Assembly (NCBI GenBank): GCA_003202005.1
Contig: QJJF01000001.1
Location: 527,099 to 591,098, forward strand
Length of the DNA stretch: 64,000 nt
Origin: Williamsia faeni
Lineage (GTDB): Bacteria; Actinomycetota; Actinomycetes; Mycobacteriales; Mycobacteriaceae
Direction: 5' to 3'
This document shows, piece after piece, positions 1 through 64,000 of the stretch (position 1 is its first letter; each line of letters starts with the position of its first letter). Under the pieces are notes generated by a model. It did no database searches, was not told the origin of the DNA, and saw nothing but the letters and a program-made list of their open reading frames with translations. The position numbers were made by a program, and so were the translations under genes.

Positions 1-112
1 CCTCACCATCGAGGGCTGCCCAGATCGGCGTTGCCACCGGGGTGCCGTCCTTGCGAAAAGTCGTCAGCCGCACGTACTTTGCGGTACCTGCTTGTCCAAA
101 CGGCGCGGTCAT
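1..112 (-). CDS. PPOX-class (pyridoxamine 5'-phosphate oxidase-fold) protein, N-terminal fragment
   Basis: Only the first 37 residues lie in the window; the gene runs off the left edge. The translation contains TTFRKDGTPVATPIWAALDG, the characteristic opening of split-barrel flavin/F420-binding PPOX proteins in actinobacteria. The ATG at 112 is preceded by GAGAGGG about 7 nt upstream, which supports this start. Such proteins bind FMN or F420 and reduce or sequester small molecules, but the substrate cannot be read from the fragment. The family call is fairly sure; the cofactor is inferred. Confidence 0.75.
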   Translation of the reverse strand, partial: MTAPFGQAGTAKYVRLTTFRKDGTPVATPIWAALDGE

Positions 113-194
113 CGAAAACCCTCTCATCGTGGACTCGTGGCCTTGATGCTACGCATTCAACAGGCGACATGACGCACGCCGATAGGATTTCCCA

Positions 195-1440
195 GTGGTC
201 AGACCGATAGAGGGACAGCCGAACGCTCGAGAACCAGACGCTACGACCCGCACGAACGGCGGAGCGTTCGGCGGCGGTATCGCCATTCCGATGTTCCTGG
301 CGCTGGTCCTGTTGTCCGCAACCGCCCCGCTCGCGACCGATTTGTACCTGCCGGGCCTGCCCACCGTCGCCGATTCCCTCGGCACCACCAACGTGGCCAC
401 CCAGCTGACCTTGACCACGTTCATGTTCGGTATGGGAGTCGGCCAGCTGTTGACCGGCGCCCTCTCCGACGGTTGGGGCAGGCGGCGACTACTGATCGGC
501 GGGACGATCGCCTTCGTCGTCGCGAGCGTTCTGTGCGCGCTCGCTCCCTCGATCGCCGTATTGATTGCTGCCCGACTCTTGCAGGGATTCGCCGGCGGGA
601 TGGGAATCGTGTTGTCCCGGGCGGTCATCTCCGATCGTGCCCGCGGCGACAACGCAGCGCGACTGTTCAGCTTGATGATGCTCGTGGGCGCCACCGCACC
701 TGTCGTCGCGCCCATCCTGGGTGGCGTCCTCCTGAGCCCGATCGGATGGCGAGGCATCTTCTGGGTGCTGGCCGGCATCGGCGCCGTCATGCTCCTCGGT
801 GTTCTGACCGTGATTCCAGAGACACTGCCGAAAGAAAGACGACACGGCATCAGTCTCACGAGGCTCGCCGCCAATTTCGGAAAAGTCCTGCGCAACCGCA
901 GATTTGTGGCCTACACGGCCACCCTGGCTCTCTCTTTCGGTGTGATGTTCTCGTACATTTCGGCATCACCCTTCGTGGTGCAGGAGATCTTCGGCTTCTC
1001 CGCCTCCCAGTTCTCGATCGTGTTCGCGGTCAACTCTGTCGGACTGGTCCTGGCCAGCGCGATAAATGCGCGTCTGATCGGCCGGGTGCAAGTCCGCAGT
1101 CTTCTGAGATTCGGCCTGATCCTGATCAGCAGCTCGAGTGTCGTCCTACTCGTCCTGGGCCGTGAGCACGCCGGACTCGACGTGGCTGTTCTTGCCTTTC
1201 CTGTTCGTCACGGTGCTCGGAATGGGTTTCACCATGGGCAATTCGGTCGCCCTGGCAATCGACCAGGCTCACGAGGTCGCCGGCACCGGCTCGGCCTTGA
1301 TCGGGGCGTCACAGTTCACCCTCGCGGCCGTCGTGTCACCCCTCGTCGGGATCGGCGGCGAGAGCACATCGGTACCGATGGCACTCACGATGACGATCTG
1401 CGCGGTACTTGCCGCTGCCGCGTTCTTGCGATCCAAGTAG
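195..1440 (+). pseudogene. Frameshifted Bcr/CflA-type MFS multidrug transporter
   Basis: From a GTG at 195 the frame encodes a typical 12-TM drug:proton antiporter of the Bcr/CflA group: LSATAPLATDLYLPGLPTVA in TM1, then a loop with DGWGRRRLL (motif A). After about residue 322 (near 1160) the frame turns into Arg/Gly-rich nonsense ending at 1499. The +1 frame continues with the expected C-terminal helices (STWLFLPFLFVTVLGMGFTM to VLAAAAFLRSK) and stops at 1440. Removing one C from the CC at 1160-1161 would restore one protein of about 415 aa. This is either a real one-base insertion or a sequencing error. The start is uncertain because no strong ribosome site is seen; an ATG at 292 is another option. 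Confidence 0.75.
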
Positions 1441-1447
1441 GCGCGAG

Positions 1448-2218
1448 TCAGGCGACGCGGCCGAACAGCGACTGCGCAGCGCAGGGTTCGGCCGTGTAGT
1501 CCGCCACTCCGGCGTCCTGCAAGGTGGCCCAGGCGGTCACCTGGTTTGCCGATAGAACAGGCTTCCCGAGTTCCTTCTCGAGAACCGAAAGAATGTCGTA
1601 GGTAGGCAGATTGGTGCACGACACGAAAATCGCGTCGGCATCGGGCGAGTCCGCGGCCCGGATCAGATCGGCGGTGGCGCTGTACGGAATGGTCCAGATG
1701 TCGTGGTCGTAACCCAATCCGGCCTGCGAGACCACGGCCCGGCCGGCCTCGGCCAGGAAGTCGCAGAGCAAGTCGGTCAGCGATGCCACATACGGGGTGG
1801 CAACCGCGATCCGGCGCAGGTTCATCGCGTCCAGCGCCCGCAGTAGCGCTTCCGACGTGGTGATCGCGGCCGGGGCGCCGGCGCCTCGCATACAGTCCGA
1901 CAACGCGGTGGCACCGGCGAGACCGTGAACAAAACTGCCGGAGGCGCAGGCGTATCCGACGGCTGCGGGCCGGACGCCCAGCACACTGCGCACGGCATCG
2001 GCGATCTGGCCGTGTTCACCCAGGGCACTGACCATCTCGACATCAACGGTGCACGCCCTGGGCATCGGAGTGCGGGTGAAGTAAAGCGACACCGACCACG
2101 GCATCCACCGCCAGAGTTCACGATCCAACGCCATGTCGAACGGACAGACCATACCGATCCCGACATCGGTGCCCGGCGCATCCACCTCGGGCACCGGTTG
2201 CAGGAAATGACTGTCCAT
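1448..2218 (-). CDS. Maleate isomerase / arylmalonate decarboxylase-type Asp/Glu racemase family protein
   Basis: This 256-residue protein has the two cysteine signatures of the maleate cis-trans isomerase and arylmalonate decarboxylase branch of the Asp/Glu racemase superfamily. They are YACASGSFVHG in the middle and FVSCTNLPTYD near the C-terminus, followed by GKPVLSANQVTAWA. Family members use these cysteines for cofactor-free isomerisation, racemisation or decarboxylation of small dicarboxylates. An in-frame open stretch continues upstream to 2689 but overlaps the divergent acetyltransferase, so the ATG at 2218 (MDSHFLQPVP) is preferred although its ribosome site is weak. It ends tail-to-tail with the broken transporter. 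The substrate is unknown. Confidence 0.75.
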   Translation of the reverse strand: MDSHFLQPVPEVDAPGTDVGIGMVCPFDMALDRELWRWMPWSVSLYFTRTPMPRACTVDVEMVSALGEHGQIADAVRSVLGVRPAAVGYACASGSFVHGLAGATALSDCMRGAGAPAAITTSEALLRALDAMNLRRIAVATPYVASLTDLLCDFLAEAGRAVVSQAGLGYDHDIWTIPYSATADLIRAADSPDADAIFVSCTNLPTYDILSVLEKELGKPVLSANQVTAWATLQDAGVADYTAEPCAAQSLFGRVA

Positions 2219-2327
2219 CAGCCGATGATCGCACCGAGCGATCGTCAGGACAATAGGGTCAGGACCGACACATCCGGTCACTGGCGCCAACGTCACTGGC
2301 GTGACAGCCCAACGCAAGGAGTCATCC

Positions 2328-3533
2328 ATGAGCGCAGAGATCCGAGTGCTCGAGCACCCCATGGAATCCGGGCAGGCCCTTCGGGTGTTCGGGCGGGCCA
2401 TGATCGGCCTGGCAGGCATCAACCAGCTCGATCCGGAGCACGTCCTCGAACCGGGACGCTTCCTCGGCGCGGTGGAGTCCGGCGCAGTGGTCGCCGGGGC
2501 CGACTCGTACACCAGCTGGCTCGCCGTACCCGGCGGCAACCGGGTTCCCCATGCCGCGGTGACCCACGTCGGAGTGTTGCCCACGCACAGACGCCGCGGC
2601 CTCGTGCGCGCCCTGATCACCGCACAGCTCGAGGACCTCGCCCGCCGCGGCGAGGTCGTCGCCTCCCTGCGCGCATCTGAGGCGACCATCTACGGCCGCT
2701 TCGGCTACGCCGTGGCGAGCAGTGCAGCGTCCATCGAAATCCTCAGTGCACGAGCGGCTTTGCTACCGACCGTCGCCGATCCCGGCCCGGTCCGCCTGAT
2801 CGACGATTCAGCCGGAGGCGGTTCGCTGACCCGGAAGATCTATTCCGAAGCCCGCTGGGTCGGTGCGGTGGATCGACCGGACGGCTGGTGGAACCTGCGC
2901 GATGTGCAACGTGAGAAGCAAACCACACCAAGCTATCTCGTCGTCTTCGACGAGGACGGTGTCGAAACCGGCTACGCACGTTATCAACCCGCCGACCCCG
3001 CGCACTGGTTCACCAGCGATCGCCGGGAAGTTGTGGTCGGCGACTTCGTGGCAAATACGGACAACGCGTACCTGGCGCTGGTTCGGCACCTGCTGTCGCT
3101 CGACCTCGTCGACGTCATCACGTTTGCGTCCCGGCCGCTCGACGACCCACTGCCCACGCTGTTGAGTGACCCCCGCGGAGCCCGGGTGCACACGGTCGGC
3201 GACGAAACCTGGCTCCGCATAGTCGATGTGCAAGCGGCACTGGGCGCACGGACCTATCGATCCGCAGCGCCGGTGGCGATCTCGGTGACCGATGCGTTGC
3301 TCCCCGCGAACAATGCGACGTTCGAGGTGGGCCCCGATGCCGTGCGTCGCGTCGATACCTCGCCCGACCTCACCGTCGACGTCGCGGGCCTCGCCGCAAT
3401 CTACCTGGGCGGAACCACCTGGCAGCACCTCACTTTGGCCGGCACTGCGATCCCACACACGAACGGCGCTGTCGAGCGGGCCGACAACCTGTTCGGTACC
3501 GCGCGACTCCCTCATTCCGGAACTGTCTTCTGA
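2328..3533 (+). CDS. Eis-like GNAT-family N-acetyltransferase
   Basis: The 401-residue protein matches Eis-type acetyltransferases in length and architecture: an N-terminal GNAT domain, a second degenerate GNAT domain and a C-terminal SCP2-like domain. The acetyl-CoA P-loop motif is VGVLPTHRRRGLVRALI at residues 81-97, followed by the Eis hallmark ATIYGRFGYAVAS. The chain ends in Phe, as in Eis proteins where the C-terminal carboxylate helps catalysis. ATG 2328 has AAGGAG 6 nt upstream, so a longer upstream reading is rejected. Eis proteins acetylate amines such as aminoglycosides; which substrate this paralogue uses is unknown. It is divergent from the racemase gene. Confidence 0.8.
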   Translation: MSAEIRVLEHPMESGQALRVFGRAMIGLAGINQLDPEHVLEPGRFLGAVESGAVVAGADSYTSWLAVPGGNRVPHAAVTHVGVLPTHRRRGLVRALITAQLEDLARRGEVVASLRASEATIYGRFGYAVASSAASIEILSARAALLPTVADPGPVRLIDDSAGGGSLTRKIYSEARWVGAVDRPDGWWNLRDVQREKQTTPSYLVVFDEDGVETGYARYQPADPAHWFTSDRREVVVGDFVANTDNAYLALVRHLLSLDLVDVITFASRPLDDPLPTLLSDPRGARVHTVGDETWLRIVDVQAALGARTYRSAAPVAISVTDALLPANNATFEVGPDAVRRVDTSPDLTVDVAGLAAIYLGGTTWQHLTLAGTAIPHTNGAVERADNLFGTARLPHSGTVF

Positions 3534-3606
3534 TGCACGTCGCGACACCAACACGGTCGCAATCACCACATTCTTCTCACCAGGCGAAGCCCGTTGACCC
3601 TGGAGG

Positions 3607-4260
3607 TCAGTGGTTCTCGATGACCTCGCGGAAAATCTTGTAGGTGGCCTTGAGGGTCTCCGCGGCGACGGCGGAGTCGGCGATCTGACCCGTTGAGCCA
3701 CATCGCCACGTATCCATCGAGAGGTGCATCAGCGACATGAACACCGACACGATGACGCGCACCTTTGGATCGTCGGTGTCGACTTCCAACCGCTCAGCGA
3801 CCTTCGCGGTGATGCTGCGGAACTTCTTCTCACCGAGTTCGATACTCCGCGCATTCACCGAGGGCGCGTTCTGAATGATCCGGTTCATCGTCTCGAACCG
3901 GGCGAGGTCGACTGCGCCGATCGGACAGCGGCCATCGAGAATCTGCTCCTGTGCGTTTACCAACGCCTCGATCTCGTTGCCGGTCCGAGGCTGGTCGTCC
4001 AGCGACGCGGCCATCGAGGTGATCATGTCCTCGATCGGCGCGAGAACAACGTCCTCTTTGGTCGCGAAGTAGCGGTTGAACGTCCGGGGCGAGATGTCCG
4101 CGATGTCGGCAATCTGGTCGACGGTCGTGGATTCGAAGCCCTGCCGGTCACATAGATCAAGCGCCGCAGCGATCAGCCGATCACGCGTCTGCAGCTTCTT
4201 TCGTTCCCGAAGACCGGCCTTGACCTGGCCTGTTCCGGCTTCTGCGAGGGTCACGTCCAC
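3607..4260 (-). CDS. TetR-family transcriptional regulator (probable repressor of the adjacent exporter)
   Basis: The N-terminal helix-turn-helix reads IAAALDLCDRQGFESTTVDQ, followed by IADIADISPRTFNRYFATKEDVV, a standard TetR DNA-binding domain. The C-terminal ligand domain is not assignable to a known effector class. The GTG at 4260 (MDVTLAEAG) gives 217 aa, a normal TetR length, and has a GGGG-type ribosome site. The frame stays open to 4353 without better signals. The gene is divergent from the DHA2 exporter at 4411 with 150 bp between them, the usual layout of a local repressor and its drug-pump target. Confidence 0.85.
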   Translation of the reverse strand: MDVTLAEAGTGQVKAGLRERKKLQTRDRLIAAALDLCDRQGFESTTVDQIADIADISPRTFNRYFATKEDVVLAPIEDMITSMAASLDDQPRTGNEIEALVNAQEQILDGRCPIGAVDLARFETMNRIIQNAPSVNARSIELGEKKFRSITAKVAERLEVDTDDPKVRVIVSVFMSLMHLSMDTWRCGSTGQIADSAVAAETLKATYKIFREVIENH

Positions 4261-4296
4261 ATGGTAACCCCAGATCGAGAATTTTGCGCCTGACGC

Positions 4297-4308
4297 CGCC
4301 AATTGGCG
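4297..4308. promoter_or_regulatory. Candidate TetR operator between regulator and exporter
   Basis: CGCCAATTGGCG is a perfect 12-bp palindrome in the 150-bp gap between the divergent tetR and exporter genes. TTGACG at about 4327 could be a -35 box for the rightward gene. The arms are short and could occur by chance, so the assignment is tentative. Confidence 0.3.
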
Positions 4309-4410
4309 ATGTCCGAATATTGTCTCTTGACGACTTCTGTCTGAACCTGCCATTATTAATCACGCGCCTCAACTACACCGACTCACCCAACCTCCAGATT
4401 TGAGGATCTC

Positions 4411-5970
4411 GTGGCTTCTTCTGACACAGCCATCTCCCAAGATTTGCCTGACCACGCAACCACCGAGAAGGTCACCACATCCCCGCCGGCAGGCAACTCA
4501 CGCCGCTGGTACGCACTGGTGATCATCGCTCTCGCACAGTTGATGGTGGTACTCGACGCCAGCATCATCACCATCGCAGTGCCGTACGCCCAAGCCGATC
4601 TGGATATATCGGACGCAAACCGGCAGTGGGCACTGACGGCGTACACCCTGATGTTCGGCGGCCTGCTCCTCCTCGGCGGACGAATGGCCGACTACCTGGG
4701 CCGTCGCCGAATGTTCCTGATCGGACTCGCCGGATTCGCCGCATCGTCGGCAATGGCCGGATTCGCCTGGGATGAGATGTCCTTCTTCGCCGGACGTGCA
4801 CTCCAAGGCGTGTTCGCGGCAATGCTCGCACCCGCCGCGCTCTCCCTGATCACCGTCACCTTCATCGAACAACGAGAGCGCGCACGTGCTTTCGCGGTCT
4901 ACGCAGCGGTTTCCGGTGGTGGAGCAGCGATCGGTCTCATCGCCGGCGGCGCACTGACCGAGTACTTCTCATGGCGCTGGACACTGCTGATCAACACCCC
5001 GATCGCCATCATCGCCGCAATCGGTGGCGTGCTGCTGATCGTCCGCGACCGACCCTCCAAGCGAACGGGCGGATACGATCTACCCGGCGCCATCACCGTG
5101 ACCCTCGGCCTGATCAGCGTGGTCTACGGATTCACCAAGGCTGCCGAGTCAGGATGGGGTGCGTCGAGCACCGTCATCTTGTTCGCCGTCGGCGCGATAT
5201 TGCTGGCCGCGTTTGTGGTGATCGAGGTTCGCACCCCGAATCCACTGTTGCCACTACGCATACCCGGTGACATCAATCGAGGGGGAGCGTATCTGATCGC
5301 ATTCATCACCCCGACCGCCATGTTCTCGATGTTCCTGTTCCTGAGCTACTACTTCCAGAACACCCTCGGCTACAGTCCGTTGAAAGCGGGAATCCTCTTC
5401 CTGCCATTCCCGATCACCGTCATCATCTCTGCCGGCATCACCAGTTCGCTGCTGCCGCGATTCGGCCCCCGGCCCATGCTGATGCTCGGCACCGGCCTGG
5501 GAACCCTTGGCTTTCTCTATCTGGCGCAGCTGGATTCGGATGCGACGTGGGTGTCCCACATCCTGCCCAGCGAAATCCTGATCGCGCTGGGTATGGGATT
5601 TGTGTTCGTCTCGTCGCAGTCCGTGGCGCTCCATCGAATCAAGGAATCCGACGCGGGTGTCGCCAGCGCACTGCTCAATACCTCCCAGCAGGTCGGCGGA
5701 TCGGTCGGCATTGCGCTGCTGAGCACCATTGTGGCGCAGGCACTCTCCGGCCAGGGTGGGTCCGAGATGACGCTGAACCCGACCACCGGGGAGCCGGTGC
5801 CGGTCAATCCGGACTCGTTCATCGACGCCACCATCCACAGCTACGACGTGGCCTTCTACTGGGGCGCGGGATTCATGGTCCTCGCATTCTTGGTCTCGAC
5901 GTTCATGATCCGGCTGAACCGCCACTCGCTGGGCGACGAGCCACAGAACGCGGCCGTGGCCGCCGCCTGA
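4411..5970 (+). CDS. DHA2-family (EmrB/QacA-type, 14-TM) MFS drug exporter
   Basis: The 519-residue protein is a 14-helix proton-coupled exporter of the DHA2 family. TM1 carries LMVVLDASIITIAVPYAQADL with the family's acidic residue, motif A is GGRMADYLGRRRMFLIG, and motif C-like glycines follow (GGGAAIGLIAGGALTEYFSW). Length and motifs match EmrB/LfrA-like pumps that expel hydrophobic drugs and dyes. GTG 4411 has GAGGA 4 nt upstream. It lies divergent to a TetR gene, so substrate-induced derepression is likely. A strong hairpin follows the stop. Confidence 0.9.
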   Translation: MASSDTAISQDLPDHATTEKVTTSPPAGNSRRWYALVIIALAQLMVVLDASIITIAVPYAQADLDISDANRQWALTAYTLMFGGLLLLGGRMADYLGRRRMFLIGLAGFAASSAMAGFAWDEMSFFAGRALQGVFAAMLAPAALSLITVTFIEQRERARAFAVYAAVSGGGAAIGLIAGGALTEYFSWRWTLLINTPIAIIAAIGGVLLIVRDRPSKRTGGYDLPGAITVTLGLISVVYGFTKAAESGWGASSTVILFAVGAILLAAFVVIEVRTPNPLLPLRIPGDINRGGAYLIAFITPTAMFSMFLFLSYYFQNTLGYSPLKAGILFLPFPITVIISAGITSSLLPRFGPRPMLMLGTGLGTLGFLYLAQLDSDATWVSHILPSEILIALGMGFVFVSSQSVALHRIKESDAGVASALLNTSQQVGGSVGIALLSTIVAQALSGQGGSEMTLNPTTGEPVPVNPDSFIDATIHSYDVAFYWGAGFMVLAFLVSTFMIRLNRHSLGDEPQNAAVAAA

Positions 5971-6018
5971 CAGGCTTTCCAACCGCATGCAGGTGTTGTG
6001 GCACCTGCATTGAACAGG

Positions 6019-6052
6019 AACCCCTGCACCGATCCCGGTGCAGGGGTTTCTT
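6019..6052 (+). terminator. Intrinsic terminator after the DHA2 exporter
   Basis: A perfect 12-bp stem (AACCCCTGCACC pairing with GGTGCAGGGGTT, loop GATCCC) sits 48 nt downstream of the exporter stop and ends in TTTCTT. Its core CCCTGCACC/GGTGCAGGG is shared with the hairpin at 8825. Confidence 0.85.
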
Positions 6053-6091
6053 GGCCTGCAGGGGTCTATCGGCCCACAGTAGGTTCAGCCC

Positions 6092-6122
6092 TTGACCCTC
6101 ACACTGTGTCAGGCTGCAATGT
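6092..6122 (+). promoter_or_regulatory. MerR-type autoregulated promoter with operator palindrome
   Basis: TTGACC (6092-6097) is a good -35 box. CCT-C-ACAC-T-GTGT-C-AGG at 6097-6113 is a near-perfect dyad placed directly after it. CAATGT at 6117 is a possible -10 with a 19-bp spacer, and TGCAAT gives 17 bp. A dyad inside an over-long spacer is the hallmark of MerR-family activated promoters. The gene it precedes encodes a MerR protein, so autoregulation is likely. Confidence 0.7.
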
Positions 6123-6132
6123 GGAGACTGCC

Positions 6133-6948
6133 ATGATCACCATCGGAGATTTCGCCAAGCTGGGCCGGGTATCGGTCCGGATGTTGCGGCACTACGACTC
6201 GATCGGGCTGCTCACACCGTCACGAACCGACCCGCACAGCGGCTACCGGTTCTACGCGATGAGTCAGCTCGAACGTCTCAACCGCATTGTTGCGCTGAAA
6301 GATCTGGGTCTGCGCCTCGACGAGGTGCGCCGGATCGTCGACAACGAACTGACCGGCTCGGACCTGCGCGCGATGTTGCGGCTGCGACGTGCAGAGATCG
6401 AGTCCCAGATCCGCTTTGACCAATACCGGCTGGCCCGAGTGGAAGCACGGCTCCGACTAATCGAAAGCGAGGACGGCATGTCCACACCATCCATCACCAC
6501 CAAAACCGTTGCACCAACGAAGAATGTGGGTCTACGCGCGCTGGCCGCCAGCACCACCAACGAGGACATAGGCCCCGTCATCCGTCCGCTCTATCCGCGC
6601 GTCATCGAGGCGCTCGGCGCTGCGCGGGTGACACCGGTGGGGCCGAGTGTCGCGTACTACTCCCCTGCTCCGGAAGAGTCAGAGGATGCAGTGTGGGTGC
6701 ACGCGACCTTCCCGGTGTTGTCCGAATCCGTCGACGGCCTGGAGACCTTCGAGATCCCGGGAGGCGAGGTCGCGTCACTGATCCACCACGGCGCCATGGA
6801 TTCGATCGACTCGTCCTACCAGACCCTCAACCGATGGGTCACCGATCAGGGATTCACCCTCACCGGTCAGGGACGAGAAACCTACCTGGAAATGGCCGAC
6901 GACGAATCCGACTGGGTCACCGAAGTCCAGGTCGATTTCGTTCGCTGA
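6133..6948 (+). CDS. MerR-family regulator with GyrI-like effector domain (BmrR type)
   Basis: The 271-residue protein opens with MITIGDFAKLGRVSVRMLRH and YDSIGLLTPSRTDPHSGYRF, a canonical MerR winged helix. A dimerisation coiled coil follows (about residues 80-120), then a C-terminal GyrI/Rob-like domain that binds hydrophobic drugs in relatives such as BmrR. ATG 6133 has GGAG 6 nt upstream, and a longer upstream reading has no signals. Its own promoter carries a MerR-type operator. The target may be itself or the exporter upstream, but the strong terminator between them argues for an independent unit. Confidence 0.88.
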   Translation: MITIGDFAKLGRVSVRMLRHYDSIGLLTPSRTDPHSGYRFYAMSQLERLNRIVALKDLGLRLDEVRRIVDNELTGSDLRAMLRLRRAEIESQIRFDQYRLARVEARLRLIESEDGMSTPSITTKTVAPTKNVGLRALAASTTNEDIGPVIRPLYPRVIEALGAARVTPVGPSVAYYSPAPEESEDAVWVHATFPVLSESVDGLETFEIPGGEVASLIHHGAMDSIDSSYQTLNRWVTDQGFTLTGQGRETYLEMADDESDWVTEVQVDFVR

Positions 6949-6995
6949 TCGGCGCCTTCCGACTGCAGCGCTTGGCTTTTGAGCACCGGCCGGCC

Positions 6996-8732
6996 TCATT
7001 CCGGCCGGCCGGGTTCGGGATCTCTCCCTGAATCTTTCGGCGGAGGCTCTTTCGGCAGATCTGATGGCGAGGCCCCGCACTCGCGTTTTCGTTGTTCGAG
7101 TTGCTCCTGACGGCGGGACCGCATCAACTCTCGCGCCTCGGCGAGCGCCTCATCAGGATGATGGGCACGATTGACCATCGGTTTACGTTCCGGATCGATG
7201 AACACCGGTGGAATCCACGCACACCGACCCGCATCCGGCCCTTCGGTCAGCATTACCGTCTGCCATTGATTGATCCCCGGCCCGATCAGTTTGTGGTGCT
7301 GCGGACATGCCGGTGCCTCATTCACAATGTCAGTGAACCCGCCGAGCAACCAGGCCAGCACGTGATGCGCTTCAGCCCACATCGCCGGATTTGAACATCC
7401 CGGCGTCGAACAGCCGCGATGAGCAGCAAACATCGCCAACCGCTGTGACTCGCTCGCCAACCGACGGGCCCGCCCGAAGTACAGGACTTCGTTCGAGTGA
7501 TTCTCGAAGATCGCCAACGATTTGTCGCTGCGCACAGCGAGTTTCACCGCATCCCCGATCGGCAGGATCGTTCCGGTTGCCGTATACGCCACTCCTGAGC
7601 CATACAGGTGCGGCTCTGATTTGGGCATCACCTCCGGCTTCGCATCGACTGGTGCCTCGGCCTCGGCATCGTTGTTGTCGACGTTGTCAACGACCACATC
7701 TTCACCGTCAGATGATGACTGCACCGCATCGTCCAGCTGGTCTTTGGTCATCGAGATGATCACCTGCACCGGCAAACCACGGTGCGATTTCCCCAATTGC
7801 CCCGATTCGATCAAATACAACAGCGCAGCCTTCAGCGCATCATGATTGCGTTGCGCCTGACTACGAATGTCGTTGTCCGCAGCGGCCTGCAGGATGTCTT
7901 TGTCCAGGGCCGGATCATCGATCGCACCGGACGGGGACAGCGGGTCTCCAGGATTGTTCATCCCTTTCGCCGCCCAGACCGACAGCATCACGTCGAGCAA
8001 TGCGCGCGTCACCGGGTCGAGATGCCCCGTGATCTTCGACATCAAATTCGTGGACTGCTTACCCAGACTCAGGCCCCGATGGCGTGCACGGTCCGAGTCG
8101 TCGGTCAACGTGCCATCGGGATCGAGATACTCCACGATGCGGTCACCGATCCGCTCCACCTCTGGCGGGGTGTACCGCTGGCACAGCTGCGCCAACGCGG
8201 CCTCTGCGTTCTCCCGCTGTTCCGCATCGACTTTCGAGGGGATCTTGGCCATCACATCCATGACGATCGCCGCATGATCCAGATCGATCACACCGTCACG
8301 CAACGCCGCCGCCGTCTCTGGAAACCGCTGTTCGATGACCTCGCCGCTGGGTGTCATCGATGACGTCAGAGCGTCCATGGCTTCCAGTCGCTTACGAGCC
8401 ACCCCGGGCCGAAGCCGCAGCAGGTTCTTGAGCATCGCGACCGGGGAGCCAAAACCGACCCGCGAAAATGCCCGTCGCACAGTAACTTCGCGAAGCACCG
8501 GTAACCCCGCCGCCTGCAACCGTCGGGCAACGATCTCGATTCCCTCCACCAACCGGACACAATCCTCATCAGACAACGCCGTCAGATTCACCGCGGCCAA
8601 ATCCTCCACGGCAGCATCCAACCTCGACAGCACACCTTCGGGTGTTACATCGAAACCGGTTAGCTCTGACAATTGAGGACCCCTGGGCAGATACGGACGA
8701 ATACGAAAGAAGACTTCAGAATGATTCGTCAT
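6996..8732 (-). CDS. DUF222 / HNH endonuclease domain protein (13E12 repeat family)
   Basis: The protein (up to 578 aa) has an N-terminal DUF222 region and a C-terminal HNH motif: GCSTPGCSNPAMWAEAHHVL, then GGFTDIVNEAPACPQHHKLI. This is the arrangement of the multicopy 13E12 family of actinobacteria, where HNH is a metal-dependent nuclease fold. Its biological role is unknown, and the family is often associated with mobile or repetitive loci. A low-complexity acidic stretch (about residues 335-370) and a charged Pro/Glu-rich tail are family-typical. The ATG at 8732 lacks a clear ribosome site, so the true start could be an internal TTG near 8675. Confidence 0.85.
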   Translation of the reverse strand: MTNHSEVFFRIRPYLPRGPQLSELTGFDVTPEGVLSRLDAAVEDLAAVNLTALSDEDCVRLVEGIEIVARRLQAAGLPVLREVTVRRAFSRVGFGSPVAMLKNLLRLRPGVARKRLEAMDALTSSMTPSGEVIEQRFPETAAALRDGVIDLDHAAIVMDVMAKIPSKVDAEQRENAEAALAQLCQRYTPPEVERIGDRIVEYLDPDGTLTDDSDRARHRGLSLGKQSTNLMSKITGHLDPVTRALLDVMLSVWAAKGMNNPGDPLSPSGAIDDPALDKDILQAAADNDIRSQAQRNHDALKAALLYLIESGQLGKSHRGLPVQVIISMTKDQLDDAVQSSSDGEDVVVDNVDNNDAEAEAPVDAKPEVMPKSEPHLYGSGVAYTATGTILPIGDAVKLAVRSDKSLAIFENHSNEVLYFGRARRLASESQRLAMFAAHRGCSTPGCSNPAMWAEAHHVLAWLLGGFTDIVNEAPACPQHHKLIGPGINQWQTVMLTEGPDAGRCAWIPPVFIDPERKPMVNRAHHPDEALAEARELMRSRRQEQLEQRKRECGASPSDLPKEPPPKDSGRDPEPGRPE

Positions 8733-8824
8733 CAGGGGAATGCGCTGTCTCCGACTCTATCCCACAGATCTGTCGCTGTCAAACATATGTTCGATCCTAA
8801 TCGGCGGAGCCGGCGCCCAGACAG

Positions 8825-8862
8825 ACAAACTCCCTGCACCAGATGTGGTGCAGGGAGTTTGT
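8825..8862. terminator. Hairpin terminator downstream of clpB
   Basis: A perfect 16-bp stem, ACAAACTCCCTGCACC pairing with GGTGCAGGGAGTTTGT around a 6-nt loop, begins 30 nt past the clpB stop. No long U-tract follows on the minus strand, as is common for actinobacterial terminators. Confidence 0.8.
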
Positions 8863-8891
8863 GCCGCAGGCCTGTGGTCAGGCCCGATCGA

Positions 8892-11444
8892 TCAGCCGAC
8901 CACCAGGGTCTCGCCGTCGGCGCTCGTGTTCACCGGGACGACGTCGCCGTCGGTGATGTCACCGGCCAGCAATGCCCTCGCGAGCTGGTCGCCGATGGAC
9001 TGCTGAACCAGCCGGCGCAGCGGACGAGCACCGTAGAGCGGGTCGAATCCGCGTGTGGCAAGCCACTTCTTGGCGTTCTCGGAGACCTCCAGGTCGAGCC
9101 GGCGTTGCGCCAGGCGCTTGCCGAGCTGACCCAACTGGATGTCGACGATCGAGACCAGTTGGTCCGGGGTGAGTGCATCGAACACCACGACATCGTCGAG
9201 GCGGTTGATGAACTCGGGCTTGAACGCCGACCGCACCGCTGCCATCACCTGATCCTTGGTTCCACCCGAACCCAGGTTGGACGTCAGGATCAGGATCGTG
9301 TTGCGGAAGTCGACCGTACGTCCCTGACCATCGGTCAGACGACCCTCGTCGAGGACCTGCAGCAGGATGTCGAACACGTCCGGATGTGCCTTCTCAACCT
9401 CGTCGAACAGCACCACCGTGTAGGGGCGACGCCGCACCGCCTCGGTCAACTGGCCGCCGGCCTCGTAGCCGACGTAGCCCGGAGGTGCACCCACCAGCCT
9501 TGCCACGCTGTGCTTTTCGCCGTACTCGCTCATGTCGATGCGGACCATGGCATGTTCGTCGTCGAACAGGAACTCGGCAAGAGCCTTCGCCAGCTCGGTT
9601 TTACCGACGCCGGTCGGGCCGAGGAACAGGAACGAACCCAGCGGCCGATTCGGGTCGGCAACTCCGGCCCGGGCCCTGCGCACTGCGTCGGACACCGCTT
9701 CGACAGCAAGCTTCTGGCCGATCACCCGGGATCCGAGTTCCTGCTCCATCCGCAGCAGTTTGGTGGTTTCACCTTCGAGCATGCGCCCGGCGGGGATACC
9801 GGTCCAGGCCGAAACCACCTGTGCCACATCGTCCGGTCCGACCTCCTCCTGCAACATCACGTCGCCGGTAGAGTCAGCACCCGACTTCGCCACGGCGGCG
9901 TCGAGCTCCTTTTCCAAAGTCGGGATCGTGCCGTACCGGAGTTCGGCTGCCCGGCCCAGGTCGCCGTCACGTTCGGCCCGCTCGGATTCGCCGCGAAGGG
10001 TTTCGAGGCGTTCCTTGAGGTCGCGCACCGAGTCGATGGCGTTCTTCTCTCCCTGCCAGCGGGCCGAGAGCTCGTTGAGCTTCTCGCGCTGGTCGGCCAG
10101 CTCCTGGCGGAGCTTGTCCAGCCGTACCTTCGATGCTGCGTCGGTCTCCTTTTCGAGAGCGACCTCTTCGACCTCGAGCCGGCGGACGACCCGCTCGACC
10201 TCATCGATTTCGACTGGGCGCGAATCGATTTCCATTCGCAGCCGGGATGCGGCCTCGTCGACCAGGTCGATGGCCTTGTCCGGCAGGAAGCGCGCGGTGA
10301 TGTACCGATCACTCAGGGTCGCGGCAGCCACCAACGCGGAGTCGGTGATGCGCACGCCGTGGTGCACCTCGTAGCGCTCTTTCAGTCCGCGCAGGATGCC
10401 GATGGCGTCTTCTACCGACGGCTCCCCGACATACACCTGCTGGAAACGACGCTCGAGGGCCGCGTCCTTCTCGATGTACTGACGGTATTCACTGAGGGTG
10501 GTGGCACCCACCATCCGCAGTTCACCGCGGGCGAGCATCGGCTTGATCATGTTGCCGGCGTCCATCGCGGAGTCGCCGGTAGCACCGGCACCCACGATGG
10601 TGTGCAGCTCGTCGATGAACGTGATGACCTGTCCTGCAGAGCCTTTGATCTCTTCCAGGACTGCCTTCAGGCGCTCCTCGAACTCACCGCGGTACTTGGC
10701 ACCGGCGACCATCGAACCCATGTCGAGGGAGACGACCGTCTTGCCACGCAGGCTCTCGGGAACGTCGCCGGCGATGATGCGCTGGGCCAGACCCTCGACG
10801 ATCGCCGTCTTGCCGACGCCGGGTTCGCCGATGAGGACCGGGTTGTTCTTGGTCCGACGACTCAGCACCTGCACGACGCGACGGATCTCGGTGTCGCGGC
10901 CGATGACCGGATCGAGCTTGCCCTCACGGGCAGCGGCGGTCAGGTCGGTGGAGTACTTCTCCAACGCCTGATACGTGCTTTCGGGGTCCGCGGTGGTCAC
11001 GCGAGCGCTGCCGCGGACCGCAACAAATGCGTCCTGCAGGGCCTGGGCTGTCGCGCCGGCACCGGCGAGCAGCTTGGCTACGTCAGAGTCGCCCTTGGCG
11101 AGACCGACAACCAGATGCTCGGTCGAGACGTACTCGTCGTCGAGTTCACCGGCGAGCTGCTGGGCCGCTGAAATCGCTGCGATGCTCTCCCGGCTCAACT
11201 GCGGGGTCGAGCTGGCGCCGGAGGCCTTGGGCAACCCGGCGACGATCTGTTGCGCGGCGCCACGGATCTGAGCAGGGTCAACGCCAACCGCCTTGAGCAG
11301 CGGCGCAGCGATTCCGTCGGACTGATCCAGCAATGCGACGAGCACATGGGCAGGCCGGACATCCGGATTACCGGCTGCCGCTGCATCCTGGATCGCGGCC
11401 GACAACGCGGCCTGCGTCTTGGTGGTGGGGTTGAAGCTGTCCAC
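8892..11444 (-). CDS. clpB: ATP-dependent disaggregase ClpB
   Basis: The 850-residue protein is a full-length Hsp104/ClpB AAA+ disaggregase. It has an N-terminal Clp repeat domain (residues 1-145), a first ATPase with GEPGVGKTA and [19 protein letters not shown], a middle coiled coil (about 400-520), and a second ATPase with [14 protein letters not shown] and [12 protein letters not shown]. With DnaK/DnaJ/GrpE it pulls proteins out of aggregates in the cytosol. The start is GTG 11444 with GAAGGAAGG upstream. An HspR-type operator lies about 80 bp upstream, which fits heat-shock control in actinobacteria. Confidence 0.98.
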
Positions 11445-11522
11445 GAGTCACCTTCCTTCTAGGTCTATACAAGCAGTTACGGGTCGCAATTGCGCCCGTT
11501 CAGAAGGTGTAACGCATCGAGA

Positions 11523-11543
11523 GTTGAGTCTGTTCCGCTCAAG
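11523..11543. promoter_or_regulatory. HspR-associated inverted repeat (HAIR) upstream of clpB
   Basis: GTTGAGT-N7-GCTCAAG at 11523-11543 matches the HAIR consensus CTTGAGT-N7-ACTCAAG with one mismatch in each arm and exact spacing. HspR represses dnaK and clpB operons in actinobacteria. The element lies 79 bp upstream of the clpB GTG. A TATAGA near 11465 could be its -10 box. Confidence 0.8.
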
Positions 11544-11668
11544 TCTGAATTCTCCAGTTTTGGCACCGCCCGTTCCCCCCTCCTGCTGCTGCTGCGGTCG
11601 TCCAAAGTCTGGACCGGGGTAAAAGTCTGGAATTCAGGACTGGAAGGCCCGACGCCGGCTGACCAAGA

Positions 11669-12334
11669 TCAGATACGACCGGCGTTCAGGAACTCGACCA
11701 CCTCATCCGGAAGCCCTGGAAGCCGGACGAGTGCATCCAGGAGCGCATGAGCGCAGCGATCTGCAACTTCATCGCGGCCGATGCTGCGATGGAGCGCCCA
11801 CTGGCGCATGAACTCCTGCGTGAACGCCAGCCAGGCGCCGACGATTACGGGCATGAGCTGCTGCGCGTCTTCTGGCAGTTCGACGTCCAGCATGTCGCGA
11901 AGTCGGCCGACCACGAGATTGCTCAGGTACTCGCGGTCACGATGGTCGCGGCTGATCAGCTGCGGGTCTGTATCACCGATCCCCAACAGGATCGTGTCGG
12001 CAGCATGAGGGTGATTCTCGTACTGCTCCAGATACCCGAGCACACCGACCCGGACCTGCCCGAACGCGGACGCAGCAGGATCTATTGTGGCCTCGGTCCG
12101 CTCCAGCATCTTGTCGGACAGCGAATTGAGGACGGCCACGAACACCGATCGTTTGTCGGGAAAATACCGATACATCAACGCCCTGGAGACACCCGCCGCC
12201 TCGGCGACGTCATCCATGCGCACCGAGTCATAGGCATTCTCGCCGAACAGTCGAGCACCGGCCCGGATGATCTCTGCCTGACGGGCCTCGGGCGACAATC
12301 TTCGCCGGGGAACGTCGGCCGCCTTACTTGACAC
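11669..12334 (-). CDS. TetR-family repressor divergent from the P450 gene
   Basis: The N-terminal HTH reads IIRAGARLFGENAYDSVRMD, then DVAEAAGVSRALMYRYFPDKRSVFV, a clear TetR domain. The C-terminal half is a helical effector domain of unknown ligand. GTG 12334 (MSSKAADVPRRR) gives 221 aa; the frame remains open to 12409 but would cover the operator. It is divergent from the cytochrome P450, and the 56-bp gap holds a perfect 24-bp palindrome. In bacilli the CYP102 gene is repressed by a TetR protein (Bm3R1) through a similar promoter palindrome, so a fatty-acid-like effector is a reasonable inference. Confidence 0.88.
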   Translation of the reverse strand: MSSKAADVPRRRLSPEARQAEIIRAGARLFGENAYDSVRMDDVAEAAGVSRALMYRYFPDKRSVFVAVLNSLSDKMLERTEATIDPAASAFGQVRVGVLGYLEQYENHPHAADTILLGIGDTDPQLISRDHRDREYLSNLVVGRLRDMLDVELPEDAQQLMPVIVGAWLAFTQEFMRQWALHRSIGRDEVADRCAHALLDALVRLPGLPDEVVEFLNAGRI

Positions 12335-12358
12335 GTGTTGAATAGTAGCGCACGATTT

Positions 12359-12382
12359 CTTAGTAGACGCACGTCTACTAAG
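12359..12382. promoter_or_regulatory. Perfect 24-bp palindromic operator between tetR and P450
   Basis: Two perfect 11-bp arms, CTTAGTAGACG and its reverse complement, flank a 2-nt CA spacer. The site abuts the ribosome site (AAGGGGGAC) of the P450 gene and lies 25 bp from the tetR start. It can therefore block both promoters. A degenerate partial copy (TAGTAGCGCACG) lies about 20 bp to its left, near 12343. Confidence 0.85.
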
Positions 12383-12390
12383 GGGGACAT

Positions 12391-13800
12391 ATGACATTGC
12401 CACATCCACCGCGGCGGCTGCCGCTTCTCGGCGACCCGGTCACGATGAACCTGCGGGCACCCATGCAGGCACTGGTCGATGTCGCTCCGCGGATCGGGCC
12501 GCTGTTCGAGACCACCACGCTTGGCGCCCGTTACGTCATTGCCGTCGGGGCAGATGTCGTGGCCGAATTGAACGACGAGAAGCGATTCGCCAAGCACCTT
12601 GGCCCAGAACTCGAAGGACTGGTCCCCGCCGCGGGCGACGGGTTGTTCACGGCCGAGAACGAGAGCACCAACTGGCAAGCAGCACACCAACTACTGGTGC
12701 CCGCGTTCAGTCAGCAGGCGATGCGGAACTATCACCCGGTGATGCTGGAAGTGGCCGCCGAGCTCACCGACAAATGGGACCGCAGGCTCGGTGGCGCCGT
12801 CGACGTTCCCGCAGACATGACCCGGGTGGCGTTGGAGACGATCGGGCGATCGGCCGCCGGATACAGCTTCGGCAGCTTCGAGGGGACCGGGCAACACCCA
12901 TTTGTCCGGCACATGATCGGCGTGCTGAAAGGCAGTCTGGTCGAGGCGTTCCTGCGTCGGTCGTGGCTCCCGAAGTGGATGGCGGCGGCAGGCGCCTGGC
13001 AGGTCCGCCGTCACGGCGATCAGATGAAGCTGATCGTTGACGAGATCGTGGAAGAACGACGCCGGTCACAGGGCAACACCGATGACCTGCTGGCACTGAT
13101 GCTCAGGCCCGGAGCGGACGGCACACCGATCCTCGATGAGGCCAACATCCGCTACCAGTTGATCACGTTTCTGGTTGCGGGTCACGAAACAACCTCAGGT
13201 GCTTTGTCTTTCGCCTTGCACCACTTGTCGATGCGGCCAGATGTGGTCGATGCGGCGCGTGAGGAGATCGACCGGGTCTGGGGAGATACGTCGAGTCCAT
13301 CCTTCGAGCAGGTCACCAAACTGCGATATGTCCGGCGAGTCTTCGACGAGACCCTGCGGCTGCATCCCACGGTTCCGGGCTATTTCCGCAAGGCCCGCCA
13401 TGACACCACATTGAGCACCGGTCATCCGGTACAGGCCGACGACTGGTTTCTTGTGCTGGTCGGCGGCCTACATCGAGATCCGTTGTGGGGCCCCGATCCC
13501 GATGAGTTCGACCCGGATCGATTCCTTCCCGATCTGGTGCGCGCGCGGCCCGGACACCTCTACAAACCGTTCGGGACCGGGCTGAGGTCGTGCATCGGCC
13601 GCCAATTCGCCATCCACGAAGCAGTTTTGATACTGGCAACACTAATCCGCCGGTACGACTTGACCGCCAATCCCGGATATCGACTCCGGACCTCCGAACG
13701 ACTGACCGCGATTCCACGGCGCCTTCGGCTGACCCCGACGATCGCGTCTCGAACGCTGCCCCGCTCTGCCGACGTCGATCCAGCAAAAAGATACGTCTAG
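12391..13800 (+). CDS. Cytochrome P450, stand-alone CYP102 (BM3)-like heme domain
   Basis: The 469-residue protein aligns by eye with the heme domain of P450 BM3. Shared features include the region GDGLFTAENESTNWQAAHQL followed by LVPAFSQQAM, the I-helix oxygen-activation motif VAGHETTSG, the K-helix ETLR, and the heme loop FGTGLRSCIGRQFA with Cys at about residue 401, the BM3 position. BM3 enzymes hydroxylate long-chain fatty acids near the omega end. Here the chain stops where the fused FMN/FAD reductase would begin, and no reductase or ferredoxin gene is adjacent. Electrons must come from elsewhere or from peroxide. The ATG has a strong AGGGGG site and an operator immediately upstream. Confidence 0.92.
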   Translation: MTLPHPPRRLPLLGDPVTMNLRAPMQALVDVAPRIGPLFETTTLGARYVIAVGADVVAELNDEKRFAKHLGPELEGLVPAAGDGLFTAENESTNWQAAHQLLVPAFSQQAMRNYHPVMLEVAAELTDKWDRRLGGAVDVPADMTRVALETIGRSAAGYSFGSFEGTGQHPFVRHMIGVLKGSLVEAFLRRSWLPKWMAAAGAWQVRRHGDQMKLIVDEIVEERRRSQGNTDDLLALMLRPGADGTPILDEANIRYQLITFLVAGHETTSGALSFALHHLSMRPDVVDAAREEIDRVWGDTSSPSFEQVTKLRYVRRVFDETLRLHPTVPGYFRKARHDTTLSTGHPVQADDWFLVLVGGLHRDPLWGPDPDEFDPDRFLPDLVRARPGHLYKPFGTGLRSCIGRQFAIHEAVLILATLIRRYDLTANPGYRLRTSERLTAIPRRLRLTPTIASRTLPRSADVDPAKRYV

Positions 13801-13947
13801 TGCGCCACCGCGTGGATCCGAATAACTTTCGGTCTTGACGGTCACGCACAAGCGCAGCCGCTGCCGGACCTCGACGGCGTACGGGGGATCGCCTGAGGCA
13901 ACAGGGTGTGGCGGAATTAAACGGACCGCGGTTTCATTTAGCTTGGT

Positions 13948-14967
13948 ATGAAGAACATCGGATTCCTCTCCTTCGGGCATTGGTCCGACTCGCCGGGCTC
14001 GCAGACGCGGTCGGCCGCCGACACGCTCCTGCAGTCCATCGATCTCGCTGTTGCGGCCGAGGACCTCGGGGCGGACGGCGCGTACTTCCGCGTCCACCAC
14101 TTCGCCCGACAGCTCGGCTCGCCGTTTCCACTGCTCGCAGCGGTGGGCGCAAAGACAAGTCGCATCGAGATCGGCACCGGCGTGATCGACATGCGCTACG
14201 AGAACCCGATGTACATGGCCGAAGACGCCGGCGCCGCCGACCTCATCTCGGAAGGCCGGCTCCAGCTGGGGATCAGCCGCGGATCCCCCGAACAGGTCAT
14301 CAACGGCTACCACTACTTCGGCTATGTGCCCGGCGATGACTCGAACGACGCCGACATGGCGCGCCATCACACCGACGTCTTTCTCAAGGTCATCGATGGT
14401 GCGAAGTTCGCCCAGCCCAACCCGGCGCCGATGTTCCCCAACCCGCCCGGCGCGCTCGGCATCGAACCGCAGTCACCGGGTCTGCGCGACCGGATCTGGT
14501 GGGGTGCCGGCAGCCGCGCAACTGCGGAGTGGACCGCGCAGCAGGGCATGAACCTGATGAGTTCGACGTTACTGACCGAGGACACCGGCGTCCCCTTCCA
14601 CCAGCTGCAAGCCGAGCAGATCGAGCGATTCCGTGATGCCTGGAAAGTGGCCGGTCACGAGCGAGAGCCACGAGTTTCTGTGAGCCGCAGCATCTTTGCA
14701 CTCGTCGACGACCGGGACCGCGCCTACTTCGGTCGCGGTGGCGACAACACGGATCAAGTAGGTGTCATCGATGGTGGTGTCGCCAGATTCGGTCGCAGCT
14801 ACGCCGACGAACCGGATCGACTGATCGAGCAACTCCGCGAGGACGAGGCGATCGCCGCGGCCGACACCCTGCTGCTCACCGTGCCGAATCAGCTTGGCGT
14901 CGAATACAACACCCACGTCATCGAATCGATCCTGAAACACGTCGCACCCGAACTCGGCTGGCGCTGA
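13948..14967 (+). CDS. Luciferase-like (LLM class) flavin-dependent oxidoreductase
   Basis: This 339-residue protein has the bacterial-luciferase TIM-barrel pattern: GFLSFGHW at the first strand, ADGAYFRVHHFARQLGSPFPLLAAV, TSRIEIGTGVIDMRYENPM, and a phosphate-binding RLQLGISRGSPEQVI. Members use FMNH2 or F420 to oxidise aldehydes, ketones or sulfur compounds, and the substrate is not evident here. It starts 147 bp after the P450 stop with its own possible promoter, so a shared operon is uncertain. No ribosome site is obvious before ATG 13948, so a short or absent leader is possible. Confidence 0.85.
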   Translation: MKNIGFLSFGHWSDSPGSQTRSAADTLLQSIDLAVAAEDLGADGAYFRVHHFARQLGSPFPLLAAVGAKTSRIEIGTGVIDMRYENPMYMAEDAGAADLISEGRLQLGISRGSPEQVINGYHYFGYVPGDDSNDADMARHHTDVFLKVIDGAKFAQPNPAPMFPNPPGALGIEPQSPGLRDRIWWGAGSRATAEWTAQQGMNLMSSTLLTEDTGVPFHQLQAEQIERFRDAWKVAGHEREPRVSVSRSIFALVDDRDRAYFGRGGDNTDQVGVIDGGVARFGRSYADEPDRLIEQLREDEAIAAADTLLLTVPNQLGVEYNTHVIESILKHVAPELGWR

Positions 14968-15023
14968 CACTCCGCGTCGAATAGACGCGCCTGCACACGT
15001 CCTGCCAGACGTACCATCGCCTT

Positions 15024-15524
15024 ATGACCGAGCCGGGCCGACAACCGCCGCGCCCGCGCATCGTCGACGCCGCCGCGATCGTCTGGCTGATCGCGTTGGC
15101 GGCGTTGCTGACAACTGCCCTGTTGACAGCCTTGGACTACGTGGACGTGCGCGATGGAGTGACTGACTCATTCGCCGCCGACCACCCGGCGACCGACCGC
15201 AGTGACGTCGCCGCGACAGTGGACGCCATCATGATCGGCAACGCCGTCGTCGCACTGTTGATCTTGGCGGTCGCGGTCGTCGGTGTCATCCGGGTCCGCG
15301 ACCGGCTCCATTCGGGACGGACGATGCTGGCCGTCGACGCCGCGCTCGCGGTGGTTGTCGGGGTCCAATTCTGTCTCGTGGCCGAGCCCGTAACTGAGGC
15401 TGTCGGTGAGGTGATCTCCTTCCTGCCACTCGCGATGGCCGGTTGTGCGGTGATCGGTAGCGCACTGTTGTACGCACCCGCTGTGGGCACGTGGCTCGAC
15501 GCCGCACCACCTCACCACCGCTAG
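15024..15524 (+). CDS. Four-helix integral membrane protein, unknown function
   Basis: The 166-residue product has four predicted membrane segments: AAAIVWLIALAALLTTALLT, AIMIGNAVVALLILAVAVVG, a third around MLAVDAALAVVVGVQF, and FLPLAMAGCAVIGSALLYA. An extracytoplasmic loop rich in Asp/Ala follows TM1. I do not recognise a named family; small four-helix proteins of this kind are common in mycolic-acid actinobacteria. ATG 15024 begins 56 nt after the flavin enzyme. The frame shows strong high-GC third-position bias, which supports real coding. Confidence 0.65.
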   Translation: MTEPGRQPPRPRIVDAAAIVWLIALAALLTTALLTALDYVDVRDGVTDSFAADHPATDRSDVAATVDAIMIGNAVVALLILAVAVVGVIRVRDRLHSGRTMLAVDAALAVVVGVQFCLVAEPVTEAVGEVISFLPLAMAGCAVIGSALLYAPAVGTWLDAAPPHHR

Positions 15525-15559
15525 CCTCTGCCCGGCTCAGCACCAAAGCTGATTTCTAC

Positions 15560-15574
15560 TACAGGACCCTTGTA
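15560..15574. promoter_or_regulatory. Candidate operator/promoter of the tetR-hemerythrin operon
   Basis: TACAGG-ACC-CTTGTA is an imperfect dyad 30 bp upstream of the tetR start. CTTGTA recurs 22 bp later, and an AT-rich GAATATAT between them could be the -10 region. An autorepressor site is a plausible reading but the arms are short. Confidence 0.35.
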
Positions 15575-15604
15575 TTGAATATATGGAGCTTGTAGGATCG
15601 AGCC

Positions 15605-16264
15605 ATGTCGACGGTCGAAAATGACACAGAGGCAGCGGGTACGTCATCCACGCGTACATACAAATCCCCACGGCGCCGAATGCAGGCAGCTCAGACCAGA
15701 GTGGCCATCGTGCAGGCCGCCCATGAATTGTTTGCCGCGCACGGTTGGGTCGGTACCAGCATGCCGCTCATCGCACGAGCGGCTGGAGTGTCCGTCGAAA
15801 CCGTCTATGCCACCATCGGATCCAAGGTTGCGGTATTGAAGGTCGCCGTGGATGTGGCGATCGCCGGCGACGACGAACCGGTTGCGCTGGCCGACCGCCC
15901 CGAATACGCCGCACTCGGACTCGCGCCCACTCTGCGGGAACGAGCACGAGTTGCGGCACAGTTGATCGGCGTGATCAACCAACGCGCCCGCGCACTCGAT
16001 GCCGCCCTGCGCCAGGGTGCGGCAGTCGATGACGAACTCGCCGAACTCCTTGCCACACTTGAGCAAAGTCGTCGGCAGGAGATTGCCGCCGGCGGCGCAC
16101 TGGTCGCGGGCCGCGACCTCCGCGACACCGAACCCGACGAAATCTGGATGCTCACAAGCATCGCGGTCTACGACCTGCTCGTCCGCGACTCCGGTTGGGG
16201 CCGCGACCAATACGAGAGTTGGCTCACCGACCGCATCGAAGAACTGCTCACCCGCCCGACGTGA
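15605..16264 (+). CDS. TetR-family transcriptional regulator
   Basis: The 219-residue protein has an N-terminal HTH: IVQAAHELFAAHGWVGTSMP, then LIARAAGVSVETVYATIGSKVAVL. The C-terminal domain is helical with no assigned ligand. It is followed after 32 nt by the hemerythrin-SRPBCC gene on the same strand, and the two likely form an operon controlled from the promoter around 15560-15600. The N-terminal arm (residues 15-28) is rich in basic residues, which is common in TetR proteins that also contact the minor groove. Confidence 0.85.
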   Translation: MSTVENDTEAAGTSSTRTYKSPRRRMQAAQTRVAIVQAAHELFAAHGWVGTSMPLIARAAGVSVETVYATIGSKVAVLKVAVDVAIAGDDEPVALADRPEYAALGLAPTLRERARVAAQLIGVINQRARALDAALRQGAAVDDELAELLATLEQSRRQEIAAGGALVAGRDLRDTEPDEIWMLTSIAVYDLLVRDSGWGRDQYESWLTDRIEELLTRPT

Positions 16265-16296
16265 CGAGCCGGGCACCGCCGGAAGGCCTCTCAGCC

Positions 16297-17529
16297 ATGA
16301 ATACCGATTCGGCCGCGCCGGCCGACACCCGCATCAACAACATCGTGCACGACGCCCTGCGCCGCGACCTGAATCGTACGAAAACGGCTCTACAAGAACC
16401 GCATTCACCGAATCAGCGGGTGGCGATCGCCGACCACGTCGTGTGGATGACCGAGTTCCTGCACATGCATCACCGCGCGGAAGACACTCTGTGGGCGCTG
16501 GTACTGCCACGCAGCCCGGAGGCCGGCCCACTACTCGATCAGATGGCCGCCGATCATGCCCGTGTCTCTCCGGCCATAGACCGGGTGGCCGCGGCCGCCG
16601 AGGACTTTCGACTGGACGGCTCAGCATTGCAAGAGCTGGCCTCGTCAGTCGAGGCACTCGAGTCGGAGCTGCTCCCCCACCTGCGCCGCGAGGAAGACGA
16701 GGCGATGCCGATCGTCTCGCGCACGCTCACCCAAGCCGAGTTCGCCGAGTGGGACCGGACGACCAACATCGCCCCGAAATCCAAGCGGGAACTGGGAATC
16801 GAGGGGCACTGGCTCATCGACAGCGTGGATCAGGAGCGGTACGACCTGGTTGTCCACCTGGTACCGGCCGCGATGCGCTTCTTTGTGCTGCATGCCTTTG
16901 CCCGTCCGTATCGGCGGGCCTGCGCGCTGCGGTGGGGACCCGATGTCGATGTCACACCGAATCTGAATCCCGAGCAGGCTACTACCGAAACAACATTTCG
17001 CACAGGGGGATCCGTGAGCCTGCACATCGAGGCCCCGCCCCAGGTCCTGTACGACATCGTCGCCGATGTCACCCACACCGGCGAGCGCAGCCCCGAATGC
17101 CGAAGCTGCACATGGCTTCCCGGACCACCGCCGGGAACACTCGGCGCCCGGTTCCGCGGCCACAACTGGTCCCGTCACTTTCGCTGGTCGCGAGTCTGCG
17201 AGGTCGTAGCGGCGGAGCCCGGCGCCGAGTTCGCGTTCCGCACGATTCCCGAACGCATCGACCGCACGAGACACGACTCCACGATCTGGTCGTACACGTT
17301 CACACCGGACGAGCAGGGAACGCTGGTCACGCACTCCTACCGAATCACTGTGTTACCCGCGCGTCCGCTCGTGTGGCTCTATTCGCGGGTCTTCCCCCAG
17401 CACACCGACATGCGCCCACAGATGTTGCAGAACCTGAAGGCGCTGCGGCGGCAGGTCACCAGGTCGGCGGTCACAACGGCCAGAACCGGAAGCCCACATC
17501 AACCTGGTTCATTTCCGCATCCAACGTGA
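16297..17529 (+). CDS. Hemerythrin (HHE)-SRPBCC fusion protein
   Basis: The 410-residue protein joins two domains. Residues about 10-175 form a hemerythrin-like four-helix bundle with metal-ligand-type His and Glu residues (HVVWMTEFLHMHHRAEDTLW, MAADHARVSPAI, LLPHLRREEDEAMPIV). Residues about 255-390 form an SRPBCC/polyketide-cyclase-like START fold (SLHIEAPPQVLYDIVADVTH, PPGTLGARFRGHNW, TIWSYTFTPDEQGTLVTHSY). HHE domains bind a di-iron centre that senses or carries O2, and SRPBCC domains bind hydrophobic ligands. ATG 16297 has GGAAGG upstream. The 3' end overlaps the opposite-strand gene by 59 nt. The function is not known. Confidence 0.78.
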   Translation: MNTDSAAPADTRINNIVHDALRRDLNRTKTALQEPHSPNQRVAIADHVVWMTEFLHMHHRAEDTLWALVLPRSPEAGPLLDQMAADHARVSPAIDRVAAAAEDFRLDGSALQELASSVEALESELLPHLRREEDEAMPIVSRTLTQAEFAEWDRTTNIAPKSKRELGIEGHWLIDSVDQERYDLVVHLVPAAMRFFVLHAFARPYRRACALRWGPDVDVTPNLNPEQATTETTFRTGGSVSLHIEAPPQVLYDIVADVTHTGERSPECRSCTWLPGPPPGTLGARFRGHNWSRHFRWSRVCEVVAAEPGAEFAFRTIPERIDRTRHDSTIWSYTFTPDEQGTLVTHSYRITVLPARPLVWLYSRVFPQHTDMRPQMLQNLKALRRQVTRSAVTTARTGSPHQPGSFPHPT

Positions 17530-18037
17530 CCGTTCGTTCCGCCGGTCCGTCGAGGCCGTAACCGGCCGGGGTCCGCGTCAGGGTCACCACCCAGCAATCG
17601 ACACTGACCGGGACGTCGATATACGCCTGCTCCGACATGTCCACCGGCCCGATGTCCTCAGCGTCACCGCAGGATGAAACATCGAACGCCGCGCCGTTCA
17701 ACGGATCGCCGTTCGTGGTCGTCCAGATTGCGATGTTGCCGAGGAGGTCATGTGGCCCGTCATCGGCCGGAGGCGTCGTCGGCGGCGGCGCGATGGTGGG
17801 CGGCGGCGCCGTGGTGGTACCGGGTTGATCGACGTCGACCGGGCTCGGGGCGGGTGCCGCGCTGTCACCGACCACGGGTTCGGATCCTGTTGTGGGCGAT
17901 GATGTTGCGGGCGCGCGACTGCTCGTCGGGCTCGAGCGCTCCGATGAACTGACCGTTGCCGAACCGGTCTCCTGACCGGTCGATGACGATCCGGATTGTC
18001 TCCGCGAGCGAAAACTGCGTTGGCCGTTGTCGTTCAA
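17471..18037 (-). CDS. Hypothetical Pro/Ser/Thr-rich protein with a C-terminal beta-rich domain
   Basis: The 188-residue frame has a Ser/Thr-rich start, a Pro/Thr linker (TTTAPPPTIAPPPTTPPADD) and a C-terminal domain of about 85 residues with two cysteines and a pattern like prealbumin/SpaA folds (GAAFDVSSCG, VDCWVVTLTRTPAGYGLDGP). Such linkers are typical of exported actinobacterial proteins. However, no signal peptide is visible from the TTG at 18037, so the true N-terminus may differ or a frame error may hide it. It overlaps the hemerythrin fusion tail-to-tail. The real-gene call rests on the low-complexity linker and the domain composition. Confidence 0.5.
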   Translation of the reverse strand: MNDNGQRSFRSRRQSGSSSTGQETGSATVSSSERSSPTSSRAPATSSPTTGSEPVVGDSAAPAPSPVDVDQPGTTTAPPPTIAPPPTTPPADDGPHDLLGNIAIWTTTNGDPLNGAAFDVSSCGDAEDIGPVDMSEQAYIDVPVSVDCWVVTLTRTPAGYGLDGPAERTVTLDAEMNQVDVGFRFWPL

Positions 18038-18065
18038 CGGGTCGACGCGTCGCTAGTCTGATCTG

Positions 18066-18470
18066 GTGGCCCCTTCAGCTGACGGCACCCGCCGATGCCC
18101 CTGCACGAGCGGACTCACCTGGGATGAGTGCTGTGGACCCGCATTGTCCGGAACTTGTCCGGCCCCGACAGCCGAGGCGCTGATGCGCTCACGATTCACC
18201 GCCTTCGCGGTCGGTGACAGCGATTACCTCTTGCGCAGCTGGCATCCCCGGACCCGGCCCGAGTCACTGGATCTCGACGAGTCGATGCGCTGGTATCGCC
18301 TCGACATCGAATCCGCAAGCAAGGGCTCGCTTTTCGACTCCGATGGCGAAGTCACCTTCACGGCCTTCTACCGGGTCAAGGGCAGCGGCGCCGGAACCCT
18401 GCAGGAGCACAGCCGGTTCGAGCGGCTCGACGGGCGATGGGTCTATGTCGACGGCGTTGTCAAGGACTGA
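18066..18470 (+). CDS. YchJ-like UPF0225 protein with SEC-C zinc motif
   Basis: The 134-residue protein begins with RCPCTSGLTWDECCGP, a SEC-C type zinc knuckle (C-x-C ... CC). It continues with the YchJ signature ALMRSRFTAFAVGDSDYLLR, SWHP and the C-terminal HSRFERLDGRWVYVDGV, an NTF2-like fold. The family is widespread and small, with no established activity; SEC-C motifs bind zinc and often mediate protein contacts. The GTG at 18066 is the only start that keeps the zinc motif complete. Confidence 0.88.
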   Translation: MAPSADGTRRCPCTSGLTWDECCGPALSGTCPAPTAEALMRSRFTAFAVGDSDYLLRSWHPRTRPESLDLDESMRWYRLDIESASKGSLFDSDGEVTFTAFYRVKGSGAGTLQEHSRFERLDGRWVYVDGVVKD

Positions 18471-18569
18471 ACGCCCCTGACTTCAGTCCCGTGAGCACCC
18501 TCAAAGGGCGTATTGCCCTCGGCGACCTCTGGCGGGGACGATCTCAGGGGCTGATTGGCCCTGAACCGT

Positions 18570-19694
18570 TCAGTGCGTAGGTTCGGCGTCCGGATCCGGT
18601 GCGACATGGCGCGTGGCGAGGTCGTGAAGTGCCCGGAACACCCGCTTGGAGGATTCGGCCCACGGCATGAGGATCGGGAACACGTGGAACATCCCGCGTT
18701 CTTCCATCGCCTGCACGCGCACCCCGGCGGCTTCGAGGTTGCCGACGAATTTCCGGATCCCGTCGCGGAACATCTCGTCGGCGCCCCAGCACACAAACGT
18801 GGGCGGGAACCACTCCGGATCGGCAGTCGCGTACACCGCGGAGACCCGATCGTCGTTCGGCTGGATTCCTTGCAGGTACGGCGCGACCGGCACATTCCAG
18901 GGCAGGATGTCGAACTGCGCGTTCTCGGTGATCGACGGGTGGTTGAGGTCGAGGTCGATCTCGGGTGAGAACAACGCGACCGCGGCCGGCGCCGGCAGAT
19001 CGTGCCGATGCAAGTACGTGATGAGCGATGTCGCAAGCCCGCCGCCACCGGAATCTCCGGCGACCACCAGGTGCTCCGGATCGACACCCCGTTCGAGGAG
19101 TCCCTTGTAGACGTCCGCGGCATCGAGCACCCCGGCCGGGAACGGGAACTCCGGGGCCATCCGGTAGTCGGCGATGAAGACCTCATAGCCGGTCATCCGC
19201 ACCAACGAAGCTGCGAACGCCGAGTACATGATCGGTGACGTACCGATGTACCCGCCGCCGTGCAGGTAGAGCATCGTGGCGCCGATCGTCTGCTTGTCGT
19301 CGGCTTCCTCGACGTAGGCGTCGGAACTCGCCTTCGCCCGGCACCAGATGCCTTCGATGCCGCCGATCGAGTCCTCGGTGATCTCCACCCGGTCGACGAC
19401 CTCGATGAACGGCGGCATCACCAGACAGCAGATGTCGTCGAGGATCTTCTCCATCGACCGGAACTCCTCGATGGGCAATCCCATCGAATAACCCATGAAC
19501 GAACGGACGGCCTGCCGGGTGACGGACTGGCCGACGTTGTCCAGCAACCCTCCGGGACCCTTCCACGGCTGATGGAACGGCACCCGCGCCAGCCCGTTCA
19601 ACATGCTCTCCGCCAGGCCCAATACGGCGAGTGCGGTGACCGGTGTCGACGCAGTCTTCACCTCGGGACGATCTGCCATCACCATGGCGCCCAT
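18570..19694 (-). CDS. Alpha/beta-hydrolase of the hormone-sensitive-lipase (LipR/HSL) family
   Basis: The 374-residue protein carries the HSL oxyanion-hole motif YLHGGGYIGTSPIMY and the nucleophile elbow VVAGDSGGGGLATSL, about 80 residues apart as expected. An Asp (CWGADEMFRDG) and a His (ERGMFHVFPIL) complete the triad. HSL-family esterases hydrolyse short acyl esters, often steroid or lipid derivatives. An N-terminal cap of about 120 residues with a hydrophobic patch precedes the fold. Three Met codons cluster at 19694, 19685 and 19679, so the start is uncertain by a few residues. It is divergent from the exporter at 19788. Confidence 0.88.
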   Translation of the reverse strand: MGAMVMADRPEVKTASTPVTALAVLGLAESMLNGLARVPFHQPWKGPGGLLDNVGQSVTRQAVRSFMGYSMGLPIEEFRSMEKILDDICCLVMPPFIEVVDRVEITEDSIGGIEGIWCRAKASSDAYVEEADDKQTIGATMLYLHGGGYIGTSPIMYSAFAASLVRMTGYEVFIADYRMAPEFPFPAGVLDAADVYKGLLERGVDPEHLVVAGDSGGGGLATSLITYLHRHDLPAPAAVALFSPEIDLDLNHPSITENAQFDILPWNVPVAPYLQGIQPNDDRVSAVYATADPEWFPPTFVCWGADEMFRDGIRKFVGNLEAAGVRVQAMEERGMFHVFPILMPWAESSKRVFRALHDLATRHVAPDPDAEPTH

Positions 19695-19787
19695 CCTAGG
19701 TGCGAACGGGCGGCGAAGCCGAGTTCAGCAGCGCCTGCCCGAACCAGCTAGCTTGTGTTTTCCATAGTCAGCCTCTACGCTTCGGTG

Positions 19788-21200
19788 ATGGTCATCAGTC
19801 AGCCGGTCAAGCCACCCGTCCACACAGGCAACTCCCGCTGGTATTCGCTGGCCGCAGTCTGCGTCGGCGCGATGCTGACCTTCCTCAACATCACCGCCAC
19901 GATCTCCTCCGTCCCTGCCATTCAGGAAGACCTGCACGCGGACAGCGCGACGATGGTCTGGATTCCCAGCATCTTCGCGCTTGTGGTCGCCAGCCTCGTA
20001 CTGTCCGCGGGCACCCTCGGCGACGTCATCGGCCGCCGGACAGCATTCCTGATCGGGTCGGCCGTCATGTCCATCGGCAGCCTCTCGTCGTACCTCGCGC
20101 ACACCAGCGGCTGGCTGCTGGTCGCTCAGGCCATCACCGGAGTGGGCGCAGCACTGGTACTTCCCAACAGCCTCGCCATCATCAGCAACAGTTTCACCAA
20201 TCCCAAAGAACGTACCGAGGCAATCAGCATCTGGGCCGCGTGTTCCGGTCTCGGACTCGCCATCGGACCCCTGTCGGCGGGCGCAATTCTCGGTGAGTTC
20301 TCTTGGAACACAGTCTTTTTGGTGAACTCGATCGCCGCGCTCGGAGTCACGCTCATCGCACCGCTCGTGGTTCCACAGAGCAGGATTGCCAGCGCCCACC
20401 TCGATCTCCCGGGACTCGTGACCGCCACACTCGCGATCGGCTCACTGACGTTCTGGGTCATCGACGGATCTCACAATGGATTCTCCTCGACGCGAGCCGT
20501 CATCGCGATCATCGTATTCGCCTGCGCCATGGCCATGTTCATCGCTTACGAGCGGGCCGTCGACGCGCCGATGCTCGACTTGGAACTCTTTCGGTCACCA
20601 TCGTTTTCCACCGTCATGGTGGTCAGCGCCACCGCACTCTTCGGCTTCACCGGCCTGTCCCTCATCTCGGTTCTGTTGCTCGAACGAGTCGGTCTGCTCA
20701 GCGCCTGGACCACCGGCCTCCATCTGCTGGCACTGATGGTCACGTACATGGTGGTCAGCGGGATCGCACCACGACTGTTGCCGCGCTTGGGTTTCAAGGT
20801 GATGCTGACCGGAGGCCTGCTGGTCACCTCTGCCGGCGCATTGCTGCTGCTGCGGGTACACCCCGATGAGGGCTGGACCGCTCTGACGGTTGCGATGGTC
20901 GTCCTCGGCATCGGATTCGGATCGCTCATCGCCCCGGCCACCGCCGCCGCGATGAACAGCGTGGCTCCCGCCCAGGCCGGAATGGCCAGCGGCACAGTCA
21001 ACATGTTCCGCCAGCTCGGCAGTGTCCTGGGCACCAGCGTGCTCGGGTCGATCCTGACCGCGCAGCTGGCCGAAGGACTGCTGACACAGTCGCCCGCCGA
21101 GGCCTTCGAATCCGCGTTCCACATCTGCGCGGTGGTCGCCGCGATCGTGTTCGCAGCGGTCGCACTACCGACTGCGGTGTTCGTCCGCGGCAAGTCCTAG
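19788..21200 (+). CDS. DHA2-type MFS transporter
   Basis: The protein of about 470 residues has the exporter pattern of the 14-helix DHA2 group: MLTFLNITATISSVPAIQED in TM1, motif A GTLGDVIGRRTAFLIGSAV, and VGAALVLPNSLAIISNSF in the antiporter motif region. Substrates could be drugs, dyes or a cell-envelope compound. The start is unsure: ATG 19788 (MVISQPVKP), GTG 19785 or GTG 19755 are in frame and none has a clear ribosome site. It is divergent from the esterase gene with no regulator next to it. Confidence 0.87.
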   Translation: MVISQPVKPPVHTGNSRWYSLAAVCVGAMLTFLNITATISSVPAIQEDLHADSATMVWIPSIFALVVASLVLSAGTLGDVIGRRTAFLIGSAVMSIGSLSSYLAHTSGWLLVAQAITGVGAALVLPNSLAIISNSFTNPKERTEAISIWAACSGLGLAIGPLSAGAILGEFSWNTVFLVNSIAALGVTLIAPLVVPQSRIASAHLDLPGLVTATLAIGSLTFWVIDGSHNGFSSTRAVIAIIVFACAMAMFIAYERAVDAPMLDLELFRSPSFSTVMVVSATALFGFTGLSLISVLLLERVGLLSAWTTGLHLLALMVTYMVVSGIAPRLLPRLGFKVMLTGGLLVTSAGALLLLRVHPDEGWTALTVAMVVLGIGFGSLIAPATAAAMNSVAPAQAGMASGTVNMFRQLGSVLGTSVLGSILTAQLAEGLLTQSPAEAFESAFHICAVVAAIVFAAVALPTAVFVRGKS

Positions 21201-21252
21201 CCACCGAAGAGATCTGTGCCCATCCGTTGACGCCAGTGGCTACAGTCGACTC

Positions 21253-21414
21253 ATGGGCGATTGGTACTACAACATCTCGACCGGTGAGGTCAAAGAGTCG
21301 ATGCCGCGCGGCTTCGATCGGATGGGGCCCTACCCCACCGAAGATGCCGCACGTCATGCTCTGGACTTGGCCAAGGAGCGCAACAAGGCCGCCGACAAGT
21401 ACGACGAGGACTGA
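21253..21414 (+). CDS. Small SPOR-like conserved protein (53 aa)
   Basis: The frame from ATG 21253 encodes a 53-residue acidic/aromatic protein starting MGDWYYNISTGEVKE and containing GPYPTEDAARHALDLAKERN. This is the pattern of the short SPOR-like proteins found across actinobacteria (WYYN-x-TGEVE ... GPY-x-T-x-EEA). These have one beta-alpha-beta unit and no known function. It sits 52 nt after the exporter stop and ends 25 nt before the convergent ponA2 stop. Confidence 0.7.
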   Translation: MGDWYYNISTGEVKESMPRGFDRMGPYPTEDAARHALDLAKERNKAADKYDED

Positions 21415-21438
21415 ATCTCGCCGAGATCGAACTGGAGA

Positions 21439-23895
21439 TCACCGCGGCACCGGGATCTCGATCGGCCCGACCCCGGGCACCTGAATCGTTGTATTGGTCA
21501 GCGCCGGAGGACGATTCGTCGTGGCCACCGTGCCGTTGCTGACCGACAGGGTGATCACGCTGCCCGGTATCGCCGACTCGCTGGGAGTGGCCGAGACAAC
21601 CGTGCCGGATCGCTGCCCACCGGAGACGTACTCGATCGTCACCTTGAAGCCCGCGCTCTCGAGCATGGACGTCGCCAGGTCAGAGGACATCCCGACCACC
21701 GACGGAACCTGTTTTCCGCCGACTCCGGCCACATACCGGGGATCGCTCCTCGGCAACGTCGTCGGACCGAATTTGTCGGCAACGGGCTTCATCGCCGAGA
21801 ACCAGGTCCGGGCCGGCTCGTTGCCGCCGAACAGGTTTCCGGAACCGCACTGCCGCAGCGGGCTCGAACACAGCTCTGTGATCACCGGTGAATCGTTGTA
21901 GACGTAAGCGGCACCGGCCAGGTTGTTGGTGAATCCCACGAAGGCCGATGACCGGTTGGCCTCGGTGGTACCGGTCTTGCCGGACATCGGGAGATTCCAG
22001 CCCACCGACCCGGCGGCGTTCGCTGCGGTACCGGCTCCTCGGTGGTCCTCACTCAACGCGTTGGCCAGGGTGTCGGCCAGCCCTTCTTCGACCACCCGCT
22101 CACAGCCCGGACGCTCGAACGGCACCTCTTGCACCGCCGGACGCCCCTGGGCGTCGAGTACGTGGTTGCCGCTGGCGTCACGCTTCGGCTGGGTGATCGA
22201 GGCAATCGGATTGGGCGGACACCAGACGCCTCCCGAGGCCAGGGTGGCAGCCACATTCGACAGTTCCAGCGTGTTGATGGCGGTCGGGCCGAGGGTGAAC
22301 GAACCGAGGTTGTTCTCCTTCACGTAGTCGGCAAGACTCTGCTCGCCGAAACCCGACGTGCCCGGGTTCGCGTACGAGCGCATACCCAGCCGGACGGCCA
22401 TGTCGACGGTGGGCGCAACACCGACATCCTGGAGCAGTTTCACGAACGCGGTGTTCGGCGACTGCGCCAAGGCCTGGGTCACCGTCAGTCTGGCCGGATA
22501 GTTGCCGGCGTTGGCGACGCAGTAGGTGTCGGCAGGGCAGCCGTTGACGCCGTCACTGCTACCCATCCCCTTCGCCTGGAAGGTCTTCGGGACCTGCAAC
22601 GACGAGCCCGTTCCCAGACCTCGTTCCATGGCGGCCGCGACGGTGAAGATCTTGAACACGGATCCGGCACCGTTGCCGACCATCGAATACGGCTGCGGCT
22701 GCACGGTCTGACCCGCCCTCGGATCAAGGCCGTAGTCGCGGCTCGATGCCATCGCCACTACATCGTGCGACTCTGTACCGGGCCTGATCACGTCCATCAC
22801 GTTGGCGACGCCCTCGAGGTCCGGCGATGCGTAGGTCCGGACAGCGTCATGTGTTGCCGCCTGGACGTCCGGGTCGAGTGTGGTGCGGATGAGGTACCCA
22901 CCACGTGCGATCTCATCCCGGCTGAACCCGTGCTCGGCAAGAAACTGCAGGGCGTAGTCGCAGAAGAACCCGGCATCACCGGCCGCGATGCAGCCCTGGT
23001 CGAGCGTGCGGGGCGACGGCAACACCCCGAGCGGAAGGTCTTTGGCCGCCCGGTATTCGTCGGCACGGGCCGGGAAGTTCGCGATCATCGTGTCGAGCAC
23101 GATGTTTCGCCGTTCCAGGACCCCTTCGGGGTTGGTGTACGGGTCGAGCGCCGAGCTCGACTGAACCATGCCGGCGAGCATCGCGGCCTCGGGGACGGTG
23201 AGGTCTGTCGCAGATTTCCCGAAGTAGGTGTCCGCGGCAGCCTGGATGCCGTAGGCACCGTTTCCGAACGGGACGAGGTTGAGATAGCGGGTGACAATCG
23301 CCTTTTTGGCCTCTTGCTTTGCCGCGTCCCCGTCGAGATTTTTCTCCCGCATGGCCTGATCGGTCAGGCTCGATTCGAGCGACAGTGCCATCCGGATCTC
23401 ACGCAGTTTGCGGGCCGCTGTTGTCTCCGTCGCGGCGCGGCGTTCGGCATCGGTGCGGGCCAGCACCAGCAGTTGGTAGTTCTTGATGTACTGCTGATCG
23501 AGGGTAGATGCGCCCTGCTGCACCTGACCCGATGCCTGGTTGGTGAGGAATGCGCGGATGGTTCCGCGCCAGTCGACACCGTCGTGGTCGAGGAATCGGC
23601 GATCCTCGACGGAGATGATGGCGCGGACCATCTCGGGGGAGATGTCGTTGTAGCCGACCTGGAATCGACGCTGATCGTAGAGATACGCGATCGGTTTACC
23701 GTTGACGTCGGTCATGGTGGTGACCTCGGGCACCTGCCCGCCGACCAGGTCAGATTCGACGTTCTCCAGAGTCCCGGCCGCACGTCCGGCGGTGAATCCC
23801 AGGCCACCGGCTATCGGGAACAGCAGTCCTGCGACCAGAACACCGGCAAGCACACAGCAGCCCAACAAGCTCCACAGCGACCTGGACTTCGACAC
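21439..23895 (-). CDS. ponA2: Bifunctional class A penicillin-binding protein with PASTA domain (PonA2-like)
   Basis: The 818-residue protein has an N-terminal membrane anchor (LLGCCVLAGVLVAGLLFPIA) and a GT51 glycosyltransferase domain with SVEDRRFLDHDGVDW and GASTLDQQYIKN. The transpeptidase domain has GSVFKIF (nucleophile Ser and Lys), SPNT and SGKTGTT. One C-terminal PASTA repeat follows (VPSVVGMSSDLATSMLESAG), then a Pro-rich tail. It polymerises and crosslinks peptidoglycan outside the membrane; PASTA repeats sense muropeptides or beta-lactams. A single PASTA repeat and this size fit mycobacterial PonA2 rather than PonA1. The start at 23895 follows a short divergence-free gap, and the ribosome site is not conspicuous. 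Confidence 0.9.
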   Translation of the reverse strand: MSKSRSLWSLLGCCVLAGVLVAGLLFPIAGGLGFTAGRAAGTLENVESDLVGGQVPEVTTMTDVNGKPIAYLYDQRRFQVGYNDISPEMVRAIISVEDRRFLDHDGVDWRGTIRAFLTNQASGQVQQGASTLDQQYIKNYQLLVLARTDAERRAATETTAARKLREIRMALSLESSLTDQAMREKNLDGDAAKQEAKKAIVTRYLNLVPFGNGAYGIQAAADTYFGKSATDLTVPEAAMLAGMVQSSSALDPYTNPEGVLERRNIVLDTMIANFPARADEYRAAKDLPLGVLPSPRTLDQGCIAAGDAGFFCDYALQFLAEHGFSRDEIARGGYLIRTTLDPDVQAATHDAVRTYASPDLEGVANVMDVIRPGTESHDVVAMASSRDYGLDPRAGQTVQPQPYSMVGNGAGSVFKIFTVAAAMERGLGTGSSLQVPKTFQAKGMGSSDGVNGCPADTYCVANAGNYPARLTVTQALAQSPNTAFVKLLQDVGVAPTVDMAVRLGMRSYANPGTSGFGEQSLADYVKENNLGSFTLGPTAINTLELSNVAATLASGGVWCPPNPIASITQPKRDASGNHVLDAQGRPAVQEVPFERPGCERVVEEGLADTLANALSEDHRGAGTAANAAGSVGWNLPMSGKTGTTEANRSSAFVGFTNNLAGAAYVYNDSPVITELCSSPLRQCGSGNLFGGNEPARTWFSAMKPVADKFGPTTLPRSDPRYVAGVGGKQVPSVVGMSSDLATSMLESAGFKVTIEYVSGGQRSGTVVSATPSESAIPGSVITLSVSNGTVATTNRPPALTNTTIQVPGVGPIEIPVPR

Positions 23896-23977
23896 ATTGA
23901 CACAATACGGACATTCCCGAGGTCAGATGGTTCGCGATGCAAAATTGCAATTCACTCATCCGTAAGGAGGAAAGTGC

Positions 23978-24973
23978 CTATCGCAGGCCGGGTGTGGCGT
24001 CGTGGACGAGGGAGAGTGTGTCTTTGATCATGGACTGCGCCACTCCCGCAGGACTGCTGTCCCCGCCCGACACGGTGATCGAACCGAAGTCACCGCAATC
24101 GAAGATCGCGGCTTTGTCGGGCCACCGCAGCAGGCCCAACTTCGATTCGGCGGGAACCACCCGCAGCGACACGGTGACGAGATCCGGGATGTCGTGGTCG
24201 GCCACAGCCACCTGCCGCAGCCGCTGCCCGCGCCGGCCCGCACGGAACACGGACCGCTCGATCTCCGGGGTGATCGGCTCGAGGATCACCTCTGTCTCCG
24301 CGGGATCGCGGGCCCACAGCAGTCCGGTCAGAATGCGCAGCTGGGTCGCCACATCGTGACCGGACAGATCCGCGGTGGGATCGTTGTCCGAGACGCCCGT
24401 CTGCCGGGCGGTGGTGGTCGCCAGGTCGAGGGTCACCCCCTCGCTCATCTGGTCGAGAACGTAGGTCGCGGTGGCGTTCAGACACCCACTCACCGACGTC
24501 ACCGAGATCCCCTGCCCGAGGGACCGTGCCAGGTCGGCGGCCGGCAGCATCGCTCCCACGGCCCCGGAAATCCTCACCGCGCAGCCGAAATCGATGGCCA
24601 GCTGCTCCAGTTCTCGCCATCCGTGGAGGAGTGTCGATGTGGTGGCGGTGACCAGGTGCGCGCCGCACCGGATCGCCATCAGCGCGTCCTCCACCGCCTG
24701 CGTCGCAACAACATCGGTCGACGGCACCGCCTGCACCACAACCTTGGCCTCGACCGTCCCCAGGAGGTCTGCGAGGTCGGTGAGTTCGGCCCAGTCCGAC
24801 CGCGGCGGGACCTCGCCGCTGCCCACCACCTGCGATCGGTGCGTACGCACCGCGACAACACTCAGGTCGACGTCGTGGCGCGCCCGATACTCCTCGCGGT
24901 GGGCACCGATCTGGTTGATGAAGGCCCGCGCGACCGGCCCATACCCGAGAACAGCTATCGGAAGTACGCGCAT
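23978..24973 (-). CDS. Homoserine-dehydrogenase-like oxidoreductase lacking both catalytic lysines
   Basis: The 331-residue protein has an NAD(P)-binding start (VLPIAVLGYGPVARAF) and the homoserine dehydrogenase signature ARQTGVSDNDPTADLSGHDV. In true enzymes that signature ends D-x3-K, but here it is DVATQ, so the hydride-transfer Lys is Gln. The second conserved Lys, in the usual VTANK, is also absent (VTATTST). The ACT regulatory domain of many Hom proteins is missing. It keeps the fold and the substrate-loop Asp residues but probably does not interconvert aspartate semialdehyde and homoserine. ATG 24973 has AGGGAGAGG upstream; a longer reading to 25075 is not supported. Confidence 0.8.
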   Translation of the reverse strand: MRVLPIAVLGYGPVARAFINQIGAHREEYRARHDVDLSVVAVRTHRSQVVGSGEVPPRSDWAELTDLADLLGTVEAKVVVQAVPSTDVVATQAVEDALMAIRCGAHLVTATTSTLLHGWRELEQLAIDFGCAVRISGAVGAMLPAADLARSLGQGISVTSVSGCLNATATYVLDQMSEGVTLDLATTTARQTGVSDNDPTADLSGHDVATQLRILTGLLWARDPAETEVILEPITPEIERSVFRAGRRGQRLRQVAVADHDIPDLVTVSLRVVPAESKLGLLRWPDKAAIFDCGDFGSITVSGGDSSPAGVAQSMIKDTLSLVHDATPGLR

Positions 24974-25089
24974 CGGCCTCTCCCTTAGTTCACCCACCGA
25001 CGCAGCCCCGACGTGCGCGAACGGTTCTGCTACACAACGTTCGCACATCGAACCCGAAACCCGCACGACGTTCACCTCTGCTCATTAGA

Positions 25090-25103
25090 GTGACTCAAAT
25101 CAC
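25090..25103. promoter_or_regulatory. CRP/GlxR-like site upstream of the alcohol dehydrogenase
   Basis: GTGA-CTCAAA-TCAC has perfect 4-bp arms and the 6-bp spacing of CRP/GlxR operators (TGTGA-N6-TCACA), but lacks the outer T and A. It lies 25 bp upstream of the ATG of the NDMA-dependent dehydrogenase, where binding would repress. The call is tentative. Confidence 0.4.
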
Positions 25104-25127
25104 GTCATACGCGAGCAAAGGATCCCG

Positions 25128-26255
25128 ATGAAGACAAAGGCCGCAATCCTGACCGAGATCAACACCGACTGGAAGATCGACGAGGTAGAGCTGGGCGATC
25201 CCGTGTTCGGTGAAGTCCAGGTGCGGCTGGCGGCGTCAGGCCTGTGCCACTCAGATGCCCACGTTGCCAACGGTTCCAGTCCCGTCGCGATGTTTCCGGT
25301 GGTCGGCGGGCACGAGGGCGCCGGTGTGGTCACCAAGGTCGGCCCCGGCGTGACCGACCTCGAAGAGGGTGACCACGTGGTCCTCGCATTCATCCCGGCC
25401 TGCGGCACCTGCCCGTCGTGCGCTCGCGGCCTGCAGAACCTCTGCGACAAAGGTGCCGGCCTCCTCACCGGCCAAGCCATCTCCGACAACTCTTTCCGCG
25501 TGACCAAAGACGGCGCACCCGTGGTGCAGATGTGCCTGCTGGGCACCTTCTCGCCGTATGTCACCGTGCATCAGGCATCCGTGGTGAAAATCGAGAAAGA
25601 CATCCCGCTGAAAGTCGCCGCCCTGCTGGGTTGCGGCGTCTCCACCGGTTGGGGTTCGGCCACCGAGATCGGCAACACCCGCCCCGGCGACACCGTCGTG
25701 ATCGCCGGAGTCGGCGGCGTCGGCATCAACTCGGTCCAGGGCGCTGCCTACGCCGGGGCCCGCCATGTCGTGGCGATCGATCCCGTCGAGGGAAAGCGGA
25801 AGACCGCACTCGACTTCGGCGCCACCCACACCTTCCCGTCGATGGAAGAGGCGCTGCCAGAACTCGCAGAGCTGACCTGGGGGACGATGGCGAACACGGT
25901 CATCCTCACCATGGGTGAGATCAAGGGTGAGTACATCCAGCAGGCCCTGTCACTCACCGGCAAGGGCGGCCAGGTGATCGTCACCGCGATGGGACCGTAC
26001 GACCAGGTCGCCACCGACCTCAACCTCTTCGAGCTGACTTTGTTACAAAAGCGGGTGCAGGGCGCTATCTTCGGCGGCATCGGACCCCGCACCCAGATCC
26101 CCAAGCTGCTCAACCTCTATCGATCGGGCGCCCTGAAACTCGAAGAGCTCGTCACCACCACCTACAAGCTGGAAGACATCAACCAGGGTTACCGGGATAT
26201 GGCGGACGGAAAAAACCTTCGCGGCGTCGTCGTCTACGGGGACGACGACTACTGA
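25128..26255 (+). CDS. NDMA-dependent (nicotinoprotein) zinc alcohol dehydrogenase
   Basis: The 375-residue protein is a zinc MDR alcohol dehydrogenase: GLCHSDAHV (catalytic Cys), GGHEGAGVV, CGTCPSCARGLQNLCDKG (structural zinc) and GVGGVGINSVQGA (Rossmann). The subtype with LLTGQAISDNSF and ending GVVVYGDDDY is the NDMA-dependent class. In these enzymes NAD stays bound and an external acceptor, in actinobacteria probably mycofactocin, reoxidises it. It oxidises primary alcohols to aldehydes. AAAGGA precedes ATG 25128. It is followed by a strong terminator, so it is a single-gene unit next to the catabolic island. Confidence 0.92.
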   Translation: MKTKAAILTEINTDWKIDEVELGDPVFGEVQVRLAASGLCHSDAHVANGSSPVAMFPVVGGHEGAGVVTKVGPGVTDLEEGDHVVLAFIPACGTCPSCARGLQNLCDKGAGLLTGQAISDNSFRVTKDGAPVVQMCLLGTFSPYVTVHQASVVKIEKDIPLKVAALLGCGVSTGWGSATEIGNTRPGDTVVIAGVGGVGINSVQGAAYAGARHVVAIDPVEGKRKTALDFGATHTFPSMEEALPELAELTWGTMANTVILTMGEIKGEYIQQALSLTGKGGQVIVTAMGPYDQVATDLNLFELTLLQKRVQGAIFGGIGPRTQIPKLLNLYRSGALKLEELVTTTYKLEDINQGYRDMADGKNLRGVVVYGDDDY

Positions 26256-26278
26256 CCGCTCGGTAACCCCGCAGCATT

Positions 26279-26315
26279 GAACACCCACTGCCACGGGCAG
26301 TGGGTGTTCGCTTTT
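26279..26315 (+). terminator. Intrinsic terminator after the alcohol dehydrogenase
   Basis: A perfect 14-bp stem (GAACACCCACTGCC with GGCAGTGGGTGTTC, loop ACG) is followed by GCTTTT, 24 nt past the stop codon. Confidence 0.9.
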
Positions 26316-26351
26316 GGTGCCCAGGGCTGCCCTGAGTGACCTAACTTACCT

Positions 26352-26376
26352 CTATCCTCATAAGGATAGCAATACT
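26352..26376 (+). promoter_or_regulatory. Island operator site A and promoter
   Basis: CTATCCT-CATA-AGGATAG is a perfect inverted repeat (7-bp arms, 4-bp spacer). One nt after it comes AATACT (26371-26376), a plausible -10 box for the first rightward operon. The sequence after the site (AATACTTG) recurs after site D at 55818. The three related sites in this island imply one regulator, probably the GntR protein at 55,878. Confidence 0.75.
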
Positions 26377-26472
26377 TGTAAACCTGACGCTTGCGCGCTT
26401 AGACTGCCTTCAGACTGTGGTCTGCGTCACGACCTTTCCCTGCGTTCAACACCTCACGACAGGAGGCCCACC

Positions 26473-28065
26473 TTGGTACAGGCGGCCCGCTACACCAGCC
26501 CAAACTCATTCGGTCTAGCCGAAGGGTGGAATCTGAGCCGAGTCACCGAGCCGAGCCGATTGTTCGGTGCCAACGGCATCCGTTCCGGGCCCGACGGGCG
26601 CGTCTACATCGCGCAGGTCGCCGGCAGCACGATCAGTGCACTCGACATCGAGACCGGCGACGTCGAGACCATCAGCGCCCAGGGCAGCGACATCGTCGCG
26701 CCTGACGACATGGCGTTCGATGCGAGCGGCGACATGTACATCACCGAGTACTACGACGGCCGCGTCAGTGTCCGGAGTCCCGATGGGAAAACCCGACTGC
26801 TGCGCGACGACCTGCCGGGGGCCAACGGCATCACCATCCACCAGGGCAGATTGTTCGTCAACGAGTGCCGCATCGGCGGACGTCTGATGGAGATCAACCC
26901 CGCCGGCGGTGCGCCGAAGGTGCTCGCCGACAACCTCCCGATGCCCAACGCCATGGAGGTCGGCCCCGACGGGAAGCTCTACTACCCACTGGTGGCCACC
27001 AACGAGATCTACCGGATCGACCCCAATGGTGGAGAACCCGAACGCGTCGCCGCCGACCTCGGTGGACCGACTGCGGTCAAGTTCGATTCCGCAGGATTCA
27101 TCATCTCCACGCAGGTCGGCTCCGGTCAGGTGCTGCGGATCGACCCCCGCACCGGCGACAAGACAGTGGCCGCCCAGATCGGCCCCGGCCTCGATAACCT
27201 CACCTTCGTCGGTGAGCGGCTCTTCGTATCCGGCTTCACCGGCCAGATCACCGAGATCCTCGGCGGCGGCGAGACCCGCACCGCACTCCCCGACGGCCTG
27301 ACCTGGCCGCTCGACCTGACCGTGGGCCCGGACGGCACCCTGTACATCGCCGATGGAACCTTCTTGCTCGCGCTCGAGGCCAACGGTGAACTGCGGACCC
27401 TGGGAATGCTTTTCAGCCCCGGATACCCCGGCTACATCCGCGGTATGACGGCGATCGGCAAGGACCAGTTCATCGTTGCGGGCAATGGCGACGTGTCGCG
27501 GTACGACGCGGCCACGGCCGAAAGCGAAGTCCTGGTCACCGGGCTCGATCAGGTCTACGGCGTGGCAGTTTCGGGTACCGGCGCCGTCGCGGTCGCCGAC
27601 CTGGGTGCCGGCGAGGTGCACTCCGTCGGATCCGGCAGCTCGGAAGTGCTGGCGAGCGGTCTCGACCGTCCGACCGGCGTTGCCTTCACCGACTCCGGAA
27701 CCCTCCTGGTTTCCGAATCCGGTGCCGGACAGGTTGTTGCGGTGACCGGTTCGGGCACCGACACCGTCGTCGACGGACTCGAGCGTCCGCACGGCCTGCT
27801 GGTCCAGGGCCAGACGCTGTACATCGTCGATGTCGGGGCCAAGACACTCATCGCGTTTGATCTGGAAACCAAGAGCCGCCAGACCATCGCGACCGATCTG
27901 CCGGTCGGTGCTCCCCCCGGCGTCACTCCGAAGCCGTTGCTCGGGCTGGTGCCGTTCTCCGGACCGCAGGGTCCGTTCACCGGTATCGCAGCCGGCCACG
28001 ACGGAACCATCTACATCTCCGGCGACGCCGAGGGCAGCGTCCTCGCACTGCGCAAGGAGGCGTGA
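26473..28065 (+). CDS. SMP-30/NHL-type beta-propeller protein (gluconolactonase-like, double length)
   Basis: The 530-residue protein is made of repeated NHL/SMP-30 blades (GANGIRSGPDGRVYIAQVAG, APDDMAFDASGDMYITEYYD, MPNAMEVGPDGKLYYPLVAT, LTVGPDGTLYIADGTF). They continue to the C-terminus, giving about twice the blades of a normal SMP-30 lactonase. SMP-30 relatives are metal-dependent lactonases. In this operon such a protein could open the lactone made by the Baeyer-Villiger enzyme, but catalytic ligands cannot be confirmed by eye. The start is TTG 26473, 6 nt after a perfect AGGAGG; a long in-frame N-terminal extension to 26314 covers the operator and is rejected. Confidence 0.75.
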   Translation: MVQAARYTSPNSFGLAEGWNLSRVTEPSRLFGANGIRSGPDGRVYIAQVAGSTISALDIETGDVETISAQGSDIVAPDDMAFDASGDMYITEYYDGRVSVRSPDGKTRLLRDDLPGANGITIHQGRLFVNECRIGGRLMEINPAGGAPKVLADNLPMPNAMEVGPDGKLYYPLVATNEIYRIDPNGGEPERVAADLGGPTAVKFDSAGFIISTQVGSGQVLRIDPRTGDKTVAAQIGPGLDNLTFVGERLFVSGFTGQITEILGGGETRTALPDGLTWPLDLTVGPDGTLYIADGTFLLALEANGELRTLGMLFSPGYPGYIRGMTAIGKDQFIVAGNGDVSRYDAATAESEVLVTGLDQVYGVAVSGTGAVAVADLGAGEVHSVGSGSSEVLASGLDRPTGVAFTDSGTLLVSESGAGQVVAVTGSGTDTVVDGLERPHGLLVQGQTLYIVDVGAKTLIAFDLETKSRQTIATDLPVGAPPGVTPKPLLGLVPFSGPQGPFTGIAAGHDGTIYISGDAEGSVLALRKEA

Positions 28066-28073
28066 TCGCGGCC

Positions 28074-28937
28074 ATGACCAACACCCCTACCGATCCCAAC
28101 GGGTTCGTCGATCTGACCGGCCGGATCATCATCGTGTCGGGCGCCGCCGGTGGCGGCATCGGCACGTCCGTGACGGCCCTGATCGCCCGCGCCGGAGCGA
28201 CGGTCATCGCGGTGAGCCGCTCGAAGGACAACCTCAAAACCCACATCGATCCGCTTGTGGGCGAGGGGCTCCGGGTTATCCCGGTCGCCGCCGATGCGTC
28301 GACCGACGAGGGTATCGCCACCGCCATGGAGGCCGCTCGCAATGCCGAGGGGACGCTCTACGGCCTGGTCAACGTCGCGGGCGGCGCCGCTCCGGCCACC
28401 TGGATGCCGGCCACCCGCGTGACCCGCTCCGACTGGCGGGATCTGTTCACCCAGAACCTGGAGACCATGTTCTTCATGAGCCAGGCGGTTGCCGCCGAAC
28501 TCAAGGCACAGGGTCTGCCGGGTTCGATCGTGTCCATCTCCTCGATCAGTGGAATGAACACCGCGCCTTTCCATATCGGATACGGCACGGCCAAAGCCGC
28601 TCTGGTGGCGGCGACCAGGACAATGGCCGTCGAACTGGCCACCGACAACATCCGGGTCAACACGATCGCCCCCGGGGTCACGGCCACACCGGCTTCGGAG
28701 ATGTACGTCGACAAGGACCCGGAACGGGACCAGCGTGCAATCGCGATGGGCCGCCGCGGCCGCCCGGAGGAACAGGCCGGCGCCATTCTGTTCCTCTTGT
28801 CCGATCTCTCGAGCTACATCACCGGACAGACCCTCCTCGTCGATGGGGGCCTGAATCTCAAGTGGACACACCTGGGCGCCGACCACACCTCCTTGTTCCT
28901 CAAGGACGAGGGTTTCCGCGCAGCCATGACCCACTGA
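28074..28937 (+). CDS. Short-chain dehydrogenase/reductase (SDR)
   Basis: The SDR fold is clear: IIIVSGAAGGGIGTSVTALI (nucleotide loop), NVAGGAAPA, SISSISG (catalytic Ser) and YGTAK (Tyr/Lys). The C-terminus ends GQTLLVDGGLNLKWTHLGADH, longer than a minimal SDR. It should oxidise or reduce a hydroxyl/ketone group with NAD(P). GTG 28062 overlaps the previous stop (GTGA) while ATG 28074 gives a more usual N-terminus; the choice is uncertain and AAGGAGG sits between. The gene is coupled to the propeller gene. Confidence 0.88.
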   Translation: MTNTPTDPNGFVDLTGRIIIVSGAAGGGIGTSVTALIARAGATVIAVSRSKDNLKTHIDPLVGEGLRVIPVAADASTDEGIATAMEAARNAEGTLYGLVNVAGGAAPATWMPATRVTRSDWRDLFTQNLETMFFMSQAVAAELKAQGLPGSIVSISSISGMNTAPFHIGYGTAKAALVAATRTMAVELATDNIRVNTIAPGVTATPASEMYVDKDPERDQRAIAMGRRGRPEEQAGAILFLLSDLSSYITGQTLLVDGGLNLKWTHLGADHTSLFLKDEGFRAAMTH

Positions 28938-28977
28938 GCAAACACCAACCGGGACAATACTTTTGAAGGAGAATGTC

Positions 28978-30363
28978 ATGACCGACACAGTCGACAACAT
29001 CCGGACAGCGGTTACGACCACCGACGATGAACCACCGACCACGCCACTGACCATCGGCGTGGAGGCCTACACGTCCAAGGAGTATGCGCGGGCCGAGAGC
29101 GACAAACTGTGGTCCAAGGTGTGGCAACAGGTCGGCCGTGTGGAAGAGATTCCCAATGTGGGCGACTACCTCACCTACGACATCGGTGACGACTCGATCA
29201 TCATCACCCGCACCGGGACCGACAAGATCACCGCCTACCACAACGTCTGCTCCCACCGGGGCCGCCGACTCGTCGACACCCCTCCGGGTGATCGGGAAGC
29301 GCGTGGGCACTGCCGGACGTTCGTCTGCGGCTTTCACGGGTGGACCTACGACCTCGAAGGCAAGAACGTCTGGGCCGCCGAAAAAGAGGACTGGCCAACC
29401 GGGTTGACCGAAGAGCGGACCAGGCTCACCCCGGTCAAGGTCGACACCTGGGGTGGCTGGGTCTGGATCAACATGGACCCCGACAGCGAGCCGCTGCGGG
29501 ACTATCTGGAGCCGGCCGCGTCCCTGCTCGAGCCCTTCGAGCTGCACAACATGCGGTACCGGTGGCGCAAATGGCTTGTCTTCGACTGCAACTGGAAGAT
29601 CGCCCTCGAGGCGTTCATGGAGACCTACCACGTCCCGTACACCCATCCCGAGTTCCGTGCGTACGGCACATTCCTGGGATGGTCACGCGCACAGGGCAAG
29701 CACAGCAACATCGGCTACGACGCACCCAAGGGTATGGACGAGAACCAGGCCAAGCTCCGCGTCGGTGAAGGCCCGGATGCCCGGATCTCGACCATCGAGT
29801 TGCAGAACTTCACGTGGGAGAACGCCAACACCAACACCACCCGGACCCTCGTCGATGCCGCACAACGGTTGATCGACGAACTGCCGGAAGGCACGCCGCC
29901 AGGTGAAGTCCTGGCACATTGGCTGGCGTCGGCACGTAAAGACGACGCCGAGCGCGGCGTGATCTGGCCGACCGTCCCGCCCGAGGCAGTTGCCAAGAGT
30001 GGTACCGCCTGGCAGATCTTCCCGAACTTCCAGATCGGCCACGCGCTCAACAACATGCTGTGCTACAGCGCGCGTCCCTACGGCGATGACCCTGACAAGT
30101 GCATCTTCGAGGCCGCCGTCTACGAACTCTTCCCCGAAGGTGAAGAGCCGGAGACGAAGTGGGAGTACTCACCGGTCGACGATCCGGGTTGGCGCACCGT
30201 GCTGCCACAGGATTTCGACAACATGGCCGCCATGCAAAAGGGCATCAAGTCACGCGGATTCTCCGGCCCGAAGCCCAATCCGTACCGCGAACGCAGCATC
30301 GTCAACCTGCACCACAACCTCGCGAAATACATGGGAACCGGCGCGCCCACCGATCTGGCCTGA
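28978..30363 (+). CDS. Rieske non-heme iron oxygenase, alpha subunit
   Basis: The 461-residue protein has a Rieske [2Fe-2S] site, C-x-H ... C-x2-H (CSHRGRRLVDT, CRTFVCGFHGWTYD, about residues 91-121). A catalytic domain follows with the mononuclear-iron ligand motif ETYHVPYTHPE (about residue 214) and NWKIALEAF before it. Such enzymes dihydroxylate, monooxygenate or demethylate rings using electrons from a reductase and ferredoxin. None of those partners, and no beta subunit, is in the window. ATG 28978 has GAAGGAG upstream. The role fits the first oxygenation of a cyclic or quaternary substrate. Confidence 0.9.
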   Translation: MTDTVDNIRTAVTTTDDEPPTTPLTIGVEAYTSKEYARAESDKLWSKVWQQVGRVEEIPNVGDYLTYDIGDDSIIITRTGTDKITAYHNVCSHRGRRLVDTPPGDREARGHCRTFVCGFHGWTYDLEGKNVWAAEKEDWPTGLTEERTRLTPVKVDTWGGWVWINMDPDSEPLRDYLEPAASLLEPFELHNMRYRWRKWLVFDCNWKIALEAFMETYHVPYTHPEFRAYGTFLGWSRAQGKHSNIGYDAPKGMDENQAKLRVGEGPDARISTIELQNFTWENANTNTTRTLVDAAQRLIDELPEGTPPGEVLAHWLASARKDDAERGVIWPTVPPEAVAKSGTAWQIFPNFQIGHALNNMLCYSARPYGDDPDKCIFEAAVYELFPEGEEPETKWEYSPVDDPGWRTVLPQDFDNMAAMQKGIKSRGFSGPKPNPYRERSIVNLHHNLAKYMGTGAPTDLA

Positions 30364-30409
30364 CGGCCTCACACCACGACCACCAGTCAATACCGATCAA
30401 GGAATCAGA

Positions 30410-32248
30410 ATGCAGCAGAACTGCGCCCCTACGCAGACCCCCGACGTCGACCAAGCGGCACTGCGGGAAAAGTACCTCGCCGAGCGCGACAAGCGCCTGC
30501 GTCCGGAAGGACAGCAGCAGTACCTGGAGGCCGAGGGCGAATTCTCGGACTTCTACGAGGGCGATCCGCACATGCCGGTGGTGCCACGTGAGCCGATCAC
30601 CGACGAGATCGAGGTCGTGATTCTCGGTGGCGGCCTGTCCGGCCTCATCACCGCACACCGGCTCCAGGAGCAGGGTGTCACCGACTTCAAGATCATCGAA
30701 CTCGGCGGCGACTTCGGTGGTGTCTGGTACTGGAACCGTTACCCCGGAATCCAGATCGACTCGGACGCCTACTGCTACCTCCCGCTACTCGAAGAGACCG
30801 GCTACATGCCGAAGGAGAAGTTCTCCAAGGGCGACGAGTGCTACGAGCACGCCCAGCGCATCGGTAAGCATTTCAACCTCTACGACCACGCGATCTTCCA
30901 CACGCTGATCCAGTCGCTGCAGTGGGATGACGAGATCAACCGCTGGCAGATCAAGACCAACCGGGGCGATGAGATCCGCGCCCGCTTCGTGGTCATGTGC
31001 CAGGGTCCGTACAACCGCCCGAAGCTTCCGGGTATCCCCGGCATCAAGGACTTCAAGGGCCACACATTCCACACCGCCCGCTGGGATTACGAGTACACCG
31101 GCGGCAACCTGCACGGCGGGCTCGACAAGATCGCGGACAAGAAGATCGCCGTCATCGGCACCGGATCCAGTGGTATCCAGGCGATTCCGCATCTGGCCAA
31201 GGGCGCGAAGCATCTGACGGTCTTCCAGCGGACTCCGTCGTACATCTTCGAGCGGGCCAACTACCCCACCGATCCGGAATGGGTGCAGAGCCTCGAACCC
31301 GGTTGGCGGGCAGCGCGTCAGCGCAACTTCCACAACGCGGCGTTCTCGTTCTACAGCCCCGGCGAGCCGGACCTCATCTGCGACGGCTGGACCGAGGTCG
31401 CCCGCAACCTGGCCGCAAAACTGAACGCCACCCCGAACTACGAGGGCTGGGCCGCCCTGGCCGATCCGGTGAAGTTCCTGGAACTCAAGGAGATCGAAGA
31501 CTACCGGTCCATGGAGCGCCTGCGGCAGCGTGTCGAATCGATCGTCGAAGATCCGGAGACCGCGGAGATCCTCAAGCCGTATTACCGCAACATGTGCAAG
31601 CGTCCGGTCTTCAACGATGACTACCTGCCGACCTTCAACCGCGACAACGTCACCCTGGTCGACGTGTCCGAGACAAGGGGCGTCGAGCGCATCACCGAGA
31701 AGGGCATCATCATCGGTGGCGTCGAGCACGAGTTCGACTGCATCGTCTTCGCCAGCGGCTTCGAGATCACCACAGCCCTCGACCGGCAGTACGACATCAC
31801 ACCGTTCGCCGGCAAGGACGGCACGTCGTTGTATGACCACTGGGGCAAGGGTTTCCGCACCCTGCACGGCATCATGGCCAACGGATTCCCCAACCATTTC
31901 GCCACCGGGTTCATCCAGGGCGGCGTCACCGCTGCCACGACGCTGATGTACGAGCAGCAGGCCGACCACATCGCGTACATCATCAAGCAGGCGGAGGAGC
32001 GCGGCGCCACGTATGTGGAGCCGACGCCGGAAGCCGAAGAGGGCTGGGTGCAGACCGTTCGCCAGTTCTCGATCGACAACAGCACGTTCACCACCGAGTG
32101 CACGCCCGGCTACTACAACAGCGAGGGTGAGCCCAACGGGCGTTCCTTCCTCGGTGATCCCTTCTGGGGCGGCTTCTACGAGCTCACCGAACTGTTCGAG
32201 GCATGGCGCGGCACCGGAAACCTGGAAGGGCTGGTCCTGGACAAATGA
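30410..32248 (+). CDS. Baeyer-Villiger monooxygenase (type I FAD, cyclopentadecanone/steroid-monooxygenase-like)
   Basis: The 612-residue protein has two dinucleotide folds (VVILGGGLSGLITAHRL for FAD, IAVIGTGSSGIQAIP for NADPH). Between them lies the diagnostic fingerprint FKGHTFHTARWDYE, matching F-x-G-x3-H-x3-W. It also carries GGVWYWNRYPGIQIDSDAYC, typical of ketone-type BVMOs. An N-terminal extension of about 65 residues (KYLAERDKRLRPEG...) is shared with the larger CPDMO/PAMO branch, which accepts bulky cyclic ketones. It inserts oxygen next to a carbonyl to give an ester or lactone. The start is ATG 30410; the gap to the Rieske gene is 46 nt. Confidence 0.93.
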   Translation: MQQNCAPTQTPDVDQAALREKYLAERDKRLRPEGQQQYLEAEGEFSDFYEGDPHMPVVPREPITDEIEVVILGGGLSGLITAHRLQEQGVTDFKIIELGGDFGGVWYWNRYPGIQIDSDAYCYLPLLEETGYMPKEKFSKGDECYEHAQRIGKHFNLYDHAIFHTLIQSLQWDDEINRWQIKTNRGDEIRARFVVMCQGPYNRPKLPGIPGIKDFKGHTFHTARWDYEYTGGNLHGGLDKIADKKIAVIGTGSSGIQAIPHLAKGAKHLTVFQRTPSYIFERANYPTDPEWVQSLEPGWRAARQRNFHNAAFSFYSPGEPDLICDGWTEVARNLAAKLNATPNYEGWAALADPVKFLELKEIEDYRSMERLRQRVESIVEDPETAEILKPYYRNMCKRPVFNDDYLPTFNRDNVTLVDVSETRGVERITEKGIIIGGVEHEFDCIVFASGFEITTALDRQYDITPFAGKDGTSLYDHWGKGFRTLHGIMANGFPNHFATGFIQGGVTAATTLMYEQQADHIAYIIKQAEERGATYVEPTPEAEEGWVQTVRQFSIDNSTFTTECTPGYYNSEGEPNGRSFLGDPFWGGFYELTELFEAWRGTGNLEGLVLDK

Positions 32249-33174
32249 GTACCGAACTCAGGTTTGACAACCGTGTTGCCGTGATCACCGGCGCCGGTCG
32301 TGGACTGGGCCGCGAATACGCCCTTCTGCTGGCATCCAAGGGCGCGAAGGTGGTGGTGAACGACCCCGGTAGCAGCATCAGCGGAGAAGGCACCACCGCC
32401 GGCCCGGCCGAAGACGTTGTGGCAGAGATCCTGGCCGCCGGCGGCGAGGCGATCGCCAACATCGACACGGTGGCCACCGCCGAGGGTGGCCAGGCGATCA
32501 TCGACACCGCCATCAACACCTACGGCAAGATCGACATCCTGATCCACAACGCCGGCAACAACCGCTACGCACCGCTTGCGGAGATGTCCTACGAAGACTT
32601 CGATGCCGTCCTCGACGTGCACCTTCGGGGCGCATTTCATGTTGTGCGCCCGGCATTTCCACTGATGTTGGAGGCGGGCTACGGACGTATCGTCCTGACC
32701 TCGTCCATCGGCGGGATCTACGGCAACTCGAATGTCGCCAACTACGGTTCGGCGAAGGCCGGTATCATCGGACTCTCGAATGTCGCGGCAATCGAGGGCA
32801 ACGAGCACGGCGTGATTTCGAACGTCATCGTGCCCGCGGCGCTGACCCGACTCGCCGAGGGGTTGGACACGTCGGCATATCCGCCGATGGGTCCGGAGTT
32901 GACCGCACCGGCCGTGGGTTGGCTGGCGCACGAATCCTGTTCCATCTCAGGCGAAATGCTCGTCGCGATCGCAGGTCGTGTCGCGCGGGCATTCATCGCC
33001 GAAACACCAGGTGTATACCAGCCGTCGTGGACGATCGAAGAGGTCGCCGATCAGATCGACACCATCCGCGACACCGACAACCCCTGGATTTTGCCGGTCG
33101 TCCCAGCCGGTCACGTCGAACACATCACAAAGAGCTTCACGATTGCCATGGAGGGCAGCACACGTGTCAGTTAA
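32245..33174 (+). CDS. SDR of the multifunctional-enzyme-2 (hydroxyacyl-CoA dehydrogenase-like) type
   Basis: This 309-residue SDR has VAVITGAGRGLGREYALLLA, NDPGSSISGEGTT, IHNAGNNRYAPLAEMSYEDF, TSSIGGIYGNSNVANYGSAK and a long C-terminal helical tail. The N-terminal pattern with REYALLLASKGAKVVVND is that of the 3-hydroxyacyl-CoA dehydrogenase domain of MFE-2 proteins. ATG 32245 overlaps the monooxygenase stop by ATGA, indicating translational coupling. It could oxidise a ring alcohol or an acyl-CoA hydroxyl; the substrate is unknown. Confidence 0.85.
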   Translation: MSTELRFDNRVAVITGAGRGLGREYALLLASKGAKVVVNDPGSSISGEGTTAGPAEDVVAEILAAGGEAIANIDTVATAEGGQAIIDTAINTYGKIDILIHNAGNNRYAPLAEMSYEDFDAVLDVHLRGAFHVVRPAFPLMLEAGYGRIVLTSSIGGIYGNSNVANYGSAKAGIIGLSNVAAIEGNEHGVISNVIVPAALTRLAEGLDTSAYPPMGPELTAPAVGWLAHESCSISGEMLVAIAGRVARAFIAETPGVYQPSWTIEEVADQIDTIRDTDNPWILPVVPAGHVEHITKSFTIAMEGSTRVS

Positions 33175-34870
33175 GGTTTACGAACGAATTCTCGACCTCT
33201 TCGAGGCCGAGGGCATCAATACGCTTTTCGGTATCCCTGATCCCAACTTCGTTCACCTGTTCCAGCTCGCCGAGGAACGCGGCTGGAATGTTGTTGCCCC
33301 GCACCATGAGGAATCAGCAGGCTTCATGGCCGAGGCCGTCTCCCGGATGACCGGCAAGGCCGCGGTCTGCATCGGCACGCTCGGCCCGGGCCTGGCCAAC
33401 CTCGCCGGCGCCATCATGTGTGCCAAGGTCGAGAACTCCCCCGTCATCTTCCTCGGCGGCCAGCGGGCCCGCATCACCGAACAGCGCGTCCGTCGCGGAC
33501 GTATCCAGTTCGTGAAGCAGACTGCTCTGGTCGAGAACTCGGTCAAATACAGCGCCAGCATCGAGTACGCCGAGCAGACCGACGAAATCATTCGCGAAGG
33601 CCTCCGCAAAGCACTGTCGGGTACGCCCGGTCCGGTGTACATCGAGTACCCGCAGCATGTGATCCTCGAAGACATCGACGACAAGCCGGTTCTGCCCCCG
33701 TCGGCGTACCGTCTCGTCGGCCAGACCGCCGGTCAGAACTGGATCGACGAGGCAGCACGTCTCGTCGGTGCAGCGAAGCAACCCATTCTGCTTGTGGGAC
33801 ACGGTGTTCATACGTCCCGCGCCGGTGCATCGGTCAAGGAACTCGCCGATCTGATGGCCTGCCCCGTCATCCAGACCTCCGGTGGCACCTCGTTCATCGA
33901 AGGTCTCGAAGACCGCACGTTCCCCTACGGCTTCTCCAAGTCCGCGGTCGACGCAGTCGTCAAGTCCGACCTCTGCATTGCGATCGGCACCGAACTCGGT
34001 GAGCCGGTCCACTTCGGTCGCGGTCGGCACTGGGTGGCCAATGAGGAGAACCGCAAGTGGATCCTCATCGAACAGGACCCCACGTCGATCGGCGTGAACC
34101 GCTCGATCGACGTTCCCCTGGTCGGCGACCTCCGTGCCGTTGTTCCGCAACTCGTTGACGCCCTGAAGGATTCACCGCGGACCGCCACTCCTGAAGTGGC
34201 ACAGTGGATCGCCGATGACGCCGCTCAACTGGCGGAACTCGCCGAAACCGCGCCCTCGGGCCGGTCCCCGGTGCACCCGGCCCGCCTGATCGTCGAGGCC
34301 ACCAAGGACTTCCCGGCCGACGGCATCATGGTCCGCGACGGCGGTGCCACCACGATCTTCGGCTGGACCTATTCACAGGCCAAGCCCCACGACGTGATGT
34401 GGAACCAGAACTTCGGACACCTGGGAACCGGTCTGCCCTACGCCGTCGGCGCAGGTGTCGCCGCAGGCGGCAAGCGCCCGATGATGCTCATCACCGGCGA
34501 CTCGTCGTTCCAGTTCCACATCGCCGAACTCGAAACGGCTGCCCGGCTGAATCTGCCGCTGGTCTGTGTTGTCGCCACCGACTACGCCTGGGGCCTGGAA
34601 GTCGGTGTCTACAAGCGCACCTTCGGGCACGGGTCGCGTGAGACCGGCGTCCATTGGGGCACCGACACCCGCTTCGACAAGATCGCCGAGGGCTTCGGCT
34701 GCTACGGCGAGTACGTCGAAAAGGACTCCGAGATCGCTCCCGCCATCAAGCGCGCGTACGAAAGCGGAAAGACCGCTGTCATCCACGTTGCCATCGACCC
34801 GGTCGCCAACTCCGAAGAGATGCCTAGTTATGACGAGTTCCGCACCTGGTACGCAGAGGGACAGCAGTGA
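33164..34870 (+). CDS. Thiamine diphosphate-dependent enzyme (acetolactate synthase-like)
   Basis: The 568-residue protein has the three-domain layout of ALS/pyruvate-decarboxylase-type enzymes: the catalytic Glu in PHHEESAGFMAEAVSRMTG, the middle FAD/cofactor-like domain, and the C-terminal ThDP domain. Two motif positions are unusual. The Mg-binding GDG is GDS, and the following NN is replaced (VVATDYAWG), so the metal ligand set differs. It may cleave or join a 2-keto or 2-hydroxyacyl bond, and the reaction cannot be read. GTG 33164 overlaps the SDR end by 11 nt and has GGAGGG upstream. Confidence 0.85.
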   Translation: MSVKVYERILDLFEAEGINTLFGIPDPNFVHLFQLAEERGWNVVAPHHEESAGFMAEAVSRMTGKAAVCIGTLGPGLANLAGAIMCAKVENSPVIFLGGQRARITEQRVRRGRIQFVKQTALVENSVKYSASIEYAEQTDEIIREGLRKALSGTPGPVYIEYPQHVILEDIDDKPVLPPSAYRLVGQTAGQNWIDEAARLVGAAKQPILLVGHGVHTSRAGASVKELADLMACPVIQTSGGTSFIEGLEDRTFPYGFSKSAVDAVVKSDLCIAIGTELGEPVHFGRGRHWVANEENRKWILIEQDPTSIGVNRSIDVPLVGDLRAVVPQLVDALKDSPRTATPEVAQWIADDAAQLAELAETAPSGRSPVHPARLIVEATKDFPADGIMVRDGGATTIFGWTYSQAKPHDVMWNQNFGHLGTGLPYAVGAGVAAGGKRPMMLITGDSSFQFHIAELETAARLNLPLVCVVATDYAWGLEVGVYKRTFGHGSRETGVHWGTDTRFDKIAEGFGCYGEYVEKDSEIAPAIKRAYESGKTAVIHVAIDPVANSEEMPSYDEFRTWYAEGQQ

Positions 34871-34921
34871 GTCAGGCAGCAATGGACAACCATGTGGCAC
34901 AACAAGGGAATTGGGGCAATC

Positions 34922-36358
34922 ATGCGTGAGTACCTGAAGTTCTACATCGACGGCGAATGGGTCGATCCGGCTCAGCCCGGAACCTTCGACGTCATCAACC
35001 CCGCCACCGAAGAGGTCGCGGGCACCGTGGCCGCCGGCTCGGCCGCTGACGTCGATCGGGCGGTTGCCGCCGCTCGCAAGGCATTTGACACCTGGTCGGT
35101 CACCCCGGTTGCCGAGCGGATCGCGCTGCTCGAGAACATCGCCGTCGAATACGAGAAGCGGATGGCCGATCTCGGTGCCGCCCTCACCGAAGAGATGGGC
35201 GCACCCAAGGAACTCGCGGGTGGCTTCCAGGTGGGCCTGGGCGCAGGCCATCTCGGAACCGCGATCGAGGTCCTCAAGGGATTCACCTTCGAGGAGGAAC
35301 AGGGTGGCTCGCTGGTCGCCAAGGAACCGATCGGCGTCTGTGGTCTGATCACGCCGTGGAACTGGCCACTGAACCAGATCGCGGTCAAGGTGTTCCCCGC
35401 ACTGGCCACCGGTTGCACCATGGTGCTCAAGCCTTCTGAGCGGTCACCGTTCAACGCCCAGATCTTCGCCGAGATCCTCGAGGCCGCCGGTGTTCCGGCC
35501 GGAGTCTTCAACCTCGTACAGGGTGACGGACCGAATGTGGGCGTGCCGCTGTCGAGCCATCCCGACGTCGACATGATCTCGTTCACCGGATCCACCCGGG
35601 CCGGTGTCGACATCGCGAAGAACGCTGCGGCAGGCGTCAAGCGGGTCACGCAGGAACTCGGTGGCAAGGGCCCCAACGTCATCCTCGATGATGATGCGTT
35701 CGCCGACAATGTCAGCGCCGGTGTCGTCACCATGATGCTGAACTCCGGACAGACCTGTAGCGCACCTTCGCGCATGCTGGTTCCGGCCGAGCGGATGGAA
35801 GAGGCCATCGGCATCGCCAAGGCCGCAGCCGCCACGGTCACCATCGGTGATCCGAATGGTGATTTTGCAATCGGCCCGGTGGTGGCGAAGTCGCAGTACG
35901 ACAAGATCCAGGAGCTGATCCAGCAGGGCATCGACGACGGCGCCACCCTGGTCGCCGGCGGCCTCGGCCTTCCCGAGGGGTTGACCAAGGGCTTCTACGT
36001 CCAGCCGACCGTCTTCGCAGATGTGAAGAACGACATGAGGATTGCCCGCGAGGAGATCTTCGGTCCGGTGTTGGTGATCCTGGGTTACGACAGCGTCGAC
36101 CACGCCGTCGAGATCGCCAACGACACCGAATACGGCCTGGCCGCGTTCGTTGCCGGCACCGACCTCGACGCCGCACGCGCCGTGGCCCGCCGGATCCGCG
36201 CCGGGTCCGTCGCGATCAATTCCGCCTTCGACTTCTGCGCTCCTTTCGGTGGCTACAAGAAGAGCGGTAACGGACGTGAATGGGGCGAGTTCGGCTTCAG
36301 CGACTACCTCGAGATCAAGGGCATCCTCGGCTACACGCCGGCGAGTGACAGCGAGTGA
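34922..36358 (+). CDS. NAD(P)-dependent aldehyde dehydrogenase
   Basis: This 478-residue ALDH has ITPWNWPLNQIAVKVFPALA and KPSERSPFNA for the cofactor, QELGGKGP (general base Glu) and NSGQTCSAPSRM (catalytic Cys at about residue 280). The EEIFGPVLVILGY and PFGGYKKSGNGREWG patterns are typical. It oxidises an aldehyde to a carboxylate, plausibly the product of ester hydrolysis or oxidation in this pathway. The ATG at 34922 has a purine-rich leader. The 3' end is a 10-bp tandem repeat, so the last residues may vary. Confidence 0.92.
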   Translation: MREYLKFYIDGEWVDPAQPGTFDVINPATEEVAGTVAAGSAADVDRAVAAARKAFDTWSVTPVAERIALLENIAVEYEKRMADLGAALTEEMGAPKELAGGFQVGLGAGHLGTAIEVLKGFTFEEEQGGSLVAKEPIGVCGLITPWNWPLNQIAVKVFPALATGCTMVLKPSERSPFNAQIFAEILEAAGVPAGVFNLVQGDGPNVGVPLSSHPDVDMISFTGSTRAGVDIAKNAAAGVKRVTQELGGKGPNVILDDDAFADNVSAGVVTMMLNSGQTCSAPSRMLVPAERMEEAIGIAKAAAATVTIGDPNGDFAIGPVVAKSQYDKIQELIQQGIDDGATLVAGGLGLPEGLTKGFYVQPTVFADVKNDMRIAREEIFGPVLVILGYDSVDHAVEIANDTEYGLAAFVAGTDLDAARAVARRIRAGSVAINSAFDFCAPFGGYKKSGNGREWGEFGFSDYLEIKGILGYTPASDSE

Positions 36359-36370
36359 CAGCGAGTGACG
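36341..36370. repeat. 10-bp tandem repeat (three copies) at the ALDH stop
   Basis: GCGAGTGACA, GCGAGTGACA and GCGAGTGACG follow each other in exact register. The unit is not a multiple of three, and the stop TGA of the aldehyde dehydrogenase lies in the second copy, so slippage would change its C-terminus. The next gene's start lies just after the repeat. Confidence 0.85.
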
Positions 36371-36904
36371 ATGAGCGACAACGATCTTGCGGTTTTGCTC
36401 GACCATCACCTGATCCGTACCTGCATCGCCCGGCTGGCCCGGGGCGAGGATCGGCGTGATGCCGAGCTGGTGACTGCAGCCTTCTGGCCCGACGCCACCA
36501 CCGACTTCGGTATCTTCGCCGGCACGTTCGACGAGTACCTGGCGTGGGTGGTGCCGGGGTCGCCGGCCATCACGGTCACCCAGCACACCCTCGGACAGAC
36601 TCTGACGGAGCTGGACGGTGTTCTCGCAGTGGCAGAAACTCATGTGACGGCGTACCACCGGGTGAACATGGGTACCGAAGAACGCGACTCCGTGATCGGT
36701 GGCCGCTATCTCGATCGATTCGAGAAACGTGGCGCCGAATGGCGTATCGCCCATCGCACGATGCTCTATGACTGGCTCCGGGACGACGGTGTGTCGACGG
36801 ACTGGTCGCAGGGCTTGATGGGTGCGCCGTTCTCAGGCGATCACTTCACCGGCAAGTCGGTCGGCGATCACAGTGAAGCCTTCTTCTCCGGCACAGGCGG
36901 ATGA
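36371..36904 (+). CDS. SnoaL-like (NTF2-fold) protein 1
   Basis: The 177-residue protein has the SnoaL/NTF2 pattern: LIRTCIARLARGEDRRDAEL, VTAAFWPDATTDFGIFAGTF, and a terminal WRIAHRTMLYDWLR. This cone-shaped fold binds hydrophobic polycyclic ligands and in some families catalyses dehydration, isomerisation or ester cleavage. GTG 36365 and ATG 36371 both occur; ATG is chosen. The gene overlaps the next SDR by ATGA. A related protein is at 37805. Confidence 0.8.
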   Translation: MSDNDLAVLLDHHLIRTCIARLARGEDRRDAELVTAAFWPDATTDFGIFAGTFDEYLAWVVPGSPAITVTQHTLGQTLTELDGVLAVAETHVTAYHRVNMGTEERDSVIGGRYLDRFEKRGAEWRIAHRTMLYDWLRDDGVSTDWSQGLMGAPFSGDHFTGKSVGDHSEAFFSGTGG

Positions 36905-37761
36905 GTTCTCTACAGGGCAAGGTTGCTGTCGTGACCGGCGCCAGCCGCGGTATCGGAAAAGGTATCGCGCTGGCGCTGGCCGAGCAGGGGGCCACGGTCT
37001 ACGTCACCGGACGTACCGTGACCCCCGGCGTCGACCCGCTTCCCGGGACCATCGGCGAGACCGCGTCGGAGTGTGATCGCCGGGGCGGCAAGGGTATTGC
37101 CGTCGCGGTGGATCATTCGAACGATGACCAGGTTGCCGAATTGTTCGCCCGGGTCCGCAATGAACAGGGCCGGCTCGATGTCCTGGTCAACAACGCCTTT
37201 GCGCTTCCCGACGACCTCACCGATCCGGATCCCTTCTGGGACAAGCCCTTGTCCAACTGGGAGATGATCGACGTGGGCGTCCGTTCGAACTTTGTGGCCG
37301 CCTGGCACGCCGCGAAGCTCATGGCGCCACAGGAGTCCGGCCTGATAGTGGCCATCTCCGGATACACCGGGGTGTCGTACACCTACGGCGTCCTGTTCGG
37401 TACGGCCAAGTCCGCCGCCGACCGGATGGCGCGGGACATGGCCGTCGAACTGAAACCGTTTGGGGTCACGTCGATCTCGCTGTGGCAGGGCTTGACCTTC
37501 ACCGAACGTGCGACGCGGAATCTGGCTGCTGTCGACGGCCTGAGCGGTCAGGCGGCAACCCTGCCGGAAAACGGTTGTTCCCCCGAGTACCCGGGGAGGG
37601 TGATCGCGGCTCTCGCCACTGATCCAGATCTCCTCAAGCGTACCGGCGGGACCTTCATCACTGCCGAACTCGGCGAAGAGTACGGCATCAAAGATATTGA
37701 CGGCCGATCGATTCCGTCGCTCCGCGCCACCCGCGGATCGCCGATCTGGTCGCCGGTCTGA
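36901..37761 (+). CDS. SDR with Phe in place of the catalytic Tyr (DHRS1-like)
   Basis: The 286-residue protein has GASRGIGKGIALALAEQGAT, VNNAFALPDDLTDPD and VELKPFGVTSISLWQG, the pattern of DHRS1-type SDRs. At the active site the usual Y-x3-K reads F-G-T-A-K (VLFGTAKSAADRMARDM). The conserved Lys is kept but the Tyr is Phe, so normal SDR chemistry is doubtful unless a nearby Tyr (SYTYG) substitutes. The ATGA overlap with the SnoaL gene shows coupling. It may be a binding or altered-activity paralogue. Confidence 0.82.
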   Translation: MSSLQGKVAVVTGASRGIGKGIALALAEQGATVYVTGRTVTPGVDPLPGTIGETASECDRRGGKGIAVAVDHSNDDQVAELFARVRNEQGRLDVLVNNAFALPDDLTDPDPFWDKPLSNWEMIDVGVRSNFVAAWHAAKLMAPQESGLIVAISGYTGVSYTYGVLFGTAKSAADRMARDMAVELKPFGVTSISLWQGLTFTERATRNLAAVDGLSGQAATLPENGCSPEYPGRVIAALATDPDLLKRTGGTFITAELGEEYGIKDIDGRSIPSLRATRGSPIWSPV

Positions 37762-37804
37762 CATCAATCACCGCAATACATCTACCCACCGCACGGAGGA
37801 CATC

Positions 37805-38371
37805 GTGAGCACGTCGACCACACCGAACAGGCAAGCACAGTTGGAAGCTCTCTTGGACCGCCAAGAGATTCTCGACACCCTGACCCGATTCTCCCGGGGC
37901 ATGGACCGGTTCGACCGCGAGCTGTTCCTCTCGGCGTTCTGGGAAGATGCCACCGTCGCGGCCGGGGACTTCGTCGGCGGGCCGGCCGACCTGTACGACT
38001 GGGCTGTCCCGATGCACGAGCAGGGGCAGAACGCGACCCATCACAACTTGCTGAACCACACGTGCGACATCGATGGCGACACCGCCCACACCGAGACGTA
38101 CTACCTGTTCGTCGGCCGAAATCGCGACGACAGCAACTGGATTGCCGGTGGCCGGTACATCGACCGTCTCGAGCGCCGCGACGGCCAGTGGAAGATCGCT
38201 CTGCGCACCAACGCGATCGAGTGGTCGGGCTTGGTGCCCACCATGGACATCCCGTTCAAAGATGTCCCGGACATCTTCCTCAACGGCACACCGTCGCGCA
38301 GCACGGATGACCCGTCGTACCAGCGACCGCTGACCAACGTCCGGTCGGCCAACGTTCCCACCAGCAGCTAG
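37805..38371 (+). CDS. SnoaL-like (NTF2-fold) protein 2
   Basis: The 188-residue protein matches the first SnoaL protein in layout: LDRQEILDTLTRFSRGMDRF, LFLSAFWEDATVAAGDFVGG, YYLFVGRNRDDSNWIAGGRY, and KIALRTNAIEWSG. GTG 37805 has a perfect GGAGGA 3 nt upstream. The C-terminal tail of about 30 residues (TDDPSYQRPLTN) is unusual for the fold. Two SnoaL-fold proteins in one operon suggest two isomerase or hydratase steps, or a hetero-oligomer; this is inference. Confidence 0.78.
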   Translation: MSTSTTPNRQAQLEALLDRQEILDTLTRFSRGMDRFDRELFLSAFWEDATVAAGDFVGGPADLYDWAVPMHEQGQNATHHNLLNHTCDIDGDTAHTETYYLFVGRNRDDSNWIAGGRYIDRLERRDGQWKIALRTNAIEWSGLVPTMDIPFKDVPDIFLNGTPSRSTDDPSYQRPLTNVRSANVPTSS

Positions 38372-38382
38372 GAGAAGTACAC

Positions 38383-39216
38383 ATGAGCACACTTGCCGTT
38401 GAACGGCTTACGACCAACGTCGGGGCGAAGGTATTGGACGTCGACCCCACCCGCCTGGCCACCGACCCCGACCTGGCCGACCAGGTTGCCGAGGCGCTGG
38501 AAACCCATTCGGTGCTGCTGTTCCCAGAACTCAACGCCGACGACGAGACGCTGGTCGAGTTCTGCCGGAAACTGGGCAAGCTGATCAACTTCTCCCATCT
38601 GCCCCCGGAGACCGCCGAGGTGATGGAGATCAGCTTCGATCCCAGCAACCCGAACGCGGAATACTTTGCCAGCAACTGCTTTTGGCATATCGACGGCCTA
38701 CTCGACGAGATCGCGCCGAAAACGTCGATGCTGACCGCACGGGTGACATCGGCCGAAGGCGGGGAAACCGAGTTCGCCAGCACCTACGCGGCCTACGATG
38801 CGTTGTCCGACGAGGAGAAGGAACGGTTTGCTGACCTGCGGGTGGTTCACACCTTCGAGGCCATCCAGCGCCTCACCTACCCGAATCCGACGCCGGAACA
38901 GTTGACCGAGTGGGCCTCTCGTTCCGTCCGCGAGCATCCGCTGGTGTGGGAACACGATTCCGGACGCCGCTCACTGGTGTTGGGCGCAACGGCTTCTCAC
39001 ATCGCCGGCATGGATATCGAAGAGGGCCGCGCGTTGCTGGCCGACCTCCAGGCACGCACCACCGCACCGGAGCAGGTCTGCCAGCACAGCTGGACGAATG
39101 GTGACACTGTGCTGTGGGACAACACCGGGCTGGTTCATCGCGTTCGCGACTTCGACCGCAACAAGCCACGCACGATGCACCGTTCCACCGTTGCCGGTCA
39201 GGAGAAGATCAAATGA
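38383..39216 (+). CDS. TauD/TfdA-family Fe(II)/2-oxoglutarate dioxygenase
   Basis: The 277-residue protein has the iron facial triad: H-x-D in FWHIDGL (about residue 102) and a distal His in GLVHRVRDF (about 251). The 2-oxoglutarate Arg is in KPRTMHRSTV. TauD-type enzymes hydroxylate or dealkylate substrates using 2-oxoglutarate and O2. AGGAG precedes ATG 38383. ATGA couples it to the next SDR. It gives a third oxygenase type in the same operon. Confidence 0.88.
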   Translation: MSTLAVERLTTNVGAKVLDVDPTRLATDPDLADQVAEALETHSVLLFPELNADDETLVEFCRKLGKLINFSHLPPETAEVMEISFDPSNPNAEYFASNCFWHIDGLLDEIAPKTSMLTARVTSAEGGETEFASTYAAYDALSDEEKERFADLRVVHTFEAIQRLTYPNPTPEQLTEWASRSVREHPLVWEHDSGRRSLVLGATASHIAGMDIEEGRALLADLQARTTAPEQVCQHSWTNGDTVLWDNTGLVHRVRDFDRNKPRTMHRSTVAGQEKIK

Positions 39217-39956
39217 GTGGTCGCACAGCGATTGTCACCGGAGGTGCCTCGGGGATCGGCTTCGCCATCGCCAAACGCTTTGCCGTAGACGGCAATCTGG
39301 TGGCGATCTTCGACATCAACGGTCCTGCGGCGCAGGCTGCGGCCATCGAGATCGAGAAGGCCGGCGGCAAGGCGATCGGACTCGCGGTCGATGTCACCGA
39401 CCGCGCCCGCGTCGATGCGGCAGTCGCCGAGGTCAAGTCCACTCTGGGACGTCCGACGGTGCTGGTCAACAGCGCCGGTGGCACCCTGGCCGGACCGTTC
39501 CTCGACATCACGCCGGACACCTGGAATCGCGCGCTGGCACTCAACCTGACCAGTACGTTCCACCTCTGCCAGGCAGTGATCCCGGAGATGCTGGAGGAGG
39601 GCTGGGGACGGATCGTCAACATCTCGTCGTCCAGCGTCCACAGCGGCTCGCCCGGGCTGGCAAGCTACGTGACGTCCAAATCGGGTGTCGTGGGCCTGAC
39701 CAAGGTGCTGGCCCTCGAGTTCGGCAGGCGCGGAATCACCGTCAACACCGTGCCACCGGGCTTCATCGACACTCCGATGCTTCGCCAGACAGTCGATTCC
39801 GGAATGGTCGATGTCGACGCGCAGGTCGCCAAGACCCCCGTCGGCCGGATCGGTCAACCCGAAGATGTCGCTGCCACATGCGCATTCCTCATCAGCGAGG
39901 AAGCCGGTTACATCACCGGACAGATCATCGGCGTCAACGGCGGACGGAACACGTAG
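39213..39956 (+). CDS. Short-chain dehydrogenase/reductase (FabG-like)
   Basis: The 247-residue protein is a canonical SDR: TAIVTGGASGIGFAIAKRFA, DINGPAAQAAAIEIEKAGGK, NSAGGTLAGPF, NISSSSVHSG and ASYVTSKSGVVGLTK (Tyr/Lys). The C-terminus reads GYITGQIIGVNGGRNT. It is translationally coupled to the TauD gene by ATGA and to the next gene by TAGTG. It probably oxidises a secondary alcohol to a ketone or the reverse. Confidence 0.9.
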   Translation: MSGRTAIVTGGASGIGFAIAKRFAVDGNLVAIFDINGPAAQAAAIEIEKAGGKAIGLAVDVTDRARVDAAVAEVKSTLGRPTVLVNSAGGTLAGPFLDITPDTWNRALALNLTSTFHLCQAVIPEMLEEGWGRIVNISSSSVHSGSPGLASYVTSKSGVVGLTKVLALEFGRRGITVNTVPPGFIDTPMLRQTVDSGMVDVDAQVAKTPVGRIGQPEDVAATCAFLISEEAGYITGQIIGVNGGRNT

Positions 39957-40537
39957 TGGCACGGATCGATCCGGCCAAGCGAGCCGACTGGTCCACCGAG
40001 ATGCAGGATTTCGTCGACGGATTCCGGTCCTCGGTGGCCAGTGCCGGACCGGAGGAGGGCCGACAGGCCGGCGACAACCTGCTCGGGACGCTGGCCCGGT
40101 ATCCCTCCCTCGCAATGGCGTTCCTGACGTTCAACAAGCACCTGTTGTCGGGGTCGGCTCTGACCATCCGCCAGCGCGAACTCTTGGTCCTGCGGGTGGC
40201 CCACCTCCGCCGGTCCGACTACGAGTGGGCGCAGCACGTGATCCTCGCCGACCGTGCGGGTATCACGTCCGATGAGATCCGCCGGGTGGCCATCGGCTCA
40301 GATGCACCCCAGTGGTCCCCGCTCGAGAGTGCGCTGTTGGCGTCCGTCGACGAGCTTCTGTCCGAAGGTGTGGTCCGCGACCGCACCTGGAAGGTGCTCG
40401 CCGCGGAGTTCGACGAGCAGAAGCTGATGGACGTGGTCTTCACCGTCGGCTGCTACTCGATGCTGGCAATGTCGTTGCGGTCCTTCGGGATCGAACCGGA
40501 GGACGGACTACGCCCGTTCCTCCCGGCTGCCCGCTAG
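39956..40537 (+). CDS. Carboxymuconolactone decarboxylase-family protein
   Basis: The 193-residue protein has RQRELLVLRVAHLRRSDYEW followed by AQHVILADRAGI, the conserved CMD/AhpD-fold core of the type that lacks the C-x-x-C peroxidase motif. Such proteins decarboxylate gamma-lactones in aromatic catabolism or have undefined roles. The GTG at 39956 overlaps the SDR stop by one base. It is the last gene of the first operon and is followed by a repeat array. Confidence 0.8.
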   Translation: MARIDPAKRADWSTEMQDFVDGFRSSVASAGPEEGRQAGDNLLGTLARYPSLAMAFLTFNKHLLSGSALTIRQRELLVLRVAHLRRSDYEWAQHVILADRAGITSDEIRRVAIGSDAPQWSPLESALLASVDELLSEGVVRDRTWKVLAAEFDEQKLMDVVFTVGCYSMLAMSLRSFGIEPEDGLRPFLPAAR

Positions 40538-40549
40538 CTCGCCCCCACC

Positions 40550-40886
40550 CCGTCGAGCGTGCCCAAACCACCGCCGAGCGTGCCTTAATCACCGCTGAGC
40601 GTGCCAATGATGCTCACGCCCTGGGAGTTTCGGCACGCTCAACGGCTCGTTTGGCACGCTCGACGGCCGGTTCGGCACGGTCGACGGCTGGCAGAGCGAC
40701 CCGAACAACCAGTGCTACTCGATGACGGCACTGTCCCCGAGACCCACACCGCCGAGCGTGCCTTAATCACCGCCGAGCGTGCCAATAATTCTTGCGCGCT
40801 GGCAGTTTCGGCACGCGCGACGGTCGGTTGGGCACGGTCGACGGTGATTAAGGCACGGTCGACGGTCGGTTGGGCACGGTCGACGG
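40550..40886. repeat. GC-rich 14-bp motif array in a convergent gap
   Basis: The motif CCGYCGAGCGTGCC occurs five times forward (40550, 40571, 40592, 40749, 40770) and at least seven times inverted as GGCACGSTCGACGG-like copies (40632, 40653, 40674, 40810, 40831, 40852, 40873). Some copies are separated by TTAATCAC or GTGATTAA. Two similar blocks of about 100-140 bp are present, so the array has partly duplicated. It fills the 350-bp gap between convergent genes and touches the downstream stop codon. I see no gene in it. Confidence 0.85.
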
Positions 40887-40887
40887 G

Positions 40888-41652
40888 TCAGTTGCCGGTC
40901 CAGACCGGGGCCCGTTTCTGTGAAAACGCGGTCGGCCCTTCCTGTGCATCGGCGCTGTTGTAGCAATCTTCCGCGGCGGCCCTCGCTGCGGCCAACGCGT
41001 CGGACCGACCCATCTCGGTTGCGATCATCACCGTGTCCCGGGCCGCCTTCACCGACAGCGGCGCTCCGGCCAGAATGTCGGTCGCAAGCTTGATTGCGGT
41101 GTCCAGCAATGCTTCTGGTTCGGCGACCCGATTGACCAGTCCGATTTCGTAGGCCCGCTGCGCAGTGATCGGTTTTCCGGTGAGCAGGATCTCCATCATG
41201 ATCCGCTGCGGGATCATGTGGATCAGTGGTGACGCCCAGGGCGAGCTCCGGCCGACTTTGACCTCGGTGACGGCGAACTTCGCAGTGGTACTTGCCACGC
41301 ACAGGTCGCAGGCCTGCGCGATCATCCAGCCGCCTGCGAACGCAAATCCGTTCACCGCGGCGATGGTCGGCTTCGACAGCTCGATGGTGTCGTAGGGCAG
41401 AGCGAACATATCGCGCGGTGGGACCGCCATACCCGTCGAGACCATCTCTTTGAGATCGCCTCCGGCGCAGAAAGTCTCGCCGGATCCGGTCAGGATCGCC
41501 ACGCGCAGTGCGGAGTCGTTCTCGAAACGTTCCCACGCCTCGCGCAGACCTTCCCGGACATCGAGCGACAGGCAGTTGCGGGTGTCGGGACGATTGATGG
41601 TGATGATCGCGATGCCGTCATCACGGGCATCGAACAGGACGGCGTCGCTCAC
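40888..41652 (-). CDS. Enoyl-CoA hydratase/isomerase family protein
   Basis: The 254-residue protein has crotonase-fold oxyanion motifs: FCAGGDLKEMV and AAVNGFAFAGGWMIAQACDL, with AVTEVKVGRSSPW in the position of a catalytic Glu. It hydrates or isomerises an enoyl-CoA. The GTG start overlaps the upstream CoA-transferase stop by one base (TAGTG). It ends at a repeat array shared with the convergent operon. It is the last gene of the leftward operon from 44,071. Confidence 0.9.
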   Translation of the reverse strand: MSDAVLFDARDDGIAIITINRPDTRNCLSLDVREGLREAWERFENDSALRVAILTGSGETFCAGGDLKEMVSTGMAVPPRDMFALPYDTIELSKPTIAAVNGFAFAGGWMIAQACDLCVASTTAKFAVTEVKVGRSSPWASPLIHMIPQRIMMEILLTGKPITAQRAYEIGLVNRVAEPEALLDTAIKLATDILAGAPLSVKAARDTVMIATEMGRSDALAAARAAAEDCYNSADAQEGPTAFSQKRAPVWTGN

Positions 41653-42914
41653 TAGTAGCCCCTCTGCTGGATGACGTGTGCCTCGCGGGATAGGTCTTCC
41701 TGAAAGTCCGGATGTGCAATCGCGATAAGGCGTTTGGTGCGCTCGGCCAGGCTCTGGCCGCGCAGCGCAGCCGCACCGAACTCGGTGACGATCACATCGA
41801 CATCGCTACGCGGTGTGGTGACCGGACCCGACAGCGTCGCGGTGATCCGACTGATCGTTCCCTTTTTCGCGGTTGCCGGAAGCGCGATGATCGCGTGACC
41901 GCCCAGCGACCGGGCTCCTCCACGAACGAAATCGAGCTGGCCGCCGGTGCCACCGAGGTAGGCGGCGCCACTCTGCTCGGCGTTGACCTGACCGGTCAGA
42001 TCCACTTCCAGAGCTGAATTGATGGTCACCAGATCATCGAGCTGGGCCATCACCGCCGCCTCGTGGGTATACGCCGTGTTGCACATGCGCAGTTCCGGAT
42101 TCTGATGGGCGAAGTCATACAGTCGCCGGGTACCGATCAGGGCACCCGCGATGCTCACGCCCTTGTCAATTCGCTTGCGGGCGTTGGTGACCGCGCCGGA
42201 CTCGATGAGGTCGACCAGGCCGTCACCGACCATGCCGGAATGCACACCTAGGTCCTTGCGATCGCGCAGCAGCCGCAACATCACCTCGGGCACCGCGCCG
42301 ATGCCCATCTGGATGACGGCACCGTCGCCGATGAACGCGGCAGCGTGCTGCGCCATCGCCATGTCGGTGTCGGTGATCGGCCCGGGCCTCACCTCCACCG
42401 GAGGCCGCGAGACGTGCACGGCGTAGTCGATGGCGGAGGCCGGGATCGTTTCGCCGTAGCTGAACGGCACCTGATCGTTCACCTCGGCGATGACAACGCG
42501 GGCCTTGGCCACCGCAGCCTGTACGTAGTCCGCGATGAGTCCGAGACTGTGGTTGCCGTCGGCGTCGGCGGGACTGACCTGGATCAGGGCGACGTCACAC
42601 GCAAAGTCGCCGCTCGTGATCATCGGGGCGATCTGGCCGACATGGCACGGAACCACGTCCAGCTCATGGGCTTTGCTCATCACCCGCAGCGAGCCCATCG
42701 CCCCCATACTCGACAGCCGGAAACTCTTCGACGTTTCCGGCGTGAAGAGTCCGGAGAAACTGGTCGAGATGAACGCCGACAGTCCCCCGACCTCATGGCC
42801 CTGCTCGATCAGGGCTTCGATGAGTGTTGTGGGTTCACCACATGCCTGACCGATGACGATCCGATCGCCAGGGAGCAGGTAACGTTGCAGGTCGATCGCT
42901 ACGGCGTCCGTCAT
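41652..42914 (-). CDS. Acetyl-CoA hydrolase/4-hydroxybutyrate CoA-transferase family protein
   Basis: The 420-residue protein has the family I CoA-transferase pattern: GDRIVIGQACGEPTTL, ALIQVSPADADGNHSLGLIA, GDGAVIQMGIGAVPEVML and the catalytic-region VTINSALEVDLTGQVNAEQS (Glu). It moves CoA between carboxylates. The ATG at 42914 overlaps the upstream stop (TGATG), giving tight coupling. With the family III transferase next to it, two CoA transfer steps are encoded together. Confidence 0.88.
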   Translation of the reverse strand: MTDAVAIDLQRYLLPGDRIVIGQACGEPTTLIEALIEQGHEVGGLSAFISTSFSGLFTPETSKSFRLSSMGAMGSLRVMSKAHELDVVPCHVGQIAPMITSGDFACDVALIQVSPADADGNHSLGLIADYVQAAVAKARVVIAEVNDQVPFSYGETIPASAIDYAVHVSRPPVEVRPGPITDTDMAMAQHAAAFIGDGAVIQMGIGAVPEVMLRLLRDRKDLGVHSGMVGDGLVDLIESGAVTNARKRIDKGVSIAGALIGTRRLYDFAHQNPELRMCNTAYTHEAAVMAQLDDLVTINSALEVDLTGQVNAEQSGAAYLGGTGGQLDFVRGGARSLGGHAIIALPATAKKGTISRITATLSGPVTTPRSDVDVIVTEFGAAALRGQSLAERTKRLIAIAHPDFQEDLSREAHVIQQRGY

Positions 42915-44071
42915 CACGACCACGTCCCCTCGGCCGAACGCAACTGTGCCTTGACCTCTTCGGTGTTCTCACCGAGCCGGGGGGCCGCACTGTCGATCCG
43001 GCCGGGGGTTCGGGAGAACCACGTGGGTGGTCCCGGGAAACGTACTGTGCCATACGGTGACTCGACTTCTTCGAAGAAGTCGACCGCTTCCAGATGTGGA
43101 TTGTCGAACAGCTCGTCGAGGGAACGGACCGGCGCGGCCGGAACGTCCAGGGAGCGCAGCAGGTCGAGCCACTCCTGGGTGGTGCGTTCGGCAAATGTCT
43201 GTCCCAGAAGCGAGTACACCTCGTTGATGCGAGCGGCCCGCTGCTCGAGGGTGGCGAAGTGCTCCCCTGCCCATTCAGGGGCAACAGCACCGACAAATGC
43301 GTTCCACTGTTTGTCGTTGTAGACCAGCGCCGAGATGTGTCCGTCCTTGGTGCGATACGGCTTTCGATTCGGTGACACCGCCCGGTGGTAGGCGGCCGGC
43401 CCGAGCGGCGGCGTGAACATCGCACCGCCGGCGTGTTCGACCAGCATGAAGGCGGCCATCGTCTCGAACATCGCCACCTCGACCTCTTGGCCTTCACCGG
43501 TGCGTTCCCGGTGGAACAGCGCCATCGTGGTGGCGTAAAGGGCCGTCATGCCCGCGACCTTGTCGGCGATGATGGTGCCGACATAGCTGGGTTCGCCGGT
43601 CAGCAGTTCCTGTGCGAACGGCAGACCGCATTCGGCCTGGATGGTGTCGTCGTAGGCGGTGAGATTCGCGTCCGGACCGCCCCGGCCGTATCCGTAGCAG
43701 TTCGTGTAGACGATCGACGGGTTGATCGCGGCGACCGCGTCGTAGTCGAAGCCGAGCTTGGCGATCGCCGTCGCGCGCATCGAGTGGATGAAGACGTCGG
43801 CGGTCGTGATCAGGTCACGCAGAACCTGCTTGTCGTCGTCGGTCCGCAGATCGAGAACCACGCTGCGTTTGCCGCGGTTCACGTTCACGAACACCCCACC
43901 CATGCCGGGTTCGGGCCCCACCGAGATGTATCGGGTGTTGTCCCCAGAAGGGATCTCGACCTTGATGACGTCTGCGCCCATGTCGGCCATCACCTGCGTG
44001 CAGTAAGGCCCCATGACCATTGCCGTCAGATCAACTACGCGTACTCCGGCCAACGGACCTGTGTGTTTCAT
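42914..44071 (-). CDS. CaiB/BaiF family III CoA-transferase
   Basis: The 385-residue protein has the formyl-CoA/bile-acid CoA-transferase pattern: GPLAGVRVVDLTAMVMGPYC, ADVIKVEIPSGDNTR, RGKRSVVLDLRT, and NLTAYDDTIQAECGLP, where the family's catalytic Asp lies. Family III enzymes move CoA from one acyl-CoA to a free acid without ATP. ATG 44071 is preceded by GAGGTTGGG. It is divergent from the ligase at 44,147, and the shared gap holds operator site B. Confidence 0.9.
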   Translation of the reverse strand: MKHTGPLAGVRVVDLTAMVMGPYCTQVMADMGADVIKVEIPSGDNTRYISVGPEPGMGGVFVNVNRGKRSVVLDLRTDDDKQVLRDLITTADVFIHSMRATAIAKLGFDYDAVAAINPSIVYTNCYGYGRGGPDANLTAYDDTIQAECGLPFAQELLTGEPSYVGTIIADKVAGMTALYATTMALFHRERTGEGQEVEVAMFETMAAFMLVEHAGGAMFTPPLGPAAYHRAVSPNRKPYRTKDGHISALVYNDKQWNAFVGAVAPEWAGEHFATLEQRAARINEVYSLLGQTFAERTTQEWLDLLRSLDVPAAPVRSLDELFDNPHLEAVDFFEEVESPYGTVRFPGPPTWFSRTPGRIDSAAPRLGENTEEVKAQLRSAEGTWS

Positions 44072-44113
44072 CCCCAACCCAACCTCATCGACAACTAACC
44101 CAAGCTATCAGGT

Positions 44114-44140
44114 CAATGTTTACAAGGATAGTGGTATGAC
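44114..44140. promoter_or_regulatory. Island operator site B in a divergent promoter
   Basis: CAATGTT-TACA-AGGATAG is a degenerate copy of the island inverted repeat (two mismatches in one arm). On the plus strand TATGAC (44135-44140) follows after 3 nt as a -10 box. This places the transcription start at or near the GTG at 44147, consistent with a leaderless mRNA. On the minus strand TGATAG lies in the mirrored position for the CoA-transferase operon. One bound repressor could block both. Confidence 0.6.
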
Positions 44141-44146
44141 TAGCAG

Positions 44147-45670
44147 GTGGAGATTTCAAAGCCGATCGGGCAGGTCCTGGAACCCTCTCTCGCGGTCCGC
44201 CCAGATGCGCCCGCGATCGAAGCCGCCTCCGGCATCTGGACGTACACCGAACTCGACGACCAAGCCCGGCGGGCCGCTGGTGCGTTGTGGTCGTTGGGCG
44301 TGCGCCCGGGCGACCGTGTCGCCGCCTGCCTTCCCAACGACCTCGACATCGTTGCAGCCTTCCACGGCGCGCAACGGATCGGTGCGATCTGGACCGGCGT
44401 CGGCGAAGCCCTGGCAGCCGGAGAACAACAAGACATCGTCGACCTTTGTGAGCCGGCCGCGTTCCTGACCGGCACGAACGGCAAGGTCTCAGGCCCGGAG
44501 TGTGTCGATCCGCAGCACTGGTCCGAATTGATCCACAGCGATCTGGACGCGCCACCGGTGGAGCCGGACATCGATGCACCGGCCGGGATCGCGTTCACCA
44601 GCGGGACCTCAGGTCGCCCCAAAGCAGTGGTCCACAGTCACCGGAACCTACTGTTGCCGGGCGCAGCACTTGTCAGCTCCCGCGGATGGGGCCCTGACCT
44701 GCGCAAGGGCGACAGTTTTCCGCTGACGATCCTCAACCTCATGGTGCTGTCGACGCTGCTCACCGCACAGGCAGGCGGATGCGCGGTGGTGATGAACCGC
44801 CGCGACGTCGAAGGCGTCATCGAGTGGATCAGCAGCCGGCGCGTGACCGTATGGAACGGCGCACCGGCCCAGCTCTACGACCTCGCACGCCGCCCCGACG
44901 CCGACCTGAGCTCACTCCGGGAGGTGTGGAGCGGCGGCGGCGACACCTCCGACGCCCTGCGCCAGGAGTTCGCCGACGCCCACGGACTGATCCCCCGCGT
45001 CACCTACGGACTGACCGAGGCGCCGACCGTGGTCTCGATCGATCCGGCGGACGGCCGGTGGCAGCACCGCGCCAGCGGCCAGGTTCTCCCGCACTTCGAC
45101 GTCGCCGCCTTCGACGACGACAACAATCGGCTGCCGGCCGGCGAAGTCGGCGAGCTGAAGCTGGCCGCTGCGACCGACGGCGAGTGGGCGGGTGTCTGGC
45201 GGTCGATGCTCGGCCACTGGGGCCCGAACGGACTCGACGTATCGCCCCCGGGCCCATTGGCCACCGGCGACATCGGGACCGTCGACGACAACGGCTGGCT
45301 GACCGTCGTCGACCGCAAGAAGCTGGTGATCATCAGGGGCGGGGCCAACATCTATCCACTCGAGGTGGAACGCGCCATCGGCACCCACCCGGACGTCGAG
45401 CGCGTGGCGGTGTACCCGATACCGGATGACCGCCTGGGCCAGCGGGTCGCGGCCGTGGTGGAGAGCAAGCAGCCCACACTTGATTTCGACGCCCTCGCCG
45501 CCCATTGCCGCCGCGAGGTGTCGTCGTACAAGGTCCCCGAGACGTGGGCGCAGGTCACCGCATTGCCGGTGAATGCCATGGGTAAGGTGCAGCGCGCCGG
45601 CCTCGCCGAGTTCGTCGAAGAACAACGTATTGCCGGCGGGCAGGCCACATCGAAGGGAACGACCGCGTGA
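44147..45670 (+). CDS. AMP-forming acyl-CoA synthetase 1 (ANL superfamily)
   Basis: The 507-residue protein has the ANL P-loop AFTSGTSGRPKAVVHSH, the motif YGLTEAPTV, and the C-terminal hinge and Lys region (VVDRKKLVIIRGGANIYPLE, KVPETWAQVTALPVNAMGKVQ). It activates a carboxylate to an acyl-AMP and then acyl-CoA. GTG 44147 has no leader and follows directly on the promoter, so the mRNA is probably leaderless. GTGA couples it to the next SDR. A second ligase is at 48,779. Confidence 0.92.
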   Translation: MEISKPIGQVLEPSLAVRPDAPAIEAASGIWTYTELDDQARRAAGALWSLGVRPGDRVAACLPNDLDIVAAFHGAQRIGAIWTGVGEALAAGEQQDIVDLCEPAAFLTGTNGKVSGPECVDPQHWSELIHSDLDAPPVEPDIDAPAGIAFTSGTSGRPKAVVHSHRNLLLPGAALVSSRGWGPDLRKGDSFPLTILNLMVLSTLLTAQAGGCAVVMNRRDVEGVIEWISSRRVTVWNGAPAQLYDLARRPDADLSSLREVWSGGGDTSDALRQEFADAHGLIPRVTYGLTEAPTVVSIDPADGRWQHRASGQVLPHFDVAAFDDDNNRLPAGEVGELKLAAATDGEWAGVWRSMLGHWGPNGLDVSPPGPLATGDIGTVDDNGWLTVVDRKKLVIIRGGANIYPLEVERAIGTHPDVERVAVYPIPDDRLGQRVAAVVESKQPTLDFDALAAHCRREVSSYKVPETWAQVTALPVNAMGKVQRAGLAEFVEEQRIAGGQATSKGTTA

Positions 45671-46422
45671 CGGAGATGTTCGACCTCAAAGGCAAGGTGG
45701 CCATCGTGACCGGCGCATCGTCGGGACTCGGGGTCGCGGTCGCGCAGACCCTGGCCGACGCCGGCGCACGGGTTGCGGTGGTGGCCCGCCGCAAGGAAAA
45801 GCTGAGCGAAGTCGCCGAGCGCATCGACGGCCTGGCCGTTGCGTGCGATCTCTCGGACCTCGAGCAGGTCGGCACCATCGTGCCCACAGTCGTCGACGAA
45901 CTCGGTCCACCGGACATCATCATCAACGCCGCCGGAAGCATGTTCACCGAGGAGAAGGCCGAGGTCGAGCCACTCGAGGCCATCCGGCAGACCCTCGGTT
46001 TGAACCTGATGGCCCCTTTTCTGCTGGCCCAAAGCGCCTTTCCCCACATGGTCGCGGCCGGCGGTGGTTCGATCGTGAACATCTCGTCGATCAGTGGACA
46101 GGTCGGGATCCCCGGGATCCCGCAGGCGTCCTACGCGGCGAGCAAGGCCGGCCTCTCCGGCCTGACGGTCGAGCTCGCGGTGCAATGGGCGAGGCACTCG
46201 ATCCGGGTGAACACGGTGGCTCCGGGATTCTTCCGGAGCGAGATCACCACGCCGCTCTACACCAATGAGCGCTCGTCGGCGTACCTGCGCCGAAACACAC
46301 CTCTACCGAAGGAAGGTTCCGCGCAAGACATAGTCGGCGCTGTGCTCTGGCTCGCCTCCGACGCCGGAAGTTACGTCACCGGTCAGACCATCAAGGTCGA
46401 CGGCGGCTGGACGGCTCGCTGA
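45667..46422 (+). CDS. Short-chain dehydrogenase/reductase
   Basis: The 251-residue SDR has VAIVTGASSGLGVAVAQTLA, INAAGSMFTEEKAEVE, NISSISGQVG and QASYAASKAGLSGL (Tyr/Lys). The C-terminus is YVTGQTIKVDGGWTAR. It is translationally coupled to the ligase by GTGA and ends the unit. The nearest role is dehydrogenation of a hydroxyacyl-CoA or a ring alcohol. A second unit starts after 111 nt with operator site C. Confidence 0.9.
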   Translation: MTEMFDLKGKVAIVTGASSGLGVAVAQTLADAGARVAVVARRKEKLSEVAERIDGLAVACDLSDLEQVGTIVPTVVDELGPPDIIINAAGSMFTEEKAEVEPLEAIRQTLGLNLMAPFLLAQSAFPHMVAAGGGSIVNISSISGQVGIPGIPQASYAASKAGLSGLTVELAVQWARHSIRVNTVAPGFFRSEITTPLYTNERSSAYLRRNTPLPKEGSAQDIVGAVLWLASDAGSYVTGQTIKVDGGWTAR

Positions 46423-46457
46423 CGCATCCGCGGTCAGCAGTACCACTGCAAGCATTG

Positions 46458-46484
46458 CAATCCTTGTGAGGATTAACGTAATGT
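46458..46484 (+). promoter_or_regulatory. Island operator site C and promoter
   Basis: CAATCCT-TGTG-AGGATTA is a near-perfect copy of the island inverted repeat (one terminal mismatch). TAATGT (46479-46484) follows after 3 nt as a candidate -10. The next start codon, ATG 46534, lies about 43 nt downstream of the expected transcript start. Confidence 0.72.
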
Positions 46485-46533
46485 CGGCCACATTATTGCC
46501 CCGTTTTGGGGTGCAGAAAGGACTTCTTCACTC

Positions 46534-47517
46534 ATGTTTTCGGCAGTTGTCATCGAAAAGGGCGAAGCAGGGCAATCGGTTGCCGTGCAGAACGTCGAGG
46601 AATCCGCACTTCCGGACGGAAACGTCCAGATCGACGTGGACTACTCCTCACTCAACTTCAAAGACGCCCTTGCCATCACCGGCAAGTCCCCGGTGGTCCG
46701 CAAGTTCCCGATGGTGCCCGGCATCGACCTCGCAGGCACCGTCACGGCCAGCTCGCACGGCGACTGGTCCGAAGGCGATCGGGTAGTCCTCAACGGCTGG
46801 GGCGTCGGTGAAACCCACTGGGGCGGCTTCGCCCAGCGCGCGAGCCTCAACGGCGACTGGCTGGTCCCGCTGCCCGCCGAGTTCACCGCGAAGCAGGCCA
46901 TGGCGATCGGTACCGCCGGCTACACCGCCAGCCTCTGCGTCGAGGCCCTGGTCAACGCCGGCGTCCGCCCGGAGCAGGGCGAGATCCTCGTGACCGGAGC
47001 CACCGGCGGTGTCGGCAGCGTTGCGATCGCACTCCTGACCAAGGCCGGATTCACCGTGGCCGCATCCACCGGCAAGTCGTCCGAGGTCGAGTACCTCCAG
47101 AAGCTCGGTGCAACCACGGTCGTCGACCGCGCCGAACTGTCCGAAAAGGGCAAGCCGATGCAGAAAGAGCGCTGGGCGGGAGTTGTCGATTCCGTCGGTA
47201 GCTTCACCCTGGCCAACGCCTGCGCCCAGACCCGCTACGGCGGCACCGTCACTGCCTGCGGTCTCGCACAGGGCATGGACTTCCCCGCCTCGGTCGCGCC
47301 GTTCATCCTGCGTGGCGTGTCGCTCCTGGGCATCGACAGCGTGATGGCACCCAAGGATCGGCGGATCACCGCCTGGGCACGCCTGTCCCGCGACCTGGAT
47401 CCGAGCGCCCTGGAATCGATCGCCACCGAGATCTCACTTGCAGAGTCGATCAATGCAGCCGATCAGCTGATGGACGGCACCGTCCGTGGCCGCATCGTCG
47501 TCGACGTCAATCGCTGA
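46534..47517 (+). CDS. acuI: AcuI/YhdH-type acrylyl-CoA reductase (MDR, NADPH)
   Basis: The 327-residue protein belongs to the zinc-free MDR group of YhdH/Acu[65 protein letters not shown] (NADPH) and [20 protein letters not shown]. AcuI reduces acryloyl-CoA to propionyl-CoA, but relatives reduce other enoyl-CoAs. It is the first gene after operator site C. A 15-nt gap separates it from the hydratase gene. The fold assignment is sure; the exact substrate is inferred. Confidence 0.88.
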
Positions 47518-47532
47518 ATTAGGAGCACACGC

Positions 47533-48723
47533 ATGACCAGCAACGAAACAGAATCAGTCCAGATCGACCTCTCCGACGTCGACCACCGCGTGGGCAAGCC
47601 CATTGGCGGCGGGCAACTCTGGGATCCCTGCAGCACCTCCGACATCCGTCGGTGGGCCATGGCGATGGACAACCCGAATCCCCTGCACTGGGACGAAACG
47701 TTCGCAAAGAAAAGCCGATACGGCGGACTCATCGCACCGCAGTCGATCGCGGTGGGCCTGGACTACGGGCACGGAGCCGCGCCGGCATGTGTGGGACACA
47801 TCCCGAACAGTCACCTGATCTTCGGCGGTGAAGAATGGTGGTTCTACGGAACGCCTGTGCGCCCCGGCGACAAACTGTTCCAGGAACGTCGCTTTCACGA
47901 TTACAAGATCACCGAGACAAAGTTCGCCGGCCCGACCATGTTCTCCCGTGGCGACACCACCCACAAGAATCAGCATGGTGCGCTCGTCGCCCGGGAACGG
48001 TCGACCGCCATTCGCTACCTCTCCGAGGAAGCCACCAAGCGCGGCATGTACGACAGCCAGATCGGCTCGCTCAAGAAGTGGACCAAAGAAGAACTGGACG
48101 AGGTCGACAAGCTGCGCGATGACTGGCTGATGTCCAATCGAGAGGGCATCTCGCCGCGTTTCGAGGAGGTCAAGGTCGGCGACAAACTCCATCGTCGCGT
48201 TATCGGACCGCACAGCATCGCGAGCTTCACCACCGAGTACCGCGCCTTCCTGTTCAACATCTGGGGAACATTCGAATGGGTCGCGCCCGAAGGTGTCGAC
48301 GATCCGTGGGTGTACCAGGATCCGGGCTGGATGGAAGGGTTCGGCTTCGACGAAGAGGGCGCCAAGATCGATCCGCGCAAGCGTGACGGTCTGTACGTCG
48401 GCCCTTCGCGCGGTCACATCGACAACGAGAAGGCGGGCGAGGTCGGCATGGCCCGCGCGTACGGCTACGGCGCCACGATGGGTGCCTGGTGCACCGACTT
48501 CCTGGCCAACTGGGCCGGCATCGACGGCATGGTCCGGCACACCAAGGCCGACTTCCGTGGTCCCGCCTTCGAGGGTGACGTCACCTACTTCGACGCCGAG
48601 GTCGTCGACAAGCAGGCCGAGTCCGAGTGGGGCGTGCCGCTCGTCCAGATCAAGCTGAAGCTCACCGACCAGAACGGCGTCACGCTGGTCACCTGCACGG
48701 CCGAAGTCGAGTTGCCACTCTAG
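47533..48723 (+). CDS. MaoC-like double-hotdog hydratase/dehydratase
   Basis: The 396-residue protein has two hotdog domains. The N-terminal one has RWAMAMDNPNPLHWDETFAK (the MaoC D-x4-H-type motif) and GGLIAPQSIAVGLDYG. The C-terminal one contains KVGDKLHRRVIGPHSIASFT and DFRGPAFEGDVTYFDAEVVD. Such double-hotdog enoyl-CoA hydratases act on bulky substrates in steroid and fatty-acid catabolism. It is co-directional with the reductase and the downstream ligase, with AGGAG before its start. Confidence 0.85.
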   Translation: MTSNETESVQIDLSDVDHRVGKPIGGGQLWDPCSTSDIRRWAMAMDNPNPLHWDETFAKKSRYGGLIAPQSIAVGLDYGHGAAPACVGHIPNSHLIFGGEEWWFYGTPVRPGDKLFQERRFHDYKITETKFAGPTMFSRGDTTHKNQHGALVARERSTAIRYLSEEATKRGMYDSQIGSLKKWTKEELDEVDKLRDDWLMSNREGISPRFEEVKVGDKLHRRVIGPHSIASFTTEYRAFLFNIWGTFEWVAPEGVDDPWVYQDPGWMEGFGFDEEGAKIDPRKRDGLYVGPSRGHIDNEKAGEVGMARAYGYGATMGAWCTDFLANWAGIDGMVRHTKADFRGPAFEGDVTYFDAEVVDKQAESEWGVPLVQIKLKLTDQNGVTLVTCTAEVELPL

Positions 48724-48778
48724 CCACCCGGCAGATCCCGAGCGCCATCAGTCCCAGAGACCGCGAAAGGTCCGTTTC

Positions 48779-50506
48779 ATGAGCACTCCCAAGGTTGACT
48801 CCCCTCCGACACCGCTGTCGGTCGTGTCGGGCCCGCCACTGGACGACGAACCCGGGCTCGGCACCCTCACGATGCCGGGGTTCCTGCGTGAGGTGACCAC
48901 GCGGTTCAGCGACCGCGAGGCACTCGTCCTGCATACGCCGGAGGGGGTCATCCGCTGGAGTTACACAGAATTGTGGGAACGCGCTGTCGAGGTGGCCCGG
49001 GCGTTGCGCGCGACCGGACTCGGTAAAGACGGCCGAGTCGGCGTGCTCATGACGAACCGGCCCGAGTGGATCGCAGCAGTCTTCGGCACGTCACTTGCCG
49101 GAGGTGTTGCGGTCACACTCAGCACCTTCTCGACCCCGTCGGAGTTGGACTACCTCCTCGACGTCTCCGAGGTCTCGGTGCTGCTGTACGACCACAAGGT
49201 ATTGAACAAGGACTTGACCGCAGTCCTGACCGACCTCGATCCCGAGATCGGTACCGCCGCACCCGGCACGCTGCAGTCGGCAAAGTATCCGTTCCTGCGA
49301 CACCTCGCAGCGGTAGGGGGTCCGGGCGTCGGTGGCGAGGGCGTCGGGGCGATCGAGTCCTGGGATGTGTTCCTCGAACGTGGGCAATCCGAGCCACGAG
49401 AGCTGGTGGAGGCGACAGCCGCCGCGGTGAAGCCCAGCGACACCGCGGTGCTGTTCTTCTCCTCGGGAACGACCAGCAAGCCCAAGGGCATCTTCAGCGC
49501 TCATCGTGGAGTTTCCATTCAGCTGTGGCGCTTCTGCCAGATCTACAACTTCGGCCCGGACGACAACATCCGGTGCTGGAGCGCCAACGGATTCTTCTGG
49601 TCCGGAAATTTCGCCATGGCACTGGGCAATACGCTGGCCAGCGGTGGATCGCTCGTACTGCAGACGACCTTCGACGCCACCGAAGCGCTGGAGCTCATCG
49701 AATCCGAAAAGGTGAACTTCCCGTTCGCCTGGCCGCATCAATGGGCACAATTCGAATCGGCGCCCAACTGGGCCACAGCGGATCTGAGCAGTCTCCGCTT
49801 TGTCGACTATCGCACCCCCGTGGCCCGCCATCCGTCCGTCACCGCGGAATGGATCGAGCCCGGGTACGCCTACGGAAACACCGAAACCTTCACGATCTCA
49901 ACGATTCTCCCGGCCAACACCACCGAGGAACAGGCCGGCGGCAGCAGTGGCAAACCGCTGTCCGGCATGACGGTGAAGATCGTGGACACGTTGACCGGTG
50001 ACACCGTCCCGCTGGGCGAACGCGGTGAGATCTGCGTCAAGGGACCGACGTTGATGCTCGGATATCTCGGCACACCGCTGAGCGAGACCGTCGACGACGA
50101 AGGCTTCTTCGTCACCGGGGACGGCGGTTATCTCGACGCCGAAGGCCGTTTGTTCTGGGAAGGCCGCCTCACAGACATCATCAAGACCGGTGGCGCCAAC
50201 GTGTCACCCCTCGAGGTCGATGAGGTACTGGTCGGACATCCCGGCGTCAAGGTCACGCGTACCGTCGGCGTGCCGCACGAGACACTCGGCGAAGTGGTTG
50301 TCGCGTGCATCGTTCCGCATGACAACGCACAGCTCGACCCCGAAGAGGTCCGCACGTTCGTCAAGGCCGAGCTGGCGAGTTACAAAGTGCCGCGCCATGT
50401 TTTGTTCTTCACCGACGACGAGGTCACTCTGACCGGCAGCGCGAAAATCAAGACCAGCGAGATCCGTGAACTCGCCACGAAGAGGCTCGCTCCCGCAACC
50501 CAGTAG
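48779..50506 (+). CDS. AMP-forming acyl-CoA synthetase 2
   Basis: The 575-residue protein has the ANL P-loop VLFFSSGTTSKPKGIFSAH, AYGNTETFT, and the C-terminal GDGGYLDAEGRLFWEGRLTD then IIKTGGANVSPLEVDEVLV, with SYKVPRHVLFF and the terminal catalytic Lys region TGSAKIKTSEI. Its length and the central VFLERGQSEPREL insertion differ from the first ligase, so the two probably take different acids. GAAAGG is near the ATG. It ends the rightward block at a bidirectional terminator. Confidence 0.92.
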   Translation: MSTPKVDSPPTPLSVVSGPPLDDEPGLGTLTMPGFLREVTTRFSDREALVLHTPEGVIRWSYTELWERAVEVARALRATGLGKDGRVGVLMTNRPEWIAAVFGTSLAGGVAVTLSTFSTPSELDYLLDVSEVSVLLYDHKVLNKDLTAVLTDLDPEIGTAAPGTLQSAKYPFLRHLAAVGGPGVGGEGVGAIESWDVFLERGQSEPRELVEATAAAVKPSDTAVLFFSSGTTSKPKGIFSAHRGVSIQLWRFCQIYNFGPDDNIRCWSANGFFWSGNFAMALGNTLASGGSLVLQTTFDATEALELIESEKVNFPFAWPHQWAQFESAPNWATADLSSLRFVDYRTPVARHPSVTAEWIEPGYAYGNTETFTISTILPANTTEEQAGGSSGKPLSGMTVKIVDTLTGDTVPLGERGEICVKGPTLMLGYLGTPLSETVDDEGFFVTGDGGYLDAEGRLFWEGRLTDIIKTGGANVSPLEVDEVLVGHPGVKVTRTVGVPHETLGEVVVACIVPHDNAQLDPEEVRTFVKAELASYKVPRHVLFFTDDEVTLTGSAKIKTSEIRELATKRLAPATQ

Positions 50507-50529
50507 CGAGATGTTCTGGGATGTGGTGT

Positions 50530-50565
50530 TCTGGCGGCCGAGACCTTCGGGTCGAGGCCGCCAGA
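50530..50565. terminator. Bidirectional hairpin terminator between convergent operons
   Basis: A 10-bp outer stem (TCTGGCGGCC with GGCCGCCAGA) and an inner GACC/GGTC stem enclose a TTCG tetraloop. It lies between the ligase stop (50506) and the opposite-strand stop (50574), so it can serve both operons. Confidence 0.8.
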
Positions 50566-50573
50566 CCAGCAGA

Positions 50574-51686
50574 CTATCGGTATCGGGCGGCCAGTCCTGC
50601 GCGATGCTGCGCGGGTGAACCGAATAGTGACCGATTCAAAATGGCGCGCTTGAGGTAGACGTGGATATTGCTCTCCCACGTGTAGCCCATACCGCCATGG
50701 AGTTGCATTGCTTTACCCGCCACATCCACAGCCATCGCTGATGTGAACGACTTGGCCATCGAAACCGCCACCGCGGCATCGGGTTGGTCGGCGGCCAGCG
50801 CACTGACAGCAGCATCAACGAGCTTCTGCGCGACCGTCACCTGGACGAGCATGTCGGCGCAGGCGTGCTTCACGGCCTGAAATGATCCGATCTTGCGGCC
50901 GAATTGTTCTCGTACACCGACATATTCGACCGTCAACCCCATCACGGCCTCACTGAGCCCGAGACTGTCGCAAGCTACTCCGAGTGCCGCGCGATCGTGA
51001 AGGTGCCGCAGCGCATCCGCGCCGTCCGACGCGAACCGCCACACCGATTCCACCGGCACCACCACGTCGTCGGCGATCACGCGACCGAAGCTGCGGGTGA
51101 GGTCGACAACCGGCTGATCAACAACCGTCAGTCCACTGGTGGTCGAATCGACGGCCACGATGACAATCCCACCGCCGACATCCTCTGCATCAAGCGCGGG
51201 AATGAGGAGGCGGTCGGCGCCGGGGGCACCCAGGACCAGGTCGGCGTCACCGCGCAGGTGCCATCCCGCCTCGTCGCGGGTGATGCGGAACGACGTCTGA
51301 TCGATCTCGTCGAGGTTGCTCTCGCCTTCGACCACGACAATCGGGACGGAACCACCGGATACGGTGTCCCGCAACAGTTCATCGCGGGCCGGAGACGACG
51401 CCAGCGATTCCAGCAGTCCCAGGCTCAGTGTTGCCACGGCCGGGTAAGGGCCGGTTGTCAGGGCTCGCCCGGCTTCTCGCAGGACGACGGCCGTCTCGGC
51501 GAAAGTCGCGGCGGCGCCGTCGAATTCCTCTGCTGCTTCCAGTCCGAGCCATCCGGATCCGGCGACCTGCTGCCAATCGACCGGGGTACCGACGTCTACT
51601 TTGGCAAGCAGGTCACGTGCGACCGCACGAAGTTCCCCATGCAACTCGGAGAGATCGTGCAGTTCGGAGAGGTTGTCAGTCGACAT
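50574..51686 (-). CDS. Acyl-CoA dehydrogenase, short subunit 2 of a paired enzyme
   Basis: The 370-residue protein has the ACAD C-terminal helical domain (EQFGRKIGSFQAVKHACADM, GKAMQLHGGMGYTWESNIHV) but lacks the SEPGSGSD-type FAD loop. It carries a modified middle domain and no clear catalytic Glu. This matches the shorter, non-catalytic-looking subunits of the alpha2-beta2 dehydrogenases known from mycobacterial steroid catabolism. It overlaps the upstream long subunit by TGATG, so the pair is co-translated. It is the last gene of the leftward operon. Confidence 0.85.
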   Translation of the reverse strand: MSTDNLSELHDLSELHGELRAVARDLLAKVDVGTPVDWQQVAGSGWLGLEAAEEFDGAAATFAETAVVLREAGRALTTGPYPAVATLSLGLLESLASSPARDELLRDTVSGGSVPIVVVEGESNLDEIDQTSFRITRDEAGWHLRGDADLVLGAPGADRLLIPALDAEDVGGGIVIVAVDSTTSGLTVVDQPVVDLTRSFGRVIADDVVVPVESVWRFASDGADALRHLHDRAALGVACDSLGLSEAVMGLTVEYVGVREQFGRKIGSFQAVKHACADMLVQVTVAQKLVDAAVSALAADQPDAAVAVSMAKSFTSAMAVDVAGKAMQLHGGMGYTWESNIHVYLKRAILNRSLFGSPAQHRAGLAARYR

Positions 51687-52870
51687 CAGGCTCCCGCCGG
51701 TTCTCGCGGCAGACCGAGGCCCCGCTCGCCGATGATGTTGCGTTGTATCTCGCTGGTGCCACCCGGGATGGTCCATTCCCACGATCCGATGAAATCCAGG
51801 ACCCAGGAACCGGATTCCCATCCACTCGACAGTGGTTTACGCAGGTCGGTCTGAGCGGACAGCCCGGCGACCTCGGCACCGAAGTCGGTCAGTTGTTGCA
51901 GCAATTCGCTGTAGAACAGCTTCACGATCGAGGCATCCGCCGGCCCGGAGTCGTCGTTGGTCGCAAAGTCGGAGCAGAGCAGCCGCAGGCCGTCGATCTG
52001 AATCTCCAACTCCGCGAGCCGATCTGCCACCCGCGAATTTTCGAGCGGCACAGAGCCATTCCGGCGGGGTTTCGAGCATTCTTCGACCAGCCACCGAAAA
52101 CCACCGTGCGCCAGGCGTTCCGACAGTTCCAGCATCGTCATCCCGCGTTCGGCGCCGAGTGTCTCCTGGGCCACCTGCCAGCCGGCGTTCTCCGGACCGA
52201 CGAGATTCTCGGCCGGGATCACCACGTCGTTGAGGAAGATCTCGCAGAAGTGCGACTCGCCGGTCGCCTGCCGGATGGGCCGGACGTCGATACCTGGGGT
52301 CTGCATGTCGAGCAGGAAGTACGAGATCCCGCGCCGTTTGGGCGCATCCGGATCCGTTCGCGCCAACAGCAGGCACCAGTCGGCGTGCAGAGCGCCACTG
52401 GCCCAGAGTTTCTGGCCGTTGACGATGTACGTGTCACCGTTCTTGCGCGCAGATGTCTTGAGAGCAGCCATGTCCGAACCCGCGCCGGGTTCGGAGAATC
52501 CCTGACACCAGATCTCACCGTCGAGGATCGCCGGGAGGTGGCGTTCGCGTTGCTTCTGCGTCCCGGCGGCCAGCAGCGTGGATGCCGCGTGGTGAATCGA
52601 GACGAATGGCAACACCAGTCGCGGTGCGTCGTGGGCGGCGAGTTCTTGGTAGAGCACCACTTGTTGCTCGACCGTCATGCCGCCACCCCACGCGGCCGGC
52701 CAGTGCGGAACGGCATATCCGGCTTGGCGGAGTTCGGCGAACCAGTTCTTCTGGAAGCGGACGAACTCCTCGTCCGACACCCCGGTCTGCGCCGATCGCC
52801 AGTCCGCCGGAATGTTGTTCACACACCAATCCCGGACCGTCGCACGGAAGTCACTGAGCTCTTCTGACAT
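51686..52870 (-). CDS. Acyl-CoA dehydrogenase, long subunit 2 of a paired enzyme
   Basis: The 394-residue protein has the FAD and substrate motif CQGFSEPGAGSDMAALKTSA, YIVNGQKLWASGALHADWCL, and the C-terminal EWTIPGGTSEIQRNIIGERG. It is a complete-looking ACAD that oxidises an acyl-CoA to an enoyl-CoA with FAD and electron-transfer flavoprotein. The short partner follows directly (TGATG). The upstream enoyl-CoA hydratase also overlaps by TGATG. The family subset is inferred from gene pairing. Confidence 0.9.
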   Translation of the reverse strand: MSEELSDFRATVRDWCVNNIPADWRSAQTGVSDEEFVRFQKNWFAELRQAGYAVPHWPAAWGGGMTVEQQVVLYQELAAHDAPRLVLPFVSIHHAASTLLAAGTQKQRERHLPAILDGEIWCQGFSEPGAGSDMAALKTSARKNGDTYIVNGQKLWASGALHADWCLLLARTDPDAPKRRGISYFLLDMQTPGIDVRPIRQATGESHFCEIFLNDVVIPAENLVGPENAGWQVAQETLGAERGMTMLELSERLAHGGFRWLVEECSKPRRNGSVPLENSRVADRLAELEIQIDGLRLLCSDFATNDDSGPADASIVKLFYSELLQQLTDFGAEVAGLSAQTDLRKPLSSGWESGSWVLDFIGSWEWTIPGGTSEIQRNIIGERGLGLPREPAGA

Positions 52871-53670
52871 CAGGAGCGAGCCCGTTCCACCAGCGCCAGA
52901 AGGCGTTTGCGGTGTTCCTCGGACTGCATCGTGACAACCTCAGCGGCGAATCCGGCCTGCAATGGGCCGGCGAGGGCCTGACTCAGATGCATGTTGACGA
53001 TGCGTTTGGTGCTCTGCAACGCCTCGCGGGGTTGCGCGGCGAGACGCTGCGCCAGTTGCTGCGCCTGGTCGCCCAGGTCATCGGGGGTACAGACACGTGT
53101 TGCCAGACCCAACTCGACAGCAGTTGCTGCCGGGATCCGGTCACCGGTGTACAGGTACTCCCGCGACCTCAGGATCGGCGTCAGCAACGGCCAGAACGCC
53201 GCTCCGCCATCACCGGCGGCCAAACCGACTGCCACGTGAGGATCGGCCAGATAGGCCTTCTCCGAGATCAGCACCATGTCGCAGAGCACCGCGATACTGC
53301 AGCCGAGACCGACCGCCGGGCCGTTCACGGCAGCGATGATCGGCAGCGGGAACCGCAGCATCTCGTCGATGATCTCGGCGCCTTCGCGAATGCTCTCGTC
53401 GCGGCCGGCCGGGTCGTCGAGGAATGAGGTGATCCAGTTCAGATCTCCGCCGGCACTGAATGCCCGACCCGACCCGGTGAGGATCACCACTGCGGCGTCG
53501 CGGTCGGCAGCGATCTGCCGCCAGACGTTGGCCAGAGCCCAGTGCAGGTTCTTGTTGACCGCACCGAGGTCGTCGGGCCGATTGATGGTCACCGTGCGGA
53601 TGGGTCCGTCACTGGTCACCGTCAGTTCGTCGGGAAGATCGTATTTCACTGGTTCCCCACTGGTTGTCAT
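52870..53670 (-). CDS. Enoyl-CoA hydratase
   Basis: The 266-residue protein has crotonase oxyanion motifs FSAGGDLNWITSFLDD and AAVNGPAVGLGCSIAVLCDM, plus YLADPHVAVGLAAGDGGAAF where hydratases place their catalytic Glu; here the region is Asp/Val rich. This resembles crotonase-fold subgroups with shifted catalytic residues. ATG 53670 overlaps the upstream dehydrogenase stop (ATGA). It lies between the two ACAD pairs and probably hydrates the product of one of them. Confidence 0.88.
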   Translation of the reverse strand: MTTSGEPVKYDLPDELTVTSDGPIRTVTINRPDDLGAVNKNLHWALANVWRQIAADRDAAVVILTGSGRAFSAGGDLNWITSFLDDPAGRDESIREGAEIIDEMLRFPLPIIAAVNGPAVGLGCSIAVLCDMVLISEKAYLADPHVAVGLAAGDGGAAFWPLLTPILRSREYLYTGDRIPAATAVELGLATRVCTPDDLGDQAQQLAQRLAAQPREALQSTKRIVNMHLSQALAGPLQAGFAAEVVTMQSEEHRKRLLALVERARS

Positions 53671-54638
53671 TGAACGATCGCCGCCGGTTCGGGCATCGCG
53701 ACAGATGTGTTGCCGAAGAGTCCGGTCAGGCCCTTTCGACTCACGCGCGAGCTCAGGGCCGCGCCGGTCGCCGAAAGTCCCAGCGGGAGTCGTCGCAACG
53801 GCAGGCTGTAGCGCGAGAGCCACGAGAGTGTGGTCTCGTCGCAGAAACCGGTGGCCCCATGGAGCTGGTGGGCAACCCGGAACACGACATCGGCCGCCTC
53901 CACGGCTGCCAACCGCAACGCCAATGCGTCGTCCACGGCCTCGTCCAGGCCTGCCTCGATGCTCCACAACGCGTACTTGGCGAGGATCTCCATGCCACTG
54001 CGCTCGACCTCGGCGTCGGTGAGCTGGAACTGGACACCCTGTAGCCGCGCCAGCGGGCGGCCGAACTGTTCGCGCATGAGTACGTGCGCGCGGGTGAGTT
54101 CGAGGGCACGGTCGAGCATTCCCAGCAACGTCCAGCACGGCAGAACCAGCCCGAGGGCGAGATCCTTGGCGCCGTCGTTGTCGATCGATGCGAGCTCGAG
54201 GGGCGCGACAAACGCCGATGTACGCGGGGACGAAATCGCCGGCAGCACGGTGACCGAGCTGCGAAGGCCGCTCAATGCAACCGCAGACCATCGCAAATCG
54301 AGGTCGGCGATGGCAGCTGCGGGGCCGTGGTCGGCGACGACCACCAATCCGTCGACGTCGAGGTCGACGGGCTTGGAGAGACGTTCTGCAACCGGGTACG
54401 GGATGCCCCAGTAACCGGCGCTGCGGCACAACGCAGCCGCTGCCTCGAGTTCATCATCGTCGCCACGGGGATTGAGGTCCCAGGCGCCGAGGCCGGCGAA
54501 CACCGGTTCCAGCGCACGATCACGTCCGGCCGGATCGACTTCCGCCACTTCGAGGAGCCGGTCACCGCCGGCCGATTCGAATGCCCGCAGTGCCGTCGTT
54601 CCGTATTCGATGGCCTCTGGGCTCAGTTCGATGTTCAT
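53667..54638 (-). CDS. Acyl-CoA dehydrogenase, short subunit 1 of a paired enzyme
   Basis: The 323-residue protein has an ACAD-like C-terminal domain (MREQFGRPLARLQGVQFQLT, HQLHGATGFCDETTLSWLSR) but no SEPGxGSD FAD loop and a shortened middle domain. This fits the degenerate partner of an alpha2-beta2 dehydrogenase. The start overlaps the upstream long subunit (ATGA). Neither subunit alone is likely to be a complete standard homotetramer. Confidence 0.85.
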   Translation of the reverse strand: MNIELSPEAIEYGTTALRAFESAGGDRLLEVAEVDPAGRDRALEPVFAGLGAWDLNPRGDDDELEAAAALCRSAGYWGIPYPVAERLSKPVDLDVDGLVVVADHGPAAAIADLDLRWSAVALSGLRSSVTVLPAISSPRTSAFVAPLELASIDNDGAKDLALGLVLPCWTLLGMLDRALELTRAHVLMREQFGRPLARLQGVQFQLTDAEVERSGMEILAKYALWSIEAGLDEAVDDALALRLAAVEAADVVFRVAHQLHGATGFCDETTLSWLSRYSLPLRRLPLGLSATGAALSSRVSRKGLTGLFGNTSVAMPEPAAIVQ

Positions 54639-55783
54639 GACGCCGCCAGCAGGTTGCGAGCCAGTAGAATTTTCTGCATTTCGATGCTCCCCGATGAGAC
54701 CGTTGCCGCCTGCGAGTAGCCCCAGTGCGCCTGGACGTCGAGCCGGAATCCTTCTGCCGCCTCACCCGTCATCGGGGCGTAGGTGGCGATCTCCGCCAGG
54801 ACGCTGGCGCTGGCCTGGTCGAGTGTTGTCACCGCGATCCGGTAGAGGGCGGCGTCGGCCGGCTGTACCTGCCCCTGGCTCTGCATCGACACGACCCGAT
54901 ACGCGAGCAACCTTGCCCGACGGCAGTGCACCAGCATCCGGGCCCACCGTGCGAGGAGTTCGGCGGGCAGATTCTCCCACTCGTCGCCCAGGACCTCCGG
55001 CGCCTCTTGCAGAAGCTTCTCGCACCGGGCGTAGCGGGCGATTCCCACGCGCTCGAATGCGAGTACTTCTTGGACGACCTTCCATCCCTCGTCGACGGTT
55101 CCGAGAACATGCGCCTGCGTCACCTTGAGGTCGTTGAAAAAGACCTCGTTGAGGTGATGGGGACCAAGCATCGCGCGGATGGGCCTCACCTCGATGGCCG
55201 GATCGGACATCGGAACCAGGAAGACCGTGAGCCCGTGTTGCTTGCGCTCCCCCGATGAGGTGCGGGCGAGAAGGAAACACCACTGGGCCATCGTCGCGTA
55301 CGAGGTCCAGATCTTCTGCCCGGAAATGCTCCAGCCGTCACCCTCACGCCGCGCTGCGGTGCGCAGAGACGCCAGGTCAGAGCCCGATCCGGGCTCACTG
55401 AAGCCCTGGCACCAGATCACCTCGCCGCGCGTTATCGGCGGGAGGTGCAACTGCTGCTGCGCTTCTGTCCCGTGCCGCATGATCGTCGGCCCGACCCAGT
55501 TCACGCCCATGTACTGGGCGCCCCGCGGCTCGTGATGTGCCCACATCTCCTCGCGGACCACTGTCTGTTCCCAAACCGAGGCACCACGTCCGCCGAACTC
55601 TTCGGGCCAGGCCAGACAGAGCAGATCGCGCTCTGCGAGGAACCGACAGAATGCCTGGGCGGTTTCGAGGTCGCCCGGATCATCGGTGAACGCGCCCCGG
55701 AACTCTGCCGGGACATTGTCCTTGATCAGCCGGCGAAGGTCCTCGCGGAGCACATTCGCCGGCTCACCCAACGTGAAGTCCAT
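54635..55783 (-). CDS. Acyl-CoA dehydrogenase, long subunit 1 of a paired enzyme
   Basis: The 382-residue protein has WCQGFSEPGSGSDLASLRTA, DGWSISGQKIWTSYATMAQW, and a C-terminal YSQAATVSSGSIEMQKILLA. It is the first gene of the leftward operon. ATG 55783 lies only 15 nt from operator site D with no ribosome site, so a leaderless transcript is likely; a TTG at 55801 would start inside the operator. It oxidises an acyl-CoA alpha-beta bond together with the short subunit. Confidence 0.9.
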   Translation of the reverse strand: MDFTLGEPANVLREDLRRLIKDNVPAEFRGAFTDDPGDLETAQAFCRFLAERDLLCLAWPEEFGGRGASVWEQTVVREEMWAHHEPRGAQYMGVNWVGPTIMRHGTEAQQQLHLPPITRGEVIWCQGFSEPGSGSDLASLRTAARREGDGWSISGQKIWTSYATMAQWCFLLARTSSGERKQHGLTVFLVPMSDPAIEVRPIRAMLGPHHLNEVFFNDLKVTQAHVLGTVDEGWKVVQEVLAFERVGIARYARCEKLLQEAPEVLGDEWENLPAELLARWARMLVHCRRARLLAYRVVSMQSQGQVQPADAALYRIAVTTLDQASASVLAEIATYAPMTGEAAEGFRLDVQAHWGYSQAATVSSGSIEMQKILLARNLLAAS

Positions 55784-55798
55784 ACATGCACGGTAACT

Positions 55799-55823
55799 CA
55801 ATCCTCACAAGGATTGGAATACT
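55799..55823. promoter_or_regulatory. Island operator site D between gntR and the acyl-CoA dehydrogenase operon
   Basis: CAATCCT-CACA-AGGATTG is a perfect 18-bp inverted repeat, the best match among the four island sites. To the right AATACT (55818-55823) is a -10 box for gntR. To the left the mirrored TTACCG lies before the dehydrogenase ATG. A protein bound here would control the regulator itself and the dehydrogenase operon, the usual arrangement for autoregulated GntR proteins. Confidence 0.8.
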
Positions 55824-55877
55824 TGAATGGTAAGTCTCGTCAGATTAAGATGGCCGAGTGAATATAAGGTGGCGAGC

Positions 55878-56681
55878 GTGACAACAGTCCCGAATCGACG
55901 GGTGCCTCAGCGCCGGATCGCCGAAACCGTGGCCGACGAGCTGCGGGACAACATCCTGGGCGACGACCACTACCGTCTCCCCACCCAGGAACAACTGGTC
56001 AAGGATTTCGGCGTCAGCTACCCCTCGATCCGCGAAGCCCTGCGCATCCTGGAGACCGAAGGCCTGGTCACGGTCCGTCGCGGCAACATCGGCGGCGCGG
56101 ACGTCCACCGCCCCGACGAGACGTCGGCCGCCTACCATCTGGGCCTCTCCCTGCAGGCCGGCCGCGTCACCCTCAGGGACCTCGCAGCCGGACTGCAGAT
56201 GCTCGAGCCCATGTGTGCCGCCGAGTGCGCCAAACGCGAAGACCGCCTCGAAGTTGTGGTCCCGGCCCTGCAGAAGACCATCGACGACTCCGTCGACCAC
56301 ATCGCCAACGGCGTCGATTTCACCCATTCCGCCCGCGACTTCCACGACCTGGTCGTGTCGTTCACACCCAACGCGACCATCCGTTACGCCGTGGGCAGCT
56401 ACGTCGCACTGTGGTCGGCACAGGAAGAGGCCTGGGCAGAAGCCCGCACGCGGCATGGTGAGTACCCGTCGCAGCTCGAGGCCGAAGGTGCGGTCCACGC
56501 CCATCACCGGCTCGTCGAGGAAATCGCCGCCGGCCGGGCCGAAGAAGCCGAACGTCTGGCCCGCGCCCACCTGGCCGCGACGCAGGCACTCGTGCTCGAA
56601 CGCTACGGCGACCGCGTAGTCAACGCTTCGGCAGCGATGTCGCGCCAGACGATCCAGTCCAGCCGACGAGCCCGCAGGTAG
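55878..56681 (+). CDS. GntR-family regulator (FadR/FCD subfamily), likely master regulator of the island
   Basis: The 267-residue protein has an N-terminal winged helix (RRIAETVADELRDNILGDDH, LPTQEQLVKDFGVSYPSIRE, ALRILETEGLVTVRRGNIGG) and a C-terminal all-helical FCD-type domain. That domain has metal-like His/Asp residues (DFHDLVVSFT, HAHHRLVEEI). FadR/FCD regulators bind acids or acyl-CoAs and release DNA. GTG 55878 is preceded by AAGGTGG; 55869 and an ATG at 55827 inside the promoter are less likely. It lies at the edge of the island next to the perfect operator, supporting autoregulation and control of the other sites. Confidence 0.87.
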   Translation: MTTVPNRRVPQRRIAETVADELRDNILGDDHYRLPTQEQLVKDFGVSYPSIREALRILETEGLVTVRRGNIGGADVHRPDETSAAYHLGLSLQAGRVTLRDLAAGLQMLEPMCAAECAKREDRLEVVVPALQKTIDDSVDHIANGVDFTHSARDFHDLVVSFTPNATIRYAVGSYVALWSAQEEAWAEARTRHGEYPSQLEAEGAVHAHHRLVEEIAAGRAEEAERLARAHLAATQALVLERYGDRVVNASAAMSRQTIQSSRRARR

Positions 56682-56699
56682 CCCACTCCCGCCCCTGCC

Positions 56700-56837
56700 C
56701 CGTCGAGCGGGCCGAACCGACCGTCGAGCGGGCCGAACCGACCGTCGAGCGGGCCGAAAACGCCTCGGCCCCTGCACCTTTGGCACGGTCGACGGTAACG
56801 AGGGCACGCTCGGCGGTAACGAGGGCACGCTCGGCGA
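56700..56837. repeat. GC-rich 14-bp motif array 2 in a convergent gap
   Basis: CCGTCGAGCGGGCC occurs at 56700, 56721 and 56742 with a 21-bp period. The inverted form GGCACGSTCGRCGG-like occurs at 56782, 56803 and 56824, also every 21 bp. The motif is a variant of that in the array at 40550 and occupies the gap between gntR and the convergent aldo/keto reductase. Arms can pair as hairpins. Confidence 0.85.
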
Positions 56838-56844
56838 TCGCGGG

Positions 56845-57795
56845 TCAGTTCGTGACCACCGCCGCCGACACCGTGTCGAGTCGACGTAGTTCGGCATCTG
56901 ACAGTTCCAGGTCGATCGAGGCCATCAGAGCATCCAATTGCCCGGGTATGCGGGCGCTGGCGATGGGTGCGACAACCGTCGATTGTTGCCGCGTCCAGGC
57001 CAGAGCGACCGTGGCGATCTCCACGTCGTGCGCTGCCGCGATGACCGCCAGTTCGTCGACAACGGCCAGACCTTCGGGGGAAAAGTAGCCGTCGACGATC
57101 CGCTTGCGCGCGGCACCGTCGACGTCGGCCTGCGTTCGGTACTTGCCGGTGAGGAAGCCACTGGCGAGTGCCCAGTACGGCATCACACCGAGATCGAAGT
57201 TCTCGGCTTGCGGACGCAGGGTCGATTCGAAGGGTTCCCGGGCCACCAGACTGTAGTGCGGTTGCAGGGCAACCGGTTTGGCAAATCCATTGGCTTCACA
57301 AATCGCCAACCACTCGGAGATGCGTTCGGGTGAATAGTTCGAGATCCCGAGGTATCGCACCTTGCCCGTGCGAACCAATGAGTCGAACGCACCCAGGGTG
57401 TCTTCCAGCGGTACGTCCGGATCGTCGTAGTGCGCGTAGTAGAGGTCGATGTGATCGGTGTGCAGTCGTTGCAGGGACGCCTCGGCGGCCTTGGCGATGT
57501 TGTCGGGTGCGAGTCCCAGAAAGTCCGGATGCCGGCTCACCTTTGTGGCCAGGACGACGTCATCGCGCCCACCACGGGCGGTCAGCCATTGCCCGAGAAT
57601 GGTTTCCGACTCACCTCCCGAATTGCCCGGGATCGATGCCATGTAGCTGTCGGAGGTGTCGATGAAGTTGCCGCCGGCCGAGATGAACGCGTCGAGGACG
57701 GCAAACGACGTGTCCCGATCGCTGGTCCAGCCAAAAGTGTTGCCGCCCAGGTTCAGCGGGAGTACATCGAGATCAGACCGCCCGATCCGGGTCAT
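56845..57795 (-). CDS. Aldo/keto reductase
   Basis: The 316-residue TIM-barrel protein has the AKR tetrad: Asp/Tyr in NFIDTSDSYM, Lys in VLATKVSRH, His in LYYAHYDDPDV. The NADP region near the C-terminus reads STVVAPIASARIPGQLDALM. It reduces aldehydes or ketones with NADPH. ATG 57795 has GAGGAGG upstream and overlaps the GlsB-like gene (ATGA), so these two are co-transcribed. It is convergent with gntR and separated from it by a repeat array. Confidence 0.9.
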   Translation of the reverse strand: MTRIGRSDLDVLPLNLGGNTFGWTSDRDTSFAVLDAFISAGGNFIDTSDSYMASIPGNSGGESETILGQWLTARGGRDDVVLATKVSRHPDFLGLAPDNIAKAAEASLQRLHTDHIDLYYAHYDDPDVPLEDTLGAFDSLVRTGKVRYLGISNYSPERISEWLAICEANGFAKPVALQPHYSLVAREPFESTLRPQAENFDLGVMPYWALASGFLTGKYRTQADVDGAARKRIVDGYFSPEGLAVVDELAVIAAAHDVEIATVALAWTRQQSTVVAPIASARIPGQLDALMASIDLELSDAELRRLDTVSAAVVTN

Positions 57796-58103
57796 TTGCT
57801 CCTCCTCACCTTCTTCACAATCCACAGGAGGATGACCGAGCCGAGCAAGGCCGTAAAGAAGGTGAACCACCATCCACCACTTGCGGTGTCGAAGGCGAAG
57901 CTCAGAATGAACCCACCCAGAAACGCCCCGATCACACCGACAACGATGTTGAGCAGGATGCCCATCTGCTTGTCCGTGCCCATGAACTTGCTTGCCAGCC
58001 ATCCGGCGAGACCGCCGATGATGATGTAACCGATCACGCCAACCGATGTCGTAGTGGTCGACCGCTCGGCGAGGATCTCAACCGCTTGATACGTGGTACT
58101 CAC
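57792..58103 (-). CDS. GlsB/YeaQ/YmgE-family small membrane protein
   Basis: The 103-residue protein has three membrane helices: GVIGYIIIGGLAGWLASKFM, MGILLNIVVGVIGAFLGGFI and GWWFTFFTALLGSVILLWIV, with the glycine-rich pattern of transglycosylase-associated (GlsB) proteins. The family is stress-related with no enzymatic activity shown. It overlaps the downstream aldo/keto reductase by ATGA. A Lys/Arg tail ends the chain. Confidence 0.88.
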   Translation of the reverse strand: MSTTYQAVEILAERSTTTTSVGVIGYIIIGGLAGWLASKFMGTDKQMGILLNIVVGVIGAFLGGFILSFAFDTASGGWWFTFFTALLGSVILLWIVKKVRRSK

Positions 58104-58234
58104 TTCGTGTTCCTAACGTCGGGTGGACCCATTCGGCGTCTGCCACCGCCATTCTCAGGCTCGTCAGCAGTAGATACCCGTGTCCACAATTCTACAAACC
58201 CTGGACTGAGGATGAGTACCAGTCATTGCGGGCA

Positions 58235-58666
58235 TCACCTCCCCAGGGCGACCAGATTGTCCACGGACCTGCGAACATCCGAATCGATGACCCTCGCAAC
58301 AAGATTGCCTACGGGCCCGTTCAGCACGCCGCCGCTCAGGGTTGCGGTGAGGTCGAATACCGAACCGTCTCCGTCGGGAGTCACCTTCAGTTCGATGTCG
58401 ATGTGTACACCGCCCCGTCCGCGGCCCGAGAGCTCGAGGAGCTGAGGCTTCTCGTACCGCGTCACAGTCCAGTGGATCGTGTTGCGGAAACCTTTGACCT
58501 TGATCAGCGATGAGACCTCGGTACCCAACTCGACCTGAGCTGGGAGCGGGCTCTTCCAGCCCGCGAAGATCGTCATCCACTCGCCGAATCGGTTCAGGTC
58601 CGACGCCATCTCCCAGGCCGCGTCGGGCCGTAGATTGGACCGTACCGAAACATCCACACCTGCCAT
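58235..58666 (-). CDS. SRPBCC-family protein (Rv0910-like)
   Basis: The 143-residue protein has the SRPBCC pattern VDVSVRSNLRPDAAWEMASD, GFRNTIHWTVTRYEKPQLLE, GDGSVFDLTATLSGGVLNGP, closing with a long helix. Proteins of this size are in the toxin-like Rv0910 group of the START superfamily, which bind small hydrophobic ligands. ATG 58666 has GGAGGGG upstream; a longer in-frame N-terminus to 58813 overlaps the next gene and is rejected. Confidence 0.85.
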   Translation of the reverse strand: MAGVDVSVRSNLRPDAAWEMASDLNRFGEWMTIFAGWKSPLPAQVELGTEVSSLIKVKGFRNTIHWTVTRYEKPQLLELSGRGRGGVHIDIELKVTPDGDGSVFDLTATLSGGVLNGPVGNLVARVIDSDVRRSVDNLVALGR

Positions 58667-58712
58667 ACAAACCCCTCCATCAGTCTTGTCGCCCCGAAGA
58701 CGGGACATCCGG

Positions 58713-59426
58713 TCAAAAGAGTTGCGGTAGAACCAGAACCATGACAATAGTCCACGCGACGTGGGTGAACGCGGGCGCCAACACACCGGCCGTTGCACGA
58801 CGTTCGAGTGCACAGACCAGACCCAGCAGGATCGCGGCGAACCCCAACATCGGATTGCCGCTGGCCAGTGTGGCGATCACATAGATGATCGTCGAGAAGA
58901 TCACCGGCGCATGACCTCGAAGTGCGCTGTAGACCGCGCCGCGGAAGAACATCTCCTCCGCGACGCCGTTGACGATCGCGGTGGACAGCACCAGGAACAG
59001 ACCGCCGGTGTCCGCGTGGTCGAGAACTTCGGCGATGAAGTCGCGTACGGGCGGGATCTCCCTGGCGACAAGGCCACCGACCACGAAGATCACCCCGAGG
59101 AGCGCACCGACCACCACGCCGATCCACACGGCACGTACCGGACCACCTCGAGGAGGCGGGAACGAGCCGAGCGGCAACGGCCCCGACAACAACGCCCCGG
59201 CCGCCCACACCGCGGCGAGCGCAAACGTCATGGGGTAGAACGAGGAATCCCCGGGCTCGATGGACAGCGACATACCGAGCATCACGCTGCCCGCGATCAG
59301 CACGACAACGACGACCACGCGCCGCCGTATCATCGCCGGCCGCGACTCCGGAGGTTCGGAATCGTCTTGGACTGTGCCCAGCAGGAATTCGAGTCTCTCA
59401 GGCAGTGTGATCAAAATATGCCCCAC
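58713..59426 (-). CDS. CPBP-family intramembrane metalloprotease
   Basis: The 237-residue protein has several membrane helices and the CPBP/Abi signature GVAEEMFFRGAVYSAL (E-E-x3-R), with FTHVAWTIVMVLV supplying the second-motif His. Relatives are Rce1-like prenyl-protein or bacteriocin-immunity proteases. The start is GTG 59426, which overlaps the upstream gene by 16 nt, so the two are coupled. Confidence 0.88.
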   Translation of the reverse strand: MGHILITLPERLEFLLGTVQDDSEPPESRPAMIRRRVVVVVVLIAGSVMLGMSLSIEPGDSSFYPMTFALAAVWAAGALLSGPLPLGSFPPPRGGPVRAVWIGVVVGALLGVIFVVGGLVAREIPPVRDFIAEVLDHADTGGLFLVLSTAIVNGVAEEMFFRGAVYSALRGHAPVIFSTIIYVIATLASGNPMLGFAAILLGLVCALERRATAGVLAPAFTHVAWTIVMVLVLPQLF

Positions 59427-60502
59427 AACTTGTACAGACCGGTGGTGGCAACAGCCGCGCCCACCACGGAACGCACCGGCTTCACCACACGGTTCCGGAC
59501 GCCACGTTTAACACGCATGAGATCTCCCCCGGCCCAGGAAGGATCGGTATCGGCGAGATGGTGGATGTCGGCCAATTCGTCCACCGGCTTCGGCATCGGG
59601 CTGTCGACCGAGCGCCGCACCGCTTCCCGAATCGTCAAGAGGCCTCCAGGCGGATCAGGGACGTGGTCGCGGATCGTATTCTCGGAGGCCGTCATCGGAT
59701 GGTCCAGCGACCGCACCAGATCAGAGGCGAGACCGCTGGGTATCGGCACCACCAGCCCGCTGAGAAAGCCGGCCAGCCGAACGTCGATGCCGGGCAACAC
59801 CACACCGATCCGCGGCGACCGGCTCGCGCGGAGATATGCAAACAGCAAGGAGCTGTAGGACGAGGTCTCCGTGCCCGCGATGTCGTAATACCCCGGTGGC
59901 ACGGTTTCAAACGCGGCCGCTGCGAGATAGTGGATCGCGTCGCGCACCGAGATGGGATCCATCGGATTGTCGATCCACGACGGCAGCGGAATCACCGCGA
60001 GCCGGTCGGACATGTACCGCACCATCTCGAACGACGTCGAACCCGCACCGATCACCACCGCGGCACGCAGCCAAACCAGTTCAGGGCCGCCGTCGGTGTC
60101 CAGTGCCCGGCCCACCTCCGAGCGGCTCTCGAGATGCTCCGAGAGTTCACCGTCGTGCGGAACGAATCCACCGAGGTAGACGATGCGCCCTACCTGGTGA
60201 TCACGCGCCGCGCGAGCGACATTCTGTGCCGCGACCTCATCGTCCCTGCGGAAATTCTTCTGGCCGATGGCATGGACCAGGTAGTACACAACGTCGAGCG
60301 GTCCGGCCGCGCTCAGGCCGGCGCGCACCGAATCGATGTCCATCGCATCGAGTTCCACGGTCGAAACGTCGGCGAACCAACCGAACTGCCTCAGTCTGTT
60401 GGGATTCCGCGACGCAGCGACCACGTCGTGGCCGTCGGCCAGCAGTTTTGTGACCAGTCGGGCCCCGATGTAGCCGGTGGCTCCCAGTACAAGTATTCGC
60501 AT
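59411..60502 (-). CDS. NAD(P)-binding epimerase/NmrA-like protein
   Basis: The 363-residue protein starts MRILVLGATGYIGARLVTKL, an atypical-SDR dinucleotide fold, then AAGPLDVVYYLVHAIGQKNF and RIVYLGGFVPHDGELSEHLE, a pattern shared with DUF2867-lacking epimerases and NmrA-like regulators. The C-terminal 120 residues are helical with an Arg-rich segment (RVKRGVRNRVVKP) and one hydrophobic stretch. It may act on a lipid or sugar; the substrate is unknown. The ATG is 60502. Confidence 0.82.
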   Translation of the reverse strand: MRILVLGATGYIGARLVTKLLADGHDVVAASRNPNRLRQFGWFADVSTVELDAMDIDSVRAGLSAAGPLDVVYYLVHAIGQKNFRRDDEVAAQNVARAARDHQVGRIVYLGGFVPHDGELSEHLESRSEVGRALDTDGGPELVWLRAAVVIGAGSTSFEMVRYMSDRLAVIPLPSWIDNPMDPISVRDAIHYLAAAAFETVPPGYYDIAGTETSSYSSLLFAYLRASRSPRIGVVLPGIDVRLAGFLSGLVVPIPSGLASDLVRSLDHPMTASENTIRDHVPDPPGGLLTIREAVRRSVDSPMPKPVDELADIHHLADTDPSWAGGDLMRVKRGVRNRVVKPVRSVVGAAVATTGLYKLWGIF

Positions 60503-60622
60503 GTGTCGGCCGTTCGTTGGATCTGCGGTTCACCAATGTGCGGGCCCCGAGACTGGAGCGGTGTCACCACCTACCTTCATGCTTAGCATCCGGGTGCACG
60601 ATGTGCAGTGTGCTCCGGTCCG

Positions 60623-61684
60623 TCAGGTTCCAAACCTGCGCCACCGCCGCCACTCGAGCCGGTAGCGCAAATCAAACGACAACTTGGACAACCCGCGCTC
60701 GAAACGGTTCGAGCGGCCGGCCAAACGCCGCTGATAGGCGTGCCACGCATACGAGCGCGTCACCGGCGGCCACAATTCCGTGGCAATCGCGCTGTATTCC
60801 CCGTGGAGACTGTTGGAATCATCTGCTCCACAGTCTATTTCATGATTCGCGCGACGGACTGCCTCGGCGGCCTGCGCTTTCCTGCTCACGACTTCCATGT
60901 CAGCGATCTCGGGGACCGCTGATCCCTCTTCCTCGAAGAAGGTCTGGAATGCACGACGGCGCTCGCGGAGATCGGTGATTTCGCCTTTGAAGTCGGTCAG
61001 GTGCATGTTCTCGCCATGGACCCGGTAGAACGCCTGGTCACTGCCGTTGACCCGGCCCACCGATCCGCGCAGCGCCGCGTGCATCCAGATCTTGAAATCC
61101 GCCGCGTGCGGGTGTGCGGGATCGAACCCCCCGAGTTCGTCCATCACGGTACGGCGCATCACTACCTCAGGACTCACCACGAGTCCTGTTCCGCGCTGAC
61201 AGATCCGTTTGATCCACTCGTGTCCCGACCACACGGTCCAACTGCGGACAGTGCTGGTCACCGGTGGTGGCGTGTCCTCGAAGTACTGCGGAAACCCGTA
61301 CACAAACGCCACATCCGGCCGCGCCTCCAGTAGCGCGACCGCACGGGTCAGCGCACCATCGGGCAACAGGTCGTCGGCGGAGAGCAGCACAACATACGTC
61401 CCTCGTGCCAGCCGGAGTCCGTCGTTGTACGTGGCAATGTGGCCGCGGTTCGTTTCGTGGACCAAGACACTCACCCGCGGGTCGGCGGCCGCCAAAGATT
61501 CTGCGACAGCCGCACTGTCGTCGGGTGACGCGTCGTCGACTATCAGGACATCGACGTCGATACCGGGTTGGTCCAGCGCGGACTTCACCGCGCCCGGCAG
61601 GTACTTTCCATATTTGTAACAGGGAATGACAACCGACACCGTGGGCGACGCCGTCAGCGGTGTGGGCTTCAGACGCTCCGCCAT
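60623..61684 (-). CDS. Family 2 glycosyltransferase
   Basis: The 353-residue protein has the GT-A fold: VSVVIPCYKYGKYLPGAVKS, VLIVDDASPDDSAAVAESLA, and a metal-binding ADDLLPDGALTRAV. It transfers a sugar from a nucleotide donor. The C-terminal 100 residues are Arg-rich and helical. ATG 61684 has GGGAGCC upstream and is preferred over longer readings to 61795. A terminator lies between it and the SHOCT gene, which is upstream in transcription. Confidence 0.88.
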   Translation of the reverse strand: MAERLKPTPLTASPTVSVVIPCYKYGKYLPGAVKSALDQPGIDVDVLIVDDASPDDSAAVAESLAAADPRVSVLVHETNRGHIATYNDGLRLARGTYVVLLSADDLLPDGALTRAVALLEARPDVAFVYGFPQYFEDTPPPVTSTVRSWTVWSGHEWIKRICQRGTGLVVSPEVVMRRTVMDELGGFDPAHPHAADFKIWMHAALRGSVGRVNGSDQAFYRVHGENMHLTDFKGEITDLRERRRAFQTFFEEEGSAVPEIADMEVVSRKAQAAEAVRRANHEIDCGADDSNSLHGEYSAIATELWPPVTRSYAWHAYQRRLAGRSNRFERGLSKLSFDLRYRLEWRRWRRFGT

Positions 61685-61823
61685 GCAGCCGGCTCCCATC
61701 ACACTGGTCACGAAATCCCACAACGCAGAGCGGGCCATCAGGTCATCGGTCCAAATGCTACAAGACCAGACCGGGAGATGGTTGGTGGACAGCACCTTCC
61801 GGAGACCGGGATCTGGTGCAAAA

Positions 61824-61866
61824 CACTCCAGGCACCGAACGCGATGGGCGTTCGGTGCCTGGAGTG
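61824..61866. terminator. Strong intrinsic terminator of the SHOCT gene
   Basis: A perfect 19-bp stem (CACTCCAGGCACCGAACGC and its complement) with a 5-nt loop lies 14 nt past the SHOCT stop. On the minus strand it is followed by TTTTGC. Confidence 0.9.
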
Positions 61867-61879
61867 AATTGCTTGCTGG

Positions 61880-62266
61880 TCAGTGCGCCAGCGCTTTTGC
61901 CTTCAACTGCTCGAACTCGCCCTGATTGATGGTGCCCGCGTCCAGCAACGCCTTTGCGGACGCGATCTGATCTGCAGGCGCCGCACTTCCGGCGGTTTCC
62001 TTGATGTAGGCGTCGGTCTGCTGCTTTGCCTGGACCTGGGCTTCGAGTGCCCGCTCAGACATTCCACGACCGCGTGCGATGAGATAGACGAAGAGGGTTA
62101 TGTATGGCAACAGGACCAGGAAGAAGATCCATACCGCCTTGAACCAGCCCGACGTCTTGTGGTCACGAAACAGATCTATCAATACGTAGAACAGGATCAT
62201 CAAATACGCGATGAAAGCGAAGATCACCAGCGTGTACCAGATGAAGTCCCAGAATGAATCCCACAT
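61880..62266 (-). CDS. SHOCT-domain small membrane protein
   Basis: The 128-residue protein has two N-terminal helices (YTLVIFAFIAYLMILFYVLI, VWIFFLVLLPYITLFVYLIA) followed by a soluble linker. The C-terminal SHOCT motif is ADQIASAKALLDAGTINQGE then FEQLKAKALA. SHOCT pieces are short oligomerisation/binding modules at the ends of membrane proteins. Function is unknown. ATG 62266 has AGGAG-like purines. Confidence 0.88.
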   Translation of the reverse strand: MWDSFWDFIWYTLVIFAFIAYLMILFYVLIDLFRDHKTSGWFKAVWIFFLVLLPYITLFVYLIARGRGMSERALEAQVQAKQQTDAYIKETAGSAAPADQIASAKALLDAGTINQGEFEQLKAKALAH

Positions 62267-62419
62267 GTCCTGACCGCTCCTTGCTCGGCGAATCGCCGCC
62301 TATCGGCGACCACATTAATCATCGCATGCCGGGTCACAGAATCCCTACAATCCCGCTACCGGTTTCGCGCCCAGTTCGCGGTTTTGCACGAGAATTTGTG
62401 ACCTAGATGCACAAATCGG

Positions 62420-63178
62420 TCATCTCGTGGTCGAAATACCACCGTCGACGGGGATCACCGCACCGGTCAGATAGCCGCCGGCCCGACTGGTCAGATAGAC
62501 AACGGCACCGACCATGTCGTCGGGCCGACCGATACGACCGAGCGGTGTACCCGCCTCGATGTCGTCGCGCCGCTGCGCCAGCATCGCCCGCATCATCCGC
62601 GACTCGAAAGGCCCTGGTGCGATGGCATTCACGGTGATGTTCCGGGAGGCGAGGTGACCGGCCAGGTGACGGGTGAGCTGATGCACCGCGGCCTTGCTGG
62701 CCGTGTACGAATACGACGGGGTCTCCGGTACCCGAAGCCCATCGATGCTGCCGATCATGATGATCCGCGAAGGGTCGTCCGGCGTGGCCGATTCACCCAG
62801 CGCCGGTAGCAACGCCTGCGTCAGGAGGAACGGCGCCCGCACATTGAGGTCGAGCACCTTGTCGAAGGCAGAGGCGGGGAAGTCATCGACCGGGGCACCC
62901 CAGGTGGCTCCGGCGTTGTTCACCAGGATGTCCAGCGAGTCGACTTTTTCGAGCACGTCCTGCGCCAGCTTGGTGCAACCGTCCGGCGTCGACAGGTCTG
63001 CCCCGATCGCGGTGAGCCCGTCCGCCGACGCCTTCTCGAGTGAGTCGGCCTTGCGTCCGGCGATCACCACCTTGACCCCCCGCGCCTGGAGTCCGTGGGC
63101 AATCATCGCTCCGATCCCGCTGGTGCCCCCGGTGATCAGAGCAGTCTTTCCGCTGATGTCGAACAGATCGTGAGCCAT
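62420..63178 (-). CDS. Short-chain dehydrogenase/reductase (RhlG-like)
   Basis: The 252-residue SDR has TALITGGTSGIGAMIAHGLQ, VNNAGATWGAPVDDFPASAF, MIGSIDGLRV, and SYSYTASKAAVHQL (Tyr/Lys). The YGATWGAP-like loop and the PDDPSRIIMIGSIDG segment resemble RhlG-type beta-ketoacyl reductases. The C-terminus reads GYLTGAVIPVDGGISTTR. It lies alone on the minus strand, divergence not evident. Confidence 0.88.
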   Translation of the reverse strand: MAHDLFDISGKTALITGGTSGIGAMIAHGLQARGVKVVIAGRKADSLEKASADGLTAIGADLSTPDGCTKLAQDVLEKVDSLDILVNNAGATWGAPVDDFPASAFDKVLDLNVRAPFLLTQALLPALGESATPDDPSRIIMIGSIDGLRVPETPSYSYTASKAAVHQLTRHLAGHLASRNITVNAIAPGPFESRMMRAMLAQRRDDIEAGTPLGRIGRPDDMVGAVVYLTSRAGGYLTGAVIPVDGGISTTR

Positions 63179-63219
63179 GGTCTGTTGATATCAACTACCA
63201 CCCGAGTCAGGTGCGGGAA

Positions 63220-64000
63220 TCAGGAATGCGCACCGACCCCGCCGCGTACCGAGTCATCGATGGTGGAGTTGACGCCGCCGACCCGGTAGGTGGCGCCGCG
63301 GTGGTAGTCGGGCAACAGATCACCCTTGCCGAACAGCTTGTGCCGCAACGTACCCGGCACATAGTCACGGTCGTAGGCACCCCGGGCTTCCAGCGCCGGG
63401 ACCACATGGTCGACGACGTCGGTGAACGTACCCGGTGTCACGGCGTAGGCGAGGTTGAATCCGTCGACATCGGTGAACTCGGCCCATTCGAGCAACTGGT
63501 CGGCGATGCTTTCACCCGACCCGACCAGCACGGGACCCATGCCACCGATTCCGCCCCAGGCCGCGATGTCGCGGACAGTCCACTCTTTGCGATCACCGGA
63601 CGCCTGACTGAAAGCGGCCACCGCAGACTGGATTGCGTTGCTGTGCACGTTGCCGATCGGTTCGTCGAGGTCGTACTCCGACAGGTCGATTCCCATCCAG
63701 CCCGACATGAACACCAGGGCGCCCTCGGCACTGGCGTAGCGCTGGTATTCCTCCGCCTTGGCCTGTGCGGCTTCCTCGGTCTCGTCGGTGATGATGGTGA
63801 GCAGCGTGTAGATGCGAGCATCGTAGGCGTCGCGGCCGGCGGCGACGAGCTCTTGCCGGATGTTCGTAACCAGGTTGCGCAGAAGCTCTTTGGTGGGTGC
63901 GCCGACAAAAACCGCCTCGGCGTTCTCGGCGGCGAACCTCACGCCGCGTGGCGAGGCCCCGGCCTGGTAGATCACGGGCGATCCCTGCGGTGACGGTTCC
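63220..64000 (-). CDS. DszA/NtaA-type flavin-dependent monooxygenase, C-terminal part
   Basis: The gene enters from the right edge, so the N-terminal half is missing. The visible 260 residues include EPSPQGSPVIYQAGASPRGV then RFAAENAEAVFV, the family hallmark. Also visible are GNVHSNAIQSAVAAFSQASG, GGIGGMGPVLVGSGESIADQ and AYAVTPGTFTDVVDHVVPAL. Enzymes of this FMNH2-dependent luciferase branch oxidise nitrilotriacetate, dibenzothiophene sulfone or similar compounds. The C-terminal STIDDSVRGG is complete at 63220. The substrate is not evident. Confidence 0.88.
   Translation of the reverse strand, partial: EPSPQGSPVIYQAGASPRGVRFAAENAEAVFVGAPTKELLRNLVTNIRQELVAAGRDAYDARIYTLLTIITDETEEAAQAKAEEYQRYASAEGALVFMSGWMGIDLSEYDLDEPIGNVHSNAIQSAVAAFSQASGDRKEWTVRDIAAWGGIGGMGPVLVGSGESIADQLLEWAEFTDVDGFNLAYAVTPGTFTDVVDHVVPALEARGAYDRDYVPGTLRHKLFGKGDLLPDYHRGATYRVGGVNSTIDDSVRGGVGAHS

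Follow-up and report, generated by a model that had tools for sequence, protein, structure and literature searches.

Two acyl-CoA dehydrogenase gene pairs of probable alpha2-beta2 type in a conserved catabolic gene cluster of Williamsia faeni with a shared palindrome

The 64,000-nucleotide stretch of DNA from the soil actinobacterium Williamsia faeni analysed here (the window) carries two neighbouring pairs of acyl-CoA dehydrogenase (ACAD) genes, each of which very probably makes a two-part ACAD of the alpha2-beta2 type, a kind that was discovered in the degradation of cholesterol. We consider it probable that these are two separate enzymes serving the lower part of a GntR/FCD-controlled pathway that is fed by an upper part in which a cyclic ketone is opened. 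In the proposed mechanism, long1 and short1, and likewise long2 and short2, would form two separate alpha2-beta2 heterotetramers. In either enzyme, the acyl-CoA would bind in a pocket of the long subunit, which would also provide the helix-G catalytic glutamate and contact the flavin ring. The short subunit appears to have lost the pocket, the glutamate and the flavin-ring contacts, and would bind, across the subunit interface, the ADP portion of FAD. Since the two would supply complementary halves, neither subunit should work alone. Both dehydrogenases would act in the lower part of a catabolic pathway conserved among actinobacteria, under the control of a divergently transcribed GntR/FCD regulator that is predicted to act via the palindrome AATCCTTNTNAGGATT. 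The upper part (a Rieske oxygenase, SDRs, a PtlE-like Baeyer-Villiger monooxygenase, a possible lactonase, a TPP enzyme and an aldehyde dehydrogenase) would probably cleave the ring of a bulky cyclic ketone, for example a terpenoid. The resulting acids would then be activated by CoA ligases or a CoA-transferase, and each of the two dehydrogenases would oxidise a different acyl-CoA intermediate. The genes, their order, the complementary motifs, the clade placement, the conservation and the shared palindrome with its co-occurring regulator are read directly from sequence.

The five genes of the ACAD operon are all located on the minus strand, in the order long1 (54635..55783; 382 amino acids from an ATG downstream of the TTG at 55801, the start in the ORF list), short1 (53667..54638; 323 amino acids), a crotonase-type enoyl-CoA hydratase/isomerase (52870..53670; 266 amino acids), long2 (51686..52870; 394 amino acids) and short2 (50574..51686; 370 amino acids from the junction ATG, the ORF-list start at 51821 lying upstream). 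Their junctions, read directly in the sequence, are ATGA, ATGA, TGATG and TGATG in gene order, and all five genes lie where the preliminary description had placed them, with the overlaps it reported. Its observation that SEPGxGSD is restricted to the longs also holds: long1 contains SEPGSGSD and long2 SEPGAGSD, with the catalytic glutamates at position 244 of long1 counted from the ATG (250 in P0001) and at Glu241 of long2, and SEPxxGSD is absent from both shorts, which have kept REQFG together with QLHGATG (short1) or QLHGGMG (short2). The longs are indeed the longer proteins, but the difference is modest, and motif content rather than length is the useful distinction. A promoter and terminator scan of positions 49900-56200 yielded no promoter-like element versus 0.6 expected, and two terminator-like elements versus 2.8 expected.

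In a tree of 91 ACAD rows, long1 and long2 fall into an alpha clade of 28 rows (UFBoot 100 / SH-aLRT 99) together with ChsE4, Tcur3483, 8hk0_A and the alpha halves of five two-domain proteins; short1 and short2 fall into a beta clade, also of 28 rows (99/98), with ChsE5, Tcur3481 and five beta halves of two-domain proteins. A tree of 103 rows, from which two rows on long branches and most of the orthologue rows were dropped to give the smaller one, is in agreement, and some of the beta rows are long branches in both trees. The phylogeny of the short genes, put forward earlier as the check that could overturn the assignment of the pairs to the alpha2-beta2 type, thus groups them with ChsE5 and Tcur3481 and not with ordinary ACADs, and the assignment stands. 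At the column of ChsE4 position 247, both longs possess a Glu residue and the shorts Gly and Ala. The same division runs through the genome: the helix-G Glu (ChsE4 column) and SEP are found in 22/22 alphas and 0/23 betas, RxxFG in 0/22 and 23/23, and QxHGGxG in 1/22 and 23/23, respectively. Alpha- or beta-type domains make up 45 of the 82 ACAD C-terminal domains of this genome; a beta gene lies within 1 kb of 15 of the 17 unfused alphas, as opposed to any ACAD that near for two of the 37 other ACADs. Both pairs of the window combine adjacent alpha and beta genes with SEPxxGSD in the alpha and RxxFG plus QxHGGxG in the beta subunit, as is characteristic of alpha2-beta2 ACADs. We take SEPxxGSD to mark the flavin-ring side of the cofactor site and RxxFG/QxHGGxG the ADP-ribose side. 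A division of the FAD contacts between alpha (flavin-ring side) and beta (ADP-ribose side) is described in the accessible part of PMC11153573.

Within the aligned rows (14 for short1, 12 for short2), the R, Q and F residues of RxQF are invariant, as are Q, G and the final G in the second beta motif; the short1 and long2 alignments were made without L017, which has a stop within its stretch, and those of long2 and short2 without L014, which runs into a contig end, and without L023 and L024, in which no orthologue was clear. The single-chain structure model of short1 (pLDDT 88.6) has beta subunits as its top PDB matches (6wy8_A, Z 27.9; 6wy9_B, 27.4; 4x28_C, 26.7; the next match has 24.8). The long1 model matches Tcur3483 (Z 35.4), human isovaleryl-CoA dehydrogenase (Z 34.7) and ChsE4 (Z 31.6), a modelled fit that ties the first two and does not appear to separate them.

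Chance can be excluded as the origin of this arrangement, because 76 of 80 related loci from other genomes, chosen by short1 similarity, show long1-short1-(x)-long2-short2 in the same order; three of the remaining loci have long1-short1-(x)-long2 and one has long1-short1 alone. In one search, a short1 match was present in 15 genomes, the window's own among them. That the shorts might be ordinary ACADs, either decayed or independent, and adjacent by chance is hardly credible: short1 is indeed short, with a Pfam match to the C-terminal ACAD domain only, but both ACAD trees reject this placement, the beta motif residues are invariant, the shorts are conserved across genera, and fused alpha-beta relatives exist in the same genome. 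Quite improbable, too, is a single mixed complex of all four subunits (alpha-beta with alpha'-beta') or an exchange of partners. The two pairs nearly always occur together (long2 is found in 79 of the 80 loci picked by short1), and the long1 distances correlate about equally with those of short1 and short2; over 51 loci, the partial correlations are 0.73 for long1-short1, 0.70 for long1-short2, 0.51 for long2-short1 and 0.40 for long2-short2, and this co-evolution does not favour adjacent pairing, which beats crossed pairing in just 4% of bootstraps. However, the members described in the accessible parts of PMC8399759 and PMC11153573 pair one alpha with one beta subunit, the gene overlaps couple long1 to short1 and long2 to short2, and two distant relatives (L023, L024) carry a long1-short1 pair, but no orthologue of the second pair within the 20 kb retrieved.

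The hydratase gene between the two pairs is inconstant. An orthologue was found in 27 of the 80 related loci and none in the other 53, and a fixed hydratase at this position was rejected, as the longest ORF in the gap matches it in 26 of the 76 loci measured (three with a negative gap and one without long2 were left out). Among 49 loci without such a match, the gap holds an ORF of at least 300 amino acids in 23 and nothing above 60 amino acids in 26; the gap ORF of locus L034, whose cluster holds 11 loci, is a GFO/IDH/MocA protein by Pfam. The preliminary description had envisaged two successive beta-oxidation cycles. Two such steps may still be inferred, but two complete cycles are not shown, because the hydratase is inconstant and no Thiolase_N match was found within the 64-kb window; on the latter ground, two complete encoded cycles were rejected.

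Convergent with the ACAD operon, a FadD-type acyl-CoA ligase gene (48779..50506) is found on the plus strand, preceded by those for an AcuI-type acrylyl-CoA reductase (46534..47517; 540 bits, cut-off 440) and a MaoC/FAS1-like dehydratase that is a hydratase candidate (47533..48723), and by a further FadD-type acyl-CoA ligase (44147..45670) and an SDR oxidoreductase (45667..46422). On the minus strand there follow a CoA-transferase of family III (42914..44077), a member of the acetyl-CoA hydrolase/transferase family (41652..42923) and an enoyl-CoA hydratase/isomerase (40888..41652). The upper-pathway genes are all on the plus strand and code for an NDMA-dependent alcohol dehydrogenase (25128..26255; 584 bits, cut-off 440), an SMP-30/ScyE-like protein and possible lactonase (26473..28065, from a proposed TTG start at 26473 after AGGAGG; the ORF list starts it at 26314), an SDR oxidoreductase (28062..28937), a Rieske oxygenase alpha subunit (28963..30363), a PtlE-like Baeyer-Villiger monooxygenase (30392..32248, with 30392 a chosen in-frame point and not a called start codon), another SDR oxidoreductase (32203..33174), a thiamine-diphosphate enzyme of the acetolactate synthase / 2-hydroxyacyl-CoA lyase superfamily (33164..34870) and an aldehyde dehydrogenase (34892..36358). 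The monooxygenase scores 647 bits over nearly the full NCBIfam PtlE equivalog model, below the 1100-bit cut-off, and is by this match a relative of PtlE (neopentalenolactone D synthase), not its equivalog; it carries FxGxxxHxxxW[PD], which we take to be the Baeyer-Villiger monooxygenase fingerprint. A second, paralogous upper pathway that is free of ACAD genes is situated about 600 kb away; like the one in the window, it includes a Rieske oxygenase, a PtlE-like Baeyer-Villiger monooxygenase and a TPP enzyme. The monooxygenase gene is present in the fetched stretch of 61 of the 80 related loci, and so is the Rieske gene (61/80); nine loci span less than 20 kb, so that gene absences at short loci weigh little. 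The catabolic route occurs in environmental mycobacteria, rhodococci, nocardiae and their relatives.

Divergent from long1 is the gene for a GntR/FCD-type regulator (55827..56681, plus strand) with Pfam scores above the cut-offs (GntR 48.9 bits, cut-off 27; FCD 39.6 bits, cut-off 24.3), and an FCD-type regulator gene adjoins long1 in related loci. The palindrome AATCCTTNTNAGGATT is common to the ACAD, AcuI-MaoC-FadD and monooxygenase operons and to the second, ACAD-free upper pathway. Its first copy, CAATCCTCACAAGGATTG (55799..55816), lies between long1 and the regulator gene and is an operator candidate; the second (46459..46474) is upstream of AcuI-MaoC-FadD, and a weaker third with three mismatches (26353..26368) is upstream of the monooxygenase operon, three copies in the window versus 0.02 expected. 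With at most one mismatch, the palindrome occurs at six places in the genome, five of them within this cluster and its upper-pathway paralogue, and the 80 related loci contain 50 sites versus 0, 1 and 0 in three shuffles. A site is present in 25 of 25 loci with an FCD-type GntR protein and in none of 33 with a UTRA-type one. It is also found in 23 of 25 upstream stretches, the same in which it was first spotted; its presence at other genes and the regulator table are more independent tests than this count. The palindrome is missing from 50 of the 80 loci, 46 of which are from Mycobacterium or Mycolicibacterium, and regulation through it is therefore not universal; in five loci with a site, the stretch retrieved contained no matched FCD-type gene. 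The divergent GntR/FCD-type protein is the likely owner of the palindrome, with binding predicted.

A cyclic ketone or terpenoid is the likeliest substrate class. The bulky steroid- or terpenoid-like acyl chain proposed earlier fares differently in its two halves: the steroid part is not borne out, while a terpenoid-like or other cyclic chain is still plausible because of the nearby Baeyer-Villiger monooxygenase. That the pairs are steroid dehydrogenases (for cholesterol, bile acids or rings C/D) is unlikely, even though, among solved structures, the steroid enzymes ChsE4-ChsE5 and Tcur3481-Tcur3483 are closest to the longs. In steroid catabolism, fadE30-fadE33, which belong to the KstR2 regulon (steroid rings C/D), provide an earlier example of several co-regulated ACADs that act on ring-derived intermediates (PMC5380842); the same paper mentions that ring C breakdown was once proposed to involve a Baeyer-Villiger step. 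Both longs also have the Pro residue of the roomy-pocket loop of ChsE4 (its role is described in the accessible part of PMC11153573), but this residue is not specific, being present in 15 of 22 alphas, 12 of 23 betas and three of 37 other ACADs. Steroid orthology was rejected: identity to ChsE4 is 31% and 33% for the two longs, and identity to Tcur3483 is 31% for long2 (among the matches listed), whereas genes elsewhere in the same genome reach 76% identity to ChsE4 and 78% to Tcur3483. It is the Tcur3483-like gene on contig C8, not the window, that is found beside a CasI-type and near a CasG-type steroid-CoA synthetase (steroid-22-oyl and steroid-24-oyl, respectively), both above cut-off; the two CoA ligases of the window reach 183 and 202 bits against the 750-bit cut-off for the CasG type. 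With the IpdE2 NCBIfam model, short2 scores 122 and short1 24 bits, and the best match of the genome (C4:119631-120728) 204 bits as a single stretch and 299 as a whole protein; the 450-bit cut-off is strict, since no gene of this genome attains it. Possible, though doubtful, is the oxidation of dicarboxylyl-CoA or other non-bulky acids in the manner of PimC/PimD. The pimeloyl-CoA dehydrogenase large subunit is the top NCBIfam model for both longs (long2 229, long1 193 bits; the shorts score 106 for short2 and 19 for short1), and PimCD-like pairs are needed on linear dicarboxylates, with strong fitness effects at C8-C10 and C12 according to the accessible part of PMC12543098. However, all four scores fall far short of the equivalog cut-offs (624 and 653 bits for TIGR03204 and TIGR03203), and a PtlE-type monooxygenase is among the neighbours. 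This possibility can coexist with our preferred explanation, because the opening of a cyclic ketone would yield such acids.

Among known systems, ChsE4-ChsE5 (FadE26-FadE27; PDB 4X28) resembles the pairs of the window as a two-gene ACAD with the Glu residue at the same helix-G column, the SEP motif in alpha only, and the RxxF and HGG motifs in beta only; the low identity and different gene neighbours set it apart. Tcur3483-Tcur3481 (PDB 6WY8/6WY9) provides the best structural match for short1 and the first, albeit tied, for long1, but has its own close counterpart beside the steroid-CoA synthetases. The products of fadE30-fadE33 are presumably paired FadEs. These genes, too, have a CoA-transferase-like enzyme and a crotonase alongside, but differ in regulator and neighbours, with no Rieske or Baeyer-Villiger gene mentioned in the accessible part of PMC5380842. 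PimC-PimD is likewise a two-gene ACAD, but its substrate is linear. The Fic32-33 complex (PDB 8HK0), presumably with a role in ficellomycin formation and thus in a natural-product setting, is a two-chain ACAD with no steroid in the title of its entry; its identity to long1 is 24% over the structural alignment.

We tentatively suggest that the cluster represents an as yet undescribed route by which actinobacteria degrade a bulky cyclic ketone or terpenoid. It would be organised as one GntR/FCD regulon, in which two paralogous upper pathways lead into a single lower pathway that has two dedicated alpha2-beta2 ACADs as its hallmark. No description of the cluster was found among the matches listed in a literature search of titles and abstract starts, with subscription journals mostly outside its scope. 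The family of heteromeric ACADs gains a sharply defined and widely conserved case unlike steroid breakdown, and the complementary half-site signature sorts the ACADs of one genome. The shared palindrome names the enzymes of a catabolic route for which the literature searched gave no description, and where there was a conjecture about a single operon, it now provides a regulon open to testing.

The five minus-strand genes at positions 50574-55783 of the window (long1-short1-hydratase-long2-short2) and their overlapping junctions, read directly in the sequence, are as the preliminary description had given them; the window itself corresponds to C1:527099-591098 of the source genome. Pfam assigns the N-terminal, middle and C-terminal domains of acyl-CoA dehydrogenases (ACADs) to both long1 and long2 and the N- and C-terminal domains to short2, while the sole Pfam ACAD domain of short1 is the C-terminal one (PF00441). 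This domain has 82 matches in the 5.52-Mb source genome (44 contigs), and the stretches around all of them yielded 77 ORFs, five of which carry two ACAD domains. In a 91-row ACAD tree, an alpha group (28 rows; support 100/99) and a beta group (28 rows; support 99/98) are each split off by a single branch in all 200 bootstrap trees (100%). long1 and long2 fall into the alpha group; short1 and short2 do not group with ordinary ACADs but lie in the beta group instead. This placement argues for two pairs of the alpha2-beta2 type, as had been proposed.

The sequence motifs of the 22 alpha, 23 beta and 37 other ACADs of the source genome follow the same division. Glutamate at the ChsE4 helix-G column (residue 247, counted along chain 4x28_A) is present in 22/22 alpha, 0/23 beta and 11/37 other proteins, and SEPxxGSD in 22/22, 0/23 and 12/37, respectively; RxxFG is found in 0/22, 23/23 and 22/37, and QxHGGxG in 1/22, 23/23 and 27/37. 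The glutamate at this helix-G column, predicted to be catalytic, corresponds to Glu250 of long1 (P0001 numbering) and to Glu241 of long2. As described in PMC8399759, only one subunit of such enzymes carries the active glutamate and FAD sits at the dimer interface; according to PMC11153573, the isoalloxazine is bound by alpha and the ADP-ribose part by beta. The motif split agrees with this published division of glutamate and FAD contacts. Alpha or beta types account for 45 of the 82 ACAD C-terminal domains in the whole source genome; a beta lies no more than 1 kb from 15 of the 17 unfused alphas (on the same strand in 14 cases), compared with 2 of the 37 other ACADs that have any ACAD so close. 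The five fused proteins (beta-alpha order in four, alpha-beta in one) offer a natural argument that the two types belong together.

In phmmer searches, the closest solved structures for long1 and long2 were ChsE4 (4x28_A) and the Tcur3483 chains of 6wy8/6wy9. A short1 model built from a 14-row alignment (pLDDT 88.6, pTM 0.88) had beta chains of these two steroid enzymes as its top four Foldseek matches; VIA-align gave Z 27.9 for 6wy8_A (rmsd 2.8, 298 aligned), 27.4 for 6wy9_B and 26.7 for 4x28_C, followed by human ACADSB with 24.8. The long1 model (pLDDT 78.8) does not discriminate (Z 35.4 for 6wy8_B, 35.2 for 8hk0_B, 35.0 for 6wy9_A, 34.7 for human isovaleryl-CoA dehydrogenase, 31.6 for 4x28_A). 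Co-evolution across 51 loci did not favour adjacent long-short pairing over crossed pairing. We infer that the pairs in the window assemble as alpha2-beta2 enzymes.

A short1 match occurs in 15 of 101 genomes, the source genome included, and tblastn detected the five-gene cassette in 9 of 14 fetched regions. Regions L020 and L021 have all four ACAD genes and no hydratase match, L023 and L024 a diverged long1-short1 pair and no clear second pair, and the sequence of L014 stops within long2. Named genomes were scanned as well, yielding 343 related stretches, of which the best 80 were kept (nine are shorter than 20 kb; five represent the same contigs as L011-L015); they span Mycobacterium/Mycolicibacterium, Rhodococcus, Nocardia, Williamsia, Gordonia, Aldersonia, Amycolatopsis, Actinophytocola, Actinomadura, Actinocorallia and others. 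Among these 80, the order long1-short1-(x)-long2-short2 is found in 76, long1-short1-(x)-long2 in three and long1-short1 alone in one. Since a hydratase orthologue was found in 27 of the 80 loci and the gap between the pairs otherwise contains another gene or next to nothing, the constant unit is the two ACAD pairs. In L034 (L034:10804-11826) and in some mycobacterial loci, the hydratase position is occupied by a gene for a GFO/IDH/MocA-type oxidoreductase.

The intergenic stretch that long1 shares with the divergent GntR/FCD gene (55827-56681, plus strand) contains a palindrome, CAATCCTCACAAGGATTG (55799-55816). Matches to AATCCTTATAAGGATT with up to four mismatches precede long1 in 23 of 25 cases (the window and 24 loci with the long1-GntR/FCD arrangement; shuffled control over the 25 upstream stretches: mean 0.135, maximum 2); with few exceptions, they lie some 33 bases ahead of the long1 coding match. 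At up to three mismatches the window holds three copies versus 0.02 expected: the one between long1 and GntR, one at 46459 (5' of AcuI) and one at 26353 (5' of the monooxygenase operon). The 80 related loci contain 50 sites, versus 0, 1 and 0 in shuffled controls and 0 for a scrambled palindrome; the nearest gene is long1 (20), AcuI (10), SMP30 (7), GntR (6), FadDa (4) or none (3). The palindrome is present in 25/25 of these loci with a match to the GntR/FCD gene of the window, in 0/33 whose GntR clusters with the UTRA-type GntR of L034 (L034:8-754) and in 5/22 with neither type, and we infer that the GntR/FCD regulator binds it. The UTRA-type GntR of the 33 loci is an apparent regulator replacement. 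Within the putative regulon, the gene at 46534-47517 encodes an AcuI-type acrylyl-CoA reductase that scores above its family cut-off.

Among the best 80 of 343 stretches (nine below 20 kb), the pairs are accompanied by a Baeyer-Villiger monooxygenase (61/80), a Rieske oxygenase (61/80), an SMP-30-like protein (60/80), SDRs (60/80 and 59/80), a CoA-transferase (58/80), a TPP enzyme (51/80) and an aldehyde dehydrogenase (41/80); genes of all these kinds lie at 26-44 kb in the window. The monooxygenase operon and the CoA-transferase gene are separated by genes (36365-39956) for two SnoaL-like proteins, a TauD-type dioxygenase and SDRs, which are rare in related loci (SnoaL match 2/80, TauD 0/80 of the best 80 of 343). 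Against PtlE (neopentalenolactone D synthase), the monooxygenase scores 647 bits, under the cut-off of 1100; it also matches, with 402 bits, PDB 5mq6, an entry named pyridine nucleotide-disulfide oxidoreductase-like protein that we take to be polycyclic ketone monooxygenase. Mainly because of these two matches, a cyclic ketone or a terpenoid is proposed as the substrate of the pathway.

The steroid-like substrate, one of the two kinds envisaged in the preliminary description, finds better candidates elsewhere in the source genome, where one gene is 76% identical to ChsE4 and another 78% to Tcur3483, the latter adjoined by steroid-24-oyl- and steroid-22-oyl-CoA synthetases above cut-off; the CoA ligases of the window score under the cut-off of the steroid-24-oyl-CoA synthetase model. 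This steroid-type cluster (L150; C8:148000-167400) combines the Tcur3483/Tcur3481-like pair and the CasG- and CasI-type steroid-CoA synthetases with a fused ACAD and a gene for a lipid-transfer protein. As to a dicarboxylate substrate, PimC, of pimeloyl-CoA dehydrogenase, is the top-scoring model; on dicarboxylates, PimCD-like genes were shown to affect fitness strongly (PMC12543098). The fadE30-fadE33 genes under KstR2 provide a precedent of several such ACADs in one regulon acting on ring-derived acids (PMC5380842). PMC11153573 also ties the ChsE4 Pro-loop to roomy pockets; its Pro is present in both long proteins of the window and, in the source genome, in 15/22 alphas, 12/23 betas and 3/37 others, and thus says little on their substrate. 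Two full successive beta-oxidation cycles, as once suggested, stay conjectural, as the hydratase is inconstant and the 64-kb window contains no thiolase match; the TPP enzyme or one of the crotonase type may carry out the cleavage. The novelty of the cluster is judged against the open-access literature only.

AATCCTTNNNAGGATT, with one mismatch allowed, occurs at six genomic places: two in the window, three at C1:1153353-1173803 and one at C2:72371. The group on C1 (C1:1152484-1174723; L153:7485-18482 and L154:9849-10724) is a paralogous upper pathway with the same palindrome, whose products are 78% (GntR), 85% (MaoC), 78% (SDR), 85% (monooxygenase), 84% (Rieske), 79% (TPP enzyme), 76% (second SDR) and 58% (TauD-type) identical to those of the window; a family-5 solute-binding protein, a CoA-transferase and an OYE-like flavoprotein are encoded nearby. 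The whole-genome domain search found no PF00441 match at this second upper pathway, and a single lower pathway may therefore serve both.
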